DNA of 56,043 nucleotides, from assembly GCF_030813915.1 (NCBI RefSeq), contig NZ_JAUSUJ010000036.1, positions 1-56,043 on the forward strand. The letters run 5' to 3'. Positions 1-56,043 of this stretch are shown piece after piece. The stretch is from Rhodoplanes tepidamans (lineage in GTDB: Bacteria > Pseudomonadota > Alphaproteobacteria > Rhizobiales > Xanthobacteraceae). The position numbers were made by a program, and so were the translations under genes. The notes below the pieces were generated by a model that did not search any database, had not been told where the DNA came from, and saw nothing but the letters and a program-made list of their open reading frames with translations. How positions within the stretch are numbered: the stretch's first letter is position 1; each line of letters starts with the position of its first letter.

Positions 1-79
1 GCCCCCCCCCCCCCCGCCCCCGCCCCCCGCCCCCCCCCCCCCCCCGGCGCGCCCCCCCGGGGCCCGCCCCCCCCCCCCC
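1..79. other. C-rich low-complexity left edge
   Basis: The first 79 bases are almost only C and G with long C runs, unlike any other part of the window. No gene lies here. It is most likely a contig-end or read-through artefact, though a real low-complexity tract cannot be excluded. Confidence 0.6.
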
Positions 80-127
80 GACTCTCGGAACGACGGACTC
101 TCGGAACGACGGACTCTCGGGACGGAG
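80..127. repeat. Tandem 16-bp repeat, about three copies
   Basis: The unit GACTCTCGGAACGACG occurs at 80-95 and 96-111, with a degenerate third copy from 112. It directly abuts the C-rich edge. There are no spacers, so it is not a CRISPR array. Between here and 335 I see only part of a dispersed palindrome and no convincing gene. Confidence 0.6.
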
Positions 128-199
128 GCTCGCAGATCGCCAAGCCTCGCCGGCGTCCCCGGCGTCGTGCTCCGTGAAGGCGACGGCTTCGCAGAATTC

Positions 200-244
200 G
201 TCATTCCGGGGCGCGGACCGCAGGTCCGCGAGCCCGGAATCCAT
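200..244. repeat. Dispersed palindrome family A, partial copy
   Basis: The sequence has the hallmark start GTCATTCCGGGGCGCG and the inner GAGCCCGGAATCCA of the family found in full at 20680, 28569, 31639, 40373 and 55129. The second arm is missing here. Confidence 0.6.
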
Positions 245-335
245 GTCCCCCGGTATCAGTGGCTCACGAAAGACAGGGGGGGCCCTGGCTCGGCGCTTAG
301 CACCGCCCCAGGACGACGGGAGCGTGCCAGCTCGC

Positions 336-857
336 TCAGTGCTTCGCGGTGGCGTCGCGGGCGGCGCGGGCCAGGAACGTCCGGGTGACCCCCGGAAGGT
401 TCTCGTCGAGCCACTGCGCCATCGCCTGCTCCTCGGCGAGGATCTCCTGGCAGACCTCCTTGGTGGTCGGGTCGCCGGCCTGCTCGGCCGCCGTGATCAG
501 CACCTTGTAGGCGGCGATCTCCATCTGCTCGAAGGCGTAGCTCGCCGCCGCGGCCTTGACGACCTCGTCGCTGGCGAACAGGCCGGTCAGGGCCTGCCCC
601 ATGCCGAGCAGCCGTGCCGTCGTGTCCTTGAAGCCCGACGTGCCGTCGCCCTGACGCTCGATGCAGCCGCGCAGGCGCTCGGCCTGGTGCCGCGTCTGCT
701 CGATGTGCCGCTCGATCTGATTGCGGAGCTCGGGATAATGCTCGAGCCGGCTCGCGGTGGTCTGCAGCATCGACTCGGCGTGCTTCTCCATCGCATGCGC
801 GTCGCGCAGCCAGTCGAGCAGCGTACCGTCGATCGTCTCGTCCGTGGTGGCCGCCAT
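336..857 (-). CDS. DUF892 (YciE/YciF) ferritin-like protein
   Basis: Predicted 173-residue all-helical protein of the DUF892 family, a ferritin-like four-helix fold often linked to stress and desiccation responses; the exact biochemical role is not established. The sequence shows the regular pattern of helices with E and H residues (EKHAESML near the N terminus, EQMEIAAYKVL in the third helix, EEQAMAQWL in the fourth). The ATG at 857 follows a GGAGAG ribosome-binding site. An upstream in-frame ATG at 926 lacks one and would only add a Pro/Ala/Thr-rich stretch. It lies 110 bp downstream of the CtaG-like gene on the same strand. Family assignment is good; iron binding is not demonstrated. Confidence 0.85.
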   Translation of the reverse strand: MAATTDETIDGTLLDWLRDAHAMEKHAESMLQTTASRLEHYPELRNQIERHIEQTRHQAERLRGCIERQGDGTSGFKDTTARLLGMGQALTGLFASDEVVKAAAASYAFEQMEIAAYKVLITAAEQAGDPTTKEVCQEILAEEQAMAQWLDENLPGVTRTFLARAARDATAKH

Positions 858-967
858 GGCGCTCTCCAGGTCCGGGGTCGTGGGGTCGGCGCCGGCCGGC
901 GCCGCGTCGGTCGTGAAAGCGTCCATGGCCGGGATGGTTCCCGGCCGCGACCGCCGGTCTCGGCCGC

Positions 968-1870
968 TCAGGCCGGGCGGGAGGGCTCGGCCGGCAGCGG
1001 GGCGGCGATGCCGCGCGCCACCAGGGCGAGCGCCGCGATCATGTAGACCAGCCCCATGGGTACCCACATGATCAGTCCGGCGAGCTGCTGGTCCTCGAGC
1101 GGCGACATCCCGGACAGCAGGGCGCCCTGCGCCATCACCGGGAACCAGAGCCCGGGCGAGAACACGAGCAGGGCCCCGAGCATGCCGGTATGCATCAGGG
1201 TGGCGAGCAGCGTCGGCGCGGCCGCCAGGGCGGCACCGGGGCCGCGCCGGGCGGAGCCGAGGACGGCCTGCCAGAACAGCAGCGAAACCGCGGCCAGCGA
1301 GCCGATCATCAGGAGGTGGACGGCGCCGTCGCGCAGCGCGGCCTCGTAGAACCGCGGCACGTGCCAGGCCCAGATCGCGGCACCGTAGAGCAGGGCGGCG
1401 GCGCCCGGCCGCAGCAGCGCGGCCGGAACGAGCGGCGGCGCCCGGTCCGCCGCGCTCCGCCAGACGCCGGCGCTGCCGAGCAGCAGGAGCGGCGGCGCGA
1501 AGGCGACCAGGACCACGTGCTGCACCATGTGGGCCCAGGCCAGCCCGGCGGCGAGCCGGCAGAGCGGCGAGACGAGCGCGACCGCGACGAGACTCCATCC
1601 GGCCGCGAACAGCGCGATCCGCCCGGCCGCCACCGGCCGGCCATGGCGATGCGACTGCACCACGCCGACCGCATAGAGGACGAGGCCCGCGACCACCGGC
1701 AGCAGCGTCGCCGGCGCGAGACTCCAGGCCGGCGTGTCCGTCGGGCCGATCCGGACGGTCCCGGCGAGGCACAGGGCCAGCAGCGACGGCCCGGAACCGA
1801 CCAGCGCCCCGGCCGCGCCGCCGGCCGCGAAGGCGGCCACGATCGCGAGAAGCACCTGGTTCGCCGACAT
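968..1870 (-). CDS. Cytochrome c oxidase assembly factor, caa3_CtaG family
   Basis: Predicted 300-residue polytopic inner-membrane protein. Repeated hydrophobic segments separated by short loops, the WAHMVQHVVLVAFAPPLLLLG stretch and the IWAWHVPRFYEAAL stretch are typical of the caa3_CtaG family, which helps assemble the copper centre of heme-copper oxidases. This family is unrelated to the Cox11-type CtaG. The ATG at 1870 is chosen; a GTG at 1882 would add four residues. It sits upstream of the DUF892 gene on the same strand with a 110-bp gap. No oxidase subunit genes lie nearby, so the partner oxidase must be encoded elsewhere. Confidence 0.85.
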   Translation of the reverse strand: MSANQVLLAIVAAFAAGGAAGALVGSGPSLLALCLAGTVRIGPTDTPAWSLAPATLLPVVAGLVLYAVGVVQSHRHGRPVAAGRIALFAAGWSLVAVALVSPLCRLAAGLAWAHMVQHVVLVAFAPPLLLLGSAGVWRSAADRAPPLVPAALLRPGAAALLYGAAIWAWHVPRFYEAALRDGAVHLLMIGSLAAVSLLFWQAVLGSARRGPGAALAAAPTLLATLMHTGMLGALLVFSPGLWFPVMAQGALLSGMSPLEDQQLAGLIMWVPMGLVYMIAALALVARGIAAPLPAEPSRPA

Positions 1871-2406
1871 GTCTCGTCCCACGGTCGTGGCTCCGCTCTT
1901 GCGCCGCTGCCGCCGTCCGCTGCCACGTCTGCCGAAGCACGCACGCGGTCACTCGCTCCGGGTCTCCTGACTCGGACAGGCGCCTGCCGGGGACCAACGC
2001 CCGGACGACAGCGATGATCCGTCGGCGAGCGTGCGGAGCGTCCGGTTTCCGGCGTGCCGGTGGTGAAACGGATGGCCGGCCGCGCCATTGATCCACGGGG
2101 CACGCCCCATCGGCGGGGCACGCCCCATCGGCGCCGAGTCACGGTCCGAAGCCCCTCCGTCGTCGTGCGCCGCGACGGCGGAGCACCCGGGACGCCGCAG
2201 GCTCTCGGTCGGAACAACGGAGTTCGGTGAAGTTCGGCGGATCCTGGGGGCCGCCTGCGCGGACGACGGCGATCGACAGGCTGGAGCCGTCGGTCTCGTC
2301 TCGGCGCCCGTGCGGGTAAGCCTGTGCCTTCGCCGGCCCCCCGGCCGGCGGAAGCTCGTGCCGTGACGGCCCGGCGGGCCGGTCCGGCGAGCCGAAGGAG
2401 GTTGCC
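1871..2406. other. Divergent intergenic region with an 18-bp tandem duplication
   Basis: About 530 bp separates the CtaG-like gene (-) from the YetF-like gene (+). The sequence GGGGCACGCCCCATCGGC is repeated head to tail at 2097-2114 and 2115-2132. No ORF in this stretch resembles a known protein. It probably holds the promoters of the two divergent genes, but I cannot place them. Confidence 0.4.
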
Positions 2407-2991
2407 GTGCTGCTCGGTTCCTGGAGCGATCTCGGCCGTGTCGTCCTGGTCGGGACGCTCGCCTATGTCGCGCTGGTCCTGATTCTGCGGATCTCGGGAA
2501 AGCGGACCCTGTCGAAGCTGAACGCCTTCGATCTGGTGGTCACGGTGGCGCTCGGCTCGGTGCTGGCCACCGTGCTGCTCAGCAAGGATGTCTCGCTCGC
2601 CGAGGGCGTGCTGGCGCTGGCCCTGCTGGTCGGCCTGCAATACGTCATCGCCTGGATGTCGGTCCGGGTCGAGTGGTTCCAGTCCCTGGTGAAGGCGGAG
2701 CCGACCCTGCTGCTGCGCGACGGACGGTTTCTCGACCGGGCGATGCGGGAGCAGCGCATCACCCGGGAGGAGATCCTGGCCGCGGCGCGGGCGAGCGGGA
2801 TCGAGAGCATCGCGGACACGGCCGCCGTGGTGCTGGAGACCGACGGGACGATCAGCGTCATCGGCAGCCGGGGCGGCGACGGGGCGCGGCACGCCGATAC
2901 CGCGGCACCGGCGAGCGCGCTGTCCAACGTGGCGATCGATGGGGGTGCGACGAACCGAGGAGACGCACGAGCCGCCGACGGGCGCAGCTGA
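2407..2991 (+). CDS. YetF-like DUF421 membrane protein
   Basis: Predicted 194-residue protein with two to three N-terminal membrane helices followed by a soluble DUF421 domain. The RISGKRTLSKLNAFDLVVTVALG block and the later KAEPTLLLRDGRF and MREQRITREEILAAARASGI blocks are diagnostic of the YetF/YcaP family, whose function is unknown. The C-terminal 35 residues are Ala/Gly-rich and divergent. The GTG start at 2407 is preceded by an excellent AAGGAGG ribosome-binding site. It is flanked by a divergent CtaG gene and a convergent DUF2778 gene and appears to be a single-gene unit. Confidence 0.88.
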   Translation: MLLGSWSDLGRVVLVGTLAYVALVLILRISGKRTLSKLNAFDLVVTVALGSVLATVLLSKDVSLAEGVLALALLVGLQYVIAWMSVRVEWFQSLVKAEPTLLLRDGRFLDRAMREQRITREEILAAARASGIESIADTAAVVLETDGTISVIGSRGGDGARHADTAAPASALSNVAIDGGATNRGDARAADGRS

Positions 2992-3088
2992 CCCGCCACC
3001 GCCGGGGGACGAGATCAGGTTCGGCGATGTCGAGCGATGGCCCGGGTCACCGGGCCGCCGTCACCGTCCGGCCGTCACCGTCCGGCCG

Positions 3089-4129
3089 TCACTGCGCGGC
3101 GGCGTACTGGCCGCTGTCGTCGGTCTTGAACAGCTTGCCGAGCGTGTCGGTGAACCAGTTCGAGGAGGCGACCTTGGGGCCGGGCACGTTGTCGAGCCGC
3201 TCGACCACGACGATCTTGTTGACCTCGCCGCGCAGATACGCGTTCAGGAACTCGGGATAGTTGTTGAACGACACGCAGCCGTTCGACTGGCCGCTCGGGC
3301 CGAGCATGTAGGAGTGGGCCAGGATGCCGGCGCGGCCGTGCATGCGGCTCTGGTCGACCGGCGTCATGCGCAGGGCGCGGACGCCGTGGAACAGCTTCTC
3401 GCGCATCGTCAGCCGGTAGACGTTCGGCGGCGTGGCGCCGTGCATGCGGACGTGGACGTGGCGCGGATCGTCCATCATCGGGCCGAGGCCGGAATGCGCT
3501 TCGAGGCGCTTGCCGTTCGGCAGGTACACGGTCTTGGCGGTGATGTCGTAGATCGCGGTCTTGCCGTCGTCCTCGACCGGCGGCAGCGAGGCCGGCCTGG
3601 GCTGGCCCGGCCGGATGTGGCGCTTCGGCGCCTCGACGGTCGGAGAGGCCTCGGGCAGGCGGCCCATCGGCCGGGTGGTGGTCTCGCGCAGCGGGCGGGA
3701 GAGCGTCACCGGCACGCTGCCGGCGCTCGCCAGCATCATGCCGCCGGCGATCGGGCTGGCCGCGGCCGGACGGCGCGGCGTTCCGAAGCGGTCGTCGAAC
3801 GAATCGGCCGGGGCGAAGGAGGCGAAGCGCTCCTCGAAGGAGGCCCGCTGCTCGGGGTCGCCCAGCGCGGCGACGAGGTCCTCGTCGTCCAGCAGGGCGG
3901 CGGCGCCGGCCTGCGGGTCGAGGCTCGCCAGCCTGATACCGATGGGCGATTGCGAGCCGGTCGGCGTGGGCAGACGCATCAGGGTCGGATGGATCGTCCC
4001 GAACACCGAGATGTTGGACCGCTCGGGATGGACTCCGAGGTCCGACGGCTCGGCCTGGGTGCCCGCCGACTTGAGGACGAATCCGAGCACCACAGCGGCG
4101 ATCCCGAACGGGATCGAGCGGAGTCCCAC
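3089..4129 (-). CDS. DUF2778 (L,D-transpeptidase-like) envelope protein
   Basis: Predicted protein of about 346 residues with an N-terminal hydrophobic anchor (SIPFGIAAVVLGFVL), a long variable linker and a C-terminal DUF2778 domain. The domain carries HGRAGILAHSYMLG followed by GQSNGCVSF, the His and Cys arrangement of L,D-transpeptidase-like catalytic sites; the family is common in Hyphomicrobiales. Known relatives act on peptidoglycan peptides, so a cell-wall role is inferred. The start is uncertain: GTG at 4129 gives a compact anchor, TTG at 4138 follows GGGAAGG closely, and GTG at 4273 would add 48 residues. It lies downstream of the lipid kinase gene on the same strand. Confidence 0.8.
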   Translation of the reverse strand: MGLRSIPFGIAAVVLGFVLKSAGTQAEPSDLGVHPERSNISVFGTIHPTLMRLPTPTGSQSPIGIRLASLDPQAGAAALLDDEDLVAALGDPEQRASFEERFASFAPADSFDDRFGTPRRPAAASPIAGGMMLASAGSVPVTLSRPLRETTTRPMGRLPEASPTVEAPKRHIRPGQPRPASLPPVEDDGKTAIYDITAKTVYLPNGKRLEAHSGLGPMMDDPRHVHVRMHGATPPNVYRLTMREKLFHGVRALRMTPVDQSRMHGRAGILAHSYMLGPSGQSNGCVSFNNYPEFLNAYLRGEVNKIVVVERLDNVPGPKVASSNWFTDTLGKLFKTDDSGQYAAAQ

Positions 4130-4292
4130 TCGAATCAAAGGCCTTCCCCACCCGTGCTTCGCGTCGCTGCTGGATTGCTCCGCGACGCACGTCCCCCGAC
4201 GCCCGCTCAGCAAGCGCTCCGATTGCGGCAACAATGGTTCGGGCGGCCCGTCCGTCCCGCATGTCTCCCACACGCCGTGGTGGTGGCGGAAT

Positions 4293-5294
4293 TTACCCTG
4301 TCTTAACCATGTCGTGCCCGTTCGGGGCGGCGGGCTGCGTCGGCGGGCGCGGCACCATCACGCGCAGCGCGCCCGGGGCGATCGCGGCCCGGACCGGCGT
4401 GCGGGCGACGACCTCGCCGTCGATCGAGACGGCCCGCGGCGTCTCGGTGGCGATCGCGACGGCGCGCGAGCGCAGCGTGAGATTGTCGTCGGGGCAGGGC
4501 GGCCGGCCGAACAGGGCGCGGCGCCACGTCCGCACCAGCGCGCGCCGCGACGGCCCGCGGATCACCCGGACCAGGAGGTCGCCGGTGTCGACCCCGGCCT
4601 CGGGCGCCACCGCCACGCCGCCCTGGAAGCCGCCATTGGCGATCCGCACGTCGAGCGCCTCGACCGTTGTGGTGCCGCCGTCGTGCGTGATGGTGCAGCG
4701 GAACGCCCGATGGCGGGCGAGCCGGACCGCAGCCACCATCAGGTAGCCGCTGCGGCCGATCCAGCGCTTCACCCCGTGCGGCGTGCCGCGGGCGATGTCG
4801 GCCGGCAGCCCGATCGCCACCGCGTTGGCGAAGTGGCGGCCGTCGAGCACGCCGAGGTCGACGCGGGCTGCGGTGCCGTCGCACAGCACGTCGACGGCCG
4901 CGTCGAGCGCGAGCGGCAGGCCGAGCGCCTTGACGAAGCTGTTGGCGGTGCCGAGCGGCAGCAGGCCGAGCACGCCGTCGCGATGCGCGAAGGCGCCGAC
5001 GATCGTGCTGATCGTCCCGTCGCCGCCGCCGATCACGACGAGATCGTGAGCCTGCGCCACCACGTCGGCGGCGACGGCCGGCAGCGTCGCCGGATCGGCG
5101 ACCGCGTGCGCCGCCGCGATCGTGAATCCGCGCGCGACGAGGAGGCGGCGGGCCGTCTCGAACCCGGCGCGGCCGCGCCGGGAGCGCGCGTTGACGATCA
5201 GCGCCACGCGGCGCCCCGCGGCGCCGACGGGCGCTGCCGCGCCGCCCGCTGACCGGTTCTGGACGTCGACGTCGTCGCGCGGGGGGGCGGTCAT
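4293..5294 (-). CDS. Diacylglycerol kinase-like lipid kinase
   Basis: Predicted 333-residue cytosolic or membrane-associated kinase of the DAGK catalytic family (YegS/DgkB/LCB5-like). The nucleotide-binding motif VVIGGGDGTISTIV and the following LGLLPLGTANSFVKALGLP are textbook for the fold. The second domain contains ANGGFQGGVAVAPEA and ends with the SIDGEVV motif. The N terminus includes RVALIVNARSRRG, the usual first beta strand. The lipid substrate cannot be predicted. The ATG at 5294 is used. The gene is divergent from the trehalose-phosphate synthase gene, and DUF2778 follows it on the same strand. Confidence 0.9.
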   Translation of the reverse strand: MTAPPRDDVDVQNRSAGGAAAPVGAAGRRVALIVNARSRRGRAGFETARRLLVARGFTIAAAHAVADPATLPAVAADVVAQAHDLVVIGGGDGTISTIVGAFAHRDGVLGLLPLGTANSFVKALGLPLALDAAVDVLCDGTAARVDLGVLDGRHFANAVAIGLPADIARGTPHGVKRWIGRSGYLMVAAVRLARHRAFRCTITHDGGTTTVEALDVRIANGGFQGGVAVAPEAGVDTGDLLVRVIRGPSRRALVRTWRRALFGRPPCPDDNLTLRSRAVAIATETPRAVSIDGEVVARTPVRAAIAPGALRVMVPRPPTQPAAPNGHDMVKTG

Positions 5295-5534
5295 GCTCTG
5301 CCGTGGCGTGCTCGGGGACGCGTGCGGTACCGCAATGCACGAAGGCGGGCCCGTGTTCCGTCCGGCGCCGCGCCGCCGCGCTCGACAGGGCGGGCGCCGG
5401 GGGTGCGGCTGCACCGCAGGGTCGACACGTCCGGAGAATTGTCCCAAAACGGGCCCGGGATTCGCGCTGCAGAGCGGCAGAAAGGACGGACGACCGGCGG
5501 CGGATATCGACGGAGCGGGGCACATCGGGAGGAG

Positions 5535-7805
<2,271 letters not shown>

Positions 7806-8069
7806 GCGAGCCGGTCCCGGGGTCCGGGCGGCCCCGGCCTGTGGTGTTTCCGTCACGCGGGGCCGGAAACCCGCCGACGCGAGCGCCGGCCGGCGGGCCC
7901 TGCGCCGGGGGCCGGCATGTCGCGGAAAACACGGGCGGATCCGCGGCGTCCGCGGGGATGGCCGGCGAGCGGATCCGGCGGGAATCCTGGAATTCCTCTA
8001 AATCATTGCGCTTGCAGAAGAAAATCGGATGCGGCTAAAGCCCGTTCAGGGTCGGCGGGGGCCGGCCCG
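7806..8069. other. Intergenic region upstream of the fecI-like gene
   Basis: About 260 bp without a gene. The stretch 7981-8035 is clearly more AT-rich than its surroundings and is the likely promoter of the iron-uptake unit. I could not identify a convincing Fur, RirA or Irr box in it. Confidence 0.35.
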
Positions 8070-8594
8070 GTGGCAAGGGGGCGGCCGTCCTTGGCCTGGG
8101 ACCTGCAGACGCTGTTTCGGCACCACGCGAGCGGCATCCGCCGATCGCTGATGCGGCGCGGGCTGACGCGGGAGACGGCGGCCGACATCACCCAGGACAC
8201 GTTCCTGCGGGTGCTCGCCGCGATGCCGGCCGACGGCACCGAGAACCACAATCCCAAGGCCTATCTCTACCAGGTCTCGCGCAATCTCGGGCTCAACCAC
8301 CTGCGCCGCGAGCGCCTCGCCGGCGTCGTCGACCTGCCCGACGAGATCGTCGCGGAGATCTCCGACCCGGCGCCGACGCCGGAGACGATCGTCTGCGACC
8401 GCGAGCACCTGAGGCGCGTCGCCGCGGCGCTCGACGCGCTGCCGGAGCGCACCCGGCGCGCCTTCGAGCTGCACCGCATCGGCGGCCTCACCATCGCCGA
8501 GGTGGCCGGCGAGATCGGCCTCTCCACCACCCGCACCTGGGCGCTGGTGCACGAGGCGTATCGCCACATCGTCCTCGCCGCCGGCGGGCTGTGA
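8070..8594 (+). CDS. FecI-type ECF RNA polymerase sigma factor
   Basis: Predicted protein of about 174 residues with sigma region 2 (LFRHHASGIRRSLMRRGLTRE, then AADITQDTFLRVL) and region 4 (LDALPERTRRAFELHRIGGLTIAEVAGEIGLS). Sigma factors of this class transcribe the gene of the neighbouring TonB-dependent receptor when that receptor is occupied by its ferric siderophore. The start is uncertain; GTG at 8070 gives a normal-length N terminus, while TTG at 8091 is an alternative. It is followed after 141 bp by fecR and then the receptor gene, the classical FecI-FecR-FecA order. Confidence 0.9.
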   Translation: MARGRPSLAWDLQTLFRHHASGIRRSLMRRGLTRETAADITQDTFLRVLAAMPADGTENHNPKAYLYQVSRNLGLNHLRRERLAGVVDLPDEIVAEISDPAPTPETIVCDREHLRRVAAALDALPERTRRAFELHRIGGLTIAEVAGEIGLSTTRTWALVHEAYRHIVLAAGGL

Positions 8595-8651
8595 GCCGAA
8601 GGCGGCGGCTTCGCCACACCCCGGAACGACCGGCTCGGCGGATGCGACTCT

Positions 8652-8671
8652 CGGCGGAGAAAATTCCGCCG
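8652..8671 (+). other. Hairpin in the sigma factor-fecR gap
   Basis: CGGCGGA and TCCGCCG form a 7-bp stem around a 6-base A-rich loop, midway between the sigma factor stop and the fecR start. It lacks a following T run, so it is not a typical terminator. It could attenuate or process the transcript. Low confidence. Confidence 0.3.
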
Positions 8672-8735
8672 GTTCCGGTGTATCAGGAGCAGGGCGGGGC
8701 GCCGGCGGACGGCGGCTCGCGCGCCGGAACCGACC

Positions 8736-9686
8736 ATGAGCGATCCCGCGCCGGACAGCCGGCTCCTCGACGAGGCGATCGACCTGATGATCCGCCTCCA
8801 GAACGACCCGGACAACCCGGTCGCGCTGGAGATGGTGCGGGCGTGGCGCGCCCGCGGGCCGGAGCACGAGCGCGTCTGGGCCTTGGTGTCGGGCGCTCAC
8901 GGCGCCACCGGCACGGTGCTGGAGCGCCGCCGCAAGGCGGCGCGGCGCGGGCCGACGCGGCGCAAGCTCGTGGTCGCCGGTGCCGTCGCGATCGGCGGCG
9001 GCCTCGCCGGCTGGTCGGTGCTGCCGGACCTGCTCGCGCGCCGGCAGGCCGATCACGTCACCGCCAAGGGCGAGGTGCGCCGTGTGACCCTGCCGGACGG
9101 CAGCGTCGCGACGCTCGGGCCGGCGAGCGCCATCGCGCTCGATCCGGCCGCGGCGCACCGGGCCGTCGTGCTGCTCGAAGGCATGGCCTATTTCGAGGTG
9201 GCGCCCGATCCGCGGCGGCCGTTCTCGGTGCGGGCCGGCCCGCTGACCGCGACCGCGCTGGGCACCGCCTTCGACGTCGCCGACGACGCCGGCGTGGTCG
9301 CCGTCTCGGTCCGGCAGGGCGTGGTCGAGGCGCGGGCGCCGGAGCCCGGCCTGGCGGCCGGCCAGACGCTGCGGGCCGGCGACTGGCTGTCGGTCGACCC
9401 CGCCTCGCACGACGTCGATCGCGGCCGGCGCGACGCCGAGCAGATCGCCGCCTGGCGTGACGACCGGATCGTCGCCGAGCGGGTGCCGGTGAAGGCCCTG
9501 GTGGAGCGGATCGCCCGCTGGATCCCGGGCCGGGTGGTGCTGGCCGACCCGTTCATCGGGGCGCAGCGCGTCAGCGGCCTGTTCGACCTCGCCGACCCGG
9601 TCGCCGCGCTCGCCGCCGTCGTCCATCCGGCCGGCGCCCGGGTGCGGCGGATCTCCTCGTTCCTCACCGTCGTCTCGCCGCTCTGA
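8736..9686 (+). CDS. FecR-family anti-sigma regulator
   Basis: Predicted 316-residue single-pass inner-membrane protein. The N-terminal cytosolic DUF4880 segment (AIDLMIRLQNDPDN through RAWRARGPEHERVWALV) contacts the sigma factor. One membrane helix follows (RRKLVVAGAVAIGGGLAGW), then the periplasmic FecR domain (VRRVTLPDGSVATLGPASAIAL and LEGMAYFEVAPD). In the known system FecR relays the signal from the receptor's N-terminal signalling domain across the periplasm to the sigma factor. The ATG at 8736 is used. The receptor gene begins 110 bp downstream. Confidence 0.92.
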   Translation: MSDPAPDSRLLDEAIDLMIRLQNDPDNPVALEMVRAWRARGPEHERVWALVSGAHGATGTVLERRRKAARRGPTRRKLVVAGAVAIGGGLAGWSVLPDLLARRQADHVTAKGEVRRVTLPDGSVATLGPASAIALDPAAAHRAVVLLEGMAYFEVAPDPRRPFSVRAGPLTATALGTAFDVADDAGVVAVSVRQGVVEARAPEPGLAAGQTLRAGDWLSVDPASHDVDRGRRDAEQIAAWRDDRIVAERVPVKALVERIARWIPGRVVLADPFIGAQRVSGLFDLADPVAALAAVVHPAGARVRRISSFLTVVSPL

Positions 9687-9796
9687 AAAAAATCGCCGCA
9701 GGGGAGAAAAACGCGGGCGCCCGCGTGTAACAGCCTCGGGAGCCGGCGTGACGCCGGGGGTGCGGCGGCTCCTTCACGCGAGCGAGGGGGCTGGGC

Positions 9797-12277
9797 ATGC
9801 GGACGGGGACGAGGCGGGGGACGGGACGGCGGCGCGCGCAGGGCGGCAGGCTCGGGATGGCGGCGCTCCTCATGTCGGTCGCGCCGCTCGTCGCGGCGGC
9901 ACCGCTGCCGGCGCGGGCCCAGGCCGCGGCCGAGCAGGCGTTCGCGATTCCCGCCGGCCGGCTCGACCGGGCGCTGGCCGAGTTCGGCCGCCAGTCCGGC
10001 CTGCAGGTCACCTATCTGGCGGCGGTCGGCGCCGGCAAGGCGTCGCCCGGCTTCTCCGGCCGCGCCACGCCCGGCGAGGTGCTCGACCGCCTGCTCGCCG
10101 GCACCGGCCTCGTCCATTCGTTCCCCGACCCGAGGACCGTGTCGGTGGCCGCCCCGCTCGGCCCGGGCGGCGCCTTCGCGGCCGCCGAGGGCATCGCGCT
10201 GGAGCCGATCACGGTGGAAGGGCAGGGCACCGGCGTCGACGGCGTCGTGGCCACCCGCAGCGAGGTCGGCACCAAGACCGACACGCCGATCATCGAGGTG
10301 CCGCAGACCGTCAACGTCGTCACCCGCCAGGAGATGGACGACCGCGGCGTCGTCGACTTCAACTCCGCCGTCGCCTACACGCCCGGCATCGTCGTCACCG
10401 ACTATCCGGGCGGCCAGGGCATGCCCGACATCTATCTGCGCGGCTTCCGTGCCACCCAGCAGGAGTCGAGCTATCGCGACGGCCTGCGCAACGGCTTCAA
10501 CGCCTACGACACCGACGTCGAGATGTACGGGCTGGAGCGGCTCGACATCCTCAAGGGGCCGGCCTCGGTGCTGTACGGGCAGGGCACGCCCGGCGGCATC
10601 GTCGACATGACGTCGAAGCGGCCGACCCGGACGCCCTATCACGAGATCCAGGTGCAGGGCGGCAGCTTCGACCGCAAGCAGGTGGCGGTCGACCTGTCCG
10701 GCCCGGTGCCGACCGATCCGACGCTGTTCTACCGGCTCACCGCGCTGTGGCGCGACAGCGGCACCCAGATCGACCACTCGCCCGACGACCGGATCTACGT
10801 CGCGCCGGCGCTGACCTGGGTGCCGAGCCAGTGGACCAGCCTGACGCTGCTGACCAGCTACCAGAAGTCCAAGAAGGGCGGCGCCGAGCAGAGCCTGCCG
10901 ATGGACAACACCATCTTCGACAACGGGCCGAAGGTTCCGTCGAGCCTGTTCCTCGGCGTGCCCGGCCTGACGCTGTGGAAGACCGAGAACGCCTCGATCG
11001 GCTACGAGTTCAAGCACGCCTTCGACAACGTCTGGAAGTTCACCCAGAACTTCCGCTACACGCATTCGAAGGTCGACTACACGTCGGGCTGGATCTGGGA
11101 CTGGCCGACGGCGCTCTCCAACGGCCACTACGCCAATATCGGCGTCCAGGTGCGTCCGAAGGACTCCGACGCCGTCCTGGTCGACAACAACATGCGGGGC
11201 GAGTTCGCCACCGGGCCGTTCGTCCACAAGGTCGTGTTCGGCGTCGACTACAGCTACTACCGCTATCACGAGACCCGCACCAACTCGACCAACTACATCA
11301 CCATCGACATCTTCGATCCGATCTACGACGCCTCGGCGCTGACCCTCGGCACGCCCTGGGTGGACGAGTCGCAGGCGTTCCATCAGCTCGGCTTCTACGC
11401 CCAGGACCAGATCAAGCTCGACCGCTGGATCCTGTCGCTCGGCGGCCGTCACGACGCGGTCAACAGCGACACGCTCGACCGGCTGAGCGGCACCACCACC
11501 ACGACCGACGACCGCGCCTTCACGTATCGGGCCGGCCTCGGCTATCTGTTCGACAACGGCGTCGCGCCCTATGTCAGCTACTCGACCTCGTTCAATCCGG
11601 TGGTCGGAACCGACTACACCGGCAGCCCGTTCAAGCCGACCACGGGCGAGCAGTACGAAGCCGGCGTCAAGTATCAGCCGGCCGGCATCAACGGCATGAT
11701 CACGGCGTCGGTGTTCCAGATCACCCAGCAGAACGTGACCACGGCCGATCCCGACCACCTCTACTACTCGACCCAGGACGGCGAGGTGCGCTCGCGCGGC
11801 GTCGAGATCGAGGGCAAGATCGAGCCGTGGACGGGCTTCAACGTCGTCGCCGGCTATTCCTACACGGACGCCCGCATCACCAAGGACAATCCGGAGACGG
11901 TCGGCGGCTACAGCAAGGTCGGCCTGCGCCAGACCGCGGTGCCGTACCACAAGGCATCGCTGTGGCTCGACTACCGGTTCCAGGATCCGGCCCTGCAGGG
12001 CCTCAAGGTCGGCACCGGCGTGCGCTACATCGGCGCCTCGATGGCACCGATGGACACGGCGACCGGCACGCAGGTCGAGGTGCCGGGCTACACGCTGCTC
12101 GACGCCGCGATCTCCTACGACCTCGGCCAAAAGTTCGCCGACCTGAAGGGCGTGACGCTGTCGGTCACCGGCACCAATCTCACCGACGAGATCTACTTCA
12201 CGCCCGGCTTCTACTCGAACACGGTGTTCTTCGGCAACCGCCGCAGCGTGATCGGGACGCTGAGCTACAAGTGGTGA
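9797..12277 (+). CDS. TonB-dependent siderophore receptor with signalling domain
   Basis: Predicted 826-residue outer-membrane receptor. A signal peptide (residues 1 to about 44) is followed by an STN signalling domain (FAIPAGRLDRALAEFGRQSG), a plug (VPQTVNVVTRQEMDDRG, then LERLDILKGPASVLYGQGTPGG) and a 22-strand-type barrel. STN receptors pass ligand occupancy to FecR, which matches the two preceding genes. Overall layout resembles ferrichrome/ferripyoverdine-type receptors (FhuA, FoxA, FpvA), but the siderophore cannot be assigned. The final residue is Trp where Phe is more usual. The ATG at 9797 follows a GAGGGGG site. No siderophore synthesis or permease genes are present. Confidence 0.93.
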   Translation: MRTGTRRGTGRRRAQGGRLGMAALLMSVAPLVAAAPLPARAQAAAEQAFAIPAGRLDRALAEFGRQSGLQVTYLAAVGAGKASPGFSGRATPGEVLDRLLAGTGLVHSFPDPRTVSVAAPLGPGGAFAAAEGIALEPITVEGQGTGVDGVVATRSEVGTKTDTPIIEVPQTVNVVTRQEMDDRGVVDFNSAVAYTPGIVVTDYPGGQGMPDIYLRGFRATQQESSYRDGLRNGFNAYDTDVEMYGLERLDILKGPASVLYGQGTPGGIVDMTSKRPTRTPYHEIQVQGGSFDRKQVAVDLSGPVPTDPTLFYRLTALWRDSGTQIDHSPDDRIYVAPALTWVPSQWTSLTLLTSYQKSKKGGAEQSLPMDNTIFDNGPKVPSSLFLGVPGLTLWKTENASIGYEFKHAFDNVWKFTQNFRYTHSKVDYTSGWIWDWPTALSNGHYANIGVQVRPKDSDAVLVDNNMRGEFATGPFVHKVVFGVDYSYYRYHETRTNSTNYITIDIFDPIYDASALTLGTPWVDESQAFHQLGFYAQDQIKLDRWILSLGGRHDAVNSDTLDRLSGTTTTTDDRAFTYRAGLGYLFDNGVAPYVSYSTSFNPVVGTDYTGSPFKPTTGEQYEAGVKYQPAGINGMITASVFQITQQNVTTADPDHLYYSTQDGEVRSRGVEIEGKIEPWTGFNVVAGYSYTDARITKDNPETVGGYSKVGLRQTAVPYHKASLWLDYRFQDPALQGLKVGTGVRYIGASMAPMDTATGTQVEVPGYTLLDAAISYDLGQKFADLKGVTLSVTGTNLTDEIYFTPGFYSNTVFFGNRRSVIGTLSYKW

Positions 12278-12307
12278 GAGACACGGCCGGCCGGCCCTGA
12301 CTCTCTC

Positions 12308-12410
12308 CGTCATCCTGAGGTGCCCGGCGACGCCGGGCCTCGAAGGATGCGGCCACCACGCGGGCCGTCGCCCTTCGAGGCCGCGCTGCGCGCGGCACCT
12401 CAGGGTGACG
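12308..12410. repeat. Dispersed palindrome family E
   Basis: A roughly 100-bp imperfect inverted repeat, with CGTCATCCTGAGGTGCCCGG on the left and GCGGCACCTCAGGGTGACG on the right. This type of intergenic repeat is widespread in Hyphomicrobiales genomes. It lies between the convergent receptor and paaZ genes. No T-tract follows it. Confidence 0.6.
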
Positions 12411-12454
12411 GGACGATTCTGCAAGGGCACGCCTCGCGTCTTGAGCCGCCGCCT

Positions 12455-12477
12455 TACCCTCTCCCACGGGGAGAGGT
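12455..12477. repeat. Dispersed palindrome family C, single arm
   Basis: CCCTCTCCCACGGGGAGAGG hairpin, one arm of the family that occurs as longer two-hairpin units at 17411, 18684, 51205 and 55792. It lies in the short convergent gap before paaZ. Confidence 0.6.
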
Positions 12478-12520
12478 GAAGAGGAGCGGGCCGCCGCGCC
12501 TCGCGTCTCGCTGCGCGTGA

Positions 12521-14596
12521 TCACGCCGCGGCGGCGCTGCTCGTCGTTCCGCGGCGGGCGCTCATGGTCAGGAGATCGTAGCGGGCGACCGTCTCGCCGT
12601 CCTGATTGAACACCTCGACGTCCCAGCGCACCTCGCCGTAGTCGGGCTTCCTGGCCGGGCGCTTCTCCTTGACCGTGAGCCGCACCTTGATGGCCTCGCC
12701 GGGCGAGACGGGCTTGAGGAAGCGCAGATTGTCGAGCCCGTAATTGGCGAGCAGCGGGCCCGGCGCCGGGTCGACGAACAGCCCGGCCGCGAAGGACAGG
12801 ATCAGGTAGCCGTGGGCGACCCGGCCCGGGAAGAACGGGTTCGCCTGGGCGGCGGCCTCGTCCATGTGGGCGTAGAAGGCGTCGCCCGTGAAGTCGGCGA
12901 AGTGCTCGATGTCGGCGATCGTGATTTTTCGCGAATCGGTCTCGACCGTGTCGCCCACGCTGAGCGCCTCGTAGTCGCGCCTGAAGGGATGCACGGCCGC
13001 GACCGGTGCCGGCGCCCCTTTCATCCATTTCCGCGTCAGTGACGCGAGGCGGGCCGGCGAGCCCTGCAGGGCGGTGCGCTGCATGTAGTGGAAGACGCCG
13101 CGCAGGCCGCCCATCTCCTCGCCGCCGCCGGCGCGGCCGGGTCCGCCGTGCACCAGCCCGGGCAGCGGCGAGCCGTGGCCGGTCGACTCCTTGGCGCAGT
13201 CGCGGTCGACGATCAGCACGCGGCCGTGGAACGGCGCGAGGCCGAACACCAGCGCGTCGGCGATCGCGTCGTCGTGCGTGAACACCGAGGCGACCAGGCT
13301 GCCTTCGCCGCGCGCGACGATCGCCACCGCCTCCTCGGGCGTGTCGTAGGGCATCACGGTGGCGACCGGGCCGAACGGCTCGATGGTGTGGACGCGGCGC
13401 GCCCGCAGCGGCTCCGCGCAGGCGAGCAGCACCGGCGCCATGAAGGCGCCCGCCGCCATGTCGCCGCCGACCGGTGTCGCGTGCAGCGGATCGCCGGCGA
13501 CGATCTCGGCCTCGGCCAGGAGATCGGCGACGGCCTCGCGCACCGCGGCGCGCTGCGTGAGCGAGGCGAGCGGCCCCATGCGCACGTCGTCGCGCCGCGG
13601 ATCGCCGACCGCGACCTTGTCCAGCTGCGCGCCGATCGCGTCGACCACGGAGGCCTCGAGCGGCCGCGGCACCACGACGCGGCGGATCGCCGTGCATTTC
13701 TGCCCGGTCTTGACCGTCATCTCGCGCACGACCTCCTTGACGAAGAGCTCGAACTCCGGCGTGCCCGGCGTCGCGTCGGGCCCCAGCACGGCGGCGTTGA
13801 GCGAGTCGCGCTCGGCGATGAAGCGCACCGCGTTGCGGCCGATCACCGGATGGTTGCGCAGCCGGTCCGACGTGTCGGCGGAGCCCGTGAAGGAGACGAC
13901 GTCCTGGCCGCCCAGGTGGTCGAGCAGGTCGCCGGCGGAGCCGCACACGAGCTGCAGCGCGCCCTTGGGCAGCACGTCGGCCTCGACGATCAGCCGCACC
14001 AAAGCCTCGGCCACATAGGCGGTCGCGGTCGCCGGCTTGGTGATCACCGGCACGCCGGCCAGGATCGTCGGCGCCAGCTTCTCCAGCATGCCCCAGCACG
14101 GGAAGTTGAAGGCGTTGATGTGTACGGCGACGCCGTTCAGGGGCGTCAGCACGTGCAGGCCCATGAAGGTGCCGCCGCGGGACAGTGCCTCGGTGTCGCC
14201 GTCGATCACGAAGCGCTCGGCCGGCAGCTCGCGGCGGCCACGTGACGCATAGGCGAACAGCGTGCCGATGCCGCCGTCGATGTCGAAGAAGTTGTCGCGC
14301 CTGGTGGCGCCGGTGTCGGCAGAGAGGGTGTAGAGCTGCTCCTTGCGTTCCGACAGGAAGGCGGCCAGCGCCTTGAGCCGGTCGGCCCGCTCGTGGAAGG
14401 TGAGGGCGCGCAGCGCCGGGCCGCCGACCTCGCGCGAAAACCGCACCGCGGCAGAGAAATCGACGCCGTCGCTCGAGGCCCGGGCCACGATCCGCCCGTC
14501 GATGGCGCTCGGGATGTCGACGAGTCCGTTCACCGGCGTCACCCAGCCGTCCTGCACGAAGCTCGCGAGCGTCGGGATGCTCTGGGTCGCGATCAT
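12521..14596 (-). CDS. paaZ: Bifunctional oxepin-CoA hydrolase / aldehyde dehydrogenase PaaZ
   Basis: Predicted 691-residue fusion. The N-terminal aldehyde dehydrogenase (residues 1 to about 520) shows the catalytic Cys in KTGQKCTAIRR and the Glu in FIAERDSLNAA. The C-terminal MaoC-type hydratase (from about 535) carries FTGDAFYAHMDEAA. In phenylacetate catabolism the hydratase opens oxepin-CoA and the dehydrogenase oxidises the resulting semialdehyde to 3-oxo-5,6-dehydrosuberyl-CoA. The length matches E. coli PaaZ. The ATG at 14596 follows GCAGGAGGAC. It is divergent from paaG, and the PaaR-type palindrome lies in the shared 162-bp gap. Confidence 0.96.
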   Translation of the reverse strand: MIATQSIPTLASFVQDGWVTPVNGLVDIPSAIDGRIVARASSDGVDFSAAVRFSREVGGPALRALTFHERADRLKALAAFLSERKEQLYTLSADTGATRRDNFFDIDGGIGTLFAYASRGRRELPAERFVIDGDTEALSRGGTFMGLHVLTPLNGVAVHINAFNFPCWGMLEKLAPTILAGVPVITKPATATAYVAEALVRLIVEADVLPKGALQLVCGSAGDLLDHLGGQDVVSFTGSADTSDRLRNHPVIGRNAVRFIAERDSLNAAVLGPDATPGTPEFELFVKEVVREMTVKTGQKCTAIRRVVVPRPLEASVVDAIGAQLDKVAVGDPRRDDVRMGPLASLTQRAAVREAVADLLAEAEIVAGDPLHATPVGGDMAAGAFMAPVLLACAEPLRARRVHTIEPFGPVATVMPYDTPEEAVAIVARGEGSLVASVFTHDDAIADALVFGLAPFHGRVLIVDRDCAKESTGHGSPLPGLVHGGPGRAGGGEEMGGLRGVFHYMQRTALQGSPARLASLTRKWMKGAPAPVAAVHPFRRDYEALSVGDTVETDSRKITIADIEHFADFTGDAFYAHMDEAAAQANPFFPGRVAHGYLILSFAAGLFVDPAPGPLLANYGLDNLRFLKPVSPGEAIKVRLTVKEKRPARKPDYGEVRWDVEVFNQDGETVARYDLLTMSARRGTTSSAAAA

Positions 14597-14662
14597 GGGC
14601 GTCCTCCTGCCGCGTTGCGGCGTTGTTTCGTTCGGAGGCGTCCGTTACGTCCTCGCTGGACG

Positions 14663-14690
14663 TTGACACCGGCGCCCCGTGCGCTAGATT
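14663..14690 (+). promoter_or_regulatory. Sigma-70-type promoter of paaGIK
   Basis: A perfect TTGACA at 14663-14668 is followed after 16 bp by TAGATT at 14685-14690, pointing at paaG. The predicted transcription start falls at about 14697, immediately before the 14701-14720 palindrome. Confidence 0.65.
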
Positions 14691-14700
14691 GGTCCAAAGA

Positions 14701-14720
14701 TTAACCGATCGATCGGTTAA
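14701..14720. promoter_or_regulatory. PaaR (TetR) operator at paaG
   Basis: TTAACCGATCGATCGGTTAA is a perfect 20-bp palindrome in the paaZ/paaG divergent gap, just downstream of the predicted paaG transcription start. Close variants occur at 22006-22025 (upstream of the TetR gene) and 23825-23844 (upstream of the ABC transporter). TetR proteins bind palindromes of this size, so the neighbouring PaaR is the likely ligand. Confidence 0.75.
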
Positions 14721-14758
14721 TTCAAGGGCCGCCAGAGCCCGACCAAGGGAGAAGTTTC

Positions 14759-15538
14759 GTGGAGCCTTCGGTTCTCGTGGACCGTCGCGATGGATGGGTC
14801 CGTCTCGTCCTCAACCGGCCCGACCGTCTCAACGCGTTCAACGAAGAGATGCACCGGCGTCTCGCCGATGCGCTCGACGCGGCGGGCGCCGACGAAGGCT
14901 GCCGCGCCGTGCTGCTCACCGGGGCGGGGCGCGGCTTCTGTGCCGGCCAGGATCTCTCGGACCGGGTCGGCCCGGCCGATCTCGGGGCCACCATCGACGC
15001 CTTCTACAATCCGCTGGTCCGCCGGCTGCGCGCCCTGCGCAAGCCGGTGGTGTGCGCCGTCAACGGCGTCGCCGCCGGGGCGGGCGCCAACATCGCGCTG
15101 GCCTGCGACATCGTGCTCGCCGCCCGCTCGGCGAAGTTCATCCAGGCCTTCGCGAAGATCGGCCTGGTGCCGGATTCCGGCGGCACCTTCTTCCTGCCGC
15201 GGCTGATCGGCGACGCCCGCGCCCGCGCCCTCGCCATGCTGGCCGAGCCGCTGCCGGCCGAGCGCGCCGAGGCCTGGGGCCTGATCTGGAAGGTCTTCGA
15301 CGACGACGCGCTCGCGAGCGAGGCCGAAAAGACGACGGCACATCTGGCCACGCAGCCGACCGTCGGACTGGCACTCACGAAGGAGGCGTTCGCCGCCTCG
15401 GCGACCAACGATCTCGACGCCCAGCTCGATCTCGAGCGCGACCTGCAGCGCAAGGCCGGAGCCACGCCCGACTATGCCGAGGGCGTGCGCGCCTTTCTCG
15501 ACAAGCGCGCGCCGAACTTTACCGGGAGGTCGTCGTGA
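14759..15538 (+). CDS. paaG: 1,2-epoxyphenylacetyl-CoA isomerase PaaG
   Basis: Predicted 259-residue crotonase-fold enzyme that isomerises ring-1,2-epoxyphenylacetyl-CoA to oxepin-CoA. The oxyanion-hole segment GAGRGFCAGQDLSDR, the AVNGVAAGAGANIALACDIV segment and the catalytic Asp in IGLVPDSGGTFFLPR are all visible; the PDSGGT form separates PaaG from ordinary enoyl-CoA hydratases. The GTG start at 14759 follows AAGGGAGAA. It is the first gene of paaG-paaI-paaK and overlaps paaI by four bases. Confidence 0.95.
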   Translation: MEPSVLVDRRDGWVRLVLNRPDRLNAFNEEMHRRLADALDAAGADEGCRAVLLTGAGRGFCAGQDLSDRVGPADLGATIDAFYNPLVRRLRALRKPVVCAVNGVAAGAGANIALACDIVLAARSAKFIQAFAKIGLVPDSGGTFFLPRLIGDARARALAMLAEPLPAERAEAWGLIWKVFDDDALASEAEKTTAHLATQPTVGLALTKEAFAASATNDLDAQLDLERDLQRKAGATPDYAEGVRAFLDKRAPNFTGRSS

Positions 15539-16014
15539 CCGCCGCCGTCGTGCCCGCGACGCGGTCGCCGGACGAGACCGCCCGGCTCGCCGCCGACACC
15601 ATGTGGGCGAACGACGCGGCCTGCCAGAATCTCGGCATCGAGATCCTCGCGGTCGGTCCCGGCACCGCGACGCTCGCCATGGCCGTGAAGGACACCATGG
15701 TGAACGGCCACGACACGGCGCATGGCGGCTACATCTTCGCGCTCGCCGACACGGCCTTCGCCTATGCCTGCAACTCCTACGGGCTCGTCACGGTCGCGGC
15801 CCACTGCAGCATCACGTTCATCCGGCCGGGCACGCGCGGCGCCCGGATGATCGCCGAGGCGCGCGAGGTGTCGCGCTCGGCGCGCTCCGGCATCTACGAC
15901 GTGCGGATCAGCATCGACGGCGTCGCGATCGCCGAGTTCCGCGGCCATTCGCGCACCATCGGCGGCTCGTTCATCGACGGCGGCCCGGCCGCGGCCGAAA
16001 CGCCCACACCTTAA
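15535..16014 (+). CDS. paaI: Hydroxyphenylacetyl-CoA thioesterase PaaI
   Basis: Predicted 159-residue hot-dog thioesterase. The VNGHDTAHGGYIFALADTAFAYA block and the later SITFIRPGTRGARM block match PaaI, which frees CoA from dead-end ring-hydroxylated or epoxidised phenylacetyl-CoA products and protects the pathway. The GTG start at 15535 overlaps the paaG stop (GTGA) and follows GGGAGG, so translation is probably coupled. paaK starts 28 bp downstream. An N-terminal extension through paaG is possible in this reading frame but is only a shadow. Confidence 0.93.
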   Translation: MTAAVVPATRSPDETARLAADTMWANDAACQNLGIEILAVGPGTATLAMAVKDTMVNGHDTAHGGYIFALADTAFAYACNSYGLVTVAAHCSITFIRPGTRGARMIAEAREVSRSARSGIYDVRISIDGVAIAEFRGHSRTIGGSFIDGGPAAAETPTP

Positions 16015-16042
16015 ACGACCGAAGAAACCGACTGGAGGAACG

Positions 16043-17380
16043 ATGACCATGGCACCCCCGGCAGTCGCGTTCGACCGCACCCTCGTCGACGGGCTCGATT
16101 CCGCCGAGCGCGCCTCGCGCGACGCCATCCAGGCGCTGCAGCGCGAGCGCCTCGCCTGGTCGCTCCGCCACGCCTACGAGAACGTGCCGTTCTACCGGAA
16201 GAAGTTCGAGGAGGCCGGCCTGCACCCCTCGGACTTCCGCGACCTCTCCGATCTCGCCAAGTTCCCCTTCACGATGAAGACGGATCTGCGCGACAACTAC
16301 CCCTTCGGCCTGTTCGCAGTGCCGCGTGACAAGCTCGCGCGGATCCACGGCTCGTCCGGCACGACGGGAAAGCCGATCGTCGTGGGCTACACGCAGGCCG
16401 ACGTCGACATGTGGGCCGACGTGATGGCGCGCTCGATCCGCGCCGCCGGCGTACGGCCCGGCATGATGGTGCACGTCGCCTACGGCTACGGTCTCTTCAC
16501 CGGCGGTCTCGGGGCGCATTACGGCGCCGAGCGGCTCGGCTGTACCGTCATCCCGATGTCGGGCGGCATGACCGAGCGGCAGGTTCAGCTCATCCACGAC
16601 TTCAAGCCCGACGCCATCATGGTGACGCCGAGCTACATGCTCACCATCCTGGACGGCTTCGTGAAGGCCGGGCTCGACCCGCGCGAGTCCTCGCTGAAGT
16701 TCGGCATCTTCGGCGCCGAGCCGTGGACCAACGCGATGCGCGAGGAGATCGAGAAGGCGTTCGGTCTCGACGCGACCGACATCTACGGCCTGTCGGAAGT
16801 GATCGGGCCGGGCGTCGCCCAGGAATGCGTCGAGACGAAGGACGGTCTGCACATCTGGGAAGACCACTTCTATCCCGAGATCATCGATCCGGTCACCGGC
16901 GAGGTGCTGCCGGACGGCGAGAAGGGCGAGCTGGTCTTCACCTCGCTGACCAAGGAGGCGTTCCCGATCGTCCGCTACCGCACCCGCGACCTGACGCGGC
17001 TGATGCCCGGCACGGCGCGGCCCGGCATGCGCCGCATGGAGAAGGTGACGGGCCGCTCCGACGACATGATCAACCTGCGCGGCGTCAACGTCTTCCCGAC
17101 CCAGATCGAGGAGATCCTGCTCGCCACCGCGTTCTGCTCCGGCCACTACCAGATCGAGCTGACCCGCGAGGGCCGGCTCGACGAGATGACCGTGCACGCC
17201 GAGGTGCGCGAGGACAAGGTCGGCGCCGTCGACCGCGCCGCGAGCGAGAAGGAGCTGGTGCGCCACATCAAGAACCTGATCGGCGTCAGCACGCGCCTGG
17301 TGCTGCACCCGCCCGGCGGCGTCGAGCGAACCGTCGTCGGCAAGGCCAAGCGCATCGTCGACAACCGGCCGAAGGGGTGA
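16043..17380 (+). CDS. paaK: Phenylacetate-CoA ligase PaaK
   Basis: Predicted 445-residue adenylate-forming ligase that activates phenylacetate with ATP and CoA, the entry step of the pathway. It shows the P-loop IHGSSGTTGKPIVVGYT, AYGYGLFTGGLGAHYGAERLG, the YGLSEVIGPGVAQEC segment, and RYRTRDLT and GRSDDMINLRGVNVFPTQIE near the C terminus. Length and motifs are standard. The ATG at 16043 follows TGGAGG. It is the last gene of paaGIK and converges with paaE. Confidence 0.96.
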   Translation: MTMAPPAVAFDRTLVDGLDSAERASRDAIQALQRERLAWSLRHAYENVPFYRKKFEEAGLHPSDFRDLSDLAKFPFTMKTDLRDNYPFGLFAVPRDKLARIHGSSGTTGKPIVVGYTQADVDMWADVMARSIRAAGVRPGMMVHVAYGYGLFTGGLGAHYGAERLGCTVIPMSGGMTERQVQLIHDFKPDAIMVTPSYMLTILDGFVKAGLDPRESSLKFGIFGAEPWTNAMREEIEKAFGLDATDIYGLSEVIGPGVAQECVETKDGLHIWEDHFYPEIIDPVTGEVLPDGEKGELVFTSLTKEAFPIVRYRTRDLTRLMPGTARPGMRRMEKVTGRSDDMINLRGVNVFPTQIEEILLATAFCSGHYQIELTREGRLDEMTVHAEVREDKVGAVDRAASEKELVRHIKNLIGVSTRLVLHPPGGVERTVVGKAKRIVDNRPKG

Positions 17381-17410
17381 GAGTCCTGGGCGGAGCCGCG
17401 CATCCGAGCG

Positions 17411-17570
17411 CACCCTCTCCCCTCGTGGGAGAGGGTGGTGCGGGCTGAACGAAGTGAAGCCCGGACCGGGTGAGGGGGCGGGCAACGAATTCCGAGCTTG
17501 CGGCACGCCTCCTCACCCGCCCATGCTTCGCGTGGGCACCCTCTCCCGCGAGGGGAGAGGGAAGAAGAGG
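17411..17570. repeat. Dispersed palindrome family C, full unit
   Basis: Two hairpins of the CCCTCTCCC...GGGAGAGGG type (17411-17437 and about 17538-17570) separated by a GGGTGAGGGGGCGGG-containing spacer. It fills the convergent gap between paaK and paaE. No T-tract follows, so a terminator role is possible but unproven. Confidence 0.65.
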
Positions 17571-17589
17571 AGGGACACGAGTCCGTTCG

Positions 17590-18876
17590 TCACACCTGAT
17601 CGTAGTCTATCACCACCGTCTTCGAGGTCGGCCGGGCCTGGCAGGTGAGGACGTAGCCGGCCTTCAGCTCCCACGGCTCCAGCGCGTAGTTGACGGCCAT
17701 CTCGACCGTGCCCTCGACCACCTTGGCCCGGCAGGTCGAGCACATGCCGCCCTTGCAGGCGAAGGGGAGGTCGAGGCCGGCGCGCAGCGCCGCGTCGACG
17801 ATCGCCTCGCCCTCCGCCACCGGGACGTCGCGGCGCTTGCCGTCGACGATCAGCGAGGCGACGTGGGCGGGCGGCGCGTCGGGCGCCACCGGCACGGGCG
17901 GCCGCGGCCTTCCGCCGAGCGCCGAGACGAAGCGCTCGACATGGACGCGGTCCTCGGGAATCCCGAGGGCGTGCAGCGTCGGCACCAATTCCTCGATCAT
18001 CGCGGTCGGGCCGCAGACGAAGGCGTGGTCGACGACGGCGGCCGGCACCAGCGTGGTCAGCAGGCGCCGCACCTTGTCGCCGTCGAGCCGGCCGTTGAGG
18101 ATGTCGAGATCCTGCTCCTCCTGGCTCAGCACGTGGAAGAGTGACAAGCGCCCGAGATAGCTGTCCTTCAGCTCCTCCAGCTCCTCCAGGAACAGCATGC
18201 CGGCGCTGGAGCGGTTGCCGTAGAACAGGAAGAAGCGGCTGTCGGGCTCGCGCGCCAGCACGCCGCGCAGGATCGAGATCACCGGCGTGATTCCGGAGCC
18301 GGCCGCGAAGGCGACGTGCACGCGGCCGTTGCCGGGCGCATGCGTCAGGCCGAACCGGCCGGTCGGCGTCATCACGTCGAGCGGATCGCCGGCCTTCAGG
18401 CTGTCGTTGATCCAGCAGGAGAGGAGGCCGTTCTCCACCCGCTTCACCGCGATGCGCAGCTCGCCGTCGTCCGGGCCGGCACAGATCGAGTAGGAGCGCC
18501 GCACCTCCTCGCCGTCCAGCGTCGTGCGAAGTGTCAGATACTGGCCGGGCTCGAAGGCGTAGTCGGCGGCCAGAGGCGCCGGCACCGCGAAGGCGATCGA
18601 CACGGCGTCGGGCGTCTCGCGCCGCACCTCGGCGACCGTGAGCGTGTGGAAGCGCGGAGGGTGTGCTCCGACGATGCCGTCATCACCTCTCCCCGCTTGC
18701 GGGGAGAGGTCGACGTTCGCGCGTTCAGCGCGGACGTCGGGTGAGGGGGCGTCTCCGTATCCACGAGGCGCCGCCTCACCCGTCTCGCCGCTCCGCGGCG
18801 AGCCACCCTCTCCCCGCGCGCGGGGAGAGGGGATGCCGGCACCTTGCGTGATCTGCTCGTTCAGATCGATCGACAT
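17590..18876 (-). CDS. paaE: Phenylacetyl-CoA epoxidase reductase PaaE, with repeat-encoded insert
   Basis: Predicted 428-residue NADPH-dependent flavin/iron-sulfur reductase that passes electrons to the PaaABC epoxidase. Seen are the FAD motif RRSYSICAGP, the NADP motif FAAGSGITPVISILRG and a C-terminal plant-type 2Fe-2S site (CKGGMCSTC with a later Cys). The usual N terminus begins at RFHTLTVAEV, here residue 75. Residues about 16-65 are encoded by a 147-bp copy of the dispersed family C palindrome, exactly 49 codons, inserted in frame. There is no in-frame ATG, GTG or TTG between the insert and the core, and the ATG at 18876 follows GAGGTGAGGG, so the insert is probably translated. Last gene of paaABCDE. 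Confidence 0.93.
   Translation of the reverse strand: MSIDLNEQITQGAGIPSPRARGEGGSPRSGETGEAAPRGYGDAPSPDVRAERANVDLSPQAGRGDDGIVGAHPPRFHTLTVAEVRRETPDAVSIAFAVPAPLAADYAFEPGQYLTLRTTLDGEEVRRSYSICAGPDDGELRIAVKRVENGLLSCWINDSLKAGDPLDVMTPTGRFGLTHAPGNGRVHVAFAAGSGITPVISILRGVLAREPDSRFFLFYGNRSSAGMLFLEELEELKDSYLGRLSLFHVLSQEEQDLDILNGRLDGDKVRRLLTTLVPAAVVDHAFVCGPTAMIEELVPTLHALGIPEDRVHVERFVSALGGRPRPPVPVAPDAPPAHVASLIVDGKRRDVPVAEGEAIVDAALRAGLDLPFACKGGMCSTCRAKVVEGTVEMAVNYALEPWELKAGYVLTCQARPTSKTVVIDYDQV
18684..18830. repeat. Family C palindrome inside the paaE coding region
   Basis: A full two-hairpin unit (CCTCTCCCCGCTTGCGGGGAGAGG at one end and CCCTCTCCCCGCGCGCGGGGAGAGG at the other, each written here in part) of 147 bp. 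It lies in frame within paaE and keeps the frame open. Confidence 0.8.
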
Positions 18877-18884
18877 CCCTCACC

Positions 18885-19379
18885 TCAATGGCATTTGAAA
18901 TAGTCGAAGGGCTCGCGGCAGGCGTTGCAGCGCCACAGGGCCTTGCAGGCCGTGGAGCCGAAGTCGGCGATCGCGGCCGTGTCGGTCGCGCCGCAGTGCG
19001 GGCAGGCGACGGTGTCGACCCCGAACAGGGCGCGGCGTCCGGCGCCCTTCGGGGGCGGCGCGATGCCGTAGTCCTTCAGCTTGGCGCGGCCCTCGTCGGT
19101 CATCCAGTCGGTGGTCCAGGCCGGCGACAGCACGGTGACGACCTTCGGCCGGCCGAGCCCGGCCTTCTCCAGCGCCAGCTCGATCTCCAGCGCGATCATG
19201 GTCATGGCCGGGCAGCCGCAATAGGTCGGGGTGATGTCCACCTCGATGCCTGTGTCGAGGACCCGCACGTCGCGCAGCACGCCGAGATCCGCGATGGTGA
19301 GCACCGGGATCTCGGGATCCGCCACCGCGCCGGCGACGCGCCGGGCCGTCTCGCGCAGCTGCTCCCGGTCCGGCGTCAC
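18885..19379 (-). CDS. paaD: Phenylacetyl-CoA epoxidase maturation protein PaaD
   Basis: Predicted 164-residue protein with an N-terminal DUF59/MIP18-like domain (VADPEIPVLTIADLGVLRDV, then YCGCPAM) and a C-terminal Cys-rich end (CPHCGATDT and RCNACREPFDYF). PaaD is required for epoxidase activity, probably by delivering iron-sulfur clusters to PaaE. The GTG at 19379 overlaps the paaC stop (GTGA); GTG at 19382 is equivalent. Its stop lies 8 bp before the paaE start, as expected in this operon. Confidence 0.94.
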   Translation of the reverse strand: MTPDREQLRETARRVAGAVADPEIPVLTIADLGVLRDVRVLDTGIEVDITPTYCGCPAMTMIALEIELALEKAGLGRPKVVTVLSPAWTTDWMTDEGRAKLKDYGIAPPPKGAGRRALFGVDTVACPHCGATDTAAIADFGSTACKALWRCNACREPFDYFKCH

Positions 19380-20146
19380 CACGTCGCTCCGGGAATCGTG
19401 CGCTGCATGGATTGCAGCTCGGCGAGCAGGTGGCCGAGATGCTCGCTGTGCCGGCCGCCGCGGCCGCCGCTCTGCATCCAGCCGTCCTCCGGCATCGTCA
19501 GCGTGGCGCGGGCGAGCACCGCGGACACGGTGCCGCGCCAGGTGTCGCGCAGCGCGGCCGGGTCGACGGCGATGCCGGCCGCGATCATCTCGCGCTCGAC
19601 GTCGTCGGTCTCGAACAGCTCGCCCGTGAACGGCCACAGCTTTTCGAGCGCGCGCACGATGCGGGCGTGGCTCTCCGCGGTGCCGTCGCCGAGCCTCACC
19701 ACCCACTCGGCCGAATGGCGCAGGTGATACGCCGTCTCCTTCTCGGCCTTGGCCGCGATGGCGGCGAGCGTGGCGTCGCGCGACGCCATCATGGCGCGCC
19801 AGTACGGGTCGGCGAAGGCGGCGTAGAGGAGCTGCCGCACCATGGTGAGGGCGAAGTCGCCGTTCGGCTGCTCGACCAGCAGGAGGTTCCGGTAGGCGCG
19901 CTCGTCGCGCAGATAGGCGAGGGCGTCCTCGTCGTGGCCCTTCGCCTCGACCTCGCCCGCATAGGTGTAGAGCGCGCGCGCCTGGCCGATCAGGTCGAGG
20001 CCCATGTTGGCGAGCGCCATCTCCTCCTCCATCAGGGGCGCCTTGCCGCACCACTCGGACAGCCGATGCCCGAGCACCAGCGCATCGTCGGCGCGGCGCA
20101 GCACATAGGTGAGGAGCGGGGTCTCGGCGAGGCGGATGCTGGTCAT
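19376..20146 (-). CDS. paaC: Phenylacetyl-CoA epoxidase structural subunit PaaC
   Basis: Predicted 256-residue ferritin-like protein that pairs with PaaA and stabilises the epoxidase without carrying the catalytic di-iron site. The segments LGHRLSEWCGKAPLMEEEMA, ALANMGLDLIGQARALYTYAGE and AYHLRHSAEWVVRLGDGT are typical. The ATG at 20146 is used; the open frame extends further upstream to 20227 but that stretch matches nothing. The gap to paaB holds a family C palindrome. Confidence 0.95.
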   Translation of the reverse strand: MTSIRLAETPLLTYVLRRADDALVLGHRLSEWCGKAPLMEEEMALANMGLDLIGQARALYTYAGEVEAKGHDEDALAYLRDERAYRNLLLVEQPNGDFALTMVRQLLYAAFADPYWRAMMASRDATLAAIAAKAEKETAYHLRHSAEWVVRLGDGTAESHARIVRALEKLWPFTGELFETDDVEREMIAAGIAVDPAALRDTWRGTVSAVLARATLTMPEDGWMQSGGRGGRHSEHLGHLLAELQSMQRTIPGATW

Positions 20147-20212
20147 GGTGTCCTGCACTCCGGTTTCAGCTCGGGGCGAGTTCGGCAGGTATCGCGAGCC
20201 GGAGGCTCTTGC

Positions 20213-20318
20213 GTCCCTCCCCCGCACGCGGGGGAGGGTAGGGAGGGGCCACGCCGCGAGCGCGGCGCTTGCGAGTCTTCCCCCTCTCCATCTCTCCCCC
20301 GCAAGCGGGGGAGAGAGC
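20213..20318. repeat. Dispersed palindrome, family C variant, between paaB and paaC
   Basis: Two hairpins, CCCTCCCCCGCACGCGGGGG near 20215 and CTCCCCCGCAAGCGGGGGAG near 20294, lie in the 192-bp gap between paaB and paaC. They may affect stability or relative yield of the operon mRNA. Confidence 0.6.
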
Positions 20319-20338
20319 AGGCTGCGGCGCGTGCAGGC

Positions 20339-20641
20339 TCACATGTGCCCGACTTCGTCGGGGATCTCGTAGAAGGTCGGGTGGCGGTAGACCTTGGAGG
20401 CGGTGGGCTCGAACATCATGCCCTTCTCGGCCGGGTCCGACGCCGTGATGGCGGCCGACGGCACCACCCAGATGGACAGGCCCTCGCCGCGCCGGGTGTA
20501 GAGGTCGCGCGCCGCCTGCAGGGCGAGCGTCGCGTCGGCGGCGTGCAGCGAGCCGACATGCTTGTGGGCGAGCCCGTTGCGGGCGCGGATGAACACCTCC
20601 CACAGCGGGACCTTCGGCTCGGATGCGGCGGGCTCTGTCAC
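20339..20641 (-). CDS. paaB: Phenylacetyl-CoA epoxidase subunit PaaB
   Basis: Predicted 100-residue protein of the PaaB family, which bridges PaaAC dimers in the epoxidase complex. The segments WEVFIRARNGLAHKHVGSLHA, ALQAARDLYTRRGEGLSIWVV and the end FYEIPDEVGHM are strongly conserved in the family. It lies between paaA and paaC but is separated from both by dispersed palindromes, unlike the tightly packed paaABC of E. coli. Confidence 0.95.
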   Translation of the reverse strand: MTEPAASEPKVPLWEVFIRARNGLAHKHVGSLHAADATLALQAARDLYTRRGEGLSIWVVPSAAITASDPAEKGMMFEPTASKVYRHPTFYEIPDEVGHM

Positions 20642-20679
20642 GGCGGGCTCCTCGGGCGTTTCCTGATCTTGTTTGTTTG

Positions 20680-20787
20680 GTCATTCCGGGGCGCCGCGCA
20701 GCGGCGAACCCGGAATCCAGCGTCGCGCCGGGCGTTCTGGGCTGGATTCCGGGTTCGCGGGCCGGTGGCCCTCGCCCCGGAATGACC
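20680..20787. repeat. Dispersed palindrome family A, full copy
   Basis: The left arm GTCATTCCGGGGCGC with GAACCCGGAATCCAG pairs with CTGGATTCCGGGTTCGCG and CGCCCCGGAATGAC on the right. It occupies the gap between paaA and paaB. Confidence 0.7.
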
Positions 20788-20791
20788 GGTG

Positions 20792-21784
20792 CTACGCGGC
20801 CGCCCGGTGGCGGCTCTTTTCTTTCTCGGCGAAGGCGCGGGCGGCGTCGCGGACCCAGGCGCCGTCTTCCTCGGTCCGGCGGCGGCGCTCCATGCGCTGG
20901 GCGTTGCAGGGGCCGTTGCCGGCGACGACCTGCCTGAACTCCTCCCAGTCGATGGCGCCGTGCGCCCAGTGACCGGTCGCCTCGTCGAATCTCAGGTCCG
21001 GATCCGGAACCGTGAGGCCGAGGAAATGCGCCTGCGGCACCGTCGCGTCGATGAATTTCTGCCGGAGCTCGTCGTTGGTGAACCGCTTGATCTTCCACCG
21101 CGTCGAGGTGTCGGTGTGCTGGCTCGCGGCGTCCGGCGGGCCGAACATCATCAGGCACGGCCACCACCAGCGGTTCAGCGCGTCCTGCGCCATCTCCTTC
21201 TGGGCCCCGTTGCCGCGGCAGAGGGTCAGCATGATCTCGTAGCCCTGGCGCTGGTGGAACGACTCCTCCTTGCAGACCCGGATCATGGCCCGCGCATAGG
21301 GCCCGTAACTGCAGCGGCACAGCGGGATCTGATTCATGATCGCGGCGCCGTCGACCAGCCAGCCGATGGCGCCGATGTCGGCCCAGGTCAGCGTCGGGTA
21401 GTTGAAGATCGAGGAGTACTTGGCCTTGCCGGCGAGCAGCTGCTCGACCATCTCCTCGCGCGCCACGCCGAGCGTCTCGGCGGCGGCGTAGAGATAGAGG
21501 CCGTGGCCGCACTCGTCCTGCACCTTGGCGAGCAGCGCGGCCTTGCGGCGCAGCGACGGCGCGCGGGTGATCCAGTTGCCCTCCGGCTGCATGCCGATGA
21601 TCTCGGAATGGGCGTGCTGCGAGATCTGCCGCACCAGGGTCCGGCGATAGGCCTCGGGCATCCAGTCGTTCGGCTCGATGCGCTCCTCGGCGTCGATGCG
21701 CTCCTGGAAGCGCTGCAGCAGCGCGGCGTCCTCGATGCGGCGGTCGGCGGCGTCGGGACCCTGGTTGAGGCCCTGCGTGTACAT
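20792..21784 (-). CDS. paaA: Phenylacetyl-CoA epoxidase catalytic subunit PaaA
   Basis: Predicted 330-residue di-iron oxygenase subunit that epoxidises the ring of phenylacetyl-CoA. The carboxylate/His ligand segments [20 protein letters not shown] and [17 protein letters not shown] are visible, together with [16 protein letters not shown] and [21 protein letters not shown]. The ATG at 21784 follows CGGGAG. It is the first gene of paaABCDE on the minus strand, and the AT-rich region just upstream contains paired TGTAACA boxes. Confidence 0.97.
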
Positions 21785-21838
21785 GCGCGTTCTCCCGAAA
21801 GCTCCCGAGGTTTCGTCCTCGCTGTGTTGACGGGAAGA

Positions 21839-21880
21839 TATGTAACAGAAAACTGGAATGCAATCGCAGTCTGTAACATA
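21839..21880. promoter_or_regulatory. Paired TGTAACA boxes upstream of paaA
   Basis: TATGTAACAG (21839-21848) and CTGTAACATA (21871-21880) lie in the AT-rich promoter region about 55-95 bp upstream of paaA. The cores are 31 bp apart, three helical turns. As TGTWACA is itself palindromic, both halves can be read in either direction. A wide two-box operator is the style reported for PaaX, and a PaaX gene is present at 22791, so this is the best candidate PaaX site. The link is inference. Confidence 0.45.
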
Positions 21881-22005
21881 TTCGCGAGGGTGCGCCGCGG
21901 CGGCGGCCCGCGCGGTGCGGCGGCGGGGCGCCTGCGGCGCCGGAATCCGGAGGCCGCGGGCGGGGCGGGAGGGCAGGGCGACGCGCCGCGCCGGCGGCGA
22001 CACTA

Positions 22006-22025
22006 TTGATCGACCAACCGGTTAA
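22006..22025. promoter_or_regulatory. PaaR-type operator upstream of paaR
   Basis: TTGATCGACCAACCGGTTAA resembles the perfect paaG palindrome at 15 of 20 positions. The left end TTGATC could serve as a -35 element with TATTTT at 22028-22033 as -10 (16-bp spacing), so binding would block the promoter: likely autoregulation. It may also influence divergent paaA. Confidence 0.65.
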
Positions 22026-22137
22026 TGTATTTTCGAGCCAGCCGCGCCGGCCGCGCACACCGCGAGAGCGGCGCCCGGGCGGCGCCCGGACCGCAGCCCA
22101 CGCTGCGACAATGCGACACAGGGGGGACCCGACCAGG

Positions 22138-22794
22138 ATGGCTCGCACCCGCGCCCAGGACTACGACGCGAAGCGGGGCGCGATCCTGCATCGCGCCGCC
22201 GAGCTCTTCGCCCGCCACGGCTATTCCGGCACCTCGATCACCATGATCGCGGAGGCCTGCGGCATGTCCAAGGCGCTGCTCTACCACTACTACCCGGACA
22301 AGGAGGCGGTCCTCTTCGACATCCTGTCGGCGCACCTCGCCGAGCTGATCGCGGCCGTCGAGAAGGCGGCGGCGCGGACCGCCGGGGCCGATCCGCAGGA
22401 GCGCCTGTTCGCGCTCGCGGCGGCGCTGCTCGACGAGTATCGCGACGCCGACGCCGAGCATCAGGTGCAGATCGCCAATCTCAAGCTCCTGCCGGAGGAC
22501 AAGCAGGAGCGGCTGCGCGGCATGGAGCGCACGCTGGTCGGCCTGTTCTCCGACGCCATCGCGGCGGCGGTGCCGTCGGTCGGCCGCGGCCCGCTCCTCA
22601 AGCCGCTCACCATGTCGCTGTTCGGCATGCTGAACTGGCACTATCTCTGGTTCCGGCCCGGCAAGGGGCTGAGCCGCGAGGAGTATGCGCGGCTGGTCAC
22701 GCGGCTGCTCGCCGGCGGCGCCGAGGCGGCCGCCGAAGCCGTGGCGGCGCCCGCCGCCGTTCCGGCGCCGGCCCGCCGCGCCCGCGGCGCATGA
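22138..22794 (+). CDS. paaR: TetR-family regulator PaaR
   Basis: Predicted 218-residue TetR repressor. The helix-turn-helix is in RAAELFARHGYSGTSITMIAEACGMSKALLYHYYPDKEAVLFDIL (cited in part), and the ligand domain includes IANLKLLPEDKQERL and MLNWHYLWFRPGKGLSREEYARL. PaaR regulators release DNA in response to phenylacetyl-CoA. The ATG at 22138 begins the conserved part; upstream in-frame residues look like leader sequence. It overlaps paaX by four bases (ATGA), so the two regulators are co-translated. Three palindromes matching a TetR operator lie nearby. Confidence 0.9.
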   Translation: MARTRAQDYDAKRGAILHRAAELFARHGYSGTSITMIAEACGMSKALLYHYYPDKEAVLFDILSAHLAELIAAVEKAAARTAGADPQERLFALAAALLDEYRDADAEHQVQIANLKLLPEDKQERLRGMERTLVGLFSDAIAAAVPSVGRGPLLKPLTMSLFGMLNWHYLWFRPGKGLSREEYARLVTRLLAGGAEAAAEAVAAPAAVPAPARRARGA

Positions 22795-23714
22795 GCGCCC
22801 GCCGTCCGGACGCCGTCGCGCGCGCGCCCGCGGCGCCCGGCCGGAAGCTGCCACGCGCGGCGCTCGGCCCGATCCTCGATCAGCTCCGCCACGAGCCGTC
22901 GCGCACCTGGTCGATCATCGTCACGGTCTACGGCGACGCCATCGTGCCGCGCGGCGGCAGCGTGTGGCTCGGCACGCTGCTGATGTTCTTCAGGGAGCTC
23001 GGCATCGCCGAGGGCGTCGTGCGCACCGCGATGTCGCGGCTCGCCGCCGACGGCTGGCTGGAGCGCCACAAGGCCGGACGCAACAGCTTCTACCGGCTCG
23101 CCGACAAGGGCCGCGAGACCTTCGCGGCGGCGACCCGGCACATCTACGCGGCGCAGCCGCCGGCGTTTACCGGGCATCTCGACCTGGTGCTGCTCGCCAA
23201 CGGCCCCGGCCGCGACGCGGCGCGCGCGGCGCTCGACGAGGCCGGCTGGGGCTCGCCCTCCGCCGGCGTGTTCGTCGCGCCCGGCTGGCCGCTGCCGGCG
23301 GCGGCCCGCGGCGAGCTGATCCTGCAGGCGACCGGGAGCGAGGCGGTGCTGCGCGATCTCGCGGCGCGCAGCTGGCCGCTCGACGCCACCGCCGACGCCT
23401 ATCACGGCTTCGTCGACACGTTCTCCCCGCTGCGCGCCGCGCTCGCCGCCGGGGCCGTTCCGGACGAGGCCGAGGCGATGGTCGCCCGCGTGCTGCTGAT
23501 CCACGAGTATCGCCGCATCGTGCTGCGCGATCCGCTGCTGCCGGCGCCGCTGCTGCCCGACGACTGGCCCGGCGCCGCGGCGCGGGCGCTGTGCGCGGCG
23601 CTCTACCGTGATCTGCTCGAGCCGTCGGAGCGCTGGCTCGACGCCCACGCGGTCGACGAGACCGGCGCGCCGCTGCGCCGCGGCAAGGACGTGCTGCGCC
23701 GCTTCCGCGCCTGA
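22791..23714 (+). CDS. paaX: PaaX-family transcriptional regulator
   Basis: Predicted 307-residue PaaX-like protein. The N-terminal winged helix is seen in WSIIVTVYGDAIVPRGGSVW and GVVRTAMSRLAADGWLERHKAGRNSFYRL; the middle and C-terminal parts (HEYRRIVLRDPLLPAPLLPDDWPG) match the family. PaaX represses phenylacetate genes and is relieved by phenylacetyl-CoA in enterobacteria. Having PaaX and PaaR in one operon suggests two layers of control. The ATG overlaps the paaR stop. Confidence 0.9.
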   Translation: MSARRPDAVARAPAAPGRKLPRAALGPILDQLRHEPSRTWSIIVTVYGDAIVPRGGSVWLGTLLMFFRELGIAEGVVRTAMSRLAADGWLERHKAGRNSFYRLADKGRETFAAATRHIYAAQPPAFTGHLDLVLLANGPGRDAARAALDEAGWGSPSAGVFVAPGWPLPAAARGELILQATGSEAVLRDLAARSWPLDATADAYHGFVDTFSPLRAALAAGAVPDEAEAMVARVLLIHEYRRIVLRDPLLPAPLLPDDWPGAAARALCAALYRDLLEPSERWLDAHAVDETGAPLRRGKDVLRRFRA

Positions 23715-23824
23715 CCCGTGCCGGATCGCAGCGTCCCGCGACCAAGGTCGGTCTCGGCGGCGGCGGCCCGCGGCGGTAGAAGACCGTGCGACGAAACGGC
23801 TCCCCCGGGCCGCTGACGAAATCA

Positions 23825-23853
23825 TTGACCAATCGTTCGGTTAATCTTACGCT
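23825..23853 (+). promoter_or_regulatory. Promoter with embedded PaaR-type operator, ABC transporter
   Basis: TTGACCAATCGTTCGGTTAA (23825-23844) resembles the paaG palindrome at 17 of 20 positions. TTGACC at its left end and TACGCT at 23848-23853, 17 bp apart, read as -35 and -10, so the palindrome fills the spacer. Same architecture as at paaR. It predicts that the transporter is a PaaR target. Confidence 0.65.
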
Positions 23854-23955
23854 TCGATCCATGCCGCCCCGCCCGCGCCTCTCGCGCAGGCAGCGGCCCG
23901 AGAAGGCGGGCCAACCGCCCTCGTCGACATGTCGACCCTTTGGGAGCAACGCCAG

Positions 23956-25134
23956 ATGCCACAGACCGCCGCCCGCCGGGCGCTGCGCGCCGCCGCCGTC
24001 ATCGCCTCCACCGCCGTCGCCTCGGTCTTCGCCGTCACGCCGGGCCTCGCCGCCGACCCGATCAGGATCGGGTCTGTCGTGTCGGCCACCGGGCCGGCCT
24101 CGTTCCTCGGTGATCCCGAGCAGAAGACGCTGAAGCTCTACGTCGAGGCGCTCAACAAGAAGGGCGGCCTGATGGGCCGGCCGGTCGAGCTCGTGCTCTA
24201 CGACGACGGCGGCGACGCCAACAAGGCGCGCACCTTCGCGACGCGCCTCGTCGAGGACGACAAGGTCGTCGCCATGGTGGGCGGCACCACCACGGGCACC
24301 ACCATGGCGATGATCCCGGTGTTCGAGGACGCCAAGATCCCGTTCGTCTCGCTCGCCGGGGCGATCGAGATCGTCGAGCCGGTGCGCGCCTTCGTGTTCA
24401 AGACGCCGCACACCGACAAGACCGCCTGCCAGAAGATTTTCGAAGACATGAAGTCGCGCGGGATCACGAAGGTCGGCATGATCTCGGGCACCGACGGCTT
24501 CGGCAAGTCGATGCGGGCGCAGTGCATGAAGGTGGTCGGCGACTACGGCATCACGGTCGCCGCCGAGGAGAGCTACGGCCCGACCGACGCCGACATGACG
24601 CCGCAGCTCAACAAGATCAAGAACACGGCCGGCCTGCAGGCGGTGCTCAACCCCGGCTTCGGCCAGGGCCCGGCGATCGTCACCCGCAACTACGCCCAGC
24701 TCGGCATCACGCTGCCGCTCTACCAGTCGCACGGCGTCGCCTCGAAGAGCTTCATCGAGCTCGCCGGTCCCGCCGCCGAGGGCGTGCGCCTGCCGGCGCC
24801 GGCGCTGCTGATCGCCGACAAGCTCGCCGAGAACGATCCGCAGAAGAAGGTCGTGATGGAGTACAAGAAGAGCTACGAGAGCGCGACCGGCCAGCCCGTC
24901 TCCACCTTCGGCGGCTACGGCTTCGACGGCATCCAGATTCTCGTCCAGGCGATCGAGCGGGCGAAGTCGACCGAGCCCCGGAAGATCCGCGACGCCATCG
25001 AGTCCACCAAGGGCTATGTCGGCGCCACCGGCCTCTACACCATGTCGCCGAAGGACCATCTCGGGCTGGGCACCGAGTCGTTTCGCATGCTCGAGATCAA
25101 GGGCGGCGATTGGGTGCCGACCGAGACGAAGTGA
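23956..25134 (+). CDS. LivK-type ABC transporter substrate-binding protein
   Basis: Predicted 392-residue periplasmic binding protein of the branched-chain amino acid/amide (HAAT) family. A signal peptide ends at about LAADPIRIG; the mature part shows GSVVSATGPASFLGDPEQKTLKLYVEALNKKGG (cited in part), VELVLYDDGGD and VAMVGGTTTGTTMA. Many HAAT systems import aromatic acids. The operator upstream and the paa neighbours suggest phenylacetate or a related aromatic acid as ligand; this is inference. The ATG at 23956 follows TTTGGGAG; an in-frame ATG at 23929 has no such site. Confidence 0.9.
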   Translation: MPQTAARRALRAAAVIASTAVASVFAVTPGLAADPIRIGSVVSATGPASFLGDPEQKTLKLYVEALNKKGGLMGRPVELVLYDDGGDANKARTFATRLVEDDKVVAMVGGTTTGTTMAMIPVFEDAKIPFVSLAGAIEIVEPVRAFVFKTPHTDKTACQKIFEDMKSRGITKVGMISGTDGFGKSMRAQCMKVVGDYGITVAAEESYGPTDADMTPQLNKIKNTAGLQAVLNPGFGQGPAIVTRNYAQLGITLPLYQSHGVASKSFIELAGPAAEGVRLPAPALLIADKLAENDPQKKVVMEYKKSYESATGQPVSTFGGYGFDGIQILVQAIERAKSTEPRKIRDAIESTKGYVGATGLYTMSPKDHLGLGTESFRMLEIKGGDWVPTETK

Positions 25135-25147
25135 GCCTCGCCTCGTC

Positions 25148-25236
25148 GTCATGGCCGGGCTCGTCCCGGCCATCCACGTCTTTTCTGCCGTGCGGCAATG
25201 TCGATCGTGGATGCCCGGCACAAGGCCGGGCATGAC
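25148..25236. repeat. Dispersed palindrome family D
   Basis: GTCATGGCCGGGCTCGTCCC on the left and GGATGCCCGGCACAAGGCCG with GGGCATGAC on the right. This is another intergenic palindrome type common in alphaproteobacteria. It separates the binding-protein gene from the permease genes and may set their expression ratio. Confidence 0.6.
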
Positions 25237-25266
25237 GAGGCAGAGGGTGCCGCGCCGGGTAAGGTC

Positions 25267-26139
25267 ATGGCCGAATTCCTCCAGCTCGTGTTCTCCGGAC
25301 TGACGGTCGGGGCCGTCTATGCGCTGGTCGCGCTCGGCTTCACGCTGGTCTACAACGCCTCCGACGTCATCAACTTCGCCCAGGGCGACTTCGTGATGAT
25401 CGGCGGAATGGGGACGGTGTTCCTGATGGCCGCCGGCCTCGCGCTGCCGGTCGCGGCCTTCATCGCGATCCTGGCCGCCGTGCTGGTCGGCCTGCTCCTG
25501 CACCGCCTCGCCATCGAGCCGGCGCGCGGCGCCTCGCCGGTGTCGCTGATCATGATCACCATCGGCGCCTCGATCTTCATCAAGGGCGTCGCCCAGCTCG
25601 TCTTCGACAAGCAGTTCCACTCGCTGCCCGCCTTCTCCGGCACCACGCCGATCGCCATCGGCGGCGCGACGCTGCTGCCGCAGAGCTTCTGGGTGATCGG
25701 CGGCATGCTGGTCCTGGTGCTCGGGCTGTGGGTCTTCCTCGAGCGCACCCTGATCGGCAAGGCCGTGCTCGCCACCGCCGCCAACCGGCTGGCCGCGAAG
25801 CTCGTCGGCATCAACGTCACGGTGGTGCTGGCGCTCGCCTTCGGCCTGTCGGCGGCGATCGGCGCGGTCGGCGGGATTCTCGTCACGCCGATCACGCTGA
25901 CCCGCTACGACGTCGGCACGCTGTTCGCGCTCAAGGGCTTCGCCGCCGCCATGGTGGGCGGCATGGGCAACCCGATCGGCGCCGTCGTCGGCGGCCTCCT
26001 GATCGGCCTCCTGGAGGCGTTCGGGGCCGGCTATCTCTCGTCCACCTACAAGGACGCGGTCGCCTTCGTCGCCATCCTGGTGGTGCTGCTGCTGATGCCC
26101 CAGGGCCTGTTCGGCCGCCGTGCCGTGGAGCGGGTGTGA
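25267..26139 (+). CDS. LivH-type ABC permease
   Basis: Predicted 290-residue polytopic permease of the HAAT family. GLTVGAVYALVALGFTLVYNASDVINFAQGDF is the hallmark N-terminal segment (cited in part), and LFALKGFAAAMVGGMGNPIGA near the C terminus is the ATPase-coupling region. It starts with ATG at 25267 after AAGG and overlaps the LivM-type gene by one base (TGATG). Works with the adjacent LivM, LivG, LivF and LivK-type proteins. Confidence 0.93.
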   Translation: MAEFLQLVFSGLTVGAVYALVALGFTLVYNASDVINFAQGDFVMIGGMGTVFLMAAGLALPVAAFIAILAAVLVGLLLHRLAIEPARGASPVSLIMITIGASIFIKGVAQLVFDKQFHSLPAFSGTTPIAIGGATLLPQSFWVIGGMLVLVLGLWVFLERTLIGKAVLATAANRLAAKLVGINVTVVLALAFGLSAAIGAVGGILVTPITLTRYDVGTLFALKGFAAAMVGGMGNPIGAVVGGLLIGLLEAFGAGYLSSTYKDAVAFVAILVVLLLMPQGLFGRRAVERV

Positions 26140-27086
26140 TGCTGAAGCGTGTCCTCTCGTCCCGGCTCGCCGTCCTCGTTCTGCTCGCCGCCATCATCGC
26201 GGTCGTGCCGGTGCTGGCGCCGTCGTCGTTCTATCTGCGGGTGGCGGCGCTCGTCTGGATCTTCGCGCTCGCCGCGCTGGGGCTCACGATCCTCACCGGC
26301 TATGCGGGGCAGGTGAGCCTCGGCCATGCCGGCTTCCTCGGCATCGGCGCCTATGCGGTGGCGGTCGGACCGGCGAAGCTCGGGCTCGATCCGCTGCTGT
26401 CGCTGCTGCTCGGCGCGGTGCTGTGCGGGCTCGTCGCTTACGCGGTCGGCCGGCCGATCCTGCGGCTCAAGGGCTACTACCTCGCCATCGCGACGCTCGG
26501 CTTCGGTCTCATCGTCGCGCTGGTCCTCACCAGCGAATCGGCCGTCACGGGCGGGCCGGACGGCATGCAGGTGCCCCGCATGGTGCTGTTCGGCTGGCGC
26601 GTCTCCGGCGTCTCGACCTGGTACTGGATCACGGGCGGCGCCCTGCTGGTCGGTGCGCTGCTCGCCCTCAACATCCAGGCGAGCCCGAGCGGCCGGGCGC
26701 TGCGCGCCCTGCACGACAGCGAGGTGGCGGCGGCCGGCGTCGGCGTCGACGTGGCGAAGAAGAAGCTCGCCGCCTTCGTGCTCAGCGCCGTGTTCGCCGG
26801 CGTCGCTGGCAGCCTGCTCGCGCTGATGAACGGCTTCATCACCCCGGACGCCGCCGGCTTCATGCACTCGATCGAGCTGGTCGCGATGGTGATCATCGGC
26901 GGCCTCGGCTCGGTCGTCGGCGCGGTGGTCGGCGCCGCCTTCCTGGTGGTGCTGCCGCAGGCCCTCACCGTGCTGCAGGAGTACGAGCAGGCCGTGCTCG
27001 GGCTCCTGATCATGGTGTTCATGATCCTGCTGCCGGCCGGCATCGTGCCGTCGCTGCGCCGCCTTCTCCTGGAGCGCGCCGCATGA
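26139..27086 (+). CDS. LivM-type ABC permease
   Basis: Predicted 315-residue permease with about nine hydrophobic segments. LTILTGYAGQVSLGHAGFLGIGAYA and HSIELVAMVIIGGLGSVVGAVVGAA are diagnostic of LivM (cited in part). The start overlaps the LivH stop and the stop overlaps the LivG start (ATGA). The length is normal for the shorter LivM type without an extra C-terminal domain. Confidence 0.93.
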   Translation: MLKRVLSSRLAVLVLLAAIIAVVPVLAPSSFYLRVAALVWIFALAALGLTILTGYAGQVSLGHAGFLGIGAYAVAVGPAKLGLDPLLSLLLGAVLCGLVAYAVGRPILRLKGYYLAIATLGFGLIVALVLTSESAVTGGPDGMQVPRMVLFGWRVSGVSTWYWITGGALLVGALLALNIQASPSGRALRALHDSEVAAAGVGVDVAKKKLAAFVLSAVFAGVAGSLLALMNGFITPDAAGFMHSIELVAMVIIGGLGSVVGAVVGAAFLVVLPQALTVLQEYEQAVLGLLIMVFMILLPAGIVPSLRRLLLERAA

Positions 27087-27871
27087 CCATCCTGCAGGTC
27101 GAGGACCTCGGCATCACGTTCGGCGGCCTGCGCGCCGTCGACGGCGTCTCGTTCCAGGTGTCGCTCGGCGAGGTCTTCTCCATCATCGGCCCGAACGGGG
27201 CCGGCAAGACGACGCTGTTCAACCTGGTCACCGGCATCTACCGGGCCGGCCGCGGCCGCATCGTGCTCGCCGGCGAGGACGTGACCCGCGTCGCGCCGCA
27301 CCTGCTGGTCCGCCGCGGCATGGCCCGCACCTTCCAGAACCTGCAGATCTTCTTCCGCATGACGGCGCTGGAGAACGTGATGGTCGGCAACCATCTCGCC
27401 GAGCGCACCTCGTTCCTCGCCGATCTGCTCTCGCTGCCCTCCGTCGCGCGGCAGAATGTCCGCACGCGGGCGCGCGCGATGGAGCTTCTGGAGCGCGTCG
27501 GCCTCGCGCACCATGCGGACACGACCGCGGGCGATCTGCCCTACGGTGTGCTGAAAAGGCTGGAGATCGCCCGCGCGCTCGCCGCCGATCCCAAGGTCCT
27601 GCTGCTCGACGAGCCGGCCGCCGGCTGCAACGCGGTGGAGACCGAGGCGATCGACCGGCTGATCGGCCAGATCGCGCGGGACGGCGTCGCCGTGGTGCTG
27701 ATCGAGCACGACATGAAGCTGGTGATGAAGATCTCCGATCGCGTGCTGGTGCTGGCGCACGGCAGGCGGCTCGCCGAGGGGCCGCCGCGCCAGGTGCGCA
27801 GCGATCCCGCCGTCATCGCGGCGTATCTGGGCGAGCACGGCGCCAGGGAGGCGGATCGTGCTCACGGTTGA
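27083..27871 (+). CDS. LivG-type ABC ATP-binding protein
   Basis: Predicted 262-residue ATPase. Walker A is GPNGAGKTT and Walker B is VLLLDEPAAG, followed by the switch His in VVLIEHDMKLVM. The signature region reads DLPYGVLKRLEIARALA, in which the usual S-x-G-Q core is degenerate; this variation occurs in LivG-type subunits. It overlaps the LivM and LivF genes at both ends. Confidence 0.92.
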   Translation: MTILQVEDLGITFGGLRAVDGVSFQVSLGEVFSIIGPNGAGKTTLFNLVTGIYRAGRGRIVLAGEDVTRVAPHLLVRRGMARTFQNLQIFFRMTALENVMVGNHLAERTSFLADLLSLPSVARQNVRTRARAMELLERVGLAHHADTTAGDLPYGVLKRLEIARALAADPKVLLLDEPAAGCNAVETEAIDRLIGQIARDGVAVVLIEHDMKLVMKISDRVLVLAHGRRLAEGPPRQVRSDPAVIAAYLGEHGAREADRAHG

Positions 27872-28559
27872 CGGACTCTCCTCGGCCTATGGCCGCATCG
27901 AGGTGCTGCACGGCGTCTCGCTCGACGTGTCGGCGGGCGAGATCGTCGCCCTGGTCGGCTCCAACGGCGCCGGCAAGACGACGCTCCTGCGCACCCTCTC
28001 CGGCGTGCAGCCGGCGACCGGCGGCCGCATCCTGTTCGACGGCGAGGACATCGGGCGGCTGCCGCCGCACGCGCGGGTGGTGCGCGGCATCGTCCAGTCG
28101 CCCGAAGGCCGCCAGGTGTTCGGGCCGCTCTCGGTCGAGGACAATCTGCGCCTCGGGGCCTTCCGCCGCTGGGACGACACCGTGAAGGCGCGGCTGGAGG
28201 CCGTGTACGCCATGTTCCCGGTGCTGTCCGAGCGGCGGCGCACCGCGGCGTCGAGCCTGTCGGGCGGCCAGCAGCAGATGCTCGCCATCGGCCGCGCCCT
28301 GATGGCGCAGCCCAAGCTGCTGCTGCTCGACGAGCCCTCGCTCGGCCTCGCGCCGCTGCTGGTCGACCAGATCCTCGCCGCCGTGGTCGACCTGAAGTCG
28401 CGCGGCATCACGGTGCTGCTGGTCGAGCAGAACGCCTCCGCCGCGCTCGCCATCGCCGACCGCGGCTACGTGCTGGAGGTCGGCCACGTCGTCCACGAAG
28501 GCGCAGGCGCCGCGCTGCTGCAGGACCCGAAGGTGCGGGCGGCGTATCTGGGGGTGTGA
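27858..28559 (+). CDS. LivF-type ABC ATP-binding protein
   Basis: Predicted 233-residue ATPase. Walker A is GSNGAGKTT, the signature is SSLSGGQQQMLAIGRALM, and Walker B is LLLLDEPSLGLAPLL; VLLVEQNASAAL is the switch region. The canonical signature here complements the degenerate one in the LivG-type partner. The GTG at 27858 lies 14 bases inside the preceding gene. Last gene of the transporter operon, followed by a family A palindrome. Confidence 0.93.
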   Translation: MLTVDGLSSAYGRIEVLHGVSLDVSAGEIVALVGSNGAGKTTLLRTLSGVQPATGGRILFDGEDIGRLPPHARVVRGIVQSPEGRQVFGPLSVEDNLRLGAFRRWDDTVKARLEAVYAMFPVLSERRRTAASSLSGGQQQMLAIGRALMAQPKLLLLDEPSLGLAPLLVDQILAAVVDLKSRGITVLLVEQNASAALAIADRGYVLEVGHVVHEGAGAALLQDPKVRAAYLGV

Positions 28560-28568
28560 TGGCATCCG

Positions 28569-28671
28569 GTCATTCCGGGACGGCGCGCAGCGCCGGACCC
28601 GGAATCCAGCCACCAATTCGGAGTTCGCCGCTGGATTCCGGGTTCGCGGCTCCGCCGCGCCCCGGAATGAC
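28569..28671. repeat. Dispersed palindrome family A, full copy
   Basis: Complete inverted repeat (GTCATTCCGGGACGGCGCGC ... CGCCCCGGAATGAC with inner GGAATCCAG / CTGGATTCC). It lies in the convergent gap between the LivF-type gene and the MEKHLA gene. Confidence 0.7.
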
Positions 28672-28679
28672 GGAACACA

Positions 28680-29138
28680 TCACACATCCGTCCATCGCGA
28701 AAACACCGCGGCGGTGCCGCGCAGGATGCCGGTCTCGTCGAGGAGCTGCCAGACGAGCCCGTCCTCGATCCAGAACTTCGCGCCGGACCCCTTCACCCGC
28801 AGGCCGCGATAGCCGGCGACGTAGCCGTGCGCCGCGACGGCGTCGAGGAAGCGCTGGCGCTCCTCGCGCTCCGGCGCCTCGGCGGAGAGGCGCGACGGCA
28901 GGCCGACGAACGTGTCCCAGGGGTATTCGAAGCGGCGCTGCGCCGCCACGTTGGCGTAGACGAAGCGCGGATCGGCCGCGGTGTCGTGGGCGACGCAGAC
29001 GAACGGCGCCTCGCCGTAGAGCCACGCCGCGTCCGTGCCGGCGGGCACCAGCGGGCGGCCGACGAGGCGGGCGAAGCTGCCGGTCAGCAGCGCGAAGAAG
29101 CTCGGGTCGGTGCGGAGATCGGCGGCGGCGTCGGGCAT
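28680..29138 (-). CDS. MEKHLA domain protein
   Basis: Predicted 152-residue small protein that is essentially one MEKHLA domain, a PAS-like fold found in plant regulators and stand-alone in bacteria. Seen are FVCVAHDTAADPRFVYANVAAQRRFEYPWDTFVGLPSRLSAE (cited in part), RFLDAVAAHGYVAGYRGLRV and KFWIEDGLVWQL. The ligand and role are unknown. The ATG at 29138 is used. It is divergent from the GNAT gene with an 87-bp gap. Confidence 0.8.
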   Translation of the reverse strand: MPDAAADLRTDPSFFALLTGSFARLVGRPLVPAGTDAAWLYGEAPFVCVAHDTAADPRFVYANVAAQRRFEYPWDTFVGLPSRLSAEAPEREERQRFLDAVAAHGYVAGYRGLRVKGSGAKFWIEDGLVWQLLDETGILRGTAAVFSRWTDV

Positions 29139-29225
29139 CGGGCACTCGTTCGGGTGATGTCGGGCGCGTGGTATACGGGAATCGGCGGCGCGGAAAGTCT
29201 CCGCCGGCCGCGCGAAGGTGTCCGC

Positions 29226-29966
29226 ATGTCCCTCGATCGTCCCTCCGAGTCCGAGCCCGCGGGCCTGCCGGTCGGCGAGCCGGTCGATGCCACCCCGGCG
29301 AAGCGGCCGGGCGGAATGCCGCTCGTCGGCCGATCGGTCGCGGTGGTGCCGTTCGACATGGACGCCCATGCCGCCGACCTCTACGCCGCCACCCACGGCC
29401 CGGAGCGCGAGCGCCTGTGGTTCTATCTTTCGGTCGGGCCGTTCGCGGCGCGCGCCGACTTCGATGCCTATCTGGAGCGCTTCCTGGCCGGGAGCGACCC
29501 GGTGCTCTACGCCATCGTCGACCGGGCCAGCGGCCGGGCCGTCGGCCATGCGACCTATCTGCGCATCGAGCCGGCGCATCGCAGCGTCGAGGTCGGCCAC
29601 ATCCTGTTCTCGCCGGCGCTCGCCCGCACCGCGGCCGCCACCGAAGCCATGGCGCTGATGATGCGGCACGCCTTCGACGACCTCGGCTACCGCCGCTTCG
29701 AGTGGAAGTGCAACGCCCTCAACGCGCCGTCGCGCCGCGCCGCCGAGCGGCTCGGCTTCACGTTCGAGGGCGTCTTCCGCCGCCACCTGATTCACAAGGG
29801 CCGCAGCCGCGACACGGCCTGGTACGCCGTCACGGACGAGGAGTGGCCCTCCCGCCGGGCCGCGTTCGAGGCATGGCTGGCGCCCGACAACTTCCGCGCC
29901 GACGGCACGCAGAGGCGCAGCCTCGCGGAGCTGCGGCGCAGCTTCGCGGATCAGGCGGCGCCGTAG
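29226..29966 (+). CDS. GNAT-family N-acetyltransferase (RimJ/RimL-like)
   Basis: Predicted 246-residue acetyltransferase. The GNAT fold is recognisable in FYLSVGPFAARADFDAYLERFL, AIVDRASGRAVGHATYLRIEPAHRSVEVGHILFSP and KCNALNAPSRRAAERLGFTFEGVFRRHLIHKGRSRDTAWYAV (cited in part), which resembles RimJ/RimL-type enzymes acting on small molecules or protein N termini. The substrate is unknown. Its 3' end overlaps the convergent phnC gene by 16 bases. Confidence 0.85.
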   Translation: MSLDRPSESEPAGLPVGEPVDATPAKRPGGMPLVGRSVAVVPFDMDAHAADLYAATHGPERERLWFYLSVGPFAARADFDAYLERFLAGSDPVLYAIVDRASGRAVGHATYLRIEPAHRSVEVGHILFSPALARTAAATEAMALMMRHAFDDLGYRRFEWKCNALNAPSRRAAERLGFTFEGVFRRHLIHKGRSRDTAWYAVTDEEWPSRRAAFEAWLAPDNFRADGTQRRSLAELRRSFADQAAP

Positions 29967-30787
29967 ACCCGCGTGAACGCCGCGGCGTCGAAGTCCCGGG
30001 CCGGCGTGTCGAGCACCAGCCGGCCGGCGCGCAGCGCGACGATGCGGTCGGCACAGTCGCGGGCGAAGTCGACCTGGTGGAGCGCGCACAGGACCCCGAT
30101 GCGATGCTCGCGGGCGATGTCGCGCAGCACGCCGATCACGTTGGCGGCGGAGCTCGGATCAAGGCTCGATACCGGCTCGTCGGCGAGCACGACGCGCGAC
30201 TGCTGGGCCAGCACCCGGGCGATGGCGACGCGCTGCTGCTGGCCGCCGGAAAGCGAGTCGGCGCGCTGATAGGCCTTGTCGAGGAGGCCCACCCGGTCGA
30301 GCGCGGCCAGCGCGATCTGCCGGTCCTCGTCGGGGAACAGGCGGGTGGCGACGCGCCACGTCGCCACGTGACCGAGCCGGCCGGCCAGCACGTTGTCGAG
30401 CGCCGAGAGCCGGCCGATCAGGTTGAACTGCTGGAAGATGAGGCCGATCCGGCGGCGCACCTCGCGCAGCGCCCGGCCGCGCAGCGCGTCGACCCGGGTG
30501 CCCAGCACGGCGACATGCCCGCTGTCGGCGGTGACCAGCCGGGTGAGGCAGCGGAACACGGTGGACTTGCCGGCGCCGGACGGGCCGACCAGGGCGACGA
30601 GCTCGCCGGGGCGCACCGCGAACGACACGTCGTCGAGCGCCGTCGTCTCGCGATAGCGCTTGCAGACCCGCTCCAGAGTCAGAGCGGGCGGCTCGGTGCG
30701 GGCTTCGGCGCGAGGCCCGGCCGTGGAGGGGCGCAGCGTCTCCTCCAGCGGCACGGCGTCTAGCGGCAGGTGCAGATGCGCGGTCAT
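29951..30787 (-). CDS. phnC: Phosphonate-type ABC transporter ATPase PhnC
   Basis: Predicted 278-residue ATPase. Walker A is GPSGAGKST, FQQFNLIGRLSALDNVLAGRLG is typical of PhnC, the signature is DSLSGGQQQRVAIARVLAQ, and Walker B is VVLADEPVSSLDP. The first 35 residues are a non-conserved Pro/Ala/Glu-rich extension. It follows phnE by 10 bp on the minus strand. The substrate could be a phosphonate, phosphite or phosphate ester. Confidence 0.9.
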   Translation of the reverse strand: MTAHLHLPLDAVPLEETLRPSTAGPRAEARTEPPALTLERVCKRYRETTALDDVSFAVRPGELVALVGPSGAGKSTVFRCLTRLVTADSGHVAVLGTRVDALRGRALREVRRRIGLIFQQFNLIGRLSALDNVLAGRLGHVATWRVATRLFPDEDRQIALAALDRVGLLDKAYQRADSLSGGQQQRVAIARVLAQQSRVVLADEPVSSLDPSSAANVIGVLRDIAREHRIGVLCALHQVDFARDCADRIVALRAGRLVLDTPARDFDAAAFTRVYGAA

Positions 30788-30797
30788 GATCCTCTCC

Positions 30798-31619
30798 TCA
30801 GACGAGCCGGCGGCGCAGCCACGCCGAGAGCTGGTCGATCACCGTCACCATGATCAGCACGATGACCGAGAGCGTGAGCAGCTTCTGGAAGTCGAGCAGG
30901 TCGATGGCGGCCTTGATCTCGATGCCGATGCCGCCGGCGCCGACGATGCCGAGGATGGTCGAGGTGCGCACGTTCGCCTCCCAGACGTAGAGCGACACCG
31001 AGGCGAGGTTCGGCAGCACCGAGGGCAGCATCGCGTAGGTGACGATCTTGGTGCGGCTGGCGCCCGACATGGCGGCCGCCTCCAGCGGCGCGCCCGGGAT
31101 GGTCTCGATCGCCTCCGCATAGAGCTTGGTGATCACGCCGACCGAGTGGACGATCATGCCCAGCACGCCGGCGAACGGGCCGAGCCCGACCGCGGTGACG
31201 AACAGCAGCGCGAACACCACCGTGTCGATCGCCCGGAACGTGTTGACGAGCCAGCGCACCGGGAAGGACAGCACGGGCGAGGGCGTGACGTTGCGGGCGA
31301 CGAAGACGGCGAGCGGGAAGGCGATCAGGGTGGCGGCGACCGTGCCCACCGTGGCGATCGCCACCGTCTCGACGGCCCGCCAGGAGAACACGTCGAGATC
31401 GTCGAGATAGGGCGGCCAGCCCTTCGCGGCCCATTCGATCAGCCGCGGGAAGCCGCGCATCAGCGCCGCCGGGTTCACCTCGGCGAGCTTCAGGCAGGCG
31501 ACGAAGGCGGCAGCGAGCAGGAGCCCGAACAGCACCTTCGCCGCGACGGCGCGCGAGAACGGATCGAGCCGCGGCTCGACGTAGCGGCCATCGGCGGCGC
31601 GGACGGGGAGGTCGGTCAA
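30798..31619 (-). CDS. phnE: Phosphonate-type ABC permease PhnE
   Basis: Predicted 273-residue inner-membrane permease. The coupling region EAIETIPGAPLEAAAMSGASRTKIVTYAMLPSVLPN (cited in part) and STILGIVGAGGIGIEIKAAIDLLDF are diagnostic of PhnE. The TTG at 31619 follows a well-placed AGGAG (31628-31632). An in-frame ATG at 31643 lies inside the family A palindrome and has no ribosome-binding site, so I prefer the TTG. Only one PhnE is present, which should work as a homodimer. Confidence 0.88.
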   Translation of the reverse strand: MTDLPVRAADGRYVEPRLDPFSRAVAAKVLFGLLLAAAFVACLKLAEVNPAALMRGFPRLIEWAAKGWPPYLDDLDVFSWRAVETVAIATVGTVAATLIAFPLAVFVARNVTPSPVLSFPVRWLVNTFRAIDTVVFALLFVTAVGLGPFAGVLGMIVHSVGVITKLYAEAIETIPGAPLEAAAMSGASRTKIVTYAMLPSVLPNLASVSLYVWEANVRTSTILGIVGAGGIGIEIKAAIDLLDFQKLLTLSVIVLIMVTVIDQLSAWLRRRLV

Positions 31620-31638
31620 GGCAGGGACTCCTGGATTG

Positions 31639-31741
31639 GTCATTCCGGGCCGGCGCAACGCGCCGGACCCGGAATCCAGCCCCGGTGACGGTGTCTGCCG
31701 CTGGATTCCGGGTTCGCGAGCGTTCGGCTCGCGCCCCGGAC
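31639..31741. repeat. Dispersed palindrome family A, copy between phnD and phnE
   Basis: Complete except that the right end reads CGCCCCGGACCG instead of CGCCCCGGAATGAC. It separates phnD from phnE, as another copy separates paaA from paaB. Confidence 0.7.
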
Positions 31742-31756
31742 CGAGTGTCAGACGAG

Positions 31757-32632
31757 CTACGACGCCTTCAGCACGCCGAGGTCGCGGCCCATCTTCTCCA
31801 GGACCTCGTAGGGCTTGTGCTCGCCCGGGACGAAGCCGGTGTAGGGCCAGGGCAGCAGCTTCTTCTGCTCGTCGGTCAGGCCCACCAGCGCATCGCGCAG
31901 GGCCACGCGCATCTCCTCGGGGAAGCTGCGGCGCACCGCCACCACCTCGTTCGGCAGCGGGTCGGACTGCCACACCACCGTGTTCGAATCCGGCTTGATG
32001 GTGCCGTTGCGGATCATGGTGTTGCGGTGGATGTCCCAGCCGGTGGCGAGGTCGACCTGGCCGTTGGCGGCGGCGACCTGGGCGGCGGCCGCCGAGGCGC
32101 CCTCGGCGTAGCGGCCGAAGAAGGTCTTGGGCTCGAGGCCGCGCTGGCGGAACCAGTGCGTCGGCACCATCCAGCCGGTGGTCGAGCCGACGTCGAGCAT
32201 CTGCATCGACAGTCCGCGAGCGCCCTCCGGCCAGTTGTCGATCTTCAGGCCCGGACGGGCGACGATCACGGCCCGGTAGGTCGGCTCGCCGTTCACCAGC
32301 ATGGTGCAGGCGATGCGCGCCTCGCCCTTGGCGCGGGCCAGCACGTAGCCCCACGGGCCCATCTGGGTGGCGTCGATCTGCTCGCTCGCCAGCGCCACCG
32401 AGATGCCGGCCCAGTCGTTGGCCACCGTGAGATCGAGGCCGACGCCCATGCGGTCGGCGACGATGCGGTAGATCGGCTCCCACACCTTCCGGGTCTCGGC
32501 CTGGGTCGCCTGCTGGGGCGCGAGGCCGATCTTGATGGTCTGGCGCGACTGGCCCCACACGGCGGGAGCGGCCAGCGTGGCGCCGGCGGCGGCCGTGGCG
32601 GCGGTGGCGAGGAAGCGGCGGCGGTGCATCAT
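31757..32632 (-). CDS. phnD: Phosphonate/phosphite-type ABC binding protein PhnD
   Basis: Predicted 291-residue periplasmic binding protein with a Tat-type signal (HRRRFLATAATAAAG). The mature region shows IGLAPQQATQAETRKVWEPI, DATQMGPWGYVLA and DVGSTTGWMVPTHWF, typical of PhnD/PtxB. The predicted ligand is a phosphonate or phosphite, though choline-phosphate-like ligands are also handled by relatives. It is the first gene of phnD-phnE-phnC, with phnF upstream. Confidence 0.88.
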   Translation of the reverse strand: MMHRRRFLATAATAAAGATLAAPAVWGQSRQTIKIGLAPQQATQAETRKVWEPIYRIVADRMGVGLDLTVANDWAGISVALASEQIDATQMGPWGYVLARAKGEARIACTMLVNGEPTYRAVIVARPGLKIDNWPEGARGLSMQMLDVGSTTGWMVPTHWFRQRGLEPKTFFGRYAEGASAAAAQVAAANGQVDLATGWDIHRNTMIRNGTIKPDSNTVVWQSDPLPNEVVAVRRSFPEEMRVALRDALVGLTDEQKKLLPWPYTGFVPGEHKPYEVLEKMGRDLGVLKAS

Positions 32633-32715
32633 GGGTCGGCGTCTCCGGTCAGCGGGGCCGGAGCGGCGGAGGGCCGGGGGCCGGAAGGCCCCGCGGTGCG
32701 CCGTCGTCCGGGCGA

Positions 32716-32738
32716 CTTGTCTAGGCTAAGTGGACAAG
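32716..32738. promoter_or_regulatory. Inverted repeat upstream of phnD, candidate PhnF operator
   Basis: CTTGTC (32716-32721) and GACAAG (32733-32738) flank an 11-bp spacer beginning TAGGCTAAG. It sits 84-106 bp upstream of phnD in the phnF-phnD gap. GntR/UTRA regulators bind palindromes of this kind; the link to PhnF is inferred from position. Confidence 0.45.
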
Positions 32739-32781
32739 CTGACGGGGATGTGACACGGCGCGTCCGACGCGGTGCCGCCGC

Positions 32782-33525
32782 TCACGGGCTGTCGATGCGG
32801 AAGCGCAGGCGCCCGTTGGGGACCACGGCGGCGCCGAACAGGATCGGCGTGCCGTCGCGCCCGGCATCGACATAGCTCATCACCATGACGGGCGTGTCGG
32901 CGGCGACCGCGAGCGCCCGCGCCTCGTCGGCGCGCGGCAGCCGGCAGTCGATCCAGGTCTTGGCCCGGAAGAACTCGGGGTGGCCGAACTCGGCGAGCGC
33001 CGGCGTGTAGCTGTGCAGCCGTCGGAACGCAGCGTCGATGCCGGCGAAGCGGGCATTGTCGAACACGTGGTAGCAGTAGGCCGAGACGCCCGGCCCGGCC
33101 CGCCGCAGCGTCTCGACGACCAGCAGCTCGGCGCCCGGCGCGAGCGCCAGCAGGCCGGCGAGCTCGGCATTGGCGGTGCGTACCGAGGAGCGCAGCAGCT
33201 TCCCGTCCGGGTTCGCGGCCAGACGCTGCTCGAACTCGCTCCACTTCGACTCGCGCGTCACCGCGTACTCGACCGGCCGGCGCGCCACGAAGACGCCCTT
33301 GCCCTGGTGCGAGACGACGAGCCCTTCCTCGGCGAGCCGCGCCAGCGCCACCCGGACCGTGTGCCGGTGCACCCCATAGGCGGCCGCCAGCTCCGCCTCG
33401 GACGGCAGCCGGTCGCCGGGACCCCAGAAACCCGTGCGGATCTCGAAGGTGAGGTCGATCTCGATCTGCCGCCATACCGGGACCGGCGCCCCCCGGCGAA
33501 CGCGACGGCGCGGCAGAGACTCCAT
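32782..33525 (-). CDS. phnF: GntR/UTRA-family regulator, PhnF type
   Basis: Predicted 247-residue regulator. A GntR winged helix (GDRLPSEAELAAAYGVHRHTVRVALARLAEEGLV, cited in part) is joined to a UTRA ligand domain (ELLVVETLRRAGPGVSAYCYHVFDN). The order phnF-phnD-phnE-phnC and the UTRA type match PhnF, which controls phosphonate uptake. The ATG at 33525 follows CAGGAGGG. A longer frame to 33633 exists but lacks a site. It is divergent from the TetR gene. Confidence 0.87.
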   Translation of the reverse strand: MESLPRRRVRRGAPVPVWRQIEIDLTFEIRTGFWGPGDRLPSEAELAAAYGVHRHTVRVALARLAEEGLVVSHQGKGVFVARRPVEYAVTRESKWSEFEQRLAANPDGKLLRSSVRTANAELAGLLALAPGAELLVVETLRRAGPGVSAYCYHVFDNARFAGIDAAFRRLHSYTPALAEFGHPEFFRAKTWIDCRLPRADEARALAVAADTPVMVMSYVDAGRDGTPILFGAAVVPNGRLRFRIDSP

Positions 33526-33638
33526 GGCCGCCCTCCTGCTGCGGGCGCCTTGTGGCACGGAATCACGTGGCGGGAAAAGGGCGGCCGCCGAGGCGACGAA
33601 CGCGCCGCGGCCGCGCGGGGGCGGCGCCGTCACGGCAC

Positions 33639-33660
33639 GTCAGTCAGTTGACTGACTGAC
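33639..33660. promoter_or_regulatory. Perfect 10-bp inverted repeat between phnF and tetR
   Basis: GTCAGTCAGT and ACTGACTGAC are separated by TG. The position in the divergent phnF/tetR gap and the size fit an operator for the TetR protein encoded at 33754. Confidence 0.6.
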
Positions 33661-33753
33661 GACCTTGTGATCGACTGCCGGCAACGAGAGGCCCTCGGCG
33701 GTGATCGAGTCTCGGACGGGGCGAGACCGCCAGGAGCCCGGGAGGATGCGACG

Positions 33754-34617
33754 ATGCCCCGCGCCGGCAAGACGGCATCGCGGACACGGCTCGCGCCGTC
33801 CGGCCGCGGACGCCCCGCATCCCCGGCGGCGCCCGCCGCCGTGCGGACCGATCCGCCGCGGACCGGTGACGCCGTCGGCGAGGCGGACGCGCCGCGCGGC
33901 GCCGCCGGCGAGGATGCCGGCACGCGGGCACGCATTCTCGACGCCGCCGAGGCGCTGTTCGCCGAGCACGGCTTCGACGCCGTGCCGGTGCGCGAGATCA
34001 CGGCGGTGGCCGGCGTCAACGGCGCGGCGATCTTCTATCACTTCGGCCGCAAGGAGGATCTGCTCGCCGCCGTGCTGGAGCGCCGGGCCGCGCCGCTCGG
34101 CGCCGAGCGCCTGCGCCGCCTCGACGCTCTGCTCGACGGGCCGGCCGAGGCGATGACGCTGGAAACCCTGATCGACGCCTATCTGGCGCCCGGCCTCACC
34201 ATCGGGTTCGAGTCGCCGGACGCACGCATCCGCTTCGGCCGCCTGCGCGGCCGCATCACGGCCGACAGCGGCGATCCGCGCGTGCAGGAGATTCTCCGCC
34301 GGCACTATCGCGAGCCCGGCCGGCGCTTCCTCGCCGGCGTCGCCCGCCTGCTGCCGGCGCTGTCGCCGCAGGATCTGCAGTGGCGCTATCACGTGATGAT
34401 CGGCACCCTGATCCACCTGCTGGCGAAGCCCGGCCGGGTGCAGGCCGTGGCCGACGAGCCGCCCGAGACGACCTACGACCCCGGCGACATGGCGACGGCC
34501 CAGCGCGTGCTGGTGCCGCTGCTCGCCGCCGTGTTCCGTGCCCCGCCCACGCTCGGCGACGCGGCCGCCGCGCCGCGCCGCTCCCGCCGCAACGACAAAA
34601 AAGACTCACAACCCTGA
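33754..34617 (+). CDS. TetR-family regulator
   Basis: Predicted 287-residue repressor. A 50-residue disordered, basic N terminus precedes the helix-turn-helix (ARILDAAEALFAEHGFDAVPVREITAVAGVNGAAIFYHFGRKEDLL, cited in part); the C-terminal domain contains LQWRYHVMIGTLIHLLA. The ATG at 33754 follows GGGAGGA. It precedes the Bug receptor gene by 19 bp, so it probably controls that unit. The ligand is unknown. Confidence 0.88.
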   Translation: MPRAGKTASRTRLAPSGRGRPASPAAPAAVRTDPPRTGDAVGEADAPRGAAGEDAGTRARILDAAEALFAEHGFDAVPVREITAVAGVNGAAIFYHFGRKEDLLAAVLERRAAPLGAERLRRLDALLDGPAEAMTLETLIDAYLAPGLTIGFESPDARIRFGRLRGRITADSGDPRVQEILRRHYREPGRRFLAGVARLLPALSPQDLQWRYHVMIGTLIHLLAKPGRVQAVADEPPETTYDPGDMATAQRVLVPLLAAVFRAPPTLGDAAAAPRRSRRNDKKDSQP

Positions 34618-34636
34618 ACCCCCCGGGAGGGTCCCC

Positions 34637-35608
34637 ATGCCCAGGACTGTGCTCCGCGCGGCCGCCGCCGCGCTCGCGATGCTGCTCGCCTCCGTGTCCG
34701 CGGACGTCGCCCGCGCCGAGTATCCCGACAAGATCATCCGGATCATCAACCCGTTCCCGCCCGGCGTCTCGACCGACGTGCTGGCGCGCGGGCTCGCCCA
34801 GAAGCTGACCGAGTATCTCGGACAGTCGGTGATCGTCGAGAGCCGTCCGGGCGCCAACGGCATCCTCGCCTCGACCACGGTCGCCAAGTCGGAGCCGGAC
34901 GGCTACACGATGCTGCTGACGACGGGCTCGCACGTCGCCAATCCGATCGTGCAGAAGCACGTCCAGTACGATCCGGTGAAGGACTTCGCTCCGGTGACGC
35001 TGCTGGCGCAGTCCTATGGCCTCGCGCTCGTCTCCAACCTGCCGGCCAGGACCACGGCCGACATCGTCGCGCTCGCCAGGCAGAAGCCGGGGGCGCTGAC
35101 CTACGCGACGTCCGGGGTCGGCAACCTCACGCATGTCGCCGGCCGCCTGTTCGAGGCGCGGGCCGGCATCACCATGACGGCCGTGCCCTACAACACGCCG
35201 GCCCTGATGAGCGACGTGATCGGCGGCACCGTCTCGATGACCTTCGTCTCCACCGTGACGGCGGTGCCGCTGGTCAAGGCCGGCACGGTCAAGGCCTTCG
35301 CCATCACGGGCGCGCGCCGCACGCCGGCGCTGCCCGACACGCCGACCATGCAGGAGGAGGGCTTCAAGGACTACGAGCTGCTCGGCTGGTTCGGCGTGCT
35401 GTTCCCGGCCGGCACCCCGAAGGACCGGGTCGAGCGCATGCATCGCGAGATCGCCCGCGCCCTGCAGACGCCGGAGCTCAAGAAGCTGATCGAGGACTCC
35501 GGCCTCTACGTGGACGGCGCCGGGCCGGACGCCTTCACGACCTTCCTGAAGAACGACTTCGCCCATCAGGACCGGCTGATGGGCGAGCTCGGGCTGAAGG
35601 CGCAGTGA
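34637..35608 (+). CDS. Bug-type tripartite tricarboxylate transporter binding protein
   Basis: Predicted 323-residue periplasmic receptor with a signal peptide ending near ARAEYPDK. The IINPFPPGVSTDVLARGLAQKL, VIVESRPGANGILAST and SEPDGYTMLL segments are the family hallmark. Bug proteins bind carboxylates or other small polar molecules. No TctA/TctB membrane genes are in the window, as is often the case for Bug genes. The ATG at 34637 follows CGGGAGG. It lies between the TetR gene and the CocE hydrolase gene. Confidence 0.9.
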   Translation: MPRTVLRAAAAALAMLLASVSADVARAEYPDKIIRIINPFPPGVSTDVLARGLAQKLTEYLGQSVIVESRPGANGILASTTVAKSEPDGYTMLLTTGSHVANPIVQKHVQYDPVKDFAPVTLLAQSYGLALVSNLPARTTADIVALARQKPGALTYATSGVGNLTHVAGRLFEARAGITMTAVPYNTPALMSDVIGGTVSMTFVSTVTAVPLVKAGTVKAFAITGARRTPALPDTPTMQEEGFKDYELLGWFGVLFPAGTPKDRVERMHREIARALQTPELKKLIEDSGLYVDGAGPDAFTTFLKNDFAHQDRLMGELGLKAQ

Positions 35609-35633
35609 GGCCTCGAAGCGCCCGGATGACCGC

Positions 35634-35722
35634 TCGTTCCCGCGCAAGCGGGAATCCAGGAGCCCTACGTCGTGCCGCCCGTCGTGTGGCCCCCGGGTCC
35701 CCGCCTTCGCGGGGACGAGCGG
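35634..35722. repeat. Dispersed palindrome family B
   Basis: TTCCCGCGCAAGCGGGAATC and TCCCCGCCTTCGCGGGGACG hairpins sit in the 223-bp gap between the Bug and CocE genes. Confidence 0.55.
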
Positions 35723-35831
35723 AGGAGGGTGGTGTGCCCGCGCGATGTCTGGCGGTGGATCCGCGTCTCACATTGGACCGAACGAGCCGGTGCGGTCGAC
35801 ATCCGGAATGACAGAGTCGAGAGAACCAGAA

Positions 35832-37586
35832 ATGACCGAAGACACCCTGGCCGAACCGGCCGCCGCAGGCCCCGTCGAGACCGTGGTCGAGACCGTCACG
35901 ACGGCGCGCGGCCCGACCATGATCTTCGAGAAGGACGTGCCGGTGCCGGTCGGCGACGGGCTGGTGCTGCGCGCCAACGTCTTCCGGCCGGACCGCGAAG
36001 GACGCTTCCCGGTCGTGATGGCACACGGCCTCTACGGCAAGGACGTGCACTTCGCCGACGGCTTCGCGCCGCAGTGGGAGCGGCTGAACACGCTGCATCC
36101 GGATCTGTTCACGACCGGCACCAGCGGCCGCTTTCTGCGGTGGGAGACGGTCGATCCCGAGGTGTGGGTGCCGGACGGCTTCGTGGTGATCCAGGTCGAC
36201 TCGCGCGGCTCCGGAAAGTCGCCCGGCTATCTCGATCCGCGCTCGCCGCGCGAGATCCAGGACTATCACGACGCCATCGAATGGGCCGGCACGCAGCCGT
36301 GGTCGAACGGCAAGGTCGGGCTGATCGGCATCTCCTACTACGCCTTCACCCAGTGGGCCGTGGCGGCGCTGCAGCCGAGGCACCTCGCCGCCATCGTGCC
36401 GTGGGAGGGGTTCCTCGACTACTATCGCGACGCCTACCGGCACGGCGGCATCTTCAGCAACGGCTTCACCACCGCGTGGTGGCCGCGCCAGGTGCTGGTC
36501 AACCAGCACGGCAACGGCGAGACGCGCTACCGCGACCGCGACACCGGCCGGCCCAACACCGGCCCGGCGCTGCCGGCCGCGATGCTGGAGGGCAACCGCA
36601 CCGACTATGTCGGCGAGTTCCTGCGCCATCCGCTGCGCGACGCGTGGTACCGCGAGCGCGCGCCCGATCCGGCCCGCATCACCGTGCCGCTGCTCTCCGC
36701 CGGCAACTGGGGCGGGCCGGGGCTGCATCTGCGCGGCAACATCGACGGCTTCCTCGGCGCCGCCTCGGCGCAGAAGTGGCTCTCGGTGCACGACGGCACC
36801 CATTTCGAGAGCTTCTACCTGCCCGACTACGTCGCCCTGCAGAAGCGTTTCTTCGACCGCTTCCTGAAGGGCGAGCGCAACGGCTTCGACGACGAGCCGC
36901 GGGTGCGGCTGTCGATCCGCTCGCCGCACGGCGCGGTGCGCCGCGACGAGCACGAGTTCCCGCTCGCCCGCACGCGCTGGACCCGGATGCATCTCGACGC
37001 CGCGAGCCGTGCGCTGACGCCGGAGCCGCCGTCCGTCGAGAGCGCCGTCTCCTACGATGCGCAGGGCGACGGCGTCGACTTCTCCACGGCGCCGTTCGAG
37101 ACCGAGACCGAGATCACCGGCTTCGTCTCGGCGCGGTTGTGGGTCGCCTCCTCGACCACCGACATGGACATGTTCGCGGTGCTGCGCGCCTTCGCGCCCG
37201 ACGGCAGCGAGGTGGTGTTCGACGGTGCCCACGAGAAGACGCCGCCGAGCCGCGGCTGGCTGCGCGCCTCGCACCGCAGGCTCGATCCGGCACGGTCGCG
37301 GCCGTGGCGGCCCGTGCACGCCCACGAGGCGATCGAGCCGCTGACGCCCGGCGAGCCGGTCGCGGTCGACGTCGAGATCTGGCCGACCAGCCTGGTGCTG
37401 CCGAAGGGCTATCGGCTGGTGCTGACCCTGATGGGGCGCGACTTCGAGTATCCGGGCGTGCCGGGGCGCATGCGCCACGACCACCCGCAGGATCGCGGCG
37501 GGCCGGAGTTCGCCGGCACCTGCACGATCCTCACCGGCGGCGCCCGCGACTCCGCGCTGCTGCTGCCCGTGATCCCGCCGCGCTGA
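35832..37586 (+). CDS. CocE/NonD-family alpha/beta hydrolase
   Basis: Predicted 584-residue serine hydrolase of the X-Pro dipeptidyl-peptidase/CocE family, acting on esters or peptides. The N-terminal alpha/beta hydrolase domain has FVVIQVDSRGSGKSPG and the nucleophile Ser in LIGISYYAFTQW; HDGTHFESFY carries a candidate catalytic His. The C-terminal jelly-roll domain (LRLSIRS-like RVRLSIRS, then ITGFVSARLWVASSTTDMD) is complete. No signal peptide is seen. The ATG at 35832 is used. It probably belongs with the upstream Bug receptor; the natural substrate is unknown. Confidence 0.88.
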   Translation: MTEDTLAEPAAAGPVETVVETVTTARGPTMIFEKDVPVPVGDGLVLRANVFRPDREGRFPVVMAHGLYGKDVHFADGFAPQWERLNTLHPDLFTTGTSGRFLRWETVDPEVWVPDGFVVIQVDSRGSGKSPGYLDPRSPREIQDYHDAIEWAGTQPWSNGKVGLIGISYYAFTQWAVAALQPRHLAAIVPWEGFLDYYRDAYRHGGIFSNGFTTAWWPRQVLVNQHGNGETRYRDRDTGRPNTGPALPAAMLEGNRTDYVGEFLRHPLRDAWYRERAPDPARITVPLLSAGNWGGPGLHLRGNIDGFLGAASAQKWLSVHDGTHFESFYLPDYVALQKRFFDRFLKGERNGFDDEPRVRLSIRSPHGAVRRDEHEFPLARTRWTRMHLDAASRALTPEPPSVESAVSYDAQGDGVDFSTAPFETETEITGFVSARLWVASSTTDMDMFAVLRAFAPDGSEVVFDGAHEKTPPSRGWLRASHRRLDPARSRPWRPVHAHEAIEPLTPGEPVAVDVEIWPTSLVLPKGYRLVLTLMGRDFEYPGVPGRMRHDHPQDRGGPEFAGTCTILTGGARDSALLLPVIPPR

Positions 37587-37611
37587 CCGAGCGGAGCGGG
37601 GCCGCGCCGGT

Positions 37612-38109
37612 TCAGGTCGACGATCCCGTTCCGATCATCTTGCGCAGCAGATAGACGAGGGCGACGCGCTCGACCGGCTCGAGCCCGCCCATGGTGAGCT
37701 CGGTGATGTGGTGGGCGCTCGGCACCATGCGGTCGAGCGTCGCGGCGCCCTGCGGGGTGAGATGGACGATCACCTTGCGGCGGTCGCCGCCGTCGTCTTC
37801 GATCTCGACCAGGCCGCGCGCCTTCAGCCGCTCGATGATGCCCCGGATGGTGCCCTGGTCGACCGCGGTGGCGCGCACCAGCTCGCTCTGCGAGCTCGGG
37901 CCGCGCTCGCGCAGCGTGCACAGCGTGACGAACTGGACCGCGGTGAGCCCGGGATCGGCGGTGTTCTGCTGGAAGATCGCGACGTGGCGCTGATAGGCCC
38001 GGCGGAGCAGATGGCCGACCTGCTCGCGGAAATCGTAGGGCGGACGCGCCGCGCCGCCGCCGCGCTTCCGGCGCGGCGCGTGCTGCGGTGCGGAGCCCCT
38101 GGCGGTCAT
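37612..38109 (-). CDS. MarR-family regulator
   Basis: Predicted 165-residue winged-helix regulator. DFREQVGHLLRRAYQRHVAIFQQ is followed by SQSELVRATAVDQGTIRGIIERLKARGLV and DRRKVIVHLTPQGAATLDRM. It resembles the second MarR protein at 55305 (EQVGFMLRQVNQRHSSIF) and the NicR type. It is divergent from the NMT1-type transporter operon, and two copies of a shared 12-mer lie in that gap, so it probably represses the operon. The ATG at 38109 is used; the frame is open further upstream. Confidence 0.88.
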   Translation of the reverse strand: MTARGSAPQHAPRRKRGGGAARPPYDFREQVGHLLRRAYQRHVAIFQQNTADPGLTAVQFVTLCTLRERGPSSQSELVRATAVDQGTIRGIIERLKARGLVEIEDDGGDRRKVIVHLTPQGAATLDRMVPSAHHITELTMGGLEPVERVALVYLLRKMIGTGSST

Positions 38110-38248
38110 GCGGCGGGTCTGCTCCCGTAGTCTGGTTCGGAACGACGTGGCGGTTTCCGCAACCGGCCGCCGGCGCGATCTTTGTATGACATCCGGCGCG
38201 AGCGACGCGCCGCCGCAGGCGTTTCCATCGTTGGTCGCCACCGAGAAT

Positions 38249-38260
38249 AGTGTACACACT
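38249..38260 (-). promoter_or_regulatory. Candidate MarR operator, copy 1
   Basis: AGTGTGTACACT on the minus strand. It differs at one position from copy 2 (38399-38410, plus strand). The two copies face outward to the two divergent genes, one near each predicted promoter. Confidence 0.5.
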
Positions 38261-38398
38261 CTGCTTCGCACAAGGCGGTTCGACTTGCCGGGATGAGCGA
38301 ATTTCGGTCGCGTTGCTTTCGGCGACGCCACGCACTGCACAAATTATGAAAGTCGCGCGGCGATATTCCGGTTGGTCGGCGGACCGCGCCTCGTTATA

Positions 38399-38410
38399 GT
38401 GCGTACACTG
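38399..38410 (+). promoter_or_regulatory. Candidate MarR operator, copy 2
   Basis: AGTGCGTACACT, 78 bp upstream of the transporter binding-protein gene, in an AT-richer stretch. It matches copy 1 at 11 of 12 positions. Confidence 0.5.
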
Positions 38411-38487
38411 TACCGGCTTTTCCACGCGACGCAGTTCGGGGGCCGTCCGGCCCGTCCGAAGCAACCCCCATCGTGAAGGGATCGGCG

Positions 38488-39486
38488 ATGTCGTTCCAGC
38501 AGTCACTTCGAGCGTTCGTCTCGGGAGCCCTGGTGTCGGGGGCGATGCTCTCCGCCGCCGTGCCGTTCGCCGCGCCGGCGGCCGCCGACGAGATCTCGGT
38601 GACGCAGTGGGGCACCAGCATGTACGGCGCGCCCTACGCGGTGGCGATGGCCGAGGGGCTGTTCAAGAAGGCCGGCGTCGACATCACCTCGATCATCGGC
38701 TCGGGCGGCGGCGGCACCACGGTGCGCAACCTGCTGGCCAGCGACACGCCCTACGGCGACGTGGCGATCGCCGCGGCGCTGGCGGCGCAGCGCCAGGGGC
38801 TCGACGTGATCATCGTCAACACCGGCACCCGCAGCGTCGCCGAGGCGTCGCTGGTGACGATGCCGGATTCGCCGATCAAGTCGCTCAAGGATCTCGAAGG
38901 CAAGAAGGTCGCCATCACGTCGCCCAAGGGCGTCTCCGAGATGCTGCTCCTGATGGCGCTGAAGCAGGAGGGCGTCGACGCCTCCAAGGTCGAGCGCGTC
39001 GCCTCCGGCGGCTACGTCAACGGGCTGACCATGCTGGAGCAGGGGGCGGTCGCGGCCGCGGCGCTGATCGAGCCGCTGTCCATCATGCGCGCGTCGAAGT
39101 ACCGGACGGTCGCGAACTACGGCAAGATCCTGCCGCCGATGACCACCTCGGTCGGCATCACGACACGCGCCTTCGCGCAGAAGAATCCCGCCAAGCTGAA
39201 GGCGATCATCGCCGGGCGCGCCGCCGGCGTCGAGGCGCTCTACGCCGACCCGGCCAAGGCGGCCGAGATCGTCGGCAAGGCGTTCAAGCTCGAGCCGGCG
39301 ATCGCCAAGGTCGCCGTCGACAACATGCTGGCGCCGGCCATGTGGAGCACCGGCGAGTTCAACCGGGCCGAGCTCGACCGCACCGTCGAGGGGCTGCGCC
39401 TGATCGGCCAGATCGACGGCCCGGTCGACTGGTCGAAGCTGCTCGATCCCTCGTTCCTGCCGGCCTCGATCAAGGACAGGAAATGA
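38488..39486 (+). CDS. NMT1/SsuA-type ABC transporter binding protein
   Basis: Predicted 332-residue periplasmic binding protein with a signal peptide ending near APAAADEIS. QWGTSMYGAPYAVAMAEGLFKKAGVDITSI is the typical first lobe (cited in part), and LEGKKVAITSPKGVSEMLLL and LEQGAVAAAALIEPLSI follow. Relatives carry taurine, nitrate, riboflavin or pyrimidine precursors. The ligand here is unknown; the downstream nadC suggests a pyridine compound, which is inference. The ATG at 38488 follows AAGGGA. It overlaps the ATPase gene (ATGA). Confidence 0.88.
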   Translation: MSFQQSLRAFVSGALVSGAMLSAAVPFAAPAAADEISVTQWGTSMYGAPYAVAMAEGLFKKAGVDITSIIGSGGGGTTVRNLLASDTPYGDVAIAAALAAQRQGLDVIIVNTGTRSVAEASLVTMPDSPIKSLKDLEGKKVAITSPKGVSEMLLLMALKQEGVDASKVERVASGGYVNGLTMLEQGAVAAAALIEPLSIMRASKYRTVANYGKILPPMTTSVGITTRAFAQKNPAKLKAIIAGRAAGVEALYADPAKAAEIVGKAFKLEPAIAKVAVDNMLAPAMWSTGEFNRAELDRTVEGLRLIGQIDGPVDWSKLLDPSFLPASIKDRK

Positions 39487-40316
39487 CCGTCGCGGCGCTC
39501 GCCGAGGTCGCCGACGTGTCCGCCGTCGAGGACCGTCACGTCCGGCTCGCCGGCGTCACCCGGGTGTTCGGCAGGCCCGGCACGCCGAAGAGCGTGCACG
39601 CGCTCGGGCCGATCGACCTCGACCTGCGCCGCGGCGAGTTCTTCTCCGTCGTCGGTCCGTCCGGCTGCGGCAAGTCCACGCTGCTCGACGTGCTGGCCGG
39701 CCTCTCGAAGCCCACCGAGGGAACGGCCGAGTTCGAGGGGCGGCCGATCGACGGCGTCCCGGCGGGTGTCGGCGTCGTGTTCCAGGAGGACGCCTCGTTC
39801 CCCTGGCTCACCGTCGCCGACAACGTCGCCTTCGGGCTGCGCCGCGCCGGCGTCGACGCGGCCGAGATCGCCCGGCGGGTCGACTACGCGGTCGGCTTCA
39901 TGGGCCTCAAGGCCTTCGCCGGCGCCTATCCGGCGCAGCTCTCCGGCGGCATGCGCCAGCGCGTCTGCATCGCCCGCACGCTGGTGATGCAGCCGCGCCT
40001 GATCCTGCTCGACGAGCCGTTCGGCGCGCTCGACCAGCAGACCCGCCTGCTGATGGGCGACGAGCTGCTGCGGCTGTGGCGCGAGACGTCGGCGACCGTG
40101 CTGCTGATCACCCACGCGCTCGACGAGGCGGCGATGCTGTCCGACCGGGTCGGCGTCATGTCGGCGCGCCCCGGTGTGTTCATCGACGTGGTCGAGACCG
40201 GCTGGGAGGTCGAGCGCGACAGCCGCATCGTCTCGCATCACCGCTTCGGCGACATCACCGGCCGCCTGTGGGAGAAGCTGCGCACCGAGTCCCTCAAGCA
40301 TCTGCGCGACGGGTGA
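39483..40316 (+). CDS. NrtD/SsuB-type ABC ATPase
   Basis: Predicted 277-residue ATPase. Walker A is GPSGCGKST, FQEDASFPWLTVADNVAFGLR is the typical Q-loop segment, QLSGGMRQRVCIARTLVMQP the signature, and LILLDEPFGALD Walker B. It partners the binding protein and two permeases around it. A family A palindrome lies between it and the first permease. Confidence 0.93.
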   Translation: MTVAALAEVADVSAVEDRHVRLAGVTRVFGRPGTPKSVHALGPIDLDLRRGEFFSVVGPSGCGKSTLLDVLAGLSKPTEGTAEFEGRPIDGVPAGVGVVFQEDASFPWLTVADNVAFGLRRAGVDAAEIARRVDYAVGFMGLKAFAGAYPAQLSGGMRQRVCIARTLVMQPRLILLDEPFGALDQQTRLLMGDELLRLWRETSATVLLITHALDEAAMLSDRVGVMSARPGVFIDVVETGWEVERDSRIVSHHRFGDITGRLWEKLRTESLKHLRDG

Positions 40317-40372
40317 GCGGCGATGGGGATGCTCACGCTGGCCTGTGCTTCGTTTCCAGGCGAGTCGCTTCT

Positions 40373-40475
40373 GTCATTCCGGGACGGCGCGAAGCGCCGG
40401 ACCCGGAATCCAGCGACACGCTTCGATTTCCGATCTGGATTCCGGGTTCGCCGCTACGCGGCGCCCCGGAATGAC
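40373..40475. repeat. Dispersed palindrome family A, full copy
   Basis: GTCATTCCGGGACGGCGC ... GCGCCCCGGAATGAC with inner GGAATCCAG / CTGGATTCC. It fills most of the gap between the ATPase and permease genes. Confidence 0.7.
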
Positions 40476-40498
40476 CAGCTTTCCGTTCGGTCGCGCCG

Positions 40499-41248
40499 AT
40501 GACCCGCGAAGGCTGGATCAGGCTCGTCGTCGTCGCCGCCGCCGTCGCGGCGCTGGAGATCGCCTGCCGGACCGGCTGGATACCCACGACCGTGGTGATC
40601 CCGCCCTCCGCCATGGCGACCAGCCTCTACGACATTCTCGTCTCCGGCACCCACTGGGGCGACATCCTCGTCAGCCTGCGCAGCGTCGCCGCCGCCGGCG
40701 TGCTGGCGATCGGGCTCGGCTTCCTGGTCGGCGCCGTGATCCACGCGCTGCCGCCGGTGCGCAGCGCCGCCGAGCCGCTGCTCGCCAGCTACTACGCGGT
40801 GCCGACCTTCATGTTCTACCCGGTCTTCATCATCCTGTTCGGGGTCGGGTCCGCCGCCATCGTCGCGATCGCGGTGCTGCTCGCCATCGTCGCGATGATC
40901 TCGGCCACCCTGATCGGGCTCGACCGCATCCCCCGCGTGCTGGGCAAGACGGCGCTGATCATGCGCATGGGGCCGGTCGAGCGGGCGTTCCGCATCAGCC
41001 TGCCGGCCGCCATGCCCTACCTCTTCACCGGCGTGAAGCTCGCCGTCGCCTACGCCTTCATCGGCGTCATCGCGTCGGAGTTCATCCTGTCCGGCGCCGG
41101 CATGGGCTACGCCATCGCCTACGCCTACAACAACTTCAACAACCGCGAGATGTACGGCCTGATGCTGCTCATCGTGGTGCTGGTCACGATCGTCAACACG
41201 GCGCTGGACGCGGTCGACCGGCGCCTGCAGGCGCGGCTGAGGCGCTGA
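40499..41248 (+). CDS. SsuC-type ABC permease 1
   Basis: Predicted 249-residue permease. ILVSGTHWGDILVSLRSVAAAGVLAIGLGF (cited in part), the coupling helix region MRMGPVERAFRISLPAAMPYLFTGVKLAVAYAFIG (cited in part) and SGAGMGYAIAYAYNNFN are typical of the BPD_transp_1 fold in nitrate/taurine-type systems. It is followed after one base by a second permease, so the channel is likely a heterodimer. Confidence 0.9.
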   Translation: MTREGWIRLVVVAAAVAALEIACRTGWIPTTVVIPPSAMATSLYDILVSGTHWGDILVSLRSVAAAGVLAIGLGFLVGAVIHALPPVRSAAEPLLASYYAVPTFMFYPVFIILFGVGSAAIVAIAVLLAIVAMISATLIGLDRIPRVLGKTALIMRMGPVERAFRISLPAAMPYLFTGVKLAVAYAFIGVIASEFILSGAGMGYAIAYAYNNFNNREMYGLMLLIVVLVTIVNTALDAVDRRLQARLRR

Positions 41249-41249
41249 G

Positions 41250-41978
41250 ATGAAGAGCGTCCTGGGCCCCGCCGCCGTTCTCGCCGTCCTCCTGCTCGCC
41301 TGGGAGGTGCTGCATCTCGCGGTGGCCAACACCGGGCTTCCGTCGCCGCTGGCGACGCTGATGCAGCTCGTCGTCCTGCTCGGCGAGGCGGAGTTCTGGG
41401 CGCATGCGAGCCAGACCGCCCAGGCCTTCGCGGCCGCCGTGGTGCTCTCCACGGTCGGCGGCATCGCGCTCGGCATCCTGCTCGGCATGAACCGCACCGC
41501 CGGCACCGTGTCCGAGCCGATCCTGGTCAACCTCTACTCGCTGCCCAAGGTGACGCTCTATCCCGTGGTGCTGCTGATCTTCGGGCTCGGCATCTCGGCC
41601 CGCATCGCCTTCGGCATCATGCACGGCATGATCCCGCTCACGCTGTTCACCATGAACGCCATCCTGCAGATGAAGCCGGTCTATCGCCGCAGCGCCGCCG
41701 TGATGGGGCTGACGCCGTGGCAGACCTCGGTGAGCGTCGTGCTGCCGGCGATCCTGCCGGAGGTGATCACCGGCGCGCGGCTCGGCGTCTCGCTCTGCCT
41801 GCTCGGCGTGCTGATCGGCGAGATGTTCGCCTCGCGCAACGGGCTCGGCTACATGGTGATGCACGCGATGGAGCGCGGCGACATGCCGACCGTGCTGGCG
41901 GTGGCGCTGCTGCTCGCCATCGTGGCGCTGCTCGTCAACGCCGCCCTGCTGGCGCTCGACCGGGCATGGCGCCACTGA
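41250..41978 (+). CDS. SsuC-type ABC permease 2
   Basis: Predicted 242-residue permease with QTAQAFAAAVVLSTVGGIALGILLGMNR, SLPKVTLYPVVLLIFGLG and the coupling segment MGLTPWQTSVSVVLPAILPEVITGARLG. The ATG at 41250 immediately follows the stop of permease 1. The nadC gene follows after 100 bp. Confidence 0.9.
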   Translation: MKSVLGPAAVLAVLLLAWEVLHLAVANTGLPSPLATLMQLVVLLGEAEFWAHASQTAQAFAAAVVLSTVGGIALGILLGMNRTAGTVSEPILVNLYSLPKVTLYPVVLLIFGLGISARIAFGIMHGMIPLTLFTMNAILQMKPVYRRSAAVMGLTPWQTSVSVVLPAILPEVITGARLGVSLCLLGVLIGEMFASRNGLGYMVMHAMERGDMPTVLAVALLLAIVALLVNAALLALDRAWRH

Positions 41979-42078
41979 GACCCGCCTTAGGCCGGCCGCC
42001 GGCCGTCGCGCCCGCCGCGGGCGCGGGCCGCGCGGCGCGGTCACGTCCCCGACACCGACTCAAGCGAAAGGTCCGAGC

Positions 42079-42912
42079 ATGTACGACAGCTTCGCCGTCG
42101 AGCGCCTGATCGATCTCTGGCTGCTCGAGGACATCGGCTACTGCGATCTCACGGCCCAGACCATGATCGAGCCGGAGGAGGTGGGCGCCTTCGCCATGAA
42201 CGCCCGCCAGCCGATGACGATCGCGGGCATCGAGATCGCGGCCGCCGTGTTCCGCCGCTACGAGCCGCGCCTCGCCGTCGACGTGAAGGTGAAGGACGGC
42301 GACGTGGTGGAGAAGGGCGCGATCCTGCTCACCGTGACCGGCCCGGCCCGCGGCATCCTCACCGGCGAGCGCACCGCGCTCAACATCGTCCAGCACATGT
42401 CGGCGATCGCCACCGAGACGGCCCGCTACGTGGCGATGATCTCGCACACCAAGGCGCGCCTGATCGACACCCGCAAGACGACGCCCGGCCTGCGCATGAT
42501 CGAGAAGCACGCCGTCACCTGCGGCGGCGGCCTCAACCACCGGCTCGGCCTCGACAACGGCGTGATGATCAAGGACAACCACATCGCGGTGTGCGGCGGC
42601 ATCGCCCCGGCGGTGGGGCGGGCGAAGACGAAGCTGCCGACGCTGACCAAGATCGAGGTCGAGTGCGACCGCCTGGAGCAGGTCTCCGAGGCGCTCGCCG
42701 CCGGCGCCGACGTCATCATGCTGGACAACATGTCGTGCGAGGACATGACCCGGGCGGTGGCGATGGTCGCCGGCCGGGTGCCGCTCGAGGCCTCCGGCGG
42801 CATCCGGCTCGACACCATCAAGGCGATCGCCGAGACCGGCGTCGACTACATCTCGACCAGCAAGATCACCCAGGCGGCCCCGGCCGTCGACATCGGCCTC
42901 GACGAGGCGTGA
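42079..42912 (+). CDS. nadC: Quinolinate phosphoribosyltransferase NadC
   Basis: Predicted 277-residue enzyme that converts quinolinate and PRPP into nicotinate mononucleotide, CO2 and pyrophosphate. [16 protein letters not shown] opens the N-terminal domain; [48 protein letters not shown] and [11 protein letters not shown] are the conserved active-site segments. No nadA or nadB lies nearby. The position between an NMT1-type transporter and a PRPP-forming fusion protein suggests a salvage or catabolic context and not the usual de novo operon. The ATG at 42079 follows GAAAGG. Confidence 0.93.
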
Positions 42913-42968
42913 GACGAAGATCGATCGATGTGCGTTGACGCTCCCCATCCGGGTACAGCGCCGCCTTC

Positions 42969-42994
42969 ACCTCTCCCCGCTCGCGGGGAGAGGT
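42969..42994. repeat. Dispersed palindrome family C, single arm
   Basis: ACCTCTCCCCGCTCGCGGGG hairpin completed by AGAGGT, in the 133-bp gap between nadC and the fusion gene. Confidence 0.6.
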
Positions 42995-43045
42995 CAAGGA
43001 AGCGCTCGTCGGAACAACGAGTGTCCGCATGAGAGAGCATTTTCG

Positions 43046-45103
43046 ATGACCCCGGGCGTCCTCTTCTTCGTCGTGGGCCCGAGCGGATCCGGCAAGGACA
43101 CGCTGCTCGACGGCGCCCGCGCGGCGCTGGGCGGCACGGGGCGCTTCGCGTTCGCGCGGCGCGTCATCACGCGGCCGGCCGACGCGGGCGGCGAGGCGCA
43201 CGAGGCCGTCGACGCCGCGACCTTCGCCCGCATGAAGGCCGACGGCGCCTTCCTGATCGACTGGGAGGCGCACGGCCTCGCCTACGGCGTGCCGGCCCGC
43301 TGTCTCGACGACCTCGCCCGCGGCCGCCACGTGATCGCCAACGGCTCGCGTGCCGTGGTGGCGGATCTGCTCGCCCGTGTGCCGGATCTCGTCGTGGTCG
43401 AGATCACGGCGCCGCCCGAACTGCTGGCCCGGCGTCTCGCCGGCCGCGGGCGCGAAACCGCCGACGTGATCCGGGCGCGGCTGGCGCGCACGACGCCGCC
43501 GTTTCCGGAGGCCGCGACCGTGGTGCGGGTGGCGAACGATTCCACGCCGCAGGCCGGCACCGAGCGCTTCGTCGCTGCGCTGGAAGCCCAGACGGTGCGG
43601 CTGACGCTGACCCGGCTGCCGCTCGCCGCCGGCCAGCGGGCGCTCGCCGTGCTGCCGCGCGACTCCTCGGTGGTGCGCGCGGAGGACTATCTCGGGCCCG
43701 GCCGCATCGACCTCGCGGCGCGGGGCAGGAGCATCCGGGCCGAGGTGGCGCTCGCCGACCCCGGCACGCTGGCGCCGGACTCGGTCGGGCTCACCGGGGA
43801 GGTCTTCGAGCGGCTCGGGCTGCCGGAGGGCACGCCCGTGGTGCTGACCCGCACGCCGACGCCCGCCAGCCGCGCCGCGCTGCGCGCCAAGATCCGCGGC
43901 GGCACGCTGGACGAGGCCGACTATGCGCGCGTCGTCGGCGACATCGTCGAGGGCCGCTATCCGGACAGCGAGGTGGCCGGCTTCCTGGTCGCCGCCGACC
44001 GCGGCCTCGACGACGACGAGGTCCTGGCGCTCGCCCGGGTGCGGGCGAGCTTCGCGTTGCGGATCCGGTGGGACGAGCCGATCGTCGCCGACAAGCATTC
44101 CATGGGCGGCATCCCGGGCTCGCGCGTCACCATGGTGCTGGTGCCGATCGTCGCGGCGCACGGGCTCGCCATTCCGAAGACCTCGTCGCGCGCCATCACC
44201 TCGGCGGCCGGCACGGCGGACGCCATGGAGACGCTGGCGCGCGTCGACCTCGACGCCGACGACGTGCGGCGCGTGGTGGCCCAGGCCCGCGGCTGCGTCG
44301 CCTGGAACGGCCGGCTGAACCACTCGACGCTGGACGACGTGATGAACGCCATCACGCGGCCGCTCGGCCTCGAATCGACGCGCTGGTCGGTCGCCTCGAT
44401 CCTGTCCAAGAAGCTCGCCGCCGGCGCCACCCACGTCGTGCTCGATCTGCCCTACGGGCCGCGCGCCCGGATCAAGAGCCTGGCCGAGGCGACGACACTG
44501 GCGCAGCTCTTCGAGCGCGTCGGCGCCGGGCTCGGGCTATCGGTCGAGGCGGTGCCGACCGACGGCACGGCGCCGATCGGGCGCGGCATCGGCCCGGCGC
44601 TCGAGGCCCGCGACGTGATCCGGGTGCTGGAGAACGATACCGCCGCCCCCGCCGACCTGCGCGAGAAGGTCCTGCACTTCGCCGGCCGCATCATCGCCTG
44701 GGATCCGGCGGTGGGCAGCCGCGAGGCGGCGCGGCGGCGCGCCGAGGACCTGCTGGGCTCCGGTGCGGCACGCGAGGCGCTGGACAGGATCGTCGCCGCG
44801 CAGGGCGCGCGCGAGCCGATCCGGCCGGGCCGGCTGACCCACACGGTGGTGGCGCCGCACGCCGGCGTGGTCACCGACATCGACGGCTTCGCGGTCGCCG
44901 GCATCGCGCGGGTCGCCGGCGCGCCCCTCGACAAGAGCGCCGGCATCGACCTGCGGGCGCGCGTCGGGGATCCGGTCGGCAAGGGCGAGGCGCTGTTCGT
45001 GATTCACGCCAGTGCCGCGACCGACCTCGAGGCGGCGGCGCAGCTCGCGGCGACGTTCTCGGGGTTCACCATCGGCGAGGCGAAGGCGGCCTCGGCCGGA
45101 TGA
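43046..45103 (+). CDS. Fusion: PhnN ribose-1,5-bisphosphokinase + AMP/thymidine phosphorylase-type enzyme
   Basis: Predicted 685-residue protein. Residues 1 to about 185 are PhnN-like: P-loop GPSGSGKD at 11-18, [15 protein letters not shown], and the later [17 protein letters not shown]. Residues from about 190 are a complete AMP-phosphorylase-type (thymidine phosphorylase family) enzyme with its N-terminal swivel domain ([19 protein letters not shown]) and the signature [18 protein letters not shown] near 381-398. Known chemistry: AMP phosphorylase makes ribose 1,5-bisphosphate from a nucleoside monophosphate and phosphate; PhnN phosphorylates it to PRPP. The fusion would thus turn NMP into base plus PRPP. 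It follows nadC, a PRPP consumer. The ATG at 43046 follows GAGAGAG. Substrate base unknown. Confidence 0.88.
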
Positions 45104-45746
45104 GGGCGAGCGCGACCGCCAGCGTCGTCGCAGCAGGCACCAGGACCCAGGTCCACGCGCCGAGCGTGTAGAGCGTCGCCGCGGCGACGAGCGCCCACGC
45201 GACCGGCACGATCGCCAGCACGAAACGCAGTCCGCCACGCAGCGCCGCCAGGATCGCGAGGGTGCCGAGCGCGGTCGGGTCGGGGAGGAGGCCGAAGCTC
45301 TCGGCGGTGTCGAGCGCCCCGCCGTCGAACGGCGCCAGCAGCGGCCACCCGAGCACGATCGCGACGAGAAGGGCCGCGGCGGCGACCGATGCCGCATCGC
45401 GCGGCTCCCGCAGCTCCACCATCCGGGCGAGGCCCGCGACGATCAGCAGGAGGCCCTGCAGCGCGAACGCCGGCGCGGCGTAGAGGATGCCCCAGTTGAT
45501 GGTGGCGTAGCGCTCCCACAGGAACGCCCAGGCGACGACGATCCACAGGCCGCCGAGCACCGGAAGGACGACCCGCGTGGCGCCGCGCCGCGGCGCGACG
45601 ATCAGGGCCGCCGCCACGAGGCCGAGCAGCGTCGTGCCGATCTGGGCCGGCCACAGCGCCGCGTTGGTGGCCGCGATCAGCCGGTGGTAGACGCGCGGCG
45701 AGAACATCAGGAAGTCGGAGAGCCCGTAGGTCCACCACTCGGACAT
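45066..45746 (-). CDS. DUF6064 family membrane protein
   Basis: Predicted 226-residue polytopic membrane protein. [23 protein letters not shown] at the N terminus (cited as a guide to the family) and about six hydrophobic segments match DUF6064, whose function is unknown. Its start overlaps the stop of the aldo/keto reductase gene (TGATG), and its 3' end overlaps the convergent fusion gene by 38 bases. Confidence 0.75.
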
Positions 45747-46672
45747 CACAGGCGTCCGATGTGGTCGGCGATGCGCCGGCGCATCGTCTCGTCCGGCAGC
45801 GGATCCGCGGCGGCGGCGAGGTTCTCGCGCACGTGGTCGACCCGCGTCGTCGCCGGGATCGCGCAGGTGACGGCCGGGTGCGACACGATGAACTTGAGAA
45901 CGAGCTGTGCCCAGCTCGCCGCGCCGATCTCGGCCGCCCAGCCGGGCAGCGGATGGTGCGCCAGCCGCCGCGTCAGCTCGCCCTCGCGGAACGGCCGGTT
46001 GACGATCACGGCGATGCCGCGCTCGCGGGCGAGCGGCAGGATTCGGCTCTCCACCTCGCGGTCGAGCGGATTGTAGGTGATCTGGACGAAGTCGAGCGGC
46101 CGGCTCGCCATCACGGATTCGAACTCGCGGCGCCGCCGGCCCTCCGAGGTGGTGATGCCGACGTAGCGGACCCGCCCGGCCGCCTTCATGGCGGCGAGCG
46201 TGTCGAGATGCGCCTCCCAGGACAGCAGGTTGTGCACCTGCACGAGATCGAAGCGCGGCACGCCCCACAGGCCGAGCGAGCGGGCGATCTGCGGCGGGCC
46301 GTCGCGACCCGCCGAGGTCCACACCTTCTCGGCCGAGAACAGCGCGGCGGGCCGCCCGAGCCTGGCGAGGGCATAGCCGATGGTCGGCTGCGACGAGCCG
46401 TACATGGGCGAGGAATCGATCATGCGGCCGCCGGCGGCGAAGAACGCCGCGACGACGGCGGCGCACTCGTCGCGCAGCACCGGGTCGTTGCCGACGTTGA
46501 AGGTGATCCAGGTGCCGAGCCCGACGGCCGAAACGGCCTCGCCGGTCGACGGGATCGGCCGCGTGATCGGCGTCGGGGCGGGCCGCCCCGGCTGCGCCCG
46601 CAGCGCCGGGCCGAGGGCGGCCGCGCCCGCCGCGCCGGCGAGCCCGCCCAGGATGGTCCGCCGTGTGTGCAT
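45746..46672 (-). CDS. Tat-exported aldo/keto reductase
   Basis: Predicted 308-residue oxidoreductase. The N terminus (TRRTILGGLAGAAGAAALG) is a Tat signal, so the enzyme should be folded with its cofactor before export. Catalytic residues are visible: Asp and Tyr in RMIDSSPMYGSS, Lys in FSAEKVW, His in DLVQVHNLLSW. TYNPLDREVESRILPLARERG and ITTSEGRRR fit AKR topology. The ATG at 46672 starts right at the signal; the frame is open upstream to 46792. It forms a two-gene unit with the DUF6064 gene. The substrate is unknown. Confidence 0.85.
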   Translation of the reverse strand: MHTRRTILGGLAGAAGAAALGPALRAQPGRPAPTPITRPIPSTGEAVSAVGLGTWITFNVGNDPVLRDECAAVVAAFFAAGGRMIDSSPMYGSSQPTIGYALARLGRPAALFSAEKVWTSAGRDGPPQIARSLGLWGVPRFDLVQVHNLLSWEAHLDTLAAMKAAGRVRYVGITTSEGRRRREFESVMASRPLDFVQITYNPLDREVESRILPLARERGIAVIVNRPFREGELTRRLAHHPLPGWAAEIGAASWAQLVLKFIVSHPAVTCAIPATTRVDHVRENLAAAADPLPDETMRRRIADHIGRL

Positions 46673-46905
46673 CGCGATCTCCCGTTTGCGCCGATGATAA
46701 CGCGGAGGCGGCGAAATCGGAGGTGAGGCGGCGTCGCGTCGTCCCGCAGCGGCGAGAGACTCTGCCTCTTCCCTGGGCGACGGCTGCCGCATCGCACTGC
46801 AAAAGGCCGCTTCGCTGCCGAACTAATCAGCAGAAACGCCCTTCTCTCACGATCCGTGGAGGACGGCATTGCAGCACGAACAAACTGTCGCGGGGGCGGC
46901 TCTTT

Positions 46906-46925
46906 TTCGTTAGTATACGAATGAA
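46906..46925. promoter_or_regulatory. Palindromic operator candidate upstream of nicA
   Basis: TTCGTTAGTATACGAATGAA is an imperfect 20-bp palindrome in the AT-rich part of the 366-bp gap before nicA, 113 bp from its start. Read on either strand it closely matches the site at 51401-51418 upstream of the 6-hydroxynicotinate reductase gene. The shared pattern is TTCRTTAGTRTACRAATGA. Confidence 0.6.
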
Positions 46926-47038
46926 GAGCGGAGGTGCTCCGACCGATGCGTCGGCGTGTCGCCGCAGCCCGCCGCTGGTGATCGTCCCCCGAGAGCGCCT
47001 GCCACCGACCACTGTCGAGACCCGCCATCCGGAACACC

Positions 47039-47518
47039 ATGACGGTTCACGATCCGCTCATCTCCCTCCACGTCAACGGCGAGACGCACAGGCTGCGGCT
47101 GCCCGGATCGACGCCGCTCCTGTCGGTGCTGCGCAACGATCTCGGTCTCAACGGGCCGAAGTTCGGCTGCGGCATCGGCGAATGCGGCAGCTGCACCGTG
47201 CTGGTGGACGGCGTCGCGGCGCGCGCCTGCGTGCTGCATCTCGCCGACGTGGCGGGCCACCGCGTCACCACGCTGGAAGGCCTCGGCGGACCCGACAGCC
47301 TGCATCCGGTACAGGCGGCCTTCGTCGAGACCGCCGGAGCGCAGTGCGGCTACTGCCTCAACGGCATGATCATGACGACGGCGGCGCTGCTCGACGCCAA
47401 TCCGGATCCGAGCGAGGACCAGATTCGCGAGGCGCTGCGCTTCAATCTGTGCCGGTGCGGCACCCATGTGGAGATCCTCGCCGCGGTGCGGCTCGCCGCC
47501 GAATGGAGGCGACGGTGA
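47039..47518 (+). CDS. nicA: Nicotinate dehydrogenase 2Fe-2S subunit, NicA type
   Basis: Predicted 159-residue small subunit with two 2Fe-2S clusters. The plant-type site is KFGCGIGECGSCTVLVDG (Cys 44, 49, 52 and a later one), the second is QCGYCLNGMI with LCRCGTH. Such subunits carry electrons from the molybdenum centre of isoquinoline-oxidoreductase-type hydroxylases. With the following cytochrome-bearing large subunit it matches NicAB, which hydroxylates nicotinate to 6-hydroxynicotinate. It overlaps nicB by four bases (GTGA). Confidence 0.9.
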   Translation: MTVHDPLISLHVNGETHRLRLPGSTPLLSVLRNDLGLNGPKFGCGIGECGSCTVLVDGVAARACVLHLADVAGHRVTTLEGLGGPDSLHPVQAAFVETAGAQCGYCLNGMIMTTAALLDANPDPSEDQIREALRFNLCRCGTHVEILAAVRLAAEWRRR

Positions 47519-50500
47519 CGCTTCAGCCGCAGGGCCTCACCCGGACCGACTATCTGACGCGCCGCGGCAGCCTCGCCGTGGTGAAGCCGCCGGCCGGCGT
47601 CGTCGACGTCGCGGCCGCCGACCCGGAGGCTCTCGAGCCGTTCGTGCTGGTCGATGCGGACGGAACCGTCACGGCGTTCAACGGCCATGTCGATCTCGGA
47701 ACCGGCATCCGCACGGCGCTGGCCCAGATCGTCGCCGAGGAGCTCGACGTCGGCTTCGCGCGCGTGACCATGGTGCTGGGCGACACCGCGCTGACGCCCG
47801 ACCAGGGCCCGACCATCGCCAGCGAGACCATCCAGATCACGGCGCCCGCGCTGCGGCGGGCGGCGGCGCAGGCGCGCCACGCGCTCCTCGCCCGCGCCGC
47901 CGAGAGGCTCGACGTGCCGGCGCCGGAGCTCGTGGTCGAGGACGGGGTGGTGCGGCGGCGCACCACCGGATCCGGCGGCGCGACCGGCGAGAGCGGGGCG
48001 GACGCTGCGGCAGCCGCCGGCGACAACCGCTTCGTCACCTATGGCGAGCTGATCGGCGACGAGCGCATCGTGCTGGCGCTCGCCGAGGACGTGCCGGTGA
48101 AGCCCGTGTCCGAGCACCGCATCGTCGGCCGCTCGCAGCCCCGCGTCGATCTGCCGGCCAAGGCGACCGGCGGCCTCGTCTATGTCCACGACGTGCGCGT
48201 GCCCGGCATGCTGCACGGCCGCGTGGTGCGGCCGCCCTATGCGGGCGTCGACATCGGCGACTTCGTCGGCACCAGCCTGATCGCGGTCGACGAGAGTTCG
48301 ATCGCCCACATTCCCGGGATCGTCGCGGTCGTCGTGATCGGCGACTTCGTCGGCATCGTCGCCGAGCGCGAGGAGAACGCCGAGGCCGCGATGCGGACGC
48401 TGCGTGTCGCCTGGAAGCCGACGCCGAAGCTGCCCGATCTCGACGACCTCGCCGGCGCGCTGACCAGGAACCCGTCGACGCCGCGCGTGCTGCTCGACCA
48501 GGGCGACGTCGACGGCGCGCTCGCCGGCGCGGCGAAGCGCATGCCGCGCGAGTATCTGTGGCCGTATCAGATGCACGCCTCGATCGGCCCGTCCTGCGCG
48601 GTCGCCGATCTCTCGGAGGGGCGGCTGCGCGCCTGGTCGGGCAGCCAGAACCCGGTGTGGCTGCGCGCCGATCTGGCCAAGCTGATGGATCTGCCCGAGG
48701 CCGCCGTCGAGATCGTCCGGCTGGAGGCGGCCGGCTGCTACGGCCGCAACTGCGCCGACGACGTCACGGCCGACGCGGCGCTGCTCGCGCGCGCCGTCGG
48801 CAGGCCGGTCCGCGTCCAGCTCACCCGCGATCAGGAGCACGCCTGGGAGCCGAAGGGCGCGGCGCAGCTGATGACGGTCGACGGCGGCCTGAACGCCGAC
48901 GGCACCGTCGCCGCCTACGACTTCCAGACGCGCTATCCTTCCAACGCGTCGCCCACGCTGGCGCTGCTGCTCACCGGCAAGGTGGCGGCCGGCGCGACCG
49001 TGCTGCAGATGGGCGACCGCACCGCGATCGGCCCCTACGACTTCGCCAACAAGCGCGTCGTCTGCCACGACATGGCGCCGATCGTGCGGGCGGCGTGGCT
49101 GCGCGGCGTCTCGGCGCTGCCCAATACCTTCGCGCACGAGTGCTACATCGACGAGTTGGCGGCGGAGGCGGGCGTCGATCCGATCGAGTACCGGCTGCGC
49201 TACCTGAAGGACCAGCGGGCCCGCGAGCTCGTGCAGCAGCTCGCCGCGCGGGCGGAATGGGAGCCGCATGTCGGCGCCCGGCTGCGCGAGGACCCGGACG
49301 GCATCCGGCGCGGGCGCGGCTTCGCCTATGCGCTCTACGTCCACTCGAAGTTCCCGGGGTACGGCGCCGCCTGGGCGGCCTGGGTCGCCGACGTCGCGGT
49401 CGACACCCGGACCGGCGAGGTGGCGCTGACCAAGATCACGGTCGGCCAGGACTCCGGCCTGATGATCAATCCGGACGGCGTGCGCCACCAGATCCAGGGC
49501 AACGTCATCCAGTCCACCAGCCGCGTGCTGAAGGAGGAGGTGACGTTCACGGACGTCGCGGTGGCGAGCCGCGAATGGGGCGCCTATCCGATCCTCACCT
49601 TCCCGGAGCTGCCGCCGATCGACGTGATGATGGTGCCGCGGCCGAACGACGACCCGCTCGGCGTCGGCGAATCCGCCTCGGTGCCGAGCGCGGCCGCCAT
49701 CGCCAACGCCGTCTACGACGCGACCGGGGTCCGTTTCCGCGAGCTGCCGCTCACGCCCGAGCGCGTGCTCGCGGGTCTGCGTGCCGCCGGCGTCGCCCCG
49801 CCGGCGCCGGCGGCCGCAGCGTCGTCCCTGCCGCCGGCCGCGCGGCCCGAGAAGCCGTCGCGGCTGAGGACGGTGGTGTGGCCGCTGGTCGCCGCCGCCA
49901 TCGGCGCGGTCGGGTCGATCGGCGTCGTGACGCTGCCGTGGCGCGGCGCCATCGCGCCGATCCCGCGGCCGGAACCGTCGGTGTTCTCGGCGGCGACCAT
50001 CGAGCGCGGCCGCGTGCTCGCCCATCTCGGCGCCTGCTTCGTCTGCCACACGGCGGAGGGCGGCGTGCCGCTCGCCGGCGGGCTGCGGCTCGACACGCCG
50101 TTCGGCGTCATCACCACCACCAACATCACGCCGGACGTCGAGACCGGCATCGGCGCGTGGTCCTATCCGGCCTTCGAGCGGGCGATGCGCGAGGGGCTGC
50201 ACCGCAACGGCCGGCATCTCTATCCGGCCTTCCCGTACACGTCCTATGCGAAGACCACGGACGCCGACCTGCAGGCGCTCTACGCGTTCCTGATGTCGGT
50301 GCCGGCGGTGCGCCACGCGACGCCGGCGCCGGAGTTCTCGTTCCCGTTCGACCAGCGGCCCCTGATGGCGCTGTGGAACACCATGTTCCACAAGGCGGCG
50401 CCGTTCACGCCGGACCCGACGAAGAGCGAGCTGTGGAATCGCGGCTTCTACCTGGTCGAGGGGCTCGGTCACTGCTCGGCCTGCCACACGCCGCGCAACG

Positions 50501-51174
50501 CGATGGGCGCCGAGGAGAGCGGTGCCCGGCGCTTCTCCGGCGGCGTCGCGGAAGGCTGGGATGCGCCGGCGCTCAATCGCGACAGCCGGGCGCCGGTGCC
50601 GTGGGACGAGACCGCCTTCTACGACTATCTGCGCACCGGCTGGTCGCGCCATCACGGCGCCGCCGCCGGGCCGATGGCGCCGATCGTCGCCGAGCTGAAG
50701 GTGCTGCCCGACGACGACATCCGCGCCATGGCGCACTATCTCGCCTCGCTCGGCGATGCGCCGAAGGCGGCGGCCGAGATCGAGGCGCTCGCGGCGGCCC
50801 GCGAGGCGGCCGCCGCGGCGCGGGCCGGGACCCCGGTCTCGGTCCCGGGCGGACGAATGTTCGACGGCGCCTGCGCGGTCTGCCACGAGCCCGGCAAGGG
50901 GGCGGCGCTCTACGGAACCAAGCCGTCGCTGGCGCTCGTCACCGCGGTGCAGTCCGACACGCCCGACACGGTGCTGCGGGTGATGCTCGAGGGCATCCAT
51001 CCGCCCGGGCTCGGCGAGCTCGGCGCCATGCCGTCCTTCGCCGACCACCTGTCCGACTGGCAGATCGCCGAGATCGCGCGCTACGTGCGCGGCCGCTTCG
51101 CGCCCGAGCGTGCGGCGTGGACGGATCTCGAGGCGACGGTGGCGCGTTTGCGGGCGCAGGTGAGAACGCGGTGA
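47515..51174 (+). CDS. nicB: Nicotinate dehydrogenase molybdopterin/cytochrome c subunit, NicB type
   Basis: Predicted 1219-residue protein. The N-terminal two thirds are a molybdopterin-binding hydroxylase domain (FNGHVDLGTGIRTALAQIVAEEL, RVDLPAKATGGLVYVHDVRVPGMLHG, AAGCYGRNCADDVTADAALLAR; cited in part) ending with the GVGE motif that carries the catalytic Glu. A membrane helix lies near 785-806. Three CxxCH heme sites follow, near residues 840, 986 and 1120. This domain order and length match NicB of Pseudomonas putida, which sends electrons to the respiratory chain. The GTG at 47515 follows TGGAGG; ATG at 47503 is an alternative. Related isoquinoline or aldehyde oxidoreductases share the layout, so the substrate rests on context. 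Confidence 0.88.
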   Translation: MTLQPQGLTRTDYLTRRGSLAVVKPPAGVVDVAAADPEALEPFVLVDADGTVTAFNGHVDLGTGIRTALAQIVAEELDVGFARVTMVLGDTALTPDQGPTIASETIQITAPALRRAAAQARHALLARAAERLDVPAPELVVEDGVVRRRTTGSGGATGESGADAAAAAGDNRFVTYGELIGDERIVLALAEDVPVKPVSEHRIVGRSQPRVDLPAKATGGLVYVHDVRVPGMLHGRVVRPPYAGVDIGDFVGTSLIAVDESSIAHIPGIVAVVVIGDFVGIVAEREENAEAAMRTLRVAWKPTPKLPDLDDLAGALTRNPSTPRVLLDQGDVDGALAGAAKRMPREYLWPYQMHASIGPSCAVADLSEGRLRAWSGSQNPVWLRADLAKLMDLPEAAVEIVRLEAAGCYGRNCADDVTADAALLARAVGRPVRVQLTRDQEHAWEPKGAAQLMTVDGGLNADGTVAAYDFQTRYPSNASPTLALLLTGKVAAGATVLQMGDRTAIGPYDFANKRVVCHDMAPIVRAAWLRGVSALPNTFAHECYIDELAAEAGVDPIEYRLRYLKDQRARELVQQLAARAEWEPHVGARLREDPDGIRRGRGFAYALYVHSKFPGYGAAWAAWVADVAVDTRTGEVALTKITVGQDSGLMINPDGVRHQIQGNVIQSTSRVLKEEVTFTDVAVASREWGAYPILTFPELPPIDVMMVPRPNDDPLGVGESASVPSAAAIANAVYDATGVRFRELPLTPERVLAGLRAAGVAPPAPAAAASSLPPAARPEKPSRLRTVVWPLVAAAIGAVGSIGVVTLPWRGAIAPIPRPEPSVFSAATIERGRVLAHLGACFVCHTAEGGVPLAGGLRLDTPFGVITTTNITPDVETGIGAWSYPAFERAMREGLHRNGRHLYPAFPYTSYAKTTDADLQALYAFLMSVPAVRHATPAPEFSFPFDQRPLMALWNTMFHKAAPFTPDPTKSELWNRGFYLVEGLGHCSACHTPRNAMGAEESGARRFSGGVAEGWDAPALNRDSRAPVPWDETAFYDYLRTGWSRHHGAAAGPMAPIVAELKVLPDDDIRAMAHYLASLGDAPKAAAEIEALAAAREAAAAARAGTPVSVPGGRMFDGACAVCHEPGKGAALYGTKPSLALVTAVQSDTPDTVLRVMLEGIHPPGLGELGAMPSFADHLSDWQIAEIARYVRGRFAPERAAWTDLEATVARLRAQVRTR

Positions 51175-51204
51175 TGCGACGAGACGCTGCGCCATCCTCC
51201 TCTC

Positions 51205-51342
51205 GACCTCTCCCCAGCCGGGAGAGGTCGACGCGCGAAGCGCGGCGGGTGAGGGGGGGCCCACGCCAGCCATCGGCGCCTGCGCCTCTCACCCCGGTCG
51301 CACGCTGCGCACGCGACCGACCCTCTCCCCACGGGAGAGGGT
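51205..51342. repeat. Dispersed palindrome family C, full unit
   Basis: ACCTCTCCCCAGCCGGGAGAG hairpin (shortened here) and CCCTCTCCCCACGGGAGAGG with GGTGAGGGGGGGC between them. It occupies the gap between nicB and the reductase promoter. Confidence 0.65.
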
Positions 51343-51375
51343 CTGCGAAGCGCCGTGCTCGCACCGTCCTTCGCC

Positions 51376-51418
51376 TTGACAAGGAGCGTGCGATGCAAGA
51401 TCATTTGTACACTAATGA
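51376..51418 (+). promoter_or_regulatory. Promoter and operator of the 6-hydroxynicotinate reductase operon
   Basis: TTGACA at 51376-51381 is a perfect -35. The palindrome TCATTTGTACACTAATGA (51401-51418) begins within the expected -10 position, 17 bp further on, so a bound repressor would block initiation. It matches the nicA site in the opposite orientation, which suggests one regulator for both units. Confidence 0.6.
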
Positions 51419-51523
51419 AAGGCCGGCTCCGGCGAAGGTCGCGCCGCGCGATTGCCCCCACGCGCGTCCGCTGCGGCCCCTGCGTGCACCGACCGGTCGG
51501 ACCCCGCGAGAAAAGAGGCCATG

Positions 51524-53005
51524 ATGAAGGACCCTCAGCCGTCCGTCGACCAGAAGGTGCGCTGCGACGCCTGTCCGGTCGCCTGCTGGATCCGTCCCGG
51601 CATGTCGGGCGCCTGCGACCGCTACGCCAACCGCGACGGCGAGCTGATCCGGGTCGATCCGCACGTGATCCTGGAGCGCACGCTCGACCAGGGCGGCCGC
51701 GTGGTGCCGTTCAACCAGCGCAAGAGCGAGTGGGCCGGCGAGATCGTGCCGGAGGACGCCCTGTTCGTCACCGCCATCGGGGCCGGCACCACCTATCCGG
51801 ACTACAAGCCGGCGCCGTTCATCGTCTCGGCCGAGGTCGACGGTGTCGACATGGTCACGGTGGTGACCGAGGGCATCTTCAGCTATTGCGGCGTGAAGGT
51901 GAAGGTCGACACCGACCGCTTCCTCGGCCCCGAGCAGGCGACGGTGCGGGCGCAGGGCGAGGCCGTCGGCCACGTCACCACCGGCGAGTACGGCTCGCAG
52001 ATGCTGTCGCTCGGCGGCGTGCACCACCTCACCGGCGGCTCCAAGAAGGAAGGCCGCGTCACCTGCGACACGCTGCTGGAGCTCTCCAACGGCAAGCCGG
52101 TGGAGCTGACCATCGACGACGGCTCCACCATCGTGGTGGAGGCCGGCAAGGCGCCGATCATCAACGGCGTTCCCGAGGAGCGCATGCGGGTCGGCTGCGG
52201 CTCGGCCACCATCGGCATCTTCGCCAAGCAGTGGTTCGGCAAGGTCGACGAGGTGGTGGTGGTCGACGACCACATCACCGGCGTGCTCTCCGAGCACGCG
52301 TCCGGCAAGGTGCTGGGCATCCAGCCCACCGGCATCAAGATGCGCGGACGGCGCTCGACGCCGGGCCGCTACTTCCAGGTCGCCGATCCCGGCACCGGCT
52401 GGGGCGGCACCAGCATCTCGGACCCGCTGTCGATCCTGGATCCGTTCGACAAGTCCGTCGCGAAGCCCGGCATGACCATGTTCATGGTCTCGACCACGGG
52501 CGAGCATTCCGCTTTCTTCCGTCTCGACGAGAACCTGGTGCCGGTCGAGGCCGAGATGCCGGAGGCGCTGCGCGCCTCGACCGAGCGCATCAAGGAGAAC
52601 TGCGAGCCGGCGCTCTCCACGGTGCTGTTCATCGCCGGCGCCGGCGGCTCGCTGCGCGCCGGCGTCACCGAGAATCCGGTGCGGCTCACCCGCTCGGTGA
52701 AGGACACGCTGACCCGCGTCACCTGCGGCGGCGCGCCCGTCTATGTGTGGCCGGGCGGCGGCATCACCTTCATGGTCGACGTCACGCGGCTGCCGGCCAA
52801 CGCCTTCGGCTACGTGCCGACGCCGGCGCTCGTCGCGCCGATCGAGTTCACGCTCAAGCTCGAGGACTACGCGGCGCTCGGCGGCCACATGGATCACGTC
52901 CGGCCGCTCGGGAGCCTCGGCGACCACGAGAGCCGGCTGGTGCCGCCCGTGCAGGGCAATGTGTGGCCCTTCGCGTCCGACGGACCGCGCTGGGGGCGGA
53001 GCTGA
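51524..53005 (+). CDS. 6-hydroxynicotinate reductase
   Basis: Predicted 493-residue enzyme that matches the 6-hydroxynicotinate reductase family described from Eubacterium barkeri, where the ring is reduced by ferredoxin to 1,4,5,6-tetrahydro-6-oxonicotinate. The N terminus has CDACPVACWIRPGMSGACDRY; Cys 14, 17, 21 and 31 could hold an iron-sulfur cluster. Glycine-rich segments (TAIGAGTTYPDYKP, VRVGCGSATIG-like RVGCGSATIGIFAKQWFGK, TPGRYFQVADPGTGWGGTS) follow. The ATG at 51524 is five bases after GAGG; ATG at 51521 is less well placed. It overlaps the UPF0280 gene (TGATG). Confidence 0.85.
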   Translation: MKDPQPSVDQKVRCDACPVACWIRPGMSGACDRYANRDGELIRVDPHVILERTLDQGGRVVPFNQRKSEWAGEIVPEDALFVTAIGAGTTYPDYKPAPFIVSAEVDGVDMVTVVTEGIFSYCGVKVKVDTDRFLGPEQATVRAQGEAVGHVTTGEYGSQMLSLGGVHHLTGGSKKEGRVTCDTLLELSNGKPVELTIDDGSTIVVEAGKAPIINGVPEERMRVGCGSATIGIFAKQWFGKVDEVVVVDDHITGVLSEHASGKVLGIQPTGIKMRGRRSTPGRYFQVADPGTGWGGTSISDPLSILDPFDKSVAKPGMTMFMVSTTGEHSAFFRLDENLVPVEAEMPEALRASTERIKENCEPALSTVLFIAGAGGSLRAGVTENPVRLTRSVKDTLTRVTCGGAPVYVWPGGGITFMVDVTRLPANAFGYVPTPALVAPIEFTLKLEDYAALGGHMDHVRPLGSLGDHESRLVPPVQGNVWPFASDGPRWGRS

Positions 53006-53919
53006 TGGCGGCCGCGGCCGTCGCGGCGAGCGGGGCGCGGCGTCCGCACGCCCGCATGCTGCCGGACGGCCGCCGCCTGCATCTGCAGGACGGGCCGATC
53101 GACCTGATCGTCGAGGCCTTCGGCCCGCGCGACGTGATCGAGACCGCCTACCGGGCGGCGGCCCGGCGACTGACCGGGCTCCTGGACGATCTGTGCGGCG
53201 AGCTCGCCACGCTGCGCCGGCCGGTCGGGCCGACCGCGCCGGCGCCGCTCGGCCCGGTCGGGCGACGCATGGCCGCCGCGGTGCGGCCGTTCGCGGACGA
53301 GACGTTCATCACCCCGATGGCGGCGGTGGCCGGCAGCGTCGCCGACGAGATTCTCGCCGCCATGACGGCGGCGGCCGGCGACGCCCTCGCGCGCGCCTAT
53401 GTCAACAACGGCGGCGACATCGCGCTGCACCTCTCGCCCGGCACGCGCCTCACCACCGGCCTGGTCGACCGGCCGGACCGGCCGACGATCTTCGCCACCG
53501 CGGCGATCGAGGCGGCCGACCCGGTGCGCGGCATCGCCACGTCCGGGGCCGGCGGCCGCAGCTTCTCGCTCGGCATCGCCGACGCCGTGACCATCCTGGC
53601 GCGCGACGCGGCGAGCGCCGACGCGGCCGCGACCGTGGTCGCCAACGCGGTCGACATCGCCCATCCCGGCATCGTGCGCCTGCCCGCCCGCGAGCTGCAG
53701 CCCGACAGCGATCTCGGCGACCGTCTCGTCACCCGCGCCGTGCCGCCGCTGGCGCGGCCGGAGATCGACGCGGCGCTCGATCGCGGCGCGGCCGCCGCCG
53801 CCGCGCTGCGCGAGCGGGGCCTGATCGTCGCCGCCGCGCTGCATCTGCAGGGCACCACCCGCACGGCGGGGCCGCTGCTGCAGCCCGAGATTTCCGATCT
53901 GTCCCGTCAATCCCGATAA
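53005..53919 (+). CDS. UPF0280 family protein (ApbE-like fold)
   Basis: Predicted 304-residue protein. RLHLQDGPIDLIVEAFG, TPMAAVAGSVADEILAAMTA, AYVNNGGDIALHL and GIATSGAGGRSFSLGIADAVTILA are the UPF0280 hallmarks; the family is structurally related to ApbE flavin transferases but its function is unknown. It is translationally coupled to the reductase gene. A role in flavin loading or maturation of that reductase is a plausible inference. The DUF1185 pair follows after 11 bp. Confidence 0.85.
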   Translation: MAAAAVAASGARRPHARMLPDGRRLHLQDGPIDLIVEAFGPRDVIETAYRAAARRLTGLLDDLCGELATLRRPVGPTAPAPLGPVGRRMAAAVRPFADETFITPMAAVAGSVADEILAAMTAAAGDALARAYVNNGGDIALHLSPGTRLTTGLVDRPDRPTIFATAAIEAADPVRGIATSGAGGRSFSLGIADAVTILARDAASADAAATVVANAVDIAHPGIVRLPARELQPDSDLGDRLVTRAVPPLARPEIDAALDRGAAAAAALRERGLIVAAALHLQGTTRTAGPLLQPEISDLSRQSR

Positions 53920-53930
53920 GGCATTCGTGC

Positions 53931-54515
53931 ATGGCCGACGTTCTCGTGAGAAAGCGCCTCGTCACCGTGGAGGAGATCTTCCACGAAGGTGGACCGGTCA
54001 CCGACCGGACGATCCGGCGCGGCGCCGCCGTGGCGGTGATCAAGAACCCGTTCGCGGGCCGGTACGTCGAGGACATCGCCTTCTTCATGAAGGACCTGGA
54101 GCCGCTCGGCGTCTCGCTCGCGCGGCAACTCCTGGATGCGCTCGGCGGCGTTCCCAAGTCGATCGAGGGCTACGGCAAGGGCGCGATCGTCGGCGAGGCC
54201 GGCGAGCTCGAGCACGGCGCGCTGTGGCACGTGCCGGGCGGCTATGCGATGCGCGACGTGCTCGGCAGCACCAAGGCGATCGTGCCGTCGACCAAGAAGG
54301 TCGGCGGGCCGGGCACGCGGCTCGACGTGCCGATCACACATGTCGATGCATCCTACGTCCGGACCCATTACGATGCCATGGAGGTCGGCGTGCCCGATGC
54401 GCCGCGCGCCGACGAGATCGCGCTGGTCCTGGTGATGACCATGGGCGGACGCGTCCACGCCCGCATCGGCGGGCTCCTGGCGCATCAGATCGAAAAGTGG
54501 GATGGATTGCGATGA
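53931..54515 (+). CDS. DUF1185 (AA_synth) family protein, copy 1
   Basis: Predicted 194-residue protein. AVAVIKNPFAGRYVEDIAFF, IEGYGKGAIVGEAGELEHGA, KKVGGPGTRLDVPITHVDASYVRTHYD (cited in part) and VGVPDAPRADEIALVLVMTMGGRVHARIGGL match DUF1185. These proteins are usually called amino acid synthesis family proteins without biochemical proof. It overlaps copy 2 (ATGA), is the same length and is clearly paralogous. Conserved Glu, His, Lys and Asp residues could form an active site. Location after the reductase makes it a candidate for hydrolysis of the reduced ring. Confidence 0.85.
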   Translation: MADVLVRKRLVTVEEIFHEGGPVTDRTIRRGAAVAVIKNPFAGRYVEDIAFFMKDLEPLGVSLARQLLDALGGVPKSIEGYGKGAIVGEAGELEHGALWHVPGGYAMRDVLGSTKAIVPSTKKVGGPGTRLDVPITHVDASYVRTHYDAMEVGVPDAPRADEIALVLVMTMGGRVHARIGGLLAHQIEKWDGLR

Positions 54516-55096
54516 ACCTTAAGATCCGCAAGCTGGTGACCGTCGTCGACGAGACCCTGACCGAGATGGGCCACGAGGTGACGCCGCCGGTGCGTCGCGC
54601 CGCCGCCGTCGCCGTGATCGAGAACCCGTATGCGGGAATCTACGTCGAGGATCTCACCGCCCTGATCGACTTCGGCGAGGAGCTCGGCCGGCTGCTCTCC
54701 GAGAAGGCCGTCGCGGCGCTCGGCGTGCCGGGCCCGTCCTGCGAGGGCTACGGCAAGGCGGCGCTGGTCGGCGTCGACGGCGAGCTGGAGCACGCCGCGG
54801 CGCTCCTGCATCCCAAGATGGGCGCGCCCGTGCGCAAGACGCTGGGCAAGGGCGCGGCCCTGATCCCGTCGTCGAAGAAGCGCGGCGGCCCGGGGCAGGA
54901 GCTCGACATCCCGCTCGGCCACAAGGACGCCGCCTTCGTGCGCAGCCATTTCGACGGCATGCAGGTGACGATCAACGACGCCCCGCGGGCGAACGAGATC
55001 GTGGTCGCGGTGGCGATCACGACCGGCGGCCGTCCGCTGCCGCGCGTCGGCGGCCTGAAGAAGGACGAGATCAAGGGCGAGGACGGGCTGCGCTGA
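54512..55096 (+). CDS. DUF1185 (AA_synth) family protein, copy 2
   Basis: Predicted 194-residue paralogue of the preceding protein. Shared elements are NPYAGIYVEDL, CEGYGKAALVGVDGELEHAA, KKRGGPGQELDIPLGHKDAAFVRSHFDGMQV (cited in part) and NDAPRANEIVVAVAITTGGRPLPRVGGL, and both end in DGLR. The tandem, coupled arrangement suggests a heteromer or two steps on related substrates. No signal peptide, so cytosolic. Confidence 0.85.
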   Translation: MNLKIRKLVTVVDETLTEMGHEVTPPVRRAAAVAVIENPYAGIYVEDLTALIDFGEELGRLLSEKAVAALGVPGPSCEGYGKAALVGVDGELEHAAALLHPKMGAPVRKTLGKGAALIPSSKKRGGPGQELDIPLGHKDAAFVRSHFDGMQVTINDAPRANEIVVAVAITTGGRPLPRVGGLKKDEIKGEDGLR

Positions 55097-55128
55097 GTGC
55101 GGGCGGCGGCCGGTTCGAATGCCGAGCG

Positions 55129-55268
55129 GTCATTCCGGGGCGCGCCGCAGGCGCGAACCCGGAATCCGGCCGCCCGGCACCGCGTCTGTGGTTGGATTCC
55201 GGGTTCGGCGCGGAGCCGGTGCTCGGGCGGCGCAAAGCGCCGACCCGAGTGCGCCGCCCCGGAATGAC
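55129..55268. repeat. Dispersed palindrome family A, expanded copy
   Basis: GTCATTCCGGGGCGCGCCGC to CGCCCCGGAATGAC, with about 35 extra bases in the right arm (an additional CGGCGCAAAGCGCCG hairpin). It lies between the DUF1185 pair and the MarR gene. Confidence 0.7.
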
Positions 55269-55304
55269 CGGCGTGTGAGTATGATGGCGGGCGAGGGGCA
55301 GGGC

Positions 55305-55751
55305 ATGAAGGCGAAGGCCGCGACACAGAAGCCGCGCGCGGGCGGCTACTGCCTCGACGAGCAGGTCGGCTTCATGCTGCGCCAGGTCAACCAGCGGCAC
55401 TCCTCGATCTTCGCCGAGAAGATCGGCTGCGACCTCACCGCGATGCAGTGGGCCGTGCTGTCGAAGCTGCGCGAGATCGGCGCCACCTCGCAGAACCAGC
55501 TCGGCCGTGCCACCGCCATGGACGTCGCCACCGTCAAGGGCGTGGTCGACCGCCTCACCGGCCGCGGCCTCTGCCACATCGCGGCCGACCCCGACGACGC
55601 CCGCCGCCGCCTCGTCGATCTCACGGCCAAGGGCCGCGCGCTGGTCGACGCGCATGTCGAGGTCGCGCACGCCATCTCCGACGAGACCCTCGCCCCGCTC
55701 ACCGCCGCCGAGCGCCGGACCTTCATGAGCCTGCTGGCGAAGCTGCGGTGA
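55305..55751 (+). CDS. MarR-family regulator, NicR-like
   Basis: Predicted 148-residue winged-helix protein. LDEQVGFMLRQVNQRHSSIFAEKIG, MQWAVLSKLREIGATSQNQLGRAT and MDVATVKGVVDRLTGRGLCHI, DDARRRLVDLTAKGRALVDAH are typical (cited in part). At the end of the nicotinate island it is the likely repressor acting on the palindromes at 46906 and 51401, by analogy with NicR and BpsR. The ATG at 55305 follows GAGGGGCAGGGC; ATG at 55281 or 55284 would add seven or eight residues without a site. Confidence 0.88.
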   Translation: MKAKAATQKPRAGGYCLDEQVGFMLRQVNQRHSSIFAEKIGCDLTAMQWAVLSKLREIGATSQNQLGRATAMDVATVKGVVDRLTGRGLCHIAADPDDARRRLVDLTAKGRALVDAHVEVAHAISDETLAPLTAAERRTFMSLLAKLR

Positions 55752-55791
55752 CGGTGCTCTGATTCACAGCGGCGTTGCGGCGTTCTCCGTC

Positions 55792-55930
55792 ACCTCTCCC
55801 CGCCGGGGAGAGGTCGGTCCTCGCGCACGGCGCGAGGACCGGGTGAGGGGGTGCCGAGGCATCCGACTGGCGCCTACGCCCCTCCCCCCGGCGCGCTCCG
55901 CGCGCCGACCCTCTCCCCACGGGAGAGGGT
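55792..55930. repeat. Dispersed palindrome family C, full unit
   Basis: CACCTCTCCCCGCCGGGGAG completed by AGGT, and CCCTCTCCCCACGGGAGAGG at the right, with GGGTGAGGGGGTG between. Beyond it, to the window end, I see no gene. Confidence 0.65.
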
Positions 55931-56043
55931 AAAGCCGGCGGCGCAATTCGCTTCGAGGCAGGGCAAGAACTCGACTTCATGCCGCGAGGCGGATTTGCGC
56001 GCGGGTGACGGCGGAATTTCGGGCGAATCCGATCCCGGAGCGA

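Follow-up and report, generated by a model that had tools for sequence, protein, structure and literature searches.

What reaction is served by a protein that joins a ribose 1,5-bisphosphokinase (PhnN) to an AMP-phosphorylase-type enzyme, and which nucleotide feeds it? The question arises from a gene at positions 43046..45103 of the plus strand in the window analyzed here, namely the whole of contig C36 (56,043 bases) from a genome assembled as 63 contigs totaling 6.86 Mb. We combined profile, structure and neighborhood comparisons of this gene and its relatives, and propose that it probably belongs to a pathway acting on imported quinolinate.

Domain architecture of the PhnN-phosphorylase fusion

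The gene is a single open frame of 685 codons without an internal stop. An alternative longer frame opens with a TTG start at 42935, and relatives start at approximately the same Met as that at 43046. The initial annotation read the 685-residue chain as PhnN and AMP-phosphorylase-type domains in one protein, a reading borne out by the intact frame and by matches over the cut-off for both families. The PhnN domain occupies residues 1-181, of which residues 4-181 match the NCBIfam model TIGR02322 with 191.9 bits against a cut-off of 156; a further PhnN model, PRK10078, gives 99.8 bits, below its cut-off of 153. The AMP-phosphorylase-type domain covers residues 185-677, where both the phosphorylase subfamily PRK04350 (608.2 bits, cut-off 434) and TIGR02645 (474.5 bits, cut-off 434.6) are recovered, and where the AMP-phosphorylase equivalog TIGR03327 is not reached (396.4 bits, cut-off 535). 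A sequence search of the PDB with the fusion retrieved the T. kodakarensis AMP phosphorylase 4ga5 as the closest entry (278 bits), and the same entry was the best PDB match of its AlphaFold2 model (mean pLDDT 87.7, pTM 0.68) in a Foldseek fold search (E 1.4e-46); the guanylate-kinase-like PhnN half obtained no fold match among the 50 best Foldseek matches listed. The P-loop residues of the PhnN half (G11, S13, G14, G16, K17 and D18) are invariant across 26 aligned fusions.

The C-terminal half thus shares its fold and phosphate-site residues with the archaeal AMP (NMP) phosphorylase TK0352 (PDB 4ga4-4ga6), but differs from it in the attached PhnN, in its linkage to nadC and in the residues at positions 421, 426, 434 and 437; moreover, some beta/gamma forms are devoid of the N-terminal domain of about 85 residues. 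According to the accessible text of PMC9700705, the product of TK0352 is ribose 1,5-bisphosphate. The N-terminal half resembles the PhnN of the E. coli C-P lyase system, whose family activity converts ribose 1,5-bisphosphate to PRPP; unlike E. coli PhnN, it is extended by a phosphorylase and occurs in a genome without PhnJ. The initial annotation had noted no C-P lyase genes in the window, and for PhnJ, the sole C-P lyase gene searched, the absence holds across the entire genome; among five genomes tested, PhnJ is present in two. A C-P lyase role for the fusion is unsupported in the window's genome, given that it has no PhnJ. Hence, the evidence supports both enzyme halves and the order in which they are joined, the logic of coupling an enzyme that makes ribose 1,5-bisphosphate to one that uses it, and a function independent of C-P lyase; a chemistry leading from a nucleotide through ribose 1,5-bisphosphate to PRPP is plausible.

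Distribution of the fusion

Full-length matches to the fusion were found in 2/289 genomes of an even sample of the class and in 4/101 genomes of an order sample, the window's own included. A scan of named genomes recovered at least 472 relatives, and the loci analyzed are the best 80 of these by similarity to the window protein, which are not fully independent: L109 is apparently the same contig as L043, and L133 and L136 share a strain. The closest named-genome relative among the matches listed comes from Rhodoplanes elegans (88%), which makes it likely that the window's genome also belongs to Rhodoplanes. Both halves lie in one open frame in 72 of the best 80 named relatives and PhnN is a separate adjacent gene in five, so that the recurrence of the fusion or gene adjacency in other genomes, which the initial annotation had offered as a check, was indeed observed; no PhnN was seen at the remaining three. 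A chance fusion or assembly artefact was rejected in view of the 72 fused relatives. On the viral side, 13 stretches of viral contigs matched a pattern, and none encoded a relative.

As controls we used 21 loci with a stand-alone AMP phosphorylase, drawn from the class and order samples and spanning 4.9-19.9 kb, which are among the best unfused homologues rather than a random sample. In a phosphorylase tree computed with a quick method without bootstrap and rooted at the midpoint, a branch with SH-aLRT support of 100 divides the 21 stand-alone enzymes from the other 85 rows. Under this root L147, in which nadC, phnN and the phosphorylase are separate genes, joins next to the stand-alone enzymes, and L118, with neither NadC nor PhnN nearby, falls among the linked phosphorylases. 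Genome-wide searches covered 51 genomes, 46 of them from the best 80 named loci and five others; in most of them the fusion is present, in three the genes are split and in one PhnN is missing.

Linkage to nadC and to importers

Directly upstream of the fusion in the window, with a gap of 133 bp, lies a gene for the quinolinate phosphoribosyltransferase NadC (42079..42912, plus strand; TIGR00078, 323.1 bits against an NCBIfam cut-off of 198.4). Enzymes of this family convert quinolinate and PRPP to nicotinate mononucleotide (NaMN), CO2 and PPi. NadC is encoded upstream, on the same strand and within 4 kb, at 74 of the best 80 named loci, and near none of the 21 stand-alone AMP-phosphorylase loci. 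Of the six loci without it, two (L103 and L120) are cut off at their start by the end of the contig, one (L110) lies on a contig of 5.3 kb, and three (L118, L135 and L137) have no NadC nearby. In 56 of 85 gene-called loci, NadC immediately precedes the fusion or phosphorylase among the called genes, with a median gap of 15 bp, and in five loci nadC, phnN and the phosphorylase are three separate neighbors. We take R98, R132, K133, H154, R155 and K165 to be the quinolinate-site residues of NadC, and the operon NadCs retain them wherever rows aligned; in 12 further NadCs that form a separate clade (see below), Q replaces H154 in four and I replaces R155 in one, and 13 columns set the operon versions apart from these copies. 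Three fusions without NadC (L044, L045 and L110) adjoin cytochrome bc1 genes. Two fusion-carrying genomes, G386 and G351, are without NadC altogether; since G386 encodes an enamidase, its fusion may act on NaMN derived from NAD turnover.

In the window an ABC importer (38545-41978), nadC and the fusion follow one another on the plus strand. The importer comprises an NMT1/SsuA-like periplasmic binding protein (38545..39486), recognized in family searches that used the longer frame from 38473, an ATPase (39483..40316) assigned from its open frame and by clustering, and two permeases (40499..41248 and 41250..41978), each matching PF00528. A MarR-type regulator on the minus strand (37612..38109), assigned through its ORF cluster with the gene at 55281-55751, is divergent from the importer. 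Genes for importers or binding proteins of various types recur at the best 80 named loci, with TRAP-TAXI at 22, ABC at 17 (counted as loci with an NMT1/SsuA-like binding protein plus a permease), Bug at 15 and MFS at six; probes for these four kinds found none at 20 of the 80. Among the Bug proteins, the one from Variovorax JS1663 scores 452 bits against Bug27 (2qpq), and its counterparts at the other 14 loci share 44-71% identity with it. As reported in the accessible text of PMC11452294, Bug27 and Bug69 bind quinolinate in vitro with submicromolar affinity, and bug27 adjoins nadC and phnN in Variovorax, an arrangement interpreted there as pointing to NAD metabolism. We infer that the binding protein in the window is likewise a candidate quinolinate binder.

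An adjacent nicotinate-degradation cluster

Beyond two opposite-strand genes at 45066-46672, the window continues on the plus strand with genes for a nicA-like 2Fe-2S subunit of nicotinate dehydrogenase (47039..47518; 62% identity to the annotated nicA), a nicB-like molybdopterin and cytochrome c subunit (47503..51174; identified by Pfam and by 55.5% identity to the annotated nicB over 1223 alignment columns) and a 6-hydroxynicotinate reductase (hnr) homologue (51521..53005; 69% identity to the annotated hnr), the references in each case being annotated genes on the Neorhizobium plasmid CP030828.1. Next comes a protein (52963..53919) that presumably belongs to the UPF0280 family and matches NF003322, named 'hypothetical protein', with 388.3 bits against a cut-off of 290; its gene adjoins hnr in relatives too. 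Two AA_synth-type proteins follow, the first (53931..54515) matching PF06684 and the second (54512..55096) falling in the ORF cluster of the first, without an NCBIfam match of its own. A MarR-type regulator (55281..55751), for which all matches to MarR-family models are below their cut-offs, closes the cluster on its right-hand side. Hnr has no PDB relative and no NCBIfam or Pfam match, and its name is drawn from annotated plasmid records and the accessible text of PMC3511419, according to which such clusters break down nicotinate through 6-hydroxynicotinate.

In Rhodoplanes sp. Cfx2-03 the cluster goes on with genes for an enamidase, a protein like ferredoxin reductase and an ABC importer of the branched-chain type. 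Genes like those in this continuation stand at the start of contig C11 in the window's genome, which suggests that C36 and C11 adjoin. At the sister locus L076 the enamidase scores 381 bits against 2vun, and the enamidase on C11 (124-1314) is 84% identical to that of L076. NicAB and Hnr from the window together with the enamidase from C11 provide this genome with the full gene set of a tetrahydro-oxonicotinate cluster.

Using Hnr, enamidase, NicB-like, XDH-type Mo enzyme, UPF0280-type and AA_synth proteins as markers of nicotinate catabolism, we found at least one at 28 of the best 80 named loci, as opposed to none at the 21 controls with their stretches of 4.9-19.9 kb; Hnr or enamidase itself occurs at 22 of the 80. 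No such marker was seen at the other 52, some of which end at contig ends. Across the 51 genomes, a relative of the enamidase (E <= 1e-60) is encoded by 30, at 58% identity or more in 26, against a background of 38/199 in an even order sample (33 at 67% or more) that is not taxonomically matched. A NicB-like protein (E <= 1e-150) is encoded by 33 of the 51, some of these proteins perhaps not being nicotinate dehydrogenases. One or the other is found in 45 genomes, or in 42 if the enamidase is restricted to close relatives (at least 58% identity); the remaining nine lack both a NicB-like protein and a close enamidase.

A group-specific signature in the phosphorylase

Residues presumed to be catalytic, whose loss on alignment would have counted against the initial annotation, are kept in the phosphorylase half as they are in the P-loop. 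At the phosphate site, presumed by analogy to thymidine phosphorylase, K350, H351, S451, K455 and K456 are present in 77/77 NadC-linked rows. H351, S451, S454 and K456 occur in every row, linked (77) or stand-alone (21); of the 21 stand-alone enzymes, 18 have K350 and 19 have K455. Residue 352 is S in 76/77 linked rows and C in 20/21 stand-alone ones.

Beyond this shared site, 23 positions separate the NadC-linked from the stand-alone phosphorylases, nine of them within residues 421-444. N421, H426 and N434 occur in 77/77 linked rows and 0/21 stand-alone ones, and position 437 is T or N in all linked rows and E in all 21 stand-alone enzymes. The T. kodakarensis AMP phosphorylase carries the stand-alone residues at 421, 426 and 434. 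Seven unlinked fusions keep the signature in 7/7 cases at 426 and 434 and in 6/7 at 421. In an ungapped alignment anchored on a conserved Asp, positions 434 and 437 presumably correspond to the base contacts Tyr168 and Arg171 of thymidine phosphorylase; as the HMMER alignment to pyrimidine nucleoside phosphorylase places a gap in this region and the AlphaFold2 model has low confidence over residues 421-440 (pLDDT 67-68), we treat the correspondence as a lead. N421, H426 and N434 may lie in or near the base pocket, an argument that stresses four of the 23 group-specific positions, and NaMN would be the most likely substrate of the phosphorylase. NaMN already figured in the list of assays suggested with the initial annotation.

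NadC copies and the supply of NAD

For 14 genomes having a further NadC, we placed the copies in a tree; in 12 of these genomes the additional copy groups in a separate clade (support 100/97). For one of these 12 (G409) the operon NadC is unseen, L103 beginning at a contig end. NadA is present in 11 of the 12, implying that the operon copy is unneeded there for de novo NAD synthesis. The further NadCs of G411 and G422 fall in the operon subfamily, which is hence not confined to this operon. In the window's genome NadA is present and the operon NadC is the only one over the cut-off, the next match scoring 142.9 bits; accordingly, NadC may here serve NAD synthesis. A mere housekeeping role for the operon NadC is thus unlikely where a separate-clade NadC coexists, the window's genome being exempt from this statement.

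NadA is encoded by 26 of the 51 genomes and lacking in 25. NadB is over its cut-off in 20 of the 51, a cut-off of 452.75 bits that just 5 of 14 control genomes pass; no NadB over the cut-off was found in the window's genome, whose best match, at 332.6 bits, is perhaps a paralogue. NAPRTase is found in 43 of the 51, weakly (32-44 bits) in eight of these, among them the window's genome. Five genomes (G065, G359, G391, G408 and G431) have neither NadA nor NAPRTase, and there the operon NadC may be a route to NAD.

A proposed PRPP-recycling cycle and its alternatives

We consider it probable that the fusion does the recycling in a catalytic PRPP cycle through which quinolinate taken up by the cell is decarboxylated to nicotinate. 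In such a cycle the importer would take up quinolinate, as might be expected from the known Bug-type quinolinate binder. NadC, by its family activity, would combine quinolinate with PRPP to give NaMN, CO2 and PPi. The C-terminal domain of the fusion is predicted to split NaMN with phosphate into nicotinate and ribose 1,5-bisphosphate, and the N-terminal PhnN domain, again by family activity, would use ATP to turn the latter back into PRPP, with release of ADP. The net reaction would be quinolinate + ATP + Pi -> nicotinate + CO2 + ADP + PPi, the ribose phosphate serving as a reusable handle, and nicotinate would enter the 6-hydroxynicotinate/tetrahydro-oxonicotinate route through NicAB, Hnr and the enamidase. 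Where the operon NadC is the sole NadC, part of the NaMN presumably feeds NAD as well. This proposal explains at once the fusion of an enzyme making ribose 1,5-bisphosphate with one using it, the position of nadC ahead of the fusion, the varied genes for importers or binding proteins that adjoin, the retention of the operon NadC in genomes with NadA and another NadC, and nicotinate catabolism encoded nearby or elsewhere in the genome. On balance, we also lean, with slightly less assurance, towards viewing PRPP here as a recycled coenzyme, with NadC attaching the ribose phosphate, a NaMN phosphorylase removing it and the fused PhnN re-activating it.

The main rival to the cycle is the salvage of quinolinate for NAD, in which NadC makes NaMN and the fusion just supplies PRPP from ordinary NMPs. 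It is close to the reading in the accessible text of PMC11452294, the sole paper found to note the nadC-phnN-bug27 adjacency, and gains from the 25 genomes without NadA, five of them also without NAPRTase, and from the single NadC over the cut-off in the window's genome. However, 12 of the 14 genomes checked have a separate-clade NadC as well, 11 of them with NadA; NAPRTase is available, if weakly in eight cases, in 43 of the 51; and at a vitamin-level flux a dedicated source of PRPP would be superfluous. Given further that the phosphorylase signature is unlike that of AMP phosphorylase and that nicotinate-catabolic genes adjoin at 28 of the best 80 named loci, we regard NAD salvage as rather unlikely, albeit worthy of serious attention.

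General salvage of AMP, CMP and UMP to PRPP, with nadC adjacent merely as a user of PRPP, is less probable still. It was the role implied by the one-protein route from NMP to PRPP in the initial annotation, of which the enzyme halves and the ribose 1,5-bisphosphate logic stand, whereas general NMP recycling is not the best fit. The domain family is of the AMP-phosphorylase type, the T. kodakarensis enzyme uses AMP, CMP and UMP (accessible text of PMC9700705), and the fusions beside cytochrome bc1 genes at L044, L045 and L110 do without NadC. Nevertheless, the TIGR03327 score is below the equivalog cut-off, N421, H426 and N434 are invariant in the linked enzymes and missing from the stand-alone ones, and nadC at 74 of the 80 loci, the importers and the nicotinate genes all speak against a general role. 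Finally, the operon NadC and the phosphorylase could act on another 2-carboxypyridine by the same PRPP-handle logic. NadC-family decarboxylation takes place next to the ring nitrogen, and 13 columns divide the operon NadCs from the separate-clade ones; but the presumed quinolinate-site residues are kept where aligned, a Bug27-like binder is encoded at the Variovorax JS1663 locus, and the adjacent cluster degrades nicotinate, which is the product expected from quinolinate. Such a substrate accordingly strikes us as highly improbable.

Relationship to described systems and implications

The component families, the occurrence of the fusion in public records and the nadC-phnN-bug27 adjacency in print are already known. 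The title of a 2003 paper by Hove-Jensen reportedly ties PhnN to NAD synthesis in E. coli. The study of Variovorax (FEBS Open Bio 2024, PMC11452294) describes the same neighborhood, but suggests NAD metabolism and no catabolic cycle, and the word phosphorylase is absent from its main text as far as that text is accessible. The described nicotinate-catabolic clusters of E. barkeri, Azorhizobium and Bradyrhizobiaceae SG-6C, which proceed via Hnr and enamidase, share NicAB, Hnr and enamidase with the cluster considered here; going by the accessible text of PMC3511419, they begin at nicotinate, whereas the window apparently adds a module for entry at quinolinate. Among the top-ranked matches in the open-access literature, with subscription papers mostly outside this coverage, we found neither a PRPP-recycling quinolinate pathway nor a NaMN phosphorylase; an assay of any enzyme of the fusion group was likewise not found among the top-ranked open-access matches.

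If correct, the proposal would define a new metabolic cycle in which an activated sugar acts as a catalytic handle instead of a building block, and, with PRPP as the coenzyme, would assign a catabolic role to a bacterial phosphorylase forming ribose 1,5-bisphosphate. It would also predict a new activity, NaMN phosphorylase, give PhnN a role outside C-P lyase, and supply a route from quinolinate, a metabolite of tryptophan and NAD that is neurotoxic in animals, to nicotinate. Moreover, it would correct current annotation: in the two plasmid records examined, from Variovorax and Pacificitalea, the fusion genes (2,154 and 2,127 bp, respectively) are annotated as phnN alone, 'phnN, phosphonate metabolism' being the sole name given.

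Variant forms and neighborhoods of the fusion

We observed a shorter variant of the PhnN-AMP phosphorylase fusion, of about 600 residues, in Cupriavidus, Caballeronia and some Pseudomonas, at part of the loci L130-L149 (e.g. L131:10001-11746; also L135 and L137). An alignment with four such rows shows that the N-terminal domain of AMP phosphorylase (about 85 residues) is missing and that the catalytic part is joined directly to PhnN. Three related fusions (L044, L045 and L110) have no NadC and adjoin cytochrome bc1 genes; a genome-wide search found no NadC in G386 and G351, two of the genomes of this trio.

ORF clustering of the best 80 of at least 472 relatives, picked by similarity to the fusion of the window, revealed that an FRG-domain gene is often found near the nadC-fusion pair (9 of the 80 loci). 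Examples are L076:4983-5795 and L112:7475-8296, with similar ORFs recovered by clustering at L077, L089, L122, L126, L118, L132 and L142, and a further gene at L195 known from the annotation of that record. At two loci, Pfam and PADLOC matched the gene to PF08867 and the candidate defence family PDC-S15. At L043 (12366-13003), two short ORFs adjoining the fusion resemble, by eye, fragments of an enamidase relative, perhaps reflecting a frameshift or decay; the same is seen at L109, which seems to be the same contig.

The L125 fusion, filed under a Flavobacteriaceae MAG, groups with the alphaproteobacterial L117 in both the phosphorylase and NadC trees, indicative of either transfer or a binning error.

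Related genes outside the fusion

Rhodoplanes tepidamans itself codes for a distant second NadC-family protein on contig C26 (L222:4225-5070), which scores 142.9 bits against the NadC model, under the cut-off, adjoins another importer gene set and is perhaps ModD-like.

Based on ORF clusters, sequences and annotation, stand-alone alphaproteobacterial AMP phosphorylases are often accompanied by genes for an MBL-fold protein (11 loci) or a PRPP-synthetase-like protein (5 loci), and some by one for a P-type cation ATPase (4 loci). Such neighborhoods, seen at L046, L048, L057, L060, L069 and others, might constitute another ribose 1,5-bisphosphate/PRPP circuit.
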